Assembly (NCBI RefSeq): GCF_002443295.1
Contig: NZ_BAOS01000002.1
Coordinates: 1 to 35,148 of the forward strand
Direction: 5' to 3'
Length of the DNA stretch: 35,148 nucleotides
Origin: Candidatus Scalindua japonica
GTDB lineage: Bacteria; Planctomycetota; Brocadiia; Brocadiales; Scalinduaceae
Below are positions 1-35,148 of this stretch, piece by piece; the stretch's first letter is position 1; each line of letters starts with the position of its first letter. Both the position numbers and the translations under genes were made by a program. The notes under the pieces were generated by a model that was not told the DNA's origin, searched no databases, and was given only the letters and a program-made list of their open reading frames with translations.

Positions 1-2
1 TA

Positions 3-860
3 GCAGAGGCGGAGTGTACACTGAGTGTGTTTTTCCAGAACAGGGACGTAAAATCAGTCGCAAAATATATCGGCTATAGTGATGCATCTTTAGCTAAAGT
101 GATAGATATGACTGAGGGTAATAATACGGAAGAAGTTGATTTTGGCGGCAGGCTCGGCAAACACCCTGTTGATAGGGATTGGGCTAATGCTGATTTCAGG
201 ATCTCATTTGCGAAAAACAAAACACATTCCTACGCCTTTTACACACTGACCATGAAAAATATTTATGGTGCGTTATCGAAAAAATACAAATATAAAGTGT
301 ATCATCATGAATTCGATGATATTTATGGCACGACGATTGATTTTATAAAGAAATATAAAGTCCACTTTGGTTTTATTGACGCTATAATAAGCGCGGATGG
401 TCCTTTTGGTATATTTGCTGACCCGTGTCCTCAGCTTACCGGGACTATTATAGGAGGAGAGGATATAGTTGCTGTTGACTGGGTCGGCGCTGGCAAAATG
501 AGCCTGGATCCAATGATATCCAGATACATGCAGGAGGCGGTTGAAGCATTTGGGAAACCGGCAATAAAAATAGTCGGTGATGGAAGGCCCTATAAATATT
601 GGGCAAATGTACCCAGGATATCAAGCATTTTCTCACATGGGATGCTTGACAGGCATTACCTGTTCGGGTTTATAATCTATTATACTATGAGTGAGATGGA
701 TCCTGACGTATTTCCTTCACAACCAAGTCAATCCGATTTTATTAATGCTCTCAGAGACCTCTCTGCACCGCTGAGAGAACTTGTCTTTAAGGAACCAGGC
801 CAGCAGCCTTCTGAATTACATAAGTTCGTTAATGAAATTGTTATCAGGATGATGCAGTAA
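3..860 (+). CDS. DUF362-family protein, 5'-truncated by window edge
   Basis: The reading frame is open from the first complete codon of the window, so the gene starts upstream and only the C-terminal ~285 residues are seen. The GTG at 27 is an internal codon, not a supported start. The sequence resembles DUF362 (PF04015): a conserved stretch around D-W-A-N-A-D-F-R-I-S-F-A-K-N-K-T-H followed by T-M-K-N-I-Y-G, and later G-I-I-G-G-E-D-I-V-A-V-D-W-V-G-A. The family is often found near or fused to ferredoxin domains, and its biochemical role is not established. No Cys cluster is visible in the part present. The C-terminus is slightly uncertain because another frame stays open across the stop to 995. 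Family call fairly firm; function unknown. Confidence 0.75.
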   Translation, partial: AEAECTLSVFFQNRDVKSVAKYIGYSDASLAKVIDMTEGNNTEEVDFGGRLGKHPVDRDWANADFRISFAKNKTHSYAFYTLTMKNIYGALSKKYKYKVYHHEFDDIYGTTIDFIKKYKVHFGFIDAIISADGPFGIFADPCPQLTGTIIGGEDIVAVDWVGAGKMSLDPMISRYMQEAVEAFGKPAIKIVGDGRPYKYWANVPRISSIFSHGMLDRHYLFGFIIYYTMSEMDPDVFPSQPSQSDFINALRDLSAPLRELVFKEPGQQPSELHKFVNEIVIRMMQ

Positions 861-993
861 TTGGTCCTTCAGACGTCAATCTTGAAAGCTACCAGAGACT
901 ATATTTGCATAAAGGAGATAATAATGCCGAAGTGGAGAAACCTTTTGTGGAGAAAAATTGTGATAGAAACAATTATTACTTATCGAAGTTGAG
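861..993 (+). other. Spacer with short ORF 924-992 behind a strong ribosome binding site
   Basis: An AAGGAGAT Shine-Dalgarno match at 912-919 sits just upstream of an ATG at 924, but that frame codes for only 22 residues (rich in W, R and I) and ends at a TGA at 990. A second frame, one base out of register with the DUF362 gene, is open across the whole spacer to a TAA at 993-995. So this could be a small gene, the stump of a truncated gene, or a frameshifted extension of the upstream CDS. It abuts the convergent minus-strand gene with no obvious terminator hairpin. Confidence 0.25.
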
Positions 994-1830
994 TTAAGTG
1001 TTATTTGTTATATGTATCCTCCACTCTCCTGATAGTCTAAATATATTTTTTAGAAAGATTATCAGGAAAATTGTTGTTCCAAGCATCTCAAGGAATTCTT
1101 CAAGGGCTTTTGACATATGTCTGATGCGGTGATTAGAAGTAGAGAAAAAATCGGTTATACCCATTTCCTCGTACTGCGAGCCATCCAGGCCCTCTACAAA
1201 GTCTAACCCTACCGCAACGGCGTACAGGCTTATACCGACTAAAAACCAATACCAGAGTTTTCTTGAGGAAAGTTCCTTCCACAGGAACCAGATCATAAAA
1301 ATACCTATAGAAACAAATACAGGCCCAAATACCAGCTGCCAGGTATAACTTGGGAAGGCATCATAAGCACGGACTAACACTCCAGTACCGAAAGTATCAT
1401 CATTGTCAAAAAAGAGGACTTTAAAAGCCGTTCCCATTCGTTCATGAAACTTTATCGCATCGTCTATTCCCAGATAAATAAAAAATGATCCGATGCCCGC
1501 CCAACCATAAGATTTCCACTTATAATAATTGTCCCGCATCTGTGCATTCACTCCAACAGAGGTCAACCATAGTACAGCTCCCACTACAATTGCCTGCAGA
1601 CTGGAAAACCAGTTTGAAAGGCTGTCTTCGCGGGTAATATTTACCATTCTCCTGATCGCTCCTACTGAAGACCAATTGTAGTGATTAACAAAGACATCCA
1701 GGAAAACAATGAAGAGCTCAAATCCAAGTAAACACCAGAATAATCTCCTGGTTATCAAGTCAGATCTCAGGATTAAATTGAGTTGTTGTTTTTGTTCCAT
1801 TAAAGATTTATTTAAGAGGGGAAATGGCAC
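994..1830 (-). CDS. Six-span integral membrane protein of unknown function
   Basis: This 278-residue protein is predicted by eye to have six membrane spans, near residues 31-49, 78-95, 108-126, 160-185, 192-212 and 250-268. Charged motifs sit at membrane edges: D-D-A-I-K-F-H-E-R-M-G after span 3, and E-E-F-L-E-M-L before span 6. The D-D..H-E pair could be a ligand or metal site, but that is speculation. The start used is a GTG at 1830; a second candidate is the ATG at 1800, eleven codons in, and neither has a strong ribosome binding site. It is the only well-supported minus-strand gene, divergent from the GMC oxidoreductase and convergent with the DUF362 gene. I do not recognise the family. 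Confidence 0.7.
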   Translation of the reverse strand: MPFPLLNKSLMEQKQQLNLILRSDLITRRLFWCLLGFELFIVFLDVFVNHYNWSSVGAIRRMVNITREDSLSNWFSSLQAIVVGAVLWLTSVGVNAQMRDNYYKWKSYGWAGIGSFFIYLGIDDAIKFHERMGTAFKVLFFDNDDTFGTGVLVRAYDAFPSYTWQLVFGPVFVSIGIFMIWFLWKELSSRKLWYWFLVGISLYAVAVGLDFVEGLDGSQYEEMGITDFFSTSNHRIRHMSKALEEFLEMLGTTIFLIIFLKNIFRLSGEWRIHITNNT

Positions 1831-2185
1831 TTCTATACCGCTCTCTCTTACTAAAAATACTCATTCTCCGATGCTTTATATCATGTGATTTTATAAAACA
1901 CAAGTAAGAAGTTGTTGACGTGAATAAGTATTAAAACAACTATCTAAGTTGATGTTTCTGATTTGTTAAGTTTATATTTTTAACATAAATGCTAAAGCAT
2001 TTTCTTGAAAACCATGACTTGAAATGCTAGGCTTACAGAGTAAGAACGCAGGAAAATCCACATACACACTTAAGCTTAACAAAGAGTCCCGGAATCGCTT
2101 GTAATAAATGGTCGTCAATAGAGTATGAATCGTTTGGCGCTCGTCGGATCTGGAAATGTGAAGTTTTGAAAGGATTAAAATAGAT
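1831..2185. promoter_or_regulatory. Divergent intergenic region with a palindrome at 1987-2002
   Basis: These 355 bases separate the starts of two divergent genes, so promoters for both should lie here, but I could not pick out a -35/-10 pair with good spacing. A 7-bp hairpin or dyad (AAATGCT, two-base centre, AGCATTT) lies at 1987-2002 and could be an operator-like site. A GAAAGGA ribosome binding site at about 2168-2174 precedes the ATG at 2186. No coding signal was seen. Confidence 0.3.
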
Positions 2186-3892
2186 ATGAAATATATTTCA
2201 TCCTCTGCCGCAGATATTAAGCAGCATTACGACGTAGTAGTAATTGGTTCTGGTTATGGTGGCAGTATTGCCGCATCTCGTATGTCCAGGGCAGGCAAAA
2301 AGGTTTGCTTGCTTGAAAAGGGGAAGGAGTTTCAACCGGGAGATTATCCAAAGAGTAATCTGGAGGCTGCAAAAGAGGTCCAATTAGATTTGTGCGGAAA
2401 TCATATTGGTCCGAGTACAGGCTTATATGATTTTCGTGTTAATGATGATATCAGTGTTGCTATGGGATGTGGATTGGGTGGGACTTCGCTGGTAAATGCC
2501 AGTGTTTCAGTTTTACCTGAGCCCAGAGTTTTCGAGGATAAATGCTGGCCTGAGGAATTGAGAAACGATATGCAATCTTTCAATGACGGGGTAAAACATG
2601 CTCGGGAAATGCTGGGTCCGGTAGAATATCCCGAAGAAGAGAAAGGGTATCCGAAGCTTCCTAAACTTGAGGCCATGAGAAAGGCTGCCGATAAAATCAA
2701 TGCGAAATGTTACAAGTTGAATATAAATGTAACGTTTGAGGATTGGGTTAACAGATCAGGAGTGAAGCAGGCAAAATGTGTTTTGTGTGGAGACTGTGTA
2801 ACCGGTTGTAATTATGCTTCCAAAAACACTGCTTTGATGAACTATTTACCTGATGCTGTTAATCATGGCGCAGAAATTTATACGAAGATTCTGGTTAGAT
2901 ATATTAGAAAGACCGGAGATTTATGGTCTGTCCATTTTCAAATGTATGATACGGACAGAGAGAATTTTGATACAGCCGAAATGGTTGTTAAAGCCGATAT
3001 TGTGATACTTGCGGCAGGAAGCCTGGGAAGTACTGAAATACTTCTGCGTTCAAATAAAATGGGTCTGTCTCTATCTGGTAAATTGGGAGATCGGTTCTCT
3101 GGAAACGGTGATACAACCGGAATTGGATATAACAATGACCAGAAGATTAATGGAGTGGGGCTTGGTTATCATAAACCCGGCGATGGAGTTGAGTTGCCTG
3201 GCCCTACTATTACCGCGGTAATTGATCTGAGAAACCAGGACAAGCTGGATGAGGGGATTGTGATTGAAGAGGGTGTTATTCCCGGAGCCATGGCAAAGCT
3301 TCTCCCTCACGCCTTCGTCCCCATGTCAAGACTGTTTGGAAAAGATACTGATAGTGGTATGGTTGATTTCGTGAAGGAAAAATGGAGAGAGCTGGTCAGT
3401 CTTACAAGAGGGGCATATCACGGAGCTATCAAGAACACCATTACGTATCTTGTCAATACTCATGATGGGGCGGGAGGTAAAATGAAGCTGGAGAATGACC
3501 GCTTGCGGGTCGACTGGCCCGGAGTAGGCAAACAGCCGATATTTGATAAAATCGATGAAAAATTGAAGGATGTTACCTCTGCTCTTGGAGGGACTAAAAT
3601 CAAAAACCCGGTTTGGAATAAAATACTGGATTATGACCTGATAACTGTACATCCGTTGGGGGGGTGTGTCATGGCGGACAGCGCTGAGAATGGAGTCGTA
3701 AACCATAAAGGAGAGTTGTTCACGTCTGATAATGGTACAGACGTTCACAAAGGTCTGTACGTATGTGATGGCGCTGTGGTCCCCAGATCGCTGGGTGCAA
3801 ACCCGTTATTAACCATATCGGCACTTGCTGAAAGGTGCTGTAAGTTAATAGCAAAAGACAACGGCTGGGTGATTGATTATAATTTTTTTTAG
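2186..3892 (+). CDS. GMC-family FAD oxidoreductase, cholesterol-oxidase-like
   Basis: The 568-residue protein has a dinucleotide-binding motif near its N-terminus (V-V-I-G-S-G-Y-G-G-S, about residues 17-26), an acidic end of strand 2 (L-L-E-K-G), the GMC stretch G-L-G-G-T-S-L-V-N-A near residue 95, and the C-terminal H-P-L-G-G-C (His near residue 489) with G-A-N-P-L-L-T-I-S-A. The His and Asn are the usual catalytic pair of glucose-methanol-choline oxidoreductases, which oxidise alcohols with FAD. The length and order match bacterial cholesterol-oxidase-like members. It also has a Cys cluster, C-x2-C-x2-C-x3-C at residues 198-208, which looks like an iron-sulfur-type motif and recurs in this subgroup as I remember it. 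No signal peptide is evident. Substrate unknown: sterol or another lipid alcohol is possible. Confidence 0.85.
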   Translation: MKYISSSAADIKQHYDVVVIGSGYGGSIAASRMSRAGKKVCLLEKGKEFQPGDYPKSNLEAAKEVQLDLCGNHIGPSTGLYDFRVNDDISVAMGCGLGGTSLVNASVSVLPEPRVFEDKCWPEELRNDMQSFNDGVKHAREMLGPVEYPEEEKGYPKLPKLEAMRKAADKINAKCYKLNINVTFEDWVNRSGVKQAKCVLCGDCVTGCNYASKNTALMNYLPDAVNHGAEIYTKILVRYIRKTGDLWSVHFQMYDTDRENFDTAEMVVKADIVILAAGSLGSTEILLRSNKMGLSLSGKLGDRFSGNGDTTGIGYNNDQKINGVGLGYHKPGDGVELPGPTITAVIDLRNQDKLDEGIVIEEGVIPGAMAKLLPHAFVPMSRLFGKDTDSGMVDFVKEKWRELVSLTRGAYHGAIKNTITYLVNTHDGAGGKMKLENDRLRVDWPGVGKQPIFDKIDEKLKDVTSALGGTKIKNPVWNKILDYDLITVHPLGGCVMADSAENGVVNHKGELFTSDNGTDVHKGLYVCDGAVVPRSLGANPLLTISALAERCCKLIAKDNGWVIDYNFF

Positions 3893-4005
3893 AGTTGAGG
3901 TTATAATATGCTTTAATAAAATCCTTATTGTTATTGTACAAGCAGAAACTACTTCAACCGTCAATAAAGACACTATTTCTCCGCACTTCAATGCTTATCA
4001 GCGTC
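3893..4005. other. Non-coding spacer after the GMC gene
   Basis: There is no open frame of note and no convincing terminator. It leads directly into the inverted-repeat element. Confidence 0.4.
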
Positions 4006-4128
4006 ATCCGGTTAGGTTTTTGCGTATTGCAAATTAATGCTCCAAAACTGTCATCCCCCGACACCACCGTTCGCCAGACAAATGGTGTTATCTATTAAAC
4101 AGATACTTGATTATGCTGGCGTGTTTCT

Positions 4129-4145
4129 GGTGCGTAAAACGCACC
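4129..4145. repeat. Hairpin copy 1 of a covarying pair
   Basis: Stem GGTGCGT and ACGCACC with a three-base loop, followed by CTAC. It is an inverted copy of the hairpin at 4188-4208. The innermost G-C pair here is an A-T pair in the other copy, so pairing is kept despite change. Confidence 0.65.
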
Positions 4146-4191
4146 CTACGATTTTTGTTCCCGGACGTAGAATGTTTTTGGTGGGCGGTAG

Positions 4192-4208
4192 GGTGCATTC
4201 CATGCACC
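4192..4208. repeat. Hairpin copy 2 of a covarying pair
   Basis: Stem GGTGCAT and ATGCACC with loop TCC, preceded by GTAG. Its differences from copy 1 are a compensating pair in the stem plus loop changes. Confidence 0.65.
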
Positions 4209-4397
4209 GTTAACAACTTAAACCATGCGAGGACAAGTTTAAGCGGGAATCCAGATTGAACAAACCACCTGGATACCCGATAAAGGAATTCCTGCCCGAA
4301 TAGGTACCCGTCCCCGCCAGAACAGCCTTGTCGGGCTGGCGAACGGTTGAGCCGGGCGGGTATGACAAAAGCGGTATACGCAAAAACCTGACCGGAT

Positions 4398-4908
4398 ACT
4401 TCTGAAACCTTATAGCGTTTAAATCCGAAGGTACCATTGTTGCGGTTTAGAAATTGTAACGTTAATGTATCAAAGCGTTGCTGAACAAAAACAAGTTGAC
4501 AACTGGGAATAATTTTCCTATATAGGATCATTCTTTAATATATCTAAGGGAATTGTCAATTTTTCAAGAATACATACCTTTCTCTACATCAGTACTTAAA
4601 AGAAGTATTGCTTACAGATAGTTGTTAAGTTATTTGCATTATATAGAAGTTCTTAATATAGAGTCTGAATCTTCACTAATTTCATTAAAGTAACATCCTA
4701 ACAAAATAACATTTTTTGTTATGGCGTTATAACAAACAAGTAGGGACTTAAAAGTTCTGTCATGCTGGGTATTGTATAACGCTATGCAAATCAGCGGCTT
4801 ATACATTTGTTATATTATTTATGACGTATGGCATTTTATTTGTGATTACCATAGTGTCAATACTTTGGATGTGTTTAACACGAACAATTTATTGAGGAGA
4901 GTGCTGTT
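4398..4908. other. Non-coding spacer with paired inverted repeats near 4724-4812
   Basis: No gene is visible. Two pairs of complementary boxes occur: GCGTTATA at 4724-4731 with TATAACGC at 4775-4782, and TAACAAA at 4730-4736 with TTTGTTA at 4806-4812. A small hairpin, AACAAAA with TTTTGTT, lies at 4700-4720. The boxes faintly recall integron attC ends but lack matching inner boxes. The spacer ends in a GAGGAGA ribosome binding site at 4894-4900 for the degraded gene at 4909. Confidence 0.3.
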
Positions 4909-5367
4909 ATGGTAAAAACGGTAATGACACGAATCAAGAGAGCTTTAATCTGTTTAGGGACTATTTTGGGCATTTCCACAAGATGGAATCTCCCATGCGC
5001 GTACCACTTAATAAACATTTTGTAGTGGGATTAAAATCAATATCTTAACTTTGGTGGAACAATACTGAATAAAGAATTTAATATTCCTCACATACTTTCA
5101 TCCGGAAAAATCACTGAACCCGGCAGGGAATATAATGTTCTTAATAATGGATCTACAGATAAACCGTATCCTGCAATCATTACTTATGAATCCGATATTA
5201 CTGATGATTCAGGTGTCACTGACATGGAAGATTATTGGGATATGGAAGAAAGAATCAGGAAAGAGAACCAGGAAAAACTGGATAAATTTCCTTTAGGCTT
5301 ATTCGGAAGATTGATCAACATTGATGACAACGGTGATATCGATGTTAATACAATAAATTTCTTATGA
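4909..5367 (+). pseudogene. Degraded gene of unknown family, broken into several frames
   Basis: A good ribosome binding site (4894-4900) precedes an ATG at 4909. The frame, with a hydrophobic segment I-C-L-G-T-I-L-G-I, stops at 5023-5025. A second frame then carries a clearly protein-like stretch from about 5030 to a TGA at 5365-5367 (for example N-I-P-H-I-L-S-S-G-K-I-T-E-P-G and a C-terminal L-G-L-F-G-R-L-I-N-I-D-D-N-G-D-I-D), but it has no start codon of its own near its beginning. I read this as one gene split by frame changes. The family is unrecognised. It is the first gene of the plus-strand run that continues to the window end. Confidence 0.5.
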
Positions 5368-5395
5368 TATTGTGATAATCAGAGAGAGTTAAAAT

Positions 5396-6442
5396 ATGAA
5401 CAAAAAAATTGTACAAACTGTGCTTTCTGTATTTTCTGCTTTCTTTATACTGACGGTACTCAATTTCTGCTCAGCAGATCCTGAAGTAGGAGATCAGGAA
5501 AAACCAGCAGAAACTATTAAAATAGAAGTTAAGAAAAAAGCGGTTGATACTAATGTATACGGCTTTGGCAAAACAATTGTCCTTGAAGTTGCAAACCTTG
5601 AACGTCTAGTACAAGAGGCAAAGGGTAATAATAAAGAGGTCACTATCTTCCTGGACGGATGGCCTCTGAAGGATGTAAATATCACCTATCCTGCTGCAAA
5701 GACTATTCAGTTCTGTCTTTATCGTTCAAATCTTACTTTGGAAACCTGGAAAGGCCTGCTTGCGAAGGAGGGGTTCTATACCAGCGATGTATCAATCAGT
5801 ATTGGTTTAGCAGGTGATATGCCAGAAGCCACTAAAGTACGTGTCAAAATGGTCCTTATAAATGAGACATGGTTTATTATCTGTGCGGCTTTAATCTTTT
5901 TTATTTTGTGTATGCTGATATGGCTGGCTGTTTCAAGTGATATACTTCGTGATGCTGGTCCGCAGCCAGAACAAGATCCTGATCCAAAAGCTGAGAAGAT
6001 CAGAAAAACTTATAGCCTTGCACTCACTCAGATGGCATTCTGGTTCATGCTGGTAATTGCCTCATACTTTTTTATCTGGCGTATTACCGGCGAACTCATT
6101 CCTGTTACTAACTCTGTCCTTGGTCTGATTGGTATAGGTTCCGGTACCGCCCTGGGCGCCGCAATCATTGACCTTGGTAAACGTAACGCGGAAAAACGAA
6201 CGGGTACTAAGGAGAATGGGCTGCCAACTGAGGGATTTATATTTGATGTACTTACCGATGTTAATGGTATCAGCTTACATCGTTTTCAGATTTTTGTCTG
6301 GACAATTGTACTTGGAATTATTTTTTGCACCAAAGTTTGTACCGATCTGGCGATGCCGGACTTCAGCAATACATTATTGGCACTGATGGGGATAAGCTCC
6401 GGGACCTATTTAGGGTTCAAATTTCCGGAGATACAAGAGTGA
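5396..6442 (+). CDS. Signal-peptide membrane protein with C-terminal paired spans, unknown family
   Basis: This 348-residue protein has an N-terminal hydrophobic signal (residues 4-26, likely cut after C-S-A), an extracytoplasmic domain of about 130 residues, then a span near 160-182. Two paired-span repeats follow: residues about 210-262, and about 300-345 ending S-S-G-T-Y-L-G-F-K-F-P-E. The two halves look alike: Q-M-A-F-W-F.. with G-I-G-S-G-T-A-L-G-A matches R-F-Q-I-F-V-W.. with G-I-S-S-G-T-Y-L-G, which suggests an internal duplication of a two-span unit. The ATG is preceded by a GAGAGAG ribosome binding site. The function is unknown. Its place at the head of the lipoprotein and hydrolase run suggests an envelope role. 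Confidence 0.75.
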   Translation: MNKKIVQTVLSVFSAFFILTVLNFCSADPEVGDQEKPAETIKIEVKKKAVDTNVYGFGKTIVLEVANLERLVQEAKGNNKEVTIFLDGWPLKDVNITYPAAKTIQFCLYRSNLTLETWKGLLAKEGFYTSDVSISIGLAGDMPEATKVRVKMVLINETWFIICAALIFFILCMLIWLAVSSDILRDAGPQPEQDPDPKAEKIRKTYSLALTQMAFWFMLVIASYFFIWRITGELIPVTNSVLGLIGIGSGTALGAAIIDLGKRNAEKRTGTKENGLPTEGFIFDVLTDVNGISLHRFQIFVWTIVLGIIFCTKVCTDLAMPDFSNTLLALMGISSGTYLGFKFPEIQE

Positions 6443-6503
6443 CAAGACATGACAATCAGGCATTCCCGTGATTAAAACCGGTATCAAAAAAAAGTTATAA
6501 AAA

Positions 6504-6596
6504 ATGCAAACACGCATACTTATCATAAGTAATTTGCGTTTTGGAATGGGTGAAGAGAAGTCTCTATGGTCGTGCTTTGTTAAGTACTTTGTATAA
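6504..6596 (+). pseudogene. Remnant of a metallophosphoesterase N-terminus
   Basis: An ATG at 6504 opens a 30-codon frame whose start reads R-I-L-I-I-S-N-L-R-F-G-M-G-E-E. That closely resembles the first motif of calcineurin-like phosphoesterases, I-I-S-D-L-H-F-G, with the metal ligands Asp and His changed to Asn and Arg. The frame then loses similarity and stops at 6594-6596. No ribosome binding site is apparent. I infer a decayed, C-terminally lost phosphoesterase; a second one lies at 28833. Confidence 0.4.
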
Positions 6597-6669
6597 TCGA
6601 AAAAAATCTTTTTGATAAACATAAACAAAAACATTGCTGATTTTTATAATAATTAAATAGGAGGTTCGT

Positions 6670-8142
6670 GTGAAACTTAAATCCATTATCTCAAAACTGA
6701 ATGTTAAGTTTTTTTTAAGAAACCAGATTACTATAACTTTACTTGTGGGGGTTTCTGTTATTGCTTTGATTTATGGATGTGGATCAATCAAACCGGGATA
6801 TGTGTATAAAGAATGGACAAGGACAATGTCTCAGGAGGGTATTTTTCCTGTTTTCCCTCCACGTGAAGATGTGCAGGTTGGAGATGTATGGTTGCTTCCA
6901 ATACATCCATACGAAACAGGAGCGATTGAAGCAGTCGGAGGATTAGGTCGAACAGGAATCTGGACAGATAATATTTTATTTCATGGCACATCTACGGTAT
7001 CTCTAGGAACATCTACTGCTTCTATTAAAGGAGTAGATGCATTTTATCAAACACGCTCTTCATTCCCAAGTTCATCATTGGCTTCTGAGTCTATTATAGG
7101 TTCAATGCAGGTTGGTACACCAACAGTATCCAATGGTAGTAAAGCGAATAGTAATAGCATTAAAATAATCACGGTTCCAAGAGGTACAGATACTACTGGC
7201 ATATTTATAAAAGGTGATAATAACAGGTTAAGGCAGGTTACATTTCCTGAATTTTCAGTTACTAATATAAGGCAAACTTCACTTAATGCGTTAGTGCCTA
7301 TTGAATATTTTAGCGCTGCCCTGGGGTTTAGTTCAAGCCGTATACGAGAAGTTTCTTTGAAGATACCGTCAGCAGAATCTTATGGATATCCAGCATATTT
7401 TATTACTAAACCCTTGTTTAAGGATAGTAAATCTTTTACATGGAAGGATGGTAAGCTTTATCTTAAAGAGTGGGATGAAACCAGTAAGAGTGGAATCAGA
7501 GGATTAAATAGAACAACTGCAAAATTGGCCCGTATTCAGTTTGATGAAGCATTTATACACTTAATGCAAGATGAACGAATATCATATAGCGAGAGAAAGG
7601 ATATTGAGAGTGCTCTGGATAATCACAAAAAGTATATATATGTGTCGTTAATTAATGAAGTTTTTTATGCAAGGGCAATTGATATTAATATCAGAACCAG
7701 AAGGGCAAGAGGAGGAGCTGCTCATGTAAAACCCATTACGAATGATATGCTCTCACAACTGGATAGATTGAATAGTTTTAGGAGTGGCACTGAGACAACT
7801 ACTACGCAAATTGAAGAAACAGATTCAAATGGAGGGACGTCTACTACTAATATTAAGGTTGAAAAAACGGATGATGCATTTGACCTGGCAGAGAAAATGA
7901 ATACTTATAATGAGAATTTAGCTAATCAAACAATTATTGGGGGTGCAGTAAAATTTATCTCTGCATCAGATGCCGGAGTCGGTTTGCGCCGGATTTTTGA
8001 TCGTCCAATAGCTGTTGGAGTACGTGGTGTGATTTTAAAGTTAAATGTAGATGCCGTTGCCTGTAATGGAGCTATTTGCACAGACGAAAAATGTGAAGGC
8101 AATGAAAGGTATTTTAAAGTAGTAACTATTGCTGATTATTAA
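6670..8142 (+). CDS. Lipoprotein of unknown function, 490 aa
   Basis: It starts at GTG 6670 behind a strong AGGAGG ribosome binding site. The N-terminus has a basic region, a hydrophobic core and a lipobox I-Y-G-C at about residue 37, so it is probably a membrane-anchored lipoprotein. The mature part begins with V-G-D-V-W-L-L-P-I-H-P-Y-E-T and has a Ser/Thr-rich low-complexity stretch around residues 100-170 (many T-S and S-N). A charged helical region near 385-425 follows. The C-terminal domain ends in A-V-G-V-R-G-V-I-L-K-L-N-V-D and a four-Cys tail region. I recognise no family. It lies between a membrane protein and a nucleotidase lipoprotein on the same strand. Confidence 0.75.
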   Translation: MKLKSIISKLNVKFFLRNQITITLLVGVSVIALIYGCGSIKPGYVYKEWTRTMSQEGIFPVFPPREDVQVGDVWLLPIHPYETGAIEAVGGLGRTGIWTDNILFHGTSTVSLGTSTASIKGVDAFYQTRSSFPSSSLASESIIGSMQVGTPTVSNGSKANSNSIKIITVPRGTDTTGIFIKGDNNRLRQVTFPEFSVTNIRQTSLNALVPIEYFSAALGFSSSRIREVSLKIPSAESYGYPAYFITKPLFKDSKSFTWKDGKLYLKEWDETSKSGIRGLNRTTAKLARIQFDEAFIHLMQDERISYSERKDIESALDNHKKYIYVSLINEVFYARAIDINIRTRRARGGAAHVKPITNDMLSQLDRLNSFRSGTETTTTQIEETDSNGGTSTTNIKVEKTDDAFDLAEKMNTYNENLANQTIIGGAVKFISASDAGVGLRRIFDRPIAVGVRGVILKLNVDAVACNGAICTDEKCEGNERYFKVVTIADY

Positions 8143-8219
8143 AATTAAATCAGCCATTATGTAATTTGAATTCATGATAAACAGATTATTGTTTATTAAA
8201 TAACATGGGAGAAGTGAAA

Positions 8220-8285
8220 GTGTCCAACGTTTTGAGAAAAACAAGAATAGCTCTCGTTCTACTTGCAATAACTTATTGGATGTAA
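8220..8285 (+). pseudogene. Truncated signal-peptide ORF, 21 codons
   Basis: A GGGAGAAG ribosome binding site at 8207-8214 precedes a GTG at 8220. The frame encodes only a basic start and a hydrophobic core (I-A-L-V-L-L-A-I-T) before stopping at TAA 8283-8285. It looks like the stump of an exported protein whose body is gone, just upstream of the nucleotidase. It could also be a short leader. Confidence 0.3.
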
Positions 8286-8350
8286 ATCCATTGAAAAGAT
8301 TTCTGAAATACAAAATCACTAAATTTGGGATAATAGAAAGAGAATTCAAA

Positions 8351-10021
8351 ATGATAATTAGACATCTGTTACAGCTGACAATCATCTCCTCAGTAGTTTT
8401 ACTAGCTGCATCATGTACCACTCCTCCAGAAATGCTGACCACTAAGGGACATGTAGACCATGATGTCAACTTCACTATCCTGCAAATCAATGATGTTTAT
8501 AAGATCGAGGGTTTGGAGGGTGGAGATGTAGGTGGTATTGCAAGGGTACGCACTCTCAGAAAACAGCTTGAGGCTGAAGGCAGAGAGGTGCTTGTCCTTC
8601 ATGCCGGAGACCTCCTTTTTCCGTCTGTAATGAGTAAATACCTGCGCGCGCAGCCCATGATAAAGGTACTCAACCTTCTGGATGGAGATCCGGCCGCATT
8701 TGACAAAGATCTCGTTGTTGTTTTTGGTAACCACGAGTTTGATGATAAAGACCCGGGATTACTCCTTGGACGTGTGGCGCAGTCAGATTTTGCATGGGTC
8801 TCTTCAAACGTTCGATACCGTTCTGTTAAAGATTCATACGGAGCACCTTTCTCACAGAGGCTTAATAATGTACATGATGTAATCGTCCTGGATGTTGGTG
8901 GAGTTCGTGTGGGAATTTTCGGTTTAACAGTTGACGCACAGCGTCGTGATTACGTTACTTATGATTATGGCGATATTGCTGCTCGGAAGGCATCAATTCA
9001 ATCAGCGCTTGGTCGGTTAAAGAGAGAAAATGCTCAAGTCATTATCGCCTTGACTCATCAGGATTTAGACCAGGATGAGCTTATGGCCAAAGACTTTCCA
9101 GAGATTGATATTGTCATTGGTGGACATGAGCATTTCTATATACAGCGTAAGGTTGGGAATACATTGATAACCAAGGCTGATTCTGATGCTCAAAGTGCTA
9201 TTGTTTATAATGTACGGGTGCCTGCGGACGGTCCTGTTACGGCTGAACATAGAAAAGTGGAGATTGGTCCTGGAATAGAGCATGATCCGGTAGTTGATGC
9301 CGAGGTACAGCATTGGATATCAGAACTCTCAAAAGCTGTCAAGAAGCAAAAGGGATATGATCTTCTGACAGAACTGGGGACGACAAAATATCTACTTGAA
9401 GGAGTAGAGCCTGCAGTCCGTGGTCGCGAGACTGCACTTGGCAATTTTCTGGCAGATGCGGTACGTAACAGGATGAATACAGACCTTGCGTTTATCAACG
9501 GAGGAGGTATCCGGATAAATGACGACATTCCACCAGGACCAATCACCAATTATGACATGGAGGGAATTTTCTATTTTAATAACAACCTTGTTTCCTTTGA
9601 ACTAACTGGTGCTGAACTCCTTGATATCTTGCGCAATTCAGTTTCCAAAGCACATCTGGGAGACGGGAGATTTCTCCAGGTTTCAGGTATTAAGTTCAAT
9701 TACCATGTTGGAGGAACGAAAGATAATCCTATCTACACAATTAATCCGGGAGACGTAAAAATTAAACCACAGGGAGACGTGGACTTCATTCCTCTTGAGC
9801 TTAACCGGAAATATACCACAGGTACCATAGACTATATTTGGGAATATGGTTACCGAGACGGTTACAAGATTTTTTCACAGGGTAATAATGGTAGTAGCCC
9901 TGAGATTGTTCAAAAAGGTATTGATTTCCGCTCTACAGTGGAAGACGTTATCGCAAAATTAAGGAATCGAATGGTGACAACACAGGTAGAAGGAAGAATT
10001 ATCAAAATCCAGGAACCATAA
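8351..10021 (+). CDS. 5'-nucleotidase/UshA-like metallophosphatase lipoprotein
   Basis: I place the start at ATG 8351 because it opens a classical lipoprotein signal (L-L-A-A-S-C, Cys near residue 23); the frame is open further upstream to TTG 8276. The 556-residue protein has a calcineurin-type metallophosphatase domain: N-D-V-Y near residue 45, H-A-G-D-L-L-F near 87, G-N-H-E-F-D (His at 128), A-L-T-H-Q and G-G-H-E-H. The 5'-nucleotidase C-terminal domain follows with F-I-N-G-G-G-I-R and G-A-E-L-L-D-I-L. Such enzymes hydrolyse nucleotides or related phosphate esters outside the cytoplasm. Oddity: the first motif, normally N-D-x-H, is N-D-V-Y, so one metal-ligand His is replaced by Tyr; I recall this as a subfamily trait. 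Substrate unknown. Confidence 0.88.
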   Translation: MIIRHLLQLTIISSVVLLAASCTTPPEMLTTKGHVDHDVNFTILQINDVYKIEGLEGGDVGGIARVRTLRKQLEAEGREVLVLHAGDLLFPSVMSKYLRAQPMIKVLNLLDGDPAAFDKDLVVVFGNHEFDDKDPGLLLGRVAQSDFAWVSSNVRYRSVKDSYGAPFSQRLNNVHDVIVLDVGGVRVGIFGLTVDAQRRDYVTYDYGDIAARKASIQSALGRLKRENAQVIIALTHQDLDQDELMAKDFPEIDIVIGGHEHFYIQRKVGNTLITKADSDAQSAIVYNVRVPADGPVTAEHRKVEIGPGIEHDPVVDAEVQHWISELSKAVKKQKGYDLLTELGTTKYLLEGVEPAVRGRETALGNFLADAVRNRMNTDLAFINGGGIRINDDIPPGPITNYDMEGIFYFNNNLVSFELTGAELLDILRNSVSKAHLGDGRFLQVSGIKFNYHVGGTKDNPIYTINPGDVKIKPQGDVDFIPLELNRKYTTGTIDYIWEYGYRDGYKIFSQGNNGSSPEIVQKGIDFRSTVEDVIAKLRNRMVTTQVEGRIIKIQEP

Positions 10022-10376
10022 TAAGAAAAGCCTGTTATTTAGAAGTGAAAATTTTCAATGTAATTTTAGCTGACCTTATTTGGTTTCATCTTAACAGGAA
10101 AGCTCCAAGCTGGAGAGATTAGAAGGCTATCAGGATTCGAGATAATTACCACAGTTATTATAATTTCTTTTAATTAAGTAATCTAATGATTTAAAAATGA
10201 TCCAGACAATTATCAAAACAATAACCGATGTATTATGTAACTAAAATATAGAATAATCTAATAAAAAACTAAAATTATCCAACTGTTAGAACAGTATTAG
10301 ATGATGTCTCTGCTTGTGAGGATAGTGGTAATACAAAACAACTAATTAAAAGAAAAACAAGGTTATTAAAAATAAA
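10022..10376. other. AT-rich non-coding spacer
   Basis: These 355 bases follow the nucleotidase. I see no coding frame with a usable start, no strong hairpin and no convincing promoter. Confidence 0.35.
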
Positions 10377-10850
10377 GTGTTTAAGAGAATAAATCACAGA
10401 TCACTAATTCCATTCTGTTTCATATTACTGTCAGGCTGTTCTGTTAATCATATCGGTATACCGGGTCTCGTATCCGTTAAATATTCCGAAAATGATCATA
10501 CATTACGGACTAAGGTGGAGGCTTGGGGCGTATATATGAGCACAATGCCTGTTGATCGAGGCATTACATTCGGGCATACAAAACGTATTTATATACAACC
10601 AAAATTGTCTAATCAACCAAACACGTTAGTCAATATACTTCCTGATCTCTCTGGAAAAAACTGGCACACAACAACCTCAGAAATCGAGGTAGTTCCTGGA
10701 GCTGTAGCGCTTATGAATAAGTCTAGCGGTTTATCAATACAGACCAATCGTAATTCAATAGGTTTGTTGCTGGGTCTTAGATCTTATTACCTATTGGAAA
10801 TTGATAAAAATTTTTCCGGTATATTTTCAATTAACATTAATGATGAATAA
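10377..10850 (+). CDS. Small lipoprotein, 157 aa, unknown function
   Basis: It starts at GTG 10377, the only start that keeps a full lipoprotein signal (hydrophobic core then L-L-S-G-C at about residue 21); the ribosome binding site is weak. The mature protein is about 135 residues with mixed beta character (G-I-P-G-L-V-S-V-K-Y, K-R-I-Y-I-Q-P) and no Cys other than the lipidated one. No family is recognised. It ends 16 bases before the next lipoprotein start, so the three lipoprotein genes 10377, 10867 and 11252 are likely one transcription unit. Confidence 0.65.
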   Translation: MFKRINHRSLIPFCFILLSGCSVNHIGIPGLVSVKYSENDHTLRTKVEAWGVYMSTMPVDRGITFGHTKRIYIQPKLSNQPNTLVNILPDLSGKNWHTTTSEIEVVPGAVALMNKSSGLSIQTNRNSIGLLLGLRSYYLLEIDKNFSGIFSININDE

Positions 10851-10866
10851 GAAAGGAGATTTTTTA

Positions 10867-11214
10867 ATGAAAATTAAATGTTTAATTTTTTTAGTACTCT
10901 TTATATCACTTGTGGGATGCAGTAACCACCTGGTCTATGTTCACGAGGCTGACCTTGGTCTTACTATATCCCCAGTAAATCCAAATAGTGGAACTGCCAA
11001 ATTTTCGTTCGGTTATGACAGAGATACATATGCTATTGTTCCAAAAAGAGGTGATAATAAAGATTCAATGTCCTTAACAGCAGTAAGCAGGGTTCATTCT
11101 AAAGGTATGCAAGAAGTCCAGTTTGGACACGTAGTAGCAACTGGTGAAGCTGCCAAAGCAATTGCTGAAAATCCTTATGCACTGGAAACCGCTAAAAGAA
11201 ATTTAAAAAAATAA
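10867..11214 (+). CDS. Small lipoprotein, 115 aa, related to the next gene
   Basis: The start is ATG 10867, seven bases after a GAAAGGAG ribosome binding site; the frame is open 22 codons further upstream, but that would bury the signal peptide. The signal ends in L-V-G-C at residue 18. The mature part resembles the 11252 protein: E-x-D/K-L-x-L-T-I/V after the Cys, then I-V-P-x-K/R-G, then a late V-x-x-T-G-E/D-A-A motif. It reads as a compact paralogue of that longer lipoprotein. Function unknown. Confidence 0.72.
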   Translation: MKIKCLIFLVLFISLVGCSNHLVYVHEADLGLTISPVNPNSGTAKFSFGYDRDTYAIVPKRGDNKDSMSLTAVSRVHSKGMQEVQFGHVVATGEAAKAIAENPYALETAKRNLKK

Positions 11215-11251
11215 AAGATATTTTTTTAATATTAAAATACGGAGATAATTA

Positions 11252-12331
11252 ATGAAAAAGAGACTATTTTATATATTTGTTTCAATACCGCTACTTATGG
11301 GTTGCGGTTCAGCATATCTTTATGAGACTGAAAAACTTTCTTTAACTGTCGAAGCTCGTGGTAATGATGCAGCACAGCCGGTATCTGCGAATCTGGGATT
11401 AAAGCAACGTGTGGCACTTATAGTTCCAGGCAAAGGTGGAGACGAGGAACTAACTTCTGAGGATATAGAGAAAATAAATGATAAAATGCAAAGTATTAGT
11501 GCAAATACCTCAGTTTCGAACTTCAGTAATCTGGTAAATTTAATAAATAATCTGAATTCCGCCAAAAGACAAAATGCAGTTAATTTGGTAACAAAGAAAA
11601 TATATGATAATTTTTCTGATACTTCTACCGCTTATATAAACTGGGAAAAAATTATCAGTGATAATGATATAGTAACAGAAAAATATCCTGGTGAGGCGTC
11701 TTCAGTCGTAAGCTATTTCAATTATAAATTTAAAGCAAATACATGGTCACTAAACGATAATGAATCAACTATTGACACTGTAATATTAACTGGAGATGCG
11801 GCATCTAATTTAAGAAAACAGGCTCCAAGAGTATTTCAAGATATATCATCAACTGGTATTGGAAAAATTAGTATTTTAAAAGTAGAAAGCCTGAAGACTA
11901 TGTATGCAGGCTTAAATTTTTTATCAAATAGTGGTGACACAGTTGCTGGCCAGCATTTGGTGGCCGTAAATCAGCTTCATAGTTTTGCTCCAGCTCGAAT
12001 ACCTTTTTCATTTTATTCTTCCGATCCAGCTATACCAGCTAATTTTAATGTAAAACCTATTAATACTCCAAATCCAGATTCAAAGAATAACAACTTTGAT
12101 GATGTCACAAAATATCTAAAGCTTTTACATGATATAGATGATATTTTAACTACAATGATCAAAACGAATGGCTTGATGATTGGTGGAAATCCTGTGTCAG
12201 ATGAATCAGAAGTGAAAGCTGATATTTCGTCTAGGCAAAAAAATCTAAACAAAAAAATTGAAGAAATACTTGGTAATCCATCACTGTTATCGGCGCTCAA
12301 TTATTATGTTTATAAAACATTTATGAAGTAA
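11252..12331 (+). CDS. Lipoprotein of unknown function, 359 aa
   Basis: It starts at ATG 11252 behind a GGAGATAATTA ribosome binding site, with a lipobox L-M-G-C near residue 18. The N-terminal ~50 mature residues and a later V-I-L-T-G-D-A-A motif (near residue 178) match the 115-aa lipoprotein just upstream, with a long helical insert between them (K-I-N-D-K-M-Q.., N-N-L-N-S-A-K-R). The C-terminal third is helical and polar. The two genes look like an unequal paralogous pair. No known domain is recognised. Confidence 0.74.
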   Translation: MKKRLFYIFVSIPLLMGCGSAYLYETEKLSLTVEARGNDAAQPVSANLGLKQRVALIVPGKGGDEELTSEDIEKINDKMQSISANTSVSNFSNLVNLINNLNSAKRQNAVNLVTKKIYDNFSDTSTAYINWEKIISDNDIVTEKYPGEASSVVSYFNYKFKANTWSLNDNESTIDTVILTGDAASNLRKQAPRVFQDISSTGIGKISILKVESLKTMYAGLNFLSNSGDTVAGQHLVAVNQLHSFAPARIPFSFYSSDPAIPANFNVKPINTPNPDSKNNNFDDVTKYLKLLHDIDDILTTMIKTNGLMIGGNPVSDESEVKADISSRQKNLNKKIEEILGNPSLLSALNYYVYKTFMK

Positions 12332-12333
12332 GG

Positions 12334-12354
12334 TAATGATATAAATTATCATTA
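12334..12354 (+). terminator. Small hairpin after the lipoprotein trio
   Basis: An 8-bp AT-rich stem (TAATGATA with TATCATTA, five-base loop) lies three bases after the 11252 stop codon. It is followed by ATTTAGATA rather than a clean T run, so terminator activity is uncertain. Confidence 0.3.
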
Positions 12355-12455
12355 TTTAGATAATAAACTACATAATTGATTGTTCCAGGAATCGATAAAA
12401 TTCATTTTAACTTTTTTGAAAACAGAAGAATGGACTGCCAGAATACCAATTATAA

Positions 12456-12776
12456 GTGGCTTACTATCTGTTGAAAAGAAGATGTGTTCAAAAATACTAT
12501 TTTCATTTGACAAATAACAGGATTCAGTGTTTAGATACCAATCTCCTGATAATTTTCAGGGAAATTCAAAAACTTTGTAGAGATAAAATAGAAAATATCA
12601 GAGTACATAATAGCGTCATTGAAAGAATGGATCGGAAGACCGCGAACTACGCGCCTGGTCTTCTACCGACGAAATTTTATGTAGTTGATAACACTGGTAA
12701 TATTCAAAAAACTACTTCAGATTCAGAAGAAGATGAAAAACGGAGAAAGAGGTCCAATAGGAAAGTTAAGAAATAG
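12456..12776 (+). CDS. Doubtful ORF, 106 codons, possibly a gene remnant
   Basis: The frame begins at a GTG with no ribosome binding site. The first half looks random, while the last ~50 residues look like real protein (N-Y-A-P-G-L-L-P-T-K-F-Y-V-V-D-N, then a highly charged K/R-rich tail). Just upstream another frame also looks coding (E-E-W-T-A-R-I-P-I-I-S-G-L-L). I suspect a degraded or frameshifted gene rather than an intact one. No family is recognised. Confidence 0.3.
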   Translation: MAYYLLKRRCVQKYYFHLTNNRIQCLDTNLLIIFREIQKLCRDKIENIRVHNSVIERMDRKTANYAPGLLPTKFYVVDNTGNIQKTTSDSEEDEKRRKRSNRKVKK

Positions 12777-12809
12777 GTACTTTGGAGGAAATGGTTATAT
12801 GGATTATTC

Positions 12810-13166
12810 TTGGAAACAACCATGGTAATTATTGGTTTTGCTGTTTATTATTGGATAAAACCGCCACCTGCATATTCAGAGTCTCAGTGCCTGACATGTC
12901 AAAATTACTCACTGCCATCTGAAGGGTGTATGGGCTTCATAGCAGATACCATGAATTATTTCCTGCCAGATTTCTTAAATGGGCTTATAACAAAGATCGT
13001 GATCCAGAATCCATGGTGCTTCTGGGGCACAGCTTTGCTGCTTGTTTTCTATTGGGGATTACGGGTTTTCCTGAAAGAAAGAACAGAACAGGCAAGTGAA
13101 GAGCAGAGAAATAACATTCTCTCCTCTCTCCAGTTACCAGTTAGACACGATGAAGTCAAAGAGTGA
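12810..13166 (+). CDS. Small two-span membrane protein, start uncertain
   Basis: This is up to 118 residues from TTG 12810, or 114 from ATG 12822. A strong GGAGGA site at 12784-12789 lies too far upstream of either, so the start region may contain an indel. An N-terminal span (about residues 5-16) is followed by a loop with C-x2-C (C-L-T-C-Q-N-Y) and a further Cys, then a second span (W-G-T-A-L-L-L-V-F-Y-W-G-L) and a charged tail. The Cys pair could bind metal or form a disulfide. Function unknown. Confidence 0.5.
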   Translation: METTMVIIGFAVYYWIKPPPAYSESQCLTCQNYSLPSEGCMGFIADTMNYFLPDFLNGLITKIVIQNPWCFWGTALLLVFYWGLRVFLKERTEQASEEQRNNILSSLQLPVRHDEVKE

Positions 13167-13197
13167 TAAGCGAAGATCAGCAGGTTTGATCACATAA

Positions 13198-13812
13198 GGG
13201 GTCGCGAACCTGATAAAAAGATTCATTGAGAATTTTTATCAGGTTCAACAAGAAAAAAGATACGCAAAACTAAAAACCGTTTTTTTAAAGATGGACCGTT
13301 TCAATGGAGACATTGAACATGGTATCGTAAATTATAATTATGCGGGAATTAATGCTCACCCACCACTTGGATTTGATCCCTGGCCTTCCAGAGAGAGTAT
13401 AAGTAGAATTAGTAAAAGTCAACTACTTGTATGAATATTGTCAGTCCAGAAATATTCTTATAACGATTCATTGCAGCAAAGGAGGGGGTATCGGCTAGTG
13501 AGTAATAAAGCATAAAAAAATATAACTCCCCTGAAATCTGAGAAAAGGTCCTTAATAAATATAATAACCTTAAATTGGATTTCGCTCATTTTGGTGGAAA
13601 ACTTTCTGCAGGAAAATGGAAAAAAACTACTGAACTTGTCTTTAAATATCCAAATTTCTATATAGATATTTCATATGTTTGCACATTTAAGAAAAACAAA
13701 TATGTTTACTAATGACGAAAAAAGCAAGCTTTGCAGTGGAAACTCTCTAAACTTTCTCTTTAAGCCCAACTTGATTAAACCTGCTACTAAAGACGCTGCG
13801 GTAAATAAATGA
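13198..13812 (+). pseudogene. Degraded amidohydrolase-type TIM-barrel gene
   Basis: Four stretches in different frames add up to one amidohydrolase-like protein. Frame A, 13198-13434, contains H-P-P-L-G-F-D-P-W-P. A second stretch before the TAG at 13496-13498 reads I-T-I-H-C-S-K-G-G. A third, 13563-13712, reads L-D-F-A-H-F-G-G-K and K-Y-P-N-F-Y-I-D-I-S-Y. A final one, ending at TGA 13810-13812, reads D-E-K-S-K-L-C-S-G-N-S-L-N-F-L-F. These match the order seen in amidohydrolase-2 type proteins (FDP, IHCS, AHFGG, YPNxYxDxSY, the C-terminal GNAxxFL helix). Several frame changes and stops make it non-functional, and the N-terminus is lost or overlaps the hairpin at 13206. The individual motifs are short, so the family call is moderate. 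Confidence 0.6.
13206..13246. terminator. 14-bp perfect hairpin downstream of the small membrane protein
   Basis: GAACCTGATAAAAA at 13206-13219 pairs exactly with 13233-13246 around a 13-base loop, 40 bases after the 13166 stop codon. The right arm starts with a run of five T, so it could act as a terminator for the upstream unit. It could alternatively be the footprint of an inserted palindromic repeat. Confidence 0.5.
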
Positions 13813-13849
13813 AGGTTATATTTTATAGTTATTATTGGAGTAATTTATT

Positions 13850-15487
13850 ATGAGAAGATACTTAACAGTCCTTTTCTTCGTATTGGCGATGGCAGGTTTT
13901 AACCTTTTTGAAATCCACGCCGAAGTACACACTGGTAAAAAGAAACCAGCCATATCCTTCTATTATGCCGATAACCTTCCCCCGACATTCTTTGATTTTT
14001 ATAATTATGCGATAAAAAGAATTAGAACAGATGATTTAGCGGTATTTAGAAAGAAGAGTAAAAAACAAGCTCAGAATCACAAAGAAGGAAGTAATGTGAT
14101 GGGTACTGGTGAAAGTGATGATGTCGTTGATAAATTAATACAAGATTATTACAAGGACGGTTTGCCTGAAGAGTCAAAAATGCAATTCTGTAAGGCCATG
14201 GCCCTGATTGCCGCGAAGGATGCTGTTTTTGGTTCAATTCGTAAGGCTGGAGAAAGACTGTTCAAAAAGGAAGAGGTTAAGGGGCAAAAACTTAATGGTT
14301 TATTAGATAGTTTCAGTGACTTGATTACAAAAGCCAGTGATGAGATTGAGTATCTACGTTTAATAATGGATGAAGAAGATATTTATGAAATCTGGTTTGG
14401 TATAACTAAGATGCCTGGCCCCGATAGAAATAAGTACCAATATGGTCAGGTCGGACTTGTCAAAGGAGAGCGCTTTTCCAGGATATTCAGACCATGGAAC
14501 AGAAAATTCAGAAGAGAAATGCGAAATTCATTAATTACCGTTATAGAGTCGAAGAATGATTACTTTACTTCGGATGAAGATGTGAGTGAAAAAGAGTGGA
14601 AGTCGAGGATGATTGACGAGAAGAAGAAGGAACATCCATATTTCCTGGGGCTCTTCTTTAAGCTGGTCATCAATAAAAAGAGCGCTGAATTCATAACACA
14701 GTTGGCTGTTGGTTTGCCTCCTTATGAAATGGAAATAGATGAAGATGGATCGCTGGAGAATACTCAGGTAATAATTGAAAAGCTTGGGATACCCACACCC
14801 GTCAGCGAAAACACACGGTCAAAAGCCCCTATCGCCCTGATAGATTTCACCATTAATACTGAAATCATGAAAGACAATCTGGCAATTCCTGTCCATTTCA
14901 AATTTGGACATATTGGGAAATTTAAAAATGGCTTGCTTGAAACAGGAAAGTCACCACTGTTACTCCGTATATTGGACGGGTTGATTTTTAAACACAACTT
15001 ACGTATCTGTGATTCAATTCCTCGTCTGATGGGCCATCATAAGAAATTATCGGCTCTTAAGGTTGATATAAATATCAGAGAACTTGAATTTTATTTCATC
15101 CCACAGGAGCTGAAAAATCAATTAAAAAATTATGGACTGATAAACAAAAAAGAACTTCTCGCCAAAGAGAAGTCCAAACCGGATATTATATTGCCTAGCT
15201 TAGATACGATAGAAGAGAGGAGGGTTTCTTCAAATCGGGTGGATCCCACAAGTGTTTTAAAGCTCTTCAGCTCCAACCTTATTTTGAATCTTGGCCTCGG
15301 ATTTCATCCTTTCAAGAGGCTCATACCTCTCTCTGGTAAAATGGGCGATGCTGACATTAAATTCATTGATTCAATTAATGAGATGATAAAAGAAAAGGTG
15401 GGCGGACCTTCTAAAGAAGATTGGCAGGAAATGATACAGAAAGTAATACCTGATTTAGATGCCCATGAGGCAGGAGGAAAAAAATGA
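13850..15487 (+). CDS. Secreted protein of unknown function, 545 aa, coupled to PLD-like gene
   Basis: It starts at ATG 13850 with a TTGGAG ribosome binding site. A signal peptide (hydrophobic core residues 5-20, cleavage likely after I-H-A at about 24) points to export. The mature protein is rich in charged residues (many K and E), with helical stretches around residues 95-160 and a more beta-like middle (about 295-430: A-P-I-A-L-I-D-F-T, I-P-V-H-F-K-F-G-H). No catalytic motif is recognised. Its stop overlaps the start of the following phospholipase-D-like gene by four bases (ATGA), so the two are translationally coupled and probably act together, for example as an accessory or partner protein. 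Confidence 0.75.
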   Translation: MRRYLTVLFFVLAMAGFNLFEIHAEVHTGKKKPAISFYYADNLPPTFFDFYNYAIKRIRTDDLAVFRKKSKKQAQNHKEGSNVMGTGESDDVVDKLIQDYYKDGLPEESKMQFCKAMALIAAKDAVFGSIRKAGERLFKKEEVKGQKLNGLLDSFSDLITKASDEIEYLRLIMDEEDIYEIWFGITKMPGPDRNKYQYGQVGLVKGERFSRIFRPWNRKFRREMRNSLITVIESKNDYFTSDEDVSEKEWKSRMIDEKKKEHPYFLGLFFKLVINKKSAEFITQLAVGLPPYEMEIDEDGSLENTQVIIEKLGIPTPVSENTRSKAPIALIDFTINTEIMKDNLAIPVHFKFGHIGKFKNGLLETGKSPLLLRILDGLIFKHNLRICDSIPRLMGHHKKLSALKVDINIRELEFYFIPQELKNQLKNYGLINKKELLAKEKSKPDIILPSLDTIEERRVSSNRVDPTSVLKLFSSNLILNLGLGFHPFKRLIPLSGKMGDADIKFIDSINEMIKEKVGGPSKEDWQEMIQKVIPDLDAHEAGGKK

Positions 15488-18045
15488 AACAACTGTTTAT
15501 AATAATCTTATTCGTATCTATATCTCTTAAAGGCGTTGTTGCGGATGAATGTATTGGGAAGGTTGATATCTTGCCTCATCTTTCCTATAAATATATGGCC
15601 TATGAAGAGCTGAGAGATATCTCAAACGAGGTTAAAGATTATAAAAGGGCTGTCTCTAATGCCAGGAAATTTCATAATCAAACAGATTCGAAACACGTTA
15701 AATATGCTCGGGATTTTGAAAAGAGAATAAGTCCATACATAAAAAGTCCCGCCGCTCTATATTACCTTGGTAATCTTAATTATGATCTTCAGGAGAAGAA
15801 CATTTCAGAAGAGAAGAAGAGAGATATAGTTGCAAATATTAAGAGACTTTTAAAATATGTTTTTCTCAACTATCAAATGATGATACTGGAGTTGAGTAAA
15901 GACCCTTTTCTGGAAGATAAGCCGAAACTACAGAAAAAAGTCAAAAAATGGAAAATGGAGTTTAGCGATGACTGTATTGCATTTGCTAAACAAATAGACG
16001 AAGAACTACTTAATGAAGACCCTTCTACTCCCAAAGGACGTACCAGGATAATTGAGGACTATTTAAAGCAGGCTCCTCTGGTAGGTGAGGAAATGGATTT
16101 CGTGGATGAACTGAAAAAATACGGTCTTCATCACCCCGGTCATGTGATTAGCCCTAATGGTTATATAGAGGGAAACAGGGTTGAATTATTCAATAAAAAC
16201 GAATGGGGCAAAGAACAGTTCATATGGTATGTAAAACATAAAAATGTCTTCAAAGAACATGGATATTCTTCTGAGGACCCTCCGGACGGAGTGAAATTTT
16301 ATACAGAGCTGATTAAAAATAATAAGAGTGTTTTTGAAGAGGCGGATACTGATGAACAGATTGGATTTCCCGGATTTGAAGAACACCCTGGATTTAAAAA
16401 AGGAATATTTAAGGAGTTGGTTGAGGGAATTCGGTCTACTTCCATTGGGGATAGAAATGCTACGATATTTATCGATATCTTTTTGCTTGGTGAGACTATC
16501 GGTGTTGTCATAGCAAAGGAGATTGTACGCGCAATTGAACGCAACCCATCACTTAAGGTTTTTATTCTCCGTGATATGGAAAACCATTATGGACACAAAG
16601 AGAATATGGTCCCTGTATACAATTACCTCAGGGCCTATAGTAAGCATAAACCCGGTAACCTTATTATCCTCCCGGCAGAGCTTGATTTGCATCCAACGGG
16701 ACTGGCTGACTGGATGAACTATCTGATCCCTGAAGATGCACAGGAAAAATTCGGCAACAGTATACAGTTGTCTCCCATGGCCAAAGCTGATCATTCCAAG
16801 ATAATGGTCATAAATGGTAAGCATCTGGATGGGAGCGCAGTCGCCTATGTGGCATCCAAGAACTGGCTGGACACTTCCGGAGGAATAAACTACGATGAGG
16901 TCATTAAAGTATGGGGGCCTGCCGCGACAATTATTCAGGACAACTATGTTCCTGACATGATAGCTGCGTTAATAAAAGAATACAAAGATCCAAAAACGCA
17001 GAAATGTCATGTCAATTACCTTAAATTACTTTACAACGCTGCTACTAAGACTAAAGGTTTGCCGCTTCCCCGTATCGAAAATGGAAGCCCTCAGAATAGT
17101 AGGGGGGAAAAAGAAGATGACATCGACTACATGCTGGTTGCGCAGACAATAGTTTCTGATTGGGATATCCTTAATCGTAAAGAAGGAAATTTGCCAGACA
17201 GTTTATATGTTGAGAAAGCGGGAAAAACTATCATCAATATTGGTGAGAACAATCATAATTCTCATATCAGAAACGCACTTGATCAGGACATTTATCTCAT
17301 CGAAAATTCAACTCGAAAAATCCTGGTTGCCGATCAATTCTATATTGAACCACGTTTGGTGAGAGCTACGGTAGAGGCGGCAATAGATAAAAAGTTTGAT
17401 ATACTTTTGACCTCCATGCCAGGTCCGTTAGGCGTCATGCCGGATAACTTTCTCAATGTTGCCTACCTTGATCTTTTGCTTAAACATGAAGCTTCCAAAA
17501 ATATCAGGCTGAGATGGAAGAAACTGTATCGTTCCGGGGAGATGATCCAGGAATTCCATATGAAGACGTTGACTGGGGGTAATGAAAACTATGATATTCA
17601 TATAAGCGGTTCTGCCAATAAGGGTTTTATGACCATGCGGGGCGCTTTCAGGGAAACGCAGGTCATGATATTTCAACCGGCTCAAGAAAAGGGGACTATA
17701 GCCCAGTTGGCAAAAAATGATTTTGATAAATATTTCATTAATAAAGGTGGTAAGTGTTTCTCTCAGATCTTAATTAAAAAAAATAAAGCTGATAAAAAAA
17801 GAAAGGTAGACAGTAAAGAGAAAGTTCCAGTTGAAGAAAATGTAGGAGCAGTTGAAGCTGATTTAAACTACTCGTTTTTTGAGGCTGCAAAGTCTATTTT
17901 GAAACTTATAAATCCCAATCCTGACAAGGATATTGATAAAAATGAAGCTTATAAAGTGTTTAAGAAAGCCAGGGAAATAGGCGAAGCTCTTTACAATCCC
18001 TATTCATTTTCTTTGCCGCCAACAAAAAGAACGGCAGATGAGTAG
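15484..18045 (+). CDS. Exported phospholipase-D-superfamily protein, 853 aa
   Basis: It has a signal peptide (residues 1-20, V-V-A-D-E cleavage region) behind a GAGGCAGGAGG ribosome binding site. Two PLD-type catalytic motifs are present. The first is H-S-K-I-M-V at His437/Lys439, followed by D-G and A-S-K-N-W. The second is H-M-K-T-L-T at His692/Lys694, followed by S-G-S-A-N-K-G. In this superfamily the two HxK motifs form one active site that cleaves phosphodiesters of phospholipids or nucleic acids. Oddity: the Asp that normally follows each HxK by four residues is Asn in the first copy and Gly in the second. The ~300 N-terminal residues have no recognised domain, and the C-terminal ~100 are lysine-rich. 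Start overlaps the upstream secreted-protein gene. Substrate unknown; a lipid role fits the neighbours. Confidence 0.82.
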   Translation: MKQLFIIILFVSISLKGVVADECIGKVDILPHLSYKYMAYEELRDISNEVKDYKRAVSNARKFHNQTDSKHVKYARDFEKRISPYIKSPAALYYLGNLNYDLQEKNISEEKKRDIVANIKRLLKYVFLNYQMMILELSKDPFLEDKPKLQKKVKKWKMEFSDDCIAFAKQIDEELLNEDPSTPKGRTRIIEDYLKQAPLVGEEMDFVDELKKYGLHHPGHVISPNGYIEGNRVELFNKNEWGKEQFIWYVKHKNVFKEHGYSSEDPPDGVKFYTELIKNNKSVFEEADTDEQIGFPGFEEHPGFKKGIFKELVEGIRSTSIGDRNATIFIDIFLLGETIGVVIAKEIVRAIERNPSLKVFILRDMENHYGHKENMVPVYNYLRAYSKHKPGNLIILPAELDLHPTGLADWMNYLIPEDAQEKFGNSIQLSPMAKADHSKIMVINGKHLDGSAVAYVASKNWLDTSGGINYDEVIKVWGPAATIIQDNYVPDMIAALIKEYKDPKTQKCHVNYLKLLYNAATKTKGLPLPRIENGSPQNSRGEKEDDIDYMLVAQTIVSDWDILNRKEGNLPDSLYVEKAGKTIINIGENNHNSHIRNALDQDIYLIENSTRKILVADQFYIEPRLVRATVEAAIDKKFDILLTSMPGPLGVMPDNFLNVAYLDLLLKHEASKNIRLRWKKLYRSGEMIQEFHMKTLTGGNENYDIHISGSANKGFMTMRGAFRETQVMIFQPAQEKGTIAQLAKNDFDKYFINKGGKCFSQILIKKNKADKKRKVDSKEKVPVEENVGAVEADLNYSFFEAAKSILKLINPNPDKDIDKNEAYKVFKKAREIGEALYNPYSFSLPPTKRTADE

Positions 18046-18153
18046 GATTAAATGTGGGAAAAATTTCTAAATTTGATCTTTAGTGGAAAATTACCAGGTA
18101 AAGTGGAGTTGATCTAATATCAACATTAATTGATAATTTTTTTGAAAGGAACA

Positions 18154-19587
18154 ATGATGATATATTATTCTGTAATAGTTTCAATATTTGTTAATTCTGT
18201 CAAAAATTTAGCATGTGTGTTTATGTTATGTACAATTTTATCGTCACTGATTGGATGTGGTATTTCAAGAGAAGGCGCTGTAGATTATCGTAAAGCAAAT
18301 ATTATGGACATGAGTGAAAAGAAGGAGCTTGTAAGGATAAAAGAGGAGTCTCTGGATAGTAAAAAAGCATCAGGTGCAATTCAAAACACCCCATTACTGC
18401 CGGTAAAACTTGTTAGGCAAGCGTTACAGTCAAATGAAACGGATGCAAAAATAGAAAAATTGAACTCAATTACCATTCGATTAAGACGCGCGTTGATAAA
18501 AGAGTTTACTGAAATTCCTTTGAACCCTATTAGAGGGTTTAAGGCAAATGGAGAGATTGCAATTGTTGTGAAGGCTTTTGAATTTGGTGAAGGTGAAGAT
18601 TTTGATTTTACACCAGAGGGAGTTAAGGAAGGGAGGGTAGTTTTCTACTCAAGTGATGTGGAAGAAGACCAGATTCTCAATTTCAATAATATGCCAATCT
18701 ACGGGCCCATTCAGTACAATGGTAATCCAATCGGGCTGGATTTTTTCATCATGGAGTTAGATACGAATGATGAACAGATAGCGGCCCTTCTCAGTACTTT
18801 AGCAAGCTTTGGCGCAATGGCATACCCTCCCGCCGCACCAATTCTACCAGTGTTGGACTCACTCGGTAAGTCATTATTAAAGGGTAATACTAACGATATA
18901 GGGATGCGTTTCTCTTTAGTTTTAGATCCACCGGAAGGGTATGCCGGTTTAAGTTATCCATCTGTAGAAGCAGGAAACTATGTTCTGCTCAGAGAAGATA
19001 ATCGCCAAGCTGTTACTAAATGGGATGCGTTAGTGTTGGACGATAATAACGGTTTACTCTATAACAATACAACTGATAAACAGGGGTTGTATAGAGATAA
19101 CACTTACCTGACATTTCAGGTAAATAAAGGGTTCAATTCAAAAAATCTTGACTTGTCTCAAAATAAGTTTGGTCCTTTTCTTGACAAGCTTAAAGAGGAA
19201 GATGCTCGCAAAGCAGCCGAACTAAATGGTGTCTTTAACGAAATAAAAAAAGTTGGATTTGCACGGATGCAGAAGAGAAACTTTACTAATGCTAAAGTAA
19301 TATTAAGTAATTTAAAGTCTGCAATAAAAAATAACAAGCAAAACATTGCAAAACGTACAGCTTACGACTTGTTTAAATTAATAAAAAAGGCGGTGCCGCC
19401 TATACCAGATCCTAATCCGGGATCGGAAAATTTATCATCAGAGCAGAGGATCTATTTGTTAAAAGCGCTTAGATCAATGGCTAAAGCAAGTGCATCATTT
19501 AGTGATTTAGAAATATTTGAAGATGATTGGTTCAGAAGAACTCCTGGTGATACAATTTTTAATACACTCTTTCCTTTAATAAAATAA
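18154..19587 (+). CDS. Lipoprotein of unknown function, 477 aa
   Basis: I use ATG 18154 (or 18157), preceded by a GAAAGGA site at 18144-18150; the frame is open back to TTG 18130. The signal runs to a lipobox L-I-G-C near residue 35. The mature protein has a beta-rich middle (I-R-G-F-K-A-N-G-E-I-A-I-V-V-K-A-F-E-F-G), a helical Ala/Pro-rich hydrophobic patch (A-S-F-G-A-M-A-Y-P-P-A-A-P), and a motif G-N-Y-V-L-L-R-E-D-N-R near residue 280. The C-terminal helical region is basic. I recognise no family. It stands between the PLD-like and alpha/beta-hydrolase genes and may be a substrate- or partner-binding surface protein. Confidence 0.72.
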   Translation: MMIYYSVIVSIFVNSVKNLACVFMLCTILSSLIGCGISREGAVDYRKANIMDMSEKKELVRIKEESLDSKKASGAIQNTPLLPVKLVRQALQSNETDAKIEKLNSITIRLRRALIKEFTEIPLNPIRGFKANGEIAIVVKAFEFGEGEDFDFTPEGVKEGRVVFYSSDVEEDQILNFNNMPIYGPIQYNGNPIGLDFFIMELDTNDEQIAALLSTLASFGAMAYPPAAPILPVLDSLGKSLLKGNTNDIGMRFSLVLDPPEGYAGLSYPSVEAGNYVLLREDNRQAVTKWDALVLDDNNGLLYNNTTDKQGLYRDNTYLTFQVNKGFNSKNLDLSQNKFGPFLDKLKEEDARKAAELNGVFNEIKKVGFARMQKRNFTNAKVILSNLKSAIKNNKQNIAKRTAYDLFKLIKKAVPPIPDPNPGSENLSSEQRIYLLKALRSMAKASASFSDLEIFEDDWFRRTPGDTIFNTLFPLIK

Positions 19588-19837
19588 GAGGCATCAGGAT
19601 ATGCTTCTCCGGATATTAAATAAACAACATTGTAAGGGTTTTTTTCAGCTGAATGATAAGTCGGGTTAGGCCAAACAGTCTTTGTCACAGGGCCTGTCTG
19701 GCCTGCCCGGATGAATTAATTCGAACAGGAACAACCCCCTATTAATCCCTGATAATCATTGGCAACTTTGGTTTTAAACAGTATATTTACCGTACTCAAT
19801 TTTTCAACTAAACAAATACTTTAATAAAAGGGCTGCT
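19588..19837. other. Spacer with GC-rich inverted patches
   Basis: A stretch near 19688-19713 contains GGGC and GCCC boxes that could pair, and GAATTAATTC at 19715-19724 is a 10-base palindrome. Neither makes a convincing terminator. No gene is visible. Confidence 0.3.
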
Positions 19838-21295
19838 ATGAAAAGAAAAAAAATAATTTATTATTTACTACCATTAATGATGATTATAATGACATTATTT
19901 GCCGGTTGCAGCAACCCGCCTAAACTTCTGGAAAAGGAAAAAGTGTACGGTACAAGTTCCGACAAATACGCGATCTTTCATAGGATTGCTGAGGCTGATC
20001 GAGGTTTTGGGCTTAAGTATCCTGGGTTTTTGGTAGGAATAGAGAAAGGGCATAGGGAAGATATTGATCCCAATAATACGTATAATGTTGTTGAACAACT
20101 GAATAGAGGGGTAACATCAGAAAAAAATTATGAGAGAGTTAAGGATATTCTTGGTGACAGGAAATTGACTTTTATTTCACATATTGCACAGTATCGGCTT
20201 AAATCGAGTACTACGGAGAATCCCTATCAGGGAATTCCTTATATTGAAGAAGAGTTCATACATAACGCGTATGAGAAGGATTACGACCACACAAAGGTAT
20301 ATTCCGACAGCGACGTAGTGCTTGGAAAATTAAAAGAACGTCTTGGGGAAATAAAGAACTCCGAGAGATACACCCACATATTCCTCTATTGTATGGGTTG
20401 GAATACAGATCAGCAGGAATGTCTGAGAAATTACAATAGTCTATTGGCGTTAATGATAGAGAATTACGCAGGGAGAGAACCTTTCAGACCTCTGTTTGTG
20501 GGGATTTCATGGCCATCGTTATGGAAGTGGAAAGTATTTAAATATACGGGAATAATATCAAGTTATTTTGCAAAAGCGGATGACGCGGACGAGGTAGGGC
20601 TTGTATGGGCGAATAGAGTGTTGCGTGATATCCTGGTCCCTCTTAAGAGAGAGAAAGAGATCCCATTGATAATTGTGGGACACAGTCTTGGCTCCAGAGC
20701 GCTTACAAGGGCGCTGTTTAGCGCTCCTCTGGTTCCAACAGTTCTTGTCGATTCATCTGACGATATAAAAAAGAGCGATATTGATCTGGTAATCGGACTG
20801 GAAGGCGCGTTCAGTGTTAGACGATTCTTGAAAGGTAAGGGGCTAGAGGGGTATCCGTATGAAAAGTTTGCTGATTATGCCCGAAAATTTGTTTTTACCT
20901 GGAGCAGTCATGATACCGCAACTGAGGCGCCTGTAATTTATGGTACCCGGTATATAGGCAGTGAATCCGGCTATAATTATACATCAAAATTTGATTCTTT
21001 CGAACACTTCAAAATAAATGTTGAAGAAATCGATCAGGCTTCAGCTGTTAAAGGTCAAAGAGATAAAAAGAAGAAGAAGTATAAATTAGACATTAACTAT
21101 AACAGGATTTTTAAAGACGTGCAGGACAGTATGAAGTGGAAAAATAGTTTTACGGATGCGTCCAAGATTTCAATTGTGGATGCTTCTGAATTGATCTATT
21201 ATCATCCATACCAGAAAGGTGGCAATGCCCATAACGATATTTATACCCCGGGAGTTGCAGATTTTATCTGGAGTTGTATTGATAATATTCCTTAA
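19838..21295 (+). CDS. Alpha/beta-hydrolase (lipase/esterase-like) lipoprotein, 485 aa
   Basis: A lipoprotein signal ends in F-A-G-C near residue 24. The hydrolase core shows H-I-F-L-Y-C-M-G-W-N-T-D (oxyanion region, near residue 185), strand V-G-I-S-W-P-S, then the nucleophile elbow V-G-H-S-L-G-S with Ser283. A late H in Y-H-P-Y-Q or H-N-D-I-Y could be the catalytic His, and D-S-S-D or E-G-A-F the acid; these assignments are tentative. The fold belongs to serine esterases and lipases of the alpha/beta-hydrolase clan (DUF900-like esterases look similar), here anchored to a membrane. It follows a lipoprotein gene after a 250-base gap. Substrate unknown. Confidence 0.8.
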   Translation: MKRKKIIYYLLPLMMIIMTLFAGCSNPPKLLEKEKVYGTSSDKYAIFHRIAEADRGFGLKYPGFLVGIEKGHREDIDPNNTYNVVEQLNRGVTSEKNYERVKDILGDRKLTFISHIAQYRLKSSTTENPYQGIPYIEEEFIHNAYEKDYDHTKVYSDSDVVLGKLKERLGEIKNSERYTHIFLYCMGWNTDQQECLRNYNSLLALMIENYAGREPFRPLFVGISWPSLWKWKVFKYTGIISSYFAKADDADEVGLVWANRVLRDILVPLKREKEIPLIIVGHSLGSRALTRALFSAPLVPTVLVDSSDDIKKSDIDLVIGLEGAFSVRRFLKGKGLEGYPYEKFADYARKFVFTWSSHDTATEAPVIYGTRYIGSESGYNYTSKFDSFEHFKINVEEIDQASAVKGQRDKKKKKYKLDINYNRIFKDVQDSMKWKNSFTDASKISIVDASELIYYHPYQKGGNAHNDIYTPGVADFIWSCIDNIP

Positions 21296-21325
21296 GTACA
21301 AATAAAAAATTTGAATTAAATACGC

Positions 21326-21595
21326 GAGGAGGAGATCCTGAAACAGGACGAGAATAGCTTATATCGCACTTTTCAGTATCGTTGTCTCATTAGCGCTTCT
21401 GTTTATAGCTGCCTTCTTTGATGGCTTGTCCGTAACCGTTCCGGTAGATGAGTCGATAGGACATGCAGAGTACGCTTTTCAAGGTATCTTAAAACAATCA
21501 ATAGTAACGAGGGGTTATTTGCATGGATAGAAGGATTTCTAGCGGCAATTGTTGGCGCATACTACGGAGTAACATCATGGCGCCCATCCAGTTAG
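21326..21595 (+). pseudogene. Degraded small two-span membrane protein gene
   Basis: A GAGGAGGAG ribosome binding site (about 21325-21333) precedes a CTG at 21338, but the coding frame is one base off after about six codons. From there it reads a membrane span (I-A-L-F-S-I-V-V-S-L-A-L-L-F-I-A-A-F) and a polar loop to a stop at 21528-21530. A third frame then continues from about 21506 with A-W-I-E-G-F-L-A-A-I-V-G-A-Y-Y-G and ends at 21593-21595. Joined, these make a roughly 85-residue protein with two spans and a TSWRPSS tail. The family is unrecognised; at least two indels break it. Confidence 0.5.
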
Positions 21596-21725
21596 TACAG
21601 GAGTAAATGTGTTCAAGTTTCATTATTCAATTAGAAGTAGAAGCTTTTTATAAATTACAACATTTGTTTAGGCTCTGTAGGCAGCAAAAAACAAACATGT
21701 TATTTTTTTAGGATGGGGGAGGCTT

Positions 21726-23816
21726 ATGGTTGAAGTAAATGATGGAAAAACAGGAAAAGATCATTATGTTGAAAATGCGAATGAAGTTATCGAAAAAGAG
21801 AGACAACATATTGGAAAAAATAATAAGGAAAACCTCTCTGGATTAGCTCTCTCAGGCGGTGGCATTCGCTCTGCCGCATTTGGGCTTGGCGTTATCCAGG
21901 GCCTTCTGGCAGGAGATCACTTGAAGAAGGTCGATTATCTATCTACAGTTTCCGGTGGAGGATACATTGGCTCAGCTCTCACCTGGTTCCTTTATAAAGG
22001 AGGTAAGAAAGGTACTATAAAATCAGAATTCCCGCTTGGTAGATCAGGGGTTGGTGACAGGCAGGGTATAAATGAAAACGCTACATTAAACTACATCAGA
22101 CAGCATTGTAACTATCTTCTCCCTGGCAAGGGGCTTGATATGGTCTCAATGATGGCGGTTGTTATTCGCAGTATGTTTATTTCGCTGTTTGTGTATCTGA
22201 CGATGCTGACAATTGGTATGTATTGCTTGCTGAAATTACATGTGATTGACAGACCGGGTACCGTGAATCCAACCGGGTGCCCAATTCCCTGTTCAGGTCA
22301 GATAAACTTTTCTATCAGTGCGGCAATCGTATTAACCGTCCTGGTCCTGTTGTTTATTCTCATGTCTTCTCTATTTACCAAGATGTTGAGTATTATTGAT
22401 AGTTCTCTGATATACCGATGGTTTATTTTTAATCAAAAGATTATGGGATGGGCCTGGAAGATCGTTTTAGGTCTTCTTGTCCTGGGGTCACTGCAGTATG
22501 TGAGTCAGGTGCTCGGCACTGTCCCTCAGGCAATTGCAGCTTGTGGATCAACAATTGCAGGTGTAGTTATGGGTCTGCTTAGATTAAAAAGAGATCAGGA
22601 CCCGAAGAAGTCAAAGAGAGGTTCGGTTGAAAACATATTGATTGTTGTCGCAGCGGCGCTTCTGATATATGGTATGCTCTTTATCGCATATACTTTAGCA
22701 AATAATATCAAGTGTGGATGGACGATTGTTTGCCTTTCTTTACTGGTTTTAATATTCGGTGTCATTGTCAATCTAAACTATGTCGGTATGTACCGTATGT
22801 ACAGAGACCGTTTGATGGAGACATTTCTTCCTGATACGGAAAGTGTTGAGGACAATCAGTGGAATCCGGCTAAAGAAGCGGATAAAACCCTGTTGGAAAA
22901 GATGTGCGATAATCCACGCAGACCCTATCATCTGATAAACACACATATAGTGCTTGTAGACTCGCCGACATCAAAATTTCGTGGTCGTGGTGGTGACAGC
23001 TTTACTCTCTCTCCACTCTTTTGCGGAAGTGACGCGACAGGATGGCGCGAAACTGCTGAATATATGAAAAAAGGATCTCGCGGCATGACACTCTCAACCG
23101 CGATGGCTATTTCTGCTGCGGCTGTTAATCCAAATTCCGGTGTGGCAGGACAGGGAGTAACGCGTAATAAATCAGTATCCCTGTTGATGTCTCTGTTGAA
23201 TATAAGGACGGGTTATTGGGCACACAATCCTGAAAAAAGGTATCATTCACCTTTCCCGCCAAATTTTATCATACCCGGTCTTATGGGAGTATTGGGATCA
23301 GGTCTGAAAGAGAATGGCAGATCAATAGAGTTGACTGATGGAGGTCATTTTGAAAACCTAGCGCTTTACGAATTGATAAGACGTAGGTTGTCATTAATCA
23401 TAGTTTCCGATGCGGGAGCAGATCCTGATTTTCAATTCGGAGATCTCGCAAACGCGATTGAGCGTGTACGTGTTGATTTTGGCGCTAATATCAAGTTTAA
23501 TGATCCTGAGTTTAACCTGGAGCATGTATTGCCAAAATCCGAGAAAGGGCTTATGGCAAGGAAATACAAGTTAGCAAAACGTGGTTTTGCTATTGCCAGC
23601 ATTGAGTACAATGACGGGTCTGAGGGAAGGCTTATATACCTTAAGACAACACTTATAAAAGATCTTCCGGCAGATATTTACGGTTACAAAAATGCAAACC
23701 CTCTGTTTCCTGATCAGCCTACATCAGACCAGTTTTTTGATGAATCACAATTCGAGGCCTACCGTGAACTGGGTTATCAACTGACTAAAAAAATGTTGGC
23801 TACTGTTAAAATATGA
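21726..23816 (+). CDS. Patatin-like phospholipase with multi-span insert, 696 aa
   Basis: Patatin signatures frame the protein: the glycine-rich oxyanion loop S-G-G-G-I-R-S at residues 43-49, the nucleophile elbow V-S-G-G-G with Ser76, and the C-terminal D-G-G motif with Asp538 (T-D-G-G-H-F-E-N-L-A). Patatins are acyl hydrolases (phospholipase A type) using a Ser-Asp dyad. Between the two halves, residues about 145-365 hold roughly six hydrophobic spans (for example F-V-Y-L-T-M-L-T-I-G-M-Y and A-A-I-V-L-T-V-L-V-L-L-F). The enzyme is therefore probably a membrane-embedded protein with the spans inserted into its catalytic domain. No signal peptide; the ATG follows GGGGGAGG. It lies between the alpha/beta hydrolase and the zinc protease. 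Confidence 0.87.
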   Translation: MVEVNDGKTGKDHYVENANEVIEKERQHIGKNNKENLSGLALSGGGIRSAAFGLGVIQGLLAGDHLKKVDYLSTVSGGGYIGSALTWFLYKGGKKGTIKSEFPLGRSGVGDRQGINENATLNYIRQHCNYLLPGKGLDMVSMMAVVIRSMFISLFVYLTMLTIGMYCLLKLHVIDRPGTVNPTGCPIPCSGQINFSISAAIVLTVLVLLFILMSSLFTKMLSIIDSSLIYRWFIFNQKIMGWAWKIVLGLLVLGSLQYVSQVLGTVPQAIAACGSTIAGVVMGLLRLKRDQDPKKSKRGSVENILIVVAAALLIYGMLFIAYTLANNIKCGWTIVCLSLLVLIFGVIVNLNYVGMYRMYRDRLMETFLPDTESVEDNQWNPAKEADKTLLEKMCDNPRRPYHLINTHIVLVDSPTSKFRGRGGDSFTLSPLFCGSDATGWRETAEYMKKGSRGMTLSTAMAISAAAVNPNSGVAGQGVTRNKSVSLLMSLLNIRTGYWAHNPEKRYHSPFPPNFIIPGLMGVLGSGLKENGRSIELTDGGHFENLALYELIRRRLSLIIVSDAGADPDFQFGDLANAIERVRVDFGANIKFNDPEFNLEHVLPKSEKGLMARKYKLAKRGFAIASIEYNDGSEGRLIYLKTTLIKDLPADIYGYKNANPLFPDQPTSDQFFDESQFEAYRELGYQLTKKMLATVKI

Positions 23817-23882
23817 GCAGTGAACTTCCTTGATTTATATTTGACTTTATACTTTTTTATGTTTTTAGAATGGAGGATGTAA

Positions 23883-25043
23883 ATGAAGAAACCAAATAAA
23901 AGAATTACAAGAAAAGGAACTGGTGATGTGAAAACGGTCTCAGATAATAAAACCGGTAAACACTCATATTGTTCCATGCCGAAGACGGTAGAGCGGGTGT
24001 TTGGCCCGGATGTAAATCCAAACCGTGCTGGTCTTATACGAAAGATTGAAAAGAAATGGGCAAATGGGACGGTATTGCACTACTATTTTTTTGATAAAAG
24101 CAGTGATGGCGAATATGTATACTATACAAACGGGACAAGGAAGTGGGTAGGTTGGACTACACAAGAAGCAGAAAAGAAAATTGTTCGCAGGGCATTTGAT
24201 ATCTGGAAGAAAGTAGGTATCGGTTTGGAATTTAAAGAGGTCAAATCACGTGAAGATGCTGAAATTCGAATAGGGTTTATGAGAGGTGATGGGGCATGGT
24301 CGTATATTGGAAGAGATATCAACGGTATCGCAGAAGATGAACGAACAATGAATTTTGGTTGGGATTTAACACGGCAGGCCAGTGAAATTGATACTGCAAT
24401 TCATGAAATTGGTCATACCCTTGGGTTCCCTCATGAACATCAAAATCCAAATGCGGGAATCGTCTGGGATGAAGAGTCTGTGTACAGTGACCTTGCCAAA
24501 CCGCCAAACGAATGGAGCCGTGAAACGACCTATCATAACATAATAAAAAAAATAGATCCGGATACCGTACAGGGTTCGAATTGGGACCCGAACTCAATAA
24601 TGCATTATCCATTCGATAGTGGGATGATTAAAATACCAGAAAAGTACTACACTAGCGGGTTAGAACCTGATCCAGGGCTTTCCAAACGAGACAAAACATG
24701 GGTTAAGAGTTTTTATCCGCCTCTTAAGAAGAATGATTATATTGATCTTCTTCCATTCAGAAGTGTTCAGATGTCTATAAAGGCAGGCGAACAGATCAAC
24801 TTTAATATCAAACCTGTTGCTACACGGTATTACAATATATCAACATTCGGCACTTCAGACACACTCATGGTTTTATTTGAGAATGAGAATGGAGAAAATC
24901 GTTATCGGACAGCAGATGACGATAGTGGTACCGGGTATAATGCAAAAATCCGTACAAAATTGATTAAAGGGCGTAGTTATGTCCTGCGAGTACGTCTTTA
25001 TTATAGTAATCGGTCCGGCGGGACTGCAGTGATGATGTGGTAG
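23883..25043 (+). CDS. Astacin-like zinc metalloprotease with C-terminal beta domain, 386 aa
   Basis: The zinc site H-E-I-G-H-T-L-G-F-P-H (His174, Glu175, His178, His184) continues as E-H-Q-N-P, as in M12A astacins. The Met-turn S-I-M-H-Y-P-F (Met240) follows at the usual distance. An N-terminal matrixin/astacin-like core begins near residue 60 (W-A-N-G-T-V-L-H-Y-Y). The last ~100 residues look like a pre-peptidase C-terminal (PPC) type beta domain (F-R-S-V-Q-M-S-I-K-A-G-E-Q-I-N-F..). No signal peptide is visible, and the N-terminus is basic and polar, so export would need another route or it acts inside. The ATG follows a GGAGG site. Likely a peptidase working with the neighbouring papain-like enzyme. 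Confidence 0.88.
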   Translation: MKKPNKRITRKGTGDVKTVSDNKTGKHSYCSMPKTVERVFGPDVNPNRAGLIRKIEKKWANGTVLHYYFFDKSSDGEYVYYTNGTRKWVGWTTQEAEKKIVRRAFDIWKKVGIGLEFKEVKSREDAEIRIGFMRGDGAWSYIGRDINGIAEDERTMNFGWDLTRQASEIDTAIHEIGHTLGFPHEHQNPNAGIVWDEESVYSDLAKPPNEWSRETTYHNIIKKIDPDTVQGSNWDPNSIMHYPFDSGMIKIPEKYYTSGLEPDPGLSKRDKTWVKSFYPPLKKNDYIDLLPFRSVQMSIKAGEQINFNIKPVATRYYNISTFGTSDTLMVLFENENGENRYRTADDDSGTGYNAKIRTKLIKGRSYVLRVRLYYSNRSGGTAVMMW

Positions 25044-25199
25044 ATATTAGCATAAGTATAGTGTGTCGTCAGGCTACCAGGTTTTAATTGTCCTAATTAG
25101 AATCCTGCCTGTCCTCTTGAAATGCGTGGACTGCCAGTCTCAGTCTACTTCAAACTTGATATGTAGGGAGAATGCTAACAAGATAAGGAGACCGTTAAA

Positions 25200-27048
25200 A
25201 TGACTAAGTCAAAATTTTTAACAAGCCCTGATAAATATGTTCTGGACGCAATGTCTGATATACCGGATATCAGGGACAGGATGTATGAGCCCATGCTCGT
25301 CCAGTTAAAGAAGAAGATAGACCCTCCCGACAATTTATTTATTCTGGACCAGGGCAGGGAAAGGTGCCTGTACTGGATTCGGTCTTGCTGCTGTCATAAA
25401 TCTTTTGAATTTGCGTAGAGACTGTCAAATAAGTGTTAGTCCACGGATGCTCTATGAAATGGCTAGAAGGTTTGATGAATGGCCGGGTGAGGAATATTTC
25501 GGGTCGAGTTGCAGGGGTGCTATTCGAGGTTGGTACAATATGGGTGTATGTACTGAGGAAATGTGGCCGTATAGGACAAATGACAAGTCGACTTTGTCAA
25601 TAAATATGGCAAAAGATGCCCGTTCAAATACAATCGGCGCATATTACCGTTTAAGACATGATATTGTTGATTTCCATGCAGCCCTTAATGAGGTGGAAGT
25701 GCTTTACGTATCTGCAACAGTGCATTCCGGCTGGTGGAAGGATTCAATAAGGAATGGAATAATTCCATTTCGTGATAGATCTGCCGGTGGACATGCCTTT
25801 GCAATTGTAGGTTACAATGAAAAGGGTTTCTGGGTACAGAATTCATGGAATATCGATTGGGGTAATAATGGTATTGCACTGTGGACATACGAAGATTGGC
25901 AGGTAAATATCAGGGATGCGTGGGTTGTTCGACTGGCGCTGCCGACGCCGCAGATTTTCGGAAAAACTCCTGATATATTTTCCTCAGGTGCTGAAGGTAC
26001 TGCCGAACTCAAGAAGGGCCCCGTGCGTGCGGAGATTGCAGGACATTTCGTACACATAGATGATGGTAAGTTTTACGATAACGGACGTTATTGGAGCAAT
26101 CAGGCAGATGTGACCGCTACCGCGGAACATCTGGCGGACAGCGGCAAATATAGACATCTCCTGTTCTATGCACATGGAGGTCTGAATAGTTCCAGAGATT
26201 CTGCTCGGCGTATAAGCGCTGTCAAAGAAGTATTTAAAGCTAATGGTATATATCCGTATCACTTCATGTATGACACGGGAATGTTGGAGGAGATCAAGGA
26301 TATTATTTCAGGCAAAAAGAGACGTGCGACTGATAGAGTTGCGGGTGTTGGAGACTGGAGTGACAAATTCATTGAACTTTTGACACGTAAACCTGGCCGC
26401 GCCATCTGGCGTGAAATGAAGGATGATGCTAAAATTCCTTTTTATAATAACCGTGCGGGTATTAAAACAATCAGCATTTTTATAAATTGTCTATTGAATG
26501 CCAATAAACTCAGTAAGCAAATACACATCATAGGCCATAGTACCGGAGGTATTCTACTGGCACATTTCATAGAAGCATTTAAGAAAATTGCTCCAAAACA
26601 AAAGATAACAACCTGTAGTTTGATGGCGCCGGCTTGTACAGTTGATCTGTTCAATGCTCATTATAAACCCTACCTTGGTTCTAAAACCGGTAAATTCGGA
26701 ATAGACAAAATGACAATATACAATTTGACTGATGAGCTTGAGGTGGCGGACAATGTTGCAGAAATATATCGTAAGTCATTACTTTACCTTGTTTCCAACG
26801 CTTTTGAAGAGGAACGAGAGGCAAAAATTCTTGGCATGCAGAGATATAGCGTGGAATTAAAAAATATCTCGTCAAAAAATTTAGATCTGGTTTACAGTAA
26901 CGGAGCGAAACAAACTTCAAAACTGCGCAGTGCAAGCAGAAGTCATGGTGGATTTGATAATGACAAATATACCATGAATGACATACTCGGCACTATATTG
27001 GGTAAAAAACCTGCCAGACCATTTAAAGATGTTGATCTGAAATATTAG
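25200..27048 (+). CDS. Papain-like cysteine protease fused to alpha/beta hydrolase, frameshifted
   Basis: Frame 1 starts at ATG 25200 behind an AAGGAG site and reads to L-D-Q-G-R-E. One extra A in GGGAAAGG (25360-25362) throws it out of frame to a stop at 25418. Skipping that base gives R-E-G-A-C-T-G-F-G and a frame open to 27048. The catalytic Cys codon (25369-25371) thus lies only nine bases after the shift. The His (25792, G-G-H-A-F-A-I-V-G-Y) and Asn (25840, Q-N-S-W-N) of a C1A peptidase follow. From about 26090 a second domain has Y-A-H-G-G and the nucleophile elbow G-H-S-T-G-G (Ser 26539-26541), an alpha/beta hydrolase. If the frameshift is real, only an inactive piece and a Cys-less downstream product are possible; it could instead be a sequencing error. 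Total about 616 residues. Confidence 0.8.
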
Positions 27049-27064
27049 GCAGTCGATTGGTTTG

Positions 27065-27102
27065 TGAATTGAGTGATACATGACGATGTATCACTCAATT
27101 CA
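27065..27102. terminator. 17-bp perfect hairpin between protease and Vps62-like genes
   Basis: Bases 27065-27081 pair perfectly with 27086-27102 around the loop GACG, starting 17 bases after the stop codon. The position suits a transcription terminator, but the 3' flank (GGTTATAG) is not a T run, so it may instead be an RNA-processing or stability hairpin or a palindromic binding site. Confidence 0.6.
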
Positions 27103-27204
27103 GGTTATAGTATAAGATATCTACTGAAGATGATTTCTTCATGCAAAGCTTGCTTTATTAGATGACAACAAAGATTTTGTTAACCTGGATAGGAGTATTT
27201 GATC

Positions 27205-28773
27205 ATGGCAACAATTAGTTATCCTAAAAATTTTGAGATTATTAAAAATGATGGAAGTTATCTGGAGATTAGAATTGGAGAGATAGTTAAGGGTTGTAAT
27301 CATTATTTTTATCAGTTAAGTAAAAATGGAATTAAATTCCAAGGTAAGAAAAAGTTGACATTATTGGGTCCGGAATTCGGTGTGATAAGGACAGATATTA
27401 CAGAGACCGGAAAATATACTTTTTCCATCTATCTAAATGATGCAGAATATAGTTTCGGCGCTCCGTGGAGAATCATAACAAACCCGGTTAAGAAATTAAT
27501 AAACTGGATATTTAATAATCCTGTATGGGAACAGGATGTTTTTGTTATGGTCAGGAAAGAGCAGGAAAAACTTTCAGAAAAAATTAAGCCGTTAGTAGAA
27601 AAATATGCGCCGTTTCTTCTTTTAGATAATGAAGAACGTTATGTTCCCGCTTCTCTCGATTACCTGGTAAATCAGGAAAAGCCTGATAACAATTTAAATG
27701 ACCTTAAAGTAGGGATAATTTTTCATCGCTTAGATACAGGTCGTAAGAAAAAAGTGACACGCAGAACACGTTTAACAGGTGTTGTCAGGGAAAACATTGA
27801 AGATATTCCTATTAATGATATTGGCAAAGTACTTCCGTTTAATGGTGACAATCTCGGTGAACTGGATACATTGAAAGTTAGTGATGTTGCAACTGCTAAT
27901 AATGAAATGAGAAACGCAATAGAAAAGAGGGTTGGAAATGCAGATAACATAACTGTTTATTATTCATGTTTCTTTAACCCTAATCAAAAAAGGGATGAAG
28001 TTGTAATTAATTATCACTTTCTTTATGCATATGATCCTAAGACTGAAAAAGATGGACAACGGTTTAAAATAGCGTCTCATGTTTTTGACCGTGAAAGTAT
28101 CAGTATCGTTTTTAACTGGGACAGGAATAATCCGGAAATCGAACCTCAACCAGATTCGGTATTATATGGCGCACATCTCCCTGGACAGAAAATAACATTA
28201 AAAAGAAAAGACAACGGTGAGGAGCAGGCATGGTCGACAGGACGAGTTAAACTGAAGTGGAAAGATGTTGCAATTGTTAAAAATGAGGAAAAGGATAAGT
28301 TACATCCGGTTGTAGCCGTCGCATTGGGTTCTCATGCGCCATATCCGGTACGGGGAGTTTATGTTGTTGATCCGGGGAAGATGCTTCCATCATTGACGGA
28401 ACCAGCAAGGGCGGGTAAAGGATTGATCCCGTCTTGCTATGAGAACAATAAGAGAAAAGTAGAAGAAGTGTTTGAAAGTAAAGATGTTAGTTTTTACACA
28501 TTAGCAGATTTAGAATTAGGTTCTATTACCAGCACTTCAAAAAATAGTATTTTAGCCTTCAGTGGTGATGTGGTAGACATTATTGGAGGAAATAATGCCA
28601 AGTTTCCACCGTTTACCAAACGTGAAACTGAAATAGACAAATATGTTAATGGTACTGCAGACGATCCGGTCCATATTTGGGACCCCAATAAAGTAGATAA
28701 AACGGATGATACAAAGTTTGCTGATTTGGTTAATAAAATTGAAAAAAGTTTGACAGAAGGAGTGGTAAGATAA
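27205..28773 (+). CDS. Vps62-like protein, 522 aa
   Basis: I use ATG 27205, eight bases after a TAGGAG site; TTG 27199 is too close to it. After an N-terminal ~110 residues of beta character, residues about 131-420 match what I know of the Vps62-like family (PF06101): K-Y-A-P-F-L-L-L-D-N-E-E-R-Y-V-P, later N-Y-H-F-L-Y-A-Y-D, S-H-V-F-D-R-E-S-I-S-I-V, and H-P-V-V-A-V-A-L-G-S-H-A-P-Y-P near residue 373. The family is named after a yeast vacuolar-sorting gene and is scattered in bacteria, where its role is unknown; a lipid or toxin-like beta fold has been suggested. There is no signal peptide. It sits between a protease and a phosphoesterase remnant. Confidence 0.7.
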   Translation: MATISYPKNFEIIKNDGSYLEIRIGEIVKGCNHYFYQLSKNGIKFQGKKKLTLLGPEFGVIRTDITETGKYTFSIYLNDAEYSFGAPWRIITNPVKKLINWIFNNPVWEQDVFVMVRKEQEKLSEKIKPLVEKYAPFLLLDNEERYVPASLDYLVNQEKPDNNLNDLKVGIIFHRLDTGRKKKVTRRTRLTGVVRENIEDIPINDIGKVLPFNGDNLGELDTLKVSDVATANNEMRNAIEKRVGNADNITVYYSCFFNPNQKRDEVVINYHFLYAYDPKTEKDGQRFKIASHVFDRESISIVFNWDRNNPEIEPQPDSVLYGAHLPGQKITLKRKDNGEEQAWSTGRVKLKWKDVAIVKNEEKDKLHPVVAVALGSHAPYPVRGVYVVDPGKMLPSLTEPARAGKGLIPSCYENNKRKVEEVFESKDVSFYTLADLELGSITSTSKNSILAFSGDVVDIIGGNNAKFPPFTKRETEIDKYVNGTADDPVHIWDPNKVDKTDDTKFADLVNKIEKSLTEGVVR

Positions 28774-28832
28774 TAAATCCATGTTGATATTATTTTAAAC
28801 TACCAGGTACAAAAAAATTAAGGAATTCAAAT

Positions 28833-29207
28833 ATGATAAAAGAAAAAGTGAAAATATTCCTGTCAGACTTACACGTTGGAGACGGATGACCTGCTGCTGA
28901 TTTTACACCCTCAAAGGAAGATGTATTTACAAAAGTTTAAAATGAACTCTCCTCTTCCTATGGTAAAGGGAGTGTGTTAATAATGCTTGGTGATATTTTC
29001 GACTTAATCGAATAGAAAGAGGATGATCCTGTAAAAGCTATCGATTTTGCTGTTAAGAAACACGATGCATTTGTTACGGCACTGAGAAACTGGCTGAGAA
29101 AAGGGAATAAGCTGTTTTAACTGAAGAAAAAAATGAATTTCCCTAAAATGGAGAAACCCGTTGTAGAGGATCCCGCGTATGCCGTTGATACTGATTTGTT
29201 TACATGA
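28833..29207 (+). pseudogene. Metallophosphoesterase pseudogene with four in-frame stops
   Basis: One continuous frame from ATG 28833 to TGA 29205-29207 reads as the N-terminal part of a calcineurin-like phosphoesterase: I-F-L-S-D-L-H-V-G-D-G with intact D-x-H, then I-M-L-G-D-I-F-D-L-I-E. A charged helix A-I-D-F-A-V-K-K-H-D-A-F-V and W-L-R-K-G-N-K-L-F follow, just where the G-N-H-D motif should come. The frame is interrupted by TGA (28887), TAA (28938), TAG (29013) and TAA (29118) but shows no frameshift. Similarity ends after about 100 codons, so the C-terminal two thirds are missing. Confidence 0.65.
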
Positions 29208-29286
29208 TAAAGATGATAATTCTTTTATGTTAATCAAGTGAGACATATTATGGTTTGTGGGTAGTCTGGTAATAAGGAGATGAGTA

Positions 29287-30246
29287 ATGTATGAACGTAT
29301 ATGGAGTGTTTTTATAACGACCTTTATGGTCAGCGTCATTCTCATTGTTGGTTCGATAGGGTGTTGTAGTAGGCAGCATTTGGATATTAAATTTGCATCT
29401 TTAACTAAAGATTGTAAATCATTAGACAGTATTGAGAAATTTTTTAATAAATATATTGAAACGATGGATAATGTCGTTAGGTCAAATGATGAAATAGTTC
29501 ATGAGTTAAAATTAATATCAGAAAAATATTTGGGGAAAAAAACCAAAGAGTTTAATGTTATTCCGACATCTTTGACCCTAAAAATAGGGAATAAAAAATG
29601 TAAAGATGGTTGTTTTACCGCTATTTCTGGAGACACTATATATTCAGTTATTTCCAGCAATGAAATGGTTGCGAAATCTCTTTTTGATTATCATAAAAAA
29701 AAACTATAAAGAAAAAGAGGGATGTATACATGAACCAAGATGTAAGTATGAACAAATATTTATTAGGGGGGTTAGTGAGGGAGAAGCAATTATTACTTTT
29801 GCTAGTGAGAATGGTTTATCAAAAGATATTAAGGTAAGTGTTGTAGATATATCATTAGAAATCAAATCAGTCGGGGGAAAAAGGGTAGGCAAAGATAAGA
29901 CTATTACTATTGAGAAATGGGAAGAAAAGAAGATTATAATTAAATCTAGCTTTAAGCCCATAGTTAAGGATAATTCTGATGTAAAAAATAATCTGAAAAA
30001 ACTGTTTTTTAATAAAATTATTATGTCTGAGAACATGTGGGAATCAACAATCAAATTCAATGAATCTGGGATGAATGAAAATATATCTGGATACACAGAC
30101 GAAGAAACAGTAAACAAAGAAAGTGATTTTGGCAAAATGACAAAAGATGAAAAATTACTTTTATTAATGGTAAGGGTGGAGATGATAAAATTACTTTTAT
30201 TAATGGTAAGGGTGGAGATGATAAAATTACCGTAAAGTTTAAGTAA
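29287..30246 (+). CDS. Ig-like-domain lipoprotein interrupted by two frame changes
   Basis: It starts at ATG 29287 after an AAGGAG site. The signal ends in a lipobox S-I-G-C near residue 26. Frame 1 runs to TAA 29707 but changes in an A9 tract (29695-29703); with eight A the frame continues to about 30150. A bacterial Ig-like (Big2-type) domain straddles the break: I-P-T-S-L-T-L-K-I-G and V-I-S-S-N-E-M-V-A before it, I-R-G-V-S-E-G-E-A-I-I-T-F-A-S after it. That is good evidence for one gene. A second change at the 36-bp tandem repeat restores the first frame, giving K-I-T-F-I-N-G-K-G-G-D-D twice and a C-terminal I-T-V-K-F-K before TAA 30244. The real product could be about 318 residues. Sequencing error, slippage and true decay are all possible. 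Confidence 0.6.
29695..29703 (+). repeat. A9 homopolymer at a frame break
   Basis: Nine A residues cover the codons for lysine just before the frame-1 stop of the Ig-like lipoprotein. Loss of one A would join the two halves of its domain. Such tracts are prone to replication or transcription slippage and to sequencing indels. Confidence 0.7.
30151..30230 (+). repeat. 36-bp tandem repeat, two copies plus a partial third
   Basis: Bases 30151-30186 and 30187-30222 are identical, and 30223-30230 begin a third copy. In the frame that ends at TAA 30244 each unit encodes K-I-T-F-I-N-G-K-G-G-D-D. The sequence just before the first copy (GATGA instead of GATGAT) lacks one base, which marks the second frame change. 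Confidence 0.8.
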
Positions 30247-30306
30247 ATACATTGAAAATTTAAAGTTGAAGTTGACAACCTTGAGCTTTTTTGGTCGTTT
30301 CTTCCT

Positions 30307-30360
30307 CAGAATGACATGCTTGCTTGTCATTCTGAATGTAGCGAAGCGGAATGAAGAATC
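30307..30360. repeat. Palindromic dispersed-type repeat between two genes
   Basis: CAGAATGACA at 30307-30316 pairs exactly with TGTCATTCTG at 30325-30334 around an eight-base loop, followed by GTAGCGAAGCGGAATGAAGAATCT. Very similar short repeats (CATTCTGA...GCGAAG..AAGAATCT) are, from memory, scattered between genes in many environmental bacteria. It may also act as the terminator of the lipoprotein gene, although no T run follows. Confidence 0.5.
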
Positions 30361-30378
30361 TGACTTGAGGATATCGTT

Positions 30379-33300
30379 ATGTTAGAAAATGAAAAAAATG
30401 GACTTGGGCTGCCGCCAATCAGCAGCGTTGTAATTATACTAATTGTAATAGGAGCTGTTTTCTTTAGTCTGAAACATTTGCAAAGCTCACGCCCTTCAGA
30501 TTATGGCACATCTGAATATATGCGAGACACTGAAGATGTCTACGCTCGTCTCTGGCAAGACCCCTTTGGCGCTATTTATAAACACGAGGAGGATAAATCG
30601 TTACATAAGGGCGTTCATTCACGTTTTGTTCTGGAAAAGATCATAAAAAAAAATGAGATAACTAGACCAGACGAAATTCACATAATTGGCGTTATGGCAG
30701 AAGGTGGACATTACTTTGAAAACGTTGAACAGAAACGTAGACGTAGATACGCAATAGTTTCTGCCCTGAATGTTTCCGGATATAAGCCTGAAAATGCACA
30801 AAAAATCGGCTATTTCCTGACGAGTGATTATAAATTTACTAATGATGATAATGTTAAATTGCCAGAAAAAATTCCGTTTGAATTGTTTAAATTCAGAAAA
30901 GGCAAACCATTAATCGTATTACTCTGGCTGGATGAAGAATTTTTTGCTAATAATTTTCTTATAAATATTGATGCATTAACCGAAGTGTTGCGGATTGACC
31001 AGTTGTTCAAGAACACAAATCCAGAAAATAATATTGTTGAAGATGGTCCAAAGAATGAAACTGATTCAGTAAAATTGACAATCCTTGGGCCGTCATCTTC
31101 TGCCACACTAAAATCAATGGCTGATGAATTAGGAAAATCAACAACTTGGGGTGACTTAATTGCTAAAGTACAAAGTTATACAGTAAAATTAGCAACACAG
31201 CAATTGTATAATAATGAGAAATTTGTTCAGCGAGTAAAGAATGATGAAGAACAAGTAGAAGTACAGGATACGATGACAAAGTACATTTATGCTGTCTTTA
31301 CTACTATAAAGGAGAACTTAAAATTAGATAAAGACGGAGTTGTTGATAAAGACGATGAGTTTTATACAGAAGTGAAAAAGGAGATAATGAATCCTAAGTG
31401 GACGGAGAGAGACGTAAATACAGAAAAAGTCGAATGGTTCAGTTATGTTGATTTAGTGAAGGTTTGTTCACAAATTCGAGAAAAATGGCATCATCTAAAA
31501 AAATTGAAGCTTACAATAGTTTCTCCTATAGCGACAGTTGAAAGGAATTTACTATTAGAAGATAAGGATATTGGAGAATTATTTACTAATAATTTCCCAA
31601 ATGGTCTCTTTTTACGAACTATCGAATCTGATTATGAACTAGCGGAGTGTATATATGATGAACTTGTTTTAAGGGGTGTGAAACCGGGGGATGATCATAT
31701 TGTTATCATATCTGAATGGGATACAGATTATGGTGGCTGGATACAAGGTTCTTTTAATAGAGTTTTCAATGATAGAAGAAGAGTTTTCAATGATAGAAGA
31801 ATTATAGATTGTCATAGGAATTATATTAAGATGATAATTAGCGAAATCGAAAAGAGAAACATAATTAAAGTCCGGGAAGATGTAAGGCCTATTATTAAAA
31901 TAATTAAAGACGAGAGTAAGAAATATGAGGCTAAGGTAATGGGTGCATACGAAGATAATACAAACGAAGATAATACAAAAGCACCTTATGTTAGTGTTAA
32001 AGAAAGAATCAAGAAAGACAAAGATAATTTTGATGATTTTGTTGTTAAAAAAACAAAAGAGTTGTACAAAAGCATTTTTAACAATGAACTTAAAAATGCG
32101 ATTAAGAAAGTTGCTGATAAGAATGATGAATTTATTGATAAAACAATCAAAGAGACAATAATTCAATATAGCTATATAAGAGGTTTGGATGGTACTGTTT
32201 CAGATGATGTAACAAATTATCCGGCCGGTCAGTTACAATCTAAAAAAGAAAATCGCAACACAGAAAAAAATAGTTCAAGGGTTTTTGTTAATCCTTCTAT
32301 TGGCAATGGACAGTTTGATTACCTTCAACGGATGGGAGATATTATACAAAACAAAAACAGAAACTTAAAAAAGAATGGTAAAGGCAGGATAAAGGCTATA
32401 GGAGTACTGGGAAGTGATGCATACGATAAACTCCTAGTCTTGCAGGCATTGCGTAATAAATTTCCAGATGTAATATTTTTTACCACAGACCTTGATACGC
32501 GATTTTCAGATCCGGATGAAATTAGATGGACGAGGAATCTTATCGTTGCTTCAAACTTTGGTTTGCAGTTGCATCCCGGTTTGCAAAATGGTATTCCTCC
32601 GTTTCGGGACAATTATCAAACATCTGTATTTTTAAGTACGCTCATGATATTAAATGTTGACTTCAAAAACTATTATAAAAACTATGTTGAAAGATGTATA
32701 AGAGATGAACATAAATCTATAAAAATTGTTTTACAACTGAATTCTAATTTAGATTTAAAAAAAACAATTCCGCCATTTAAAAAAGAGTATAAATATTCTG
32801 CTTATTTAAGAATTTTGCATGCAATAAATAATCGCAAAGACTCTTCTATGAACAAATTTTATCAAACGGAAATTCATAACCTGATAAAACCAAAAATTTT
32901 AGAAATAGGGCGTCATAATCCTTGTGAATTACGTCAGAATTTGCATCCGAAAGAAAAAGCTGAAAATACTAATCTGATTTTTAACAAATTAGAAACTATC
33001 TTTCCAGGTTTGGACCATAGTATCTATCCAGATTTACCAAAATTTATTCTAGATGAGAATAAGGTATATCTTTTAGTCTATAGCATCATATTTGGCGTAA
33101 TATTATTTGTGACAATGGTCATAAAGCAAAAAAATCATTTTCTTCAATGGATTCTGATTTCAAGTTACATATTGATAATCCTATTACACTATTGTTTTAA
33201 TAAGAAGCCTGTTGATATTTTAGAGCCTTTTTCATTGCATGAAGGAATAAGTCTTTGGCCAGCAGAATTGTTGAGATTTTTTTCCGTTATTTGTTCCGGA

Positions 33301-35148
33301 TTGATTCTATATTTTAGTTACAAAAAAATATTAAAAAAAAATATTGATAAGTTAGGGGATAAATATTTTGATCAAAATACTGAATTATTGACTATGGATG
33401 ATATATGTAATTGGGATGCCCTTTTAGTTTTATTAAAATCGGATAACACTCAACGGTTAAAAGAGATAAGAACGAAAGACGTATCAAAAAATATTAAATT
33501 AATAAATACGAAAAAAGATAAAAAAAAGATAAAAGAAATAATAAAAATAATTAAAGAAAAAATAAAAAAGATTGAAGAGACAAGATTCACGGTAGTAGTA
33601 GAGCAATTGAAATCTAAACTAAATAAAGCCGGTCTATTAGATAAGATGTTAAAGACAAAAAATGAAAATGAATTAGATAATAAGATGAAAGAGGACTTTA
33701 TTAATATTTTTAATACCATAAAGGATGACTTGTTGTTTTATAAAAAATGTATGGATGAAATCAAAGATGAGTTCTCAGCGTGGTACAAAGAATTTACGGA
33801 TAAAATTAATGAAGAGGTTTCAGCGTGGTACAAAATAATTAGGGATAAAACTATTAAAGAGGTTTCAAACAGCTGCAATGAAAATGAGAAAGACTTTACG
33901 GATAAAATTAATGAAAAGTTTTTAAACAGGTACGGTAAAAATAAGAAAGAAATTGATGATATGCTTTTGTCATTCCATAAAAAATGTAAGAGTAAAATTG
34001 ATAACGAAGCCATTAAATATTTTCCTCAAATAAAGAAAGAGCTTAATGATCTTAATGAAATTGAAATATTATTAACTAATTATGGTGAGTTGGAGATAAA
34101 AGAGACTGATATGTCTGACTCACAGAAACAAGGTATTAAACGATTCAATGTTAAACTTCTGAAGAAACTTTTCTCGCAGATTTTAATAAAGAGTAAAATT
34201 GATAACAAAGCTATTAAATGTTTTCCTGTTATTCGAGTTTTTTTAATAATATTAACATTTATAACATTTTCTCTTTTTTTATGGGATTTTCTTGATGGTA
34301 TTTCCATAAATCATGTTGATGATGATTTGAGACCAAATTATAACATTATTTGGATTGTAACATTGATTGGATTATTTATATGGTGCATAAATGACTACTT
34401 AACAAAGGTTACTTCATTAAATAATTATGAAGGAAAAAATAATGATAGTAAACAACCTGTTGGCCTGGCCCTATCAGAAAACAGAAAGAGGAAGTACACA
34501 GTTTTTTTTGCCATATTAGTTAATATATTATTATTTCTATCAACATCATGTCTACTCTATTGGTGGAACTTCATTAAAAGACATGAAACAATAAGGGAAT
34601 TTTTTTATGTAATATGGGTAATACCAATTGGACTATTAAGTTTGCTGATAATTTATTATTTGGATAACGTTGCTCTATCAAAGAAATGGTACAGGTTCAT
34701 AGATGTTAGGGAAAAGTATACGGTTCATGATATTTGGAATTTTTATAGTGAACTTGGTAAATATCGAAATCGATTTTTTCGTTCTACTATGTTTGGACTT
34801 TCTTTTGTAATTTTTTCAGTTTTTATCATTAAAATGTATGGAGAACTACCTGTTCCATTTCGTGGAGATTTTAGTAAATTTTTTGATCTGGGTATGACTT
34901 TTTTGTCTTTCTTTCTCTTTGTATATTTACTCTTTTTTGTAGTAGATGCTGTCAGACATTGTGTCAGGTTTGTTAATTTAATAATGGATGAAGAAATAGC
35001 CTGGTCAAAAGAAACAAGAATTAAATTTGGTATCATTTCTGATATTCATGGTACTGCCACAGATTTCTGGTTAAAGATTAGGCTGATTGCGGAGAGAACA
35101 GAGGCTGTAAATAAATTAATCAACTATCCAATATTAGTTATTCTATTT
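30379..35148 (+). CDS. Giant membrane protein with ligand-binding-like region, 3'-truncated
   Basis: I translated this frame line by line and found no stop from ATG 30379 (GAGG site at 30367) to the window edge: at least 1590 residues. An N-terminal span (residues 14-32) leads to ~860 extracytoplasmic residues with conserved-looking motifs: W-Q-D-P-F (59), K-R-R-R-R-Y-A-I-V-S-A-L (119), L-G-P-S-S-S-A-T-L (near 236), V-I-I-S-E-W-D-T-D-Y-G-G (near 442), Y-I-R-G-L-D-G (near 600), and G-V-L-G-S-D-A-Y-D-K-L-L-V-L-Q-A-L (675). The last is followed by R-W-T-R-N-L-I-V-A-S (716) and resembles a periplasmic-binding-protein fold. Three spans (896-983) follow, then ~290 Lys/Glu-rich coiled-coil residues, and at least six more spans from 1284. 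I remember uncharacterised bacterial proteins with these motifs. Residues ~490-640 and 990-1280 look like low-complexity expansions. Very AT-rich: 33481-33540 has 7 G/C in 60. Confidence 0.85.
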   Translation, partial: MLENEKNGLGLPPISSVVIILIVIGAVFFSLKHLQSSRPSDYGTSEYMRDTEDVYARLWQDPFGAIYKHEEDKSLHKGVHSRFVLEKIIKKNEITRPDEIHIIGVMAEGGHYFENVEQKRRRRYAIVSALNVSGYKPENAQKIGYFLTSDYKFTNDDNVKLPEKIPFELFKFRKGKPLIVLLWLDEEFFANNFLINIDALTEVLRIDQLFKNTNPENNIVEDGPKNETDSVKLTILGPSSSATLKSMADELGKSTTWGDLIAKVQSYTVKLATQQLYNNEKFVQRVKNDEEQVEVQDTMTKYIYAVFTTIKENLKLDKDGVVDKDDEFYTEVKKEIMNPKWTERDVNTEKVEWFSYVDLVKVCSQIREKWHHLKKLKLTIVSPIATVERNLLLEDKDIGELFTNNFPNGLFLRTIESDYELAECIYDELVLRGVKPGDDHIVIISEWDTDYGGWIQGSFNRVFNDRRRVFNDRRIIDCHRNYIKMIISEIEKRNIIKVREDVRPIIKIIKDESKKYEAKVMGAYEDNTNEDNTKAPYVSVKERIKKDKDNFDDFVVKKTKELYKSIFNNELKNAIKKVADKNDEFIDKTIKETIIQYSYIRGLDGTVSDDVTNYPAGQLQSKKENRNTEKNSSRVFVNPSIGNGQFDYLQRMGDIIQNKNRNLKKNGKGRIKAIGVLGSDAYDKLLVLQALRNKFPDVIFFTTDLDTRFSDPDEIRWTRNLIVASNFGLQLHPGLQNGIPPFRDNYQTSVFLSTLMILNVDFKNYYKNYVERCIRDEHKSIKIVLQLNSNLDLKKTIPPFKKEYKYSAYLRILHAINNRKDSSMNKFYQTEIHNLIKPKILEIGRHNPCELRQNLHPKEKAENTNLIFNKLETIFPGLDHSIYPDLPKFILDENKVYLLVYSIIFGVILFVTMVIKQKNHFLQWILISSYILIILLHYCFNKKPVDILEPFSLHEGISLWPAELLRFFSVICSGLILYFSYKKILKKNIDKLGDKYFDQNTELLTMDDICNWDALLVLLKSDNTQRLKEIRTKDVSKNIKLINTKKDKKKIKEIIKIIKEKIKKIEETRFTVVVEQLKSKLNKAGLLDKMLKTKNENELDNKMKEDFINIFNTIKDDLLFYKKCMDEIKDEFSAWYKEFTDKINEEVSAWYKIIRDKTIKEVSNSCNENEKDFTDKINEKFLNRYGKNKKEIDDMLLSFHKKCKSKIDNEAIKYFPQIKKELNDLNEIEILLTNYGELEIKETDMSDSQKQGIKRFNVKLLKKLFSQILIKSKIDNKAIKCFPVIRVFLIILTFITFSLFLWDFLDGISINHVDDDLRPNYNIIWIVTLIGLFIWCINDYLTKVTSLNNYEGKNNDSKQPVGLALSENRKRKYTVFFAILVNILLFLSTSCLLYWWNFIKRHETIREFFYVIWVIPIGLLSLLIIYYLDNVALSKKWYRFIDVREKYTVHDIWNFYSELGKYRNRFFRSTMFGLSFVIFSVFIIKMYGELPVPFRGDFSKFFDLGMTFLSFFLFVYLLFFVVDAVRHCVRFVNLIMDEEIAWSKETRIKFGIISDIHGTATDFWLKIRLIAERTEAVNKLINYPILVILF
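31759..31800 (+). repeat. 21-bp tandem duplication in the giant gene
   Basis: Bases 31759-31779 and 31780-31800 are identical and encode R-V-F-N-D-R-R twice, in frame. It looks like a recent slippage duplication, just after the conserved E-W-D-T-D-Y-G-G motif. Confidence 0.85.
31951..31980 (+). repeat. 15-bp tandem duplication in the giant gene
   Basis: Bases 31951-31965 and 31966-31980 differ by one base and encode E-D-N-T-N and E-D-N-T-K. It is in frame, inside the Lys/Asp-rich low-complexity segment. Confidence 0.8.
33769..33915 (+). repeat. Degenerate 45-bp repeats encoding a 15-residue coiled-coil unit
   Basis: Units at 33769-33813 and 33814-33858 encode E-F/V-S-A-W-Y-K-x-x-x-D-K-x-x-E/K; a third, longer unit at 33859-33915 ends in D-F-T-D-K-I-N-E. 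A related block S-K-I-D-N-x-A-I-K-x-F-P occurs twice further on (about 33991 and 34192). The charged cytoplasmic-type region of the giant protein therefore grew by in-frame duplication. Confidence 0.7.

Follow-up and report, generated by a model that had tools for sequence, protein, structure and literature searches.

A giant membrane protein of the Scalindua lineage with a predicted Venus flytrap and an in-frame coiled-coil insert

The window, the 35,148-nucleotide stretch analysed here, is the complete contig G000:C2 of a genome assembled in 47 contigs. Its last gene, found on the forward strand at 30379-35148, encodes a giant membrane protein, and a ribosome-binding-like GAGG (30367-30370, forward strand) lies 8 nt before the ATG. 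The frame runs through 1590 codons without a stop, and nothing but the contig end, at the window's final base, cuts it short, in agreement with an earlier note on this DNA that had described a protein of at least 1590 aa. The long A tract that the note had pointed out within the open frame is also there, as an A9 run at exactly 33333-33341. A frame of 1590 codons at about 30% GC is not a product of chance, and both of its ends are covered by homologue alignments. The C-terminus is absent because the assembly ends at the contig end. A full-length relative (L054/L039) is about 120 residues longer than the fragment, and a search of the source genome with a relative's C-terminus, run with no positive control, gave no match to the rest. 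The assembly probably breaks at a repeat, since a second contig of the genome (G000:C3) opens with a near-identical copy of a gene termed p524 and its downstream region. The same contig carries a paralogous giant (L051, G000:C3 1493-5745).

Upstream of the giant is a lipoprotein-like gene (29287-30240, forward strand) whose frame is broken into two ORFs of 140 aa and 209 aa, through either assembly error or decay. In two relatives an intact counterpart, of 292 and 302 aa, precedes the giant by 52 and 44 bp. Inside the broken gene, positions 30151-30222 hold an exact 36-nt tandem pair. Farther upstream, 13850-28773 holds a run of secreted and membrane proteins, including an alpha/beta-hydrolase-like lipoprotein, a patatin, an astacin/matrixin metallopeptidase, a papain-DUF900 fusion and several proteins without a family. 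The alpha/beta-hydrolase-like lipoprotein, the patatin and the p524 gene (27199-28773) are found near the giant in some other Scalindua genomes as well. The p524 gene and its downstream region are duplicated, window 27781-29211 being 97.1% identical to G000:C3:1-1431. A dispersed repeat is seen at 3995-4397, where short stretches are 83-98% identical to several places in G000:C3:9775-10372.

Hydropathy reveals ten hydrophobic spans in the giant; all of the following features are encoded on the forward strand. TM1 (aa 13-31; 30415-30471) forms an N-terminal anchor and is followed by a predicted type-I periplasmic-binding (Venus flytrap) domain with large loop inserts (aa 100-856; 30676-32946). 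A helical insert (aa 462-590; 31762-32148) is common to the relative from Scalindua SCAELEC01 and absent in the other aligned relatives. A GVLGSDAYDK segment (aa 675-684; 32401-32430) falls within the most conserved stretch of the family, a strand and helix of lobe 2. Next come TM2-TM4 (aa 897-977; 33067-33309), which include the conserved extracytoplasmic loop EPF..xEGISxWPxE, and an expanded cytoplasmic loop 2 that holds four extra hydrophobic segments in two pairs (aa 1284-1426; 34228-34656). The number of these segments is even and the topology is therefore kept. Core TM5 and TM6 (aa 1466-1522; 34774-34944) include the conserved loop P.PFRG; the contig end truncates TM7, and TM8 and TM9 are missing from the fragment. 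Most full-length relatives share a core plan by hydropathy, namely an N-terminal anchor span, the flytrap and then eight spans. K/R-rich cytoplasmic loops in these 1+8 core spans put the flytrap outside the cytoplasmic membrane, in a topology drawn from hydropathy and charge only.

Structure prediction followed by a fold search had been set beforehand as the test of a periplasmic-binding-like extracytoplasmic part, and it returned such a fold and no unrelated one. Two AlphaFold models were used: aa 30-890 of the window giant, P0001 (pLDDT 76.4, pTM 0.78), and a full-length homologue of 1103 residues, L055 (pLDDT 79.8, pTM 0.81). The P0001 model aligns with the leucine-binding protein LivK (3td9) at Z 21.4 over 312 residues and 3.9 A in VIA-align; the match spans model residues 71-827, equivalent to P0001 100-856. 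It also matches 4q6b with a Foldseek probability of 1.00 (E 4e-3). The L055 model yields 8z0g and 3td9 at Z 21.9 in VIA-align, with a Foldseek E of 5.9e-7 and a probability of 1.00. Amino-acid-binding proteins and class C receptor flytraps dominate the match lists of both models. The extracytoplasmic part is thus predicted to be a two-lobed type-I periplasmic-binding fold joined to many spans, as the earlier note had proposed.

Sequence profiles by themselves give no link to periplasmic-binding families. The 1590-residue P0001 fragment has no Pfam match, and hhalign against Peripla_BP_6 proteins of related genomes reaches a non-significant probability of 3%, in an alignment that still puts LGPxSS, SPxAT and EWDTxYGR in the expected register. 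Because the predicted fold matches and no curated sequence model such as Peripla_BP_6 does, the giant is assigned to the type-I periplasmic-binding fold superfamily only, and to no named sequence family. With the branched-chain amino-acid, amide and urea binding proteins (LivK 3td9, LivJ, AmiC, UrtA), its model has in common a two-lobed alpha/beta fold that aligns across about 310 residues (Z 19-22). Unlike these proteins, the giant is tethered to the membrane at both ends, bears large loop inserts and has an eight-span domain of its own, while lacking both a nearby ABC ATPase and a significant match to their sequence profiles.

Flytraps of metabotropic-glutamate, calcium-sensing and taste receptors also rank high in the fold searches. 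Class C receptors likewise join a Venus flytrap to a multi-span domain in one chain, and this likeness is architectural only. The flytrap aligns well on its own, whereas full-length receptor alignments have an rmsd of about 30 A. Class C GPCRs are marked by seven spans after the flytrap; most full-length members of the giant family have eight by hydropathy, in addition to an N-terminal anchor, and most of their cytoplasmic loops are poorly conserved. Profile searches of the PDB brought up GPCR fusions that were set aside, since the matches reflect helices and low-complexity sequence; those to cytochrome-b562-fused receptors are weak and lie mostly in the fusion partner and in helices.

Relatives of the giant are encoded at no fewer than 205 tblastn-confirmed loci in a scan of species genomes, 80 of which were fetched. 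They occur in Scalindua, Brocadia, Nitrospira, Nitrosomonas, Nitrosospira, Nitrotoga, methanotrophs, Variovorax, Pseudomonas, Azotobacter and others. The closest are found in Candidatus Anammoxibacter and in a MAG of Candidatus Scalindua, the latter with 55% identity across 868 columns, which identifies the host as an anammox bacterium of the Scalindua lineage. In a quick tree the window giant groups with Scalindua SCAELEC01 and Anammoxibacter, and the anammox sequences do not form one group. For ten members, searches of Pfam, NCBIfam and PADLOC gave nothing convincing, with no PADLOC model of known anti-phage defence proteins matched, and no match pointing to plasmid spread was found. No earlier description was found in the open-licence literature. 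The family is real, widespread and uncharacterised, and apparently undescribed and unnamed.

The coiled coil of the giant occupies aa 1006-1267 in cytoplasmic loop 2 (33394-34179, forward strand). The earlier note had called it repeat-expanded, and this part is real: tandem units of 45 and 57 nt, encoding 15 and 19 residues, lie at 33742-33952 (forward strand) and translate to YKKCMDEIKDEFSAW / YKEFTDKINEEVSAW / YKIIRDKTIKEVSNS. These repeats enlarge what is a copy of a Scalindua-type in-frame module. The coiled coil is an insert outside the core plan of the family. The closest relative has about 11 residues where the window giant has aa 1006-1267, and sister giants have no module at this loop 2 site. 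Of the combination that the earlier note had offered for a sensor or transducer, the flytrap joined to many spans stands as a predicted fold; the coiled coil as an integral sensor part does not, being absent in aligned relatives, situated in a variable cytoplasmic loop and recurrent elsewhere as an in-frame insert.

Common to the Scalindua-type copies is a pattern about 130 residues long, from NWdaLL at its start to dLs.sQK..IkRFN..iL..LF at its end. A profile built without the window matches P0001 at 1169-1267 (i-E 9e-10) and 1065-1130 (4e-6), and weakly at 256-338 (0.003). The last match marks a probable degenerate first copy in a loop of the flytrap (31144-31392, forward strand). The C3 paralogue carries a module copy in this same flytrap loop and is split by a frameshift within its second copy. 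When the window module was searched against its own genome, it hit the C3 paralogue at E 4e-6 and, on contig C5, a further ORF at E 1.8e-4.

Starting from the end of the Scalindua-type module, a Brocadia-type module of about 102 residues was found, with the pattern PPLtie.LCk.In.dny...tidWLNELLk.PnFYDil...YRnksfs.Ln..e...IkRLNRLLLEetYP.eTPK. It is present in 14 of 62 Brocadiales genomes, in one to five copies each, and strong matches are limited to Brocadiales within a sample of 294 Planctomycetota genomes. Profile comparison by hhalign (93%, E 3e-7) makes a relationship between the two types probable.

The hosts of these modules are unrelated proteins. In G043, the NAD-dependent DNA ligase LigA (L184, G043:C155 2342-4705) contains a Brocadia-type insert of about 112 residues at about 492-603. 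The LigA orthologue in 30 other genomes of the same family aligns as 1-491 + 604-787 and is free of the insert. The DNA junctions, read for LigA only, show that insertion removed one or two codons and left the reading frame intact. A 1796-residue RAMP-repeat protein (L189, G060:C237 2621-8008), putatively gRAMP/Cas7-11-like, has the Brocadia-type module at residues 971-1070, and another copy resides in a DevR/Cas7-like protein (L187, G022:C10 3959-5365). Brocadia-type copies also occur in a 2009-residue WD40 protein (G058), in a hydrolase (G007) and in a TPR protein 1753 aa long (G048), while a TPR protein of 954 aa (L202, G004:C22 3138-5999) holds two Scalindua-type copies. Among the giants, L046 (G022) has two tandem copies after the EWDTxYGR helix and L045 (G004) has one after the flytrap. 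Together with the window giant, these place module copies in three different loops, and relatives are without them.

Rickettsia palindromic elements (RPEs) are short, encode a conserved peptide and lie in frame inside unrelated genes (PMC10969869). The anammox module is comparable in that it likewise encodes a peptide and sits in frame within unrelated genes. As expected of an RPE-like element, in-frame copies in unrelated genes are accompanied by empty sites in relatives, both for LigA and for the sister giants. RPEs are about 150 bp long and palindromic, whereas the anammox module measures about 300-400 bp (100-135 residues), and it is likened to them by behaviour, not by sequence or ends. 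The chances appear even that Brocadiales host a mobile-element family in which a peptide of 100-135 residues is inserted in frame into working genes (LigA, RAMP-repeat CRISPR-like, WD40 and several flytrap giants), and that the coiled coil in the window is one such copy, of the Scalindua type and lengthened by tandem repeats.

Alternatively, the coiled coil could be an ordinary evolving loop, or a domain shuffled by recombination, with no mobile element involved. This is a serious possibility, held with less than even confidence. Some module copies are old, because they are common to orthologues, as is the tandem pair in G022, G032, G048 and G058. Protein identity between copies is about 40-60%, neither termini nor target-site duplications were established in the DNA, and the relation between the Scalindua and Brocadia types is itself only probable. 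Such a loop or domain fits less readily with the single in-frame copy in G043 LigA set against 30 insert-free genomes, with the occupation of three different loops in giants whose relatives are empty, or with the variety of hosts. A search for a second empty site, made with a host protein in G026, found no homologue outside the module. One copy searched against a phage collection had no match that would point to phage origin.

If mobile, the module would place anammox bacteria beside Rickettsia as a second lineage whose proteins have repeatedly taken in short elements with the frame intact. It may be a more novel find than the giant family itself. No report of in-frame insertions in anammox genomes was found among open-licence papers. 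The LigA copy allows a direct test of insert tolerance in an essential enzyme.

Conservation in the membrane domain of the giants is higher on the extracytoplasmic side. The extracytoplasmic loops between the late spans score 0.56, 0.42 and 0.55 and the cytoplasmic loops 0.28, 0.17, 0.39 and 0.29, so that one cytoplasmic loop (0.39) almost matches one extracytoplasmic loop (0.42). The core plan includes no cytoplasmic signalling domain. Because the extracytoplasmic loops are conserved, the cytoplasmic ones mostly less so and a cytoplasmic signalling domain is lacking, the interface between the flytrap and the membrane domain is placed outside. In the proposed mechanism, a small ligand would close the two lobes of the flytrap outside the cytoplasmic membrane. 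Once closed, the flytrap would act on conserved loops at the outer side of the membrane domain (EPF..EGISxWPTE, P.PFRG and FDNW) and so switch a receptor or gate a transport path. The coiled coil would have been taken as an in-frame module into a variable cytoplasmic loop and later enlarged by tandem duplication, and the core function of the giant would not need it.

The balance is level on this reading as a whole, in which the giant is a receptor or transporter gated by ligand and working through its extracytoplasmic face, and the coiled coil is an accepted in-frame insert, dispensable for that function. What the analysis shows is the predicted fold, the anatomy, the pattern of conservation, the spread of the family and where the inserts occur or are missing. 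That a ligand gates the protein, that it serves as receptor or transporter and that the module is mobile are what we infer, as is the label of sensor or transducer, for a family in which neither a ligand nor a conserved partner gene nor a cytoplasmic output domain was found. The family is frequent in ammonia oxidisers, nitrite oxidisers and anammox bacteria, and its anatomy suggests small-molecule sensing or movement at the envelope. Its ligand, once found, could reveal a new input to the physiology of the nitrogen cycle.

A rival model makes the giant a self-contained transporter, in which the flytrap is a solute-binding protein on a tether and hands its solute to an eight-span permease of secondary or channel-like type. 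The nearest folds are indeed ABC solute-binding proteins, the spans are conserved mainly at their extracytoplasmic face, no cytoplasmic output domain is present, and the giant gene mostly stands alone. On the other hand, no known permease family matches by sequence, and near-invariant polar residues across very different organisms would suggest one ligand and a fixed switch over a nutrient importer. The model is rather unlikely on present evidence.

Even less probable is a receptor of an envelope-conflict or wall/lipid-hydrolase system, partnered with nearby secreted hydrolases. Patatin, papain-like, metallopeptidase and alpha/beta-hydrolase genes are among the neighbours in the window, and giants in several unrelated genomes stand next to genes for a patatin, a hydrolase, a phosphoesterase or a peptidoglycan-binding protein, an observation uncontrolled for local gene content. 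No neighbour gene is conserved across the family, however, the commonest Pfam family occurring in at most 3 of 64 neighbours, and PADLOC returned no match. The hydrolase genes near giants are a lead only. A subunit of an ABC importer with a fused solute-binding domain is highly improbable and is disfavoured, as ATPase genes are absent near giants: the flytrap is closest to the branched-chain amino-acid and urea binding proteins of such importers, but an ABC ATPase (Walker A and LSGGQ motifs) lies within 3 kb at 0 of 75 loci, which leaves room for a distant ATPase. Anywhere in the flanks, an ABC ATPase is encoded at five of these 75 loci.
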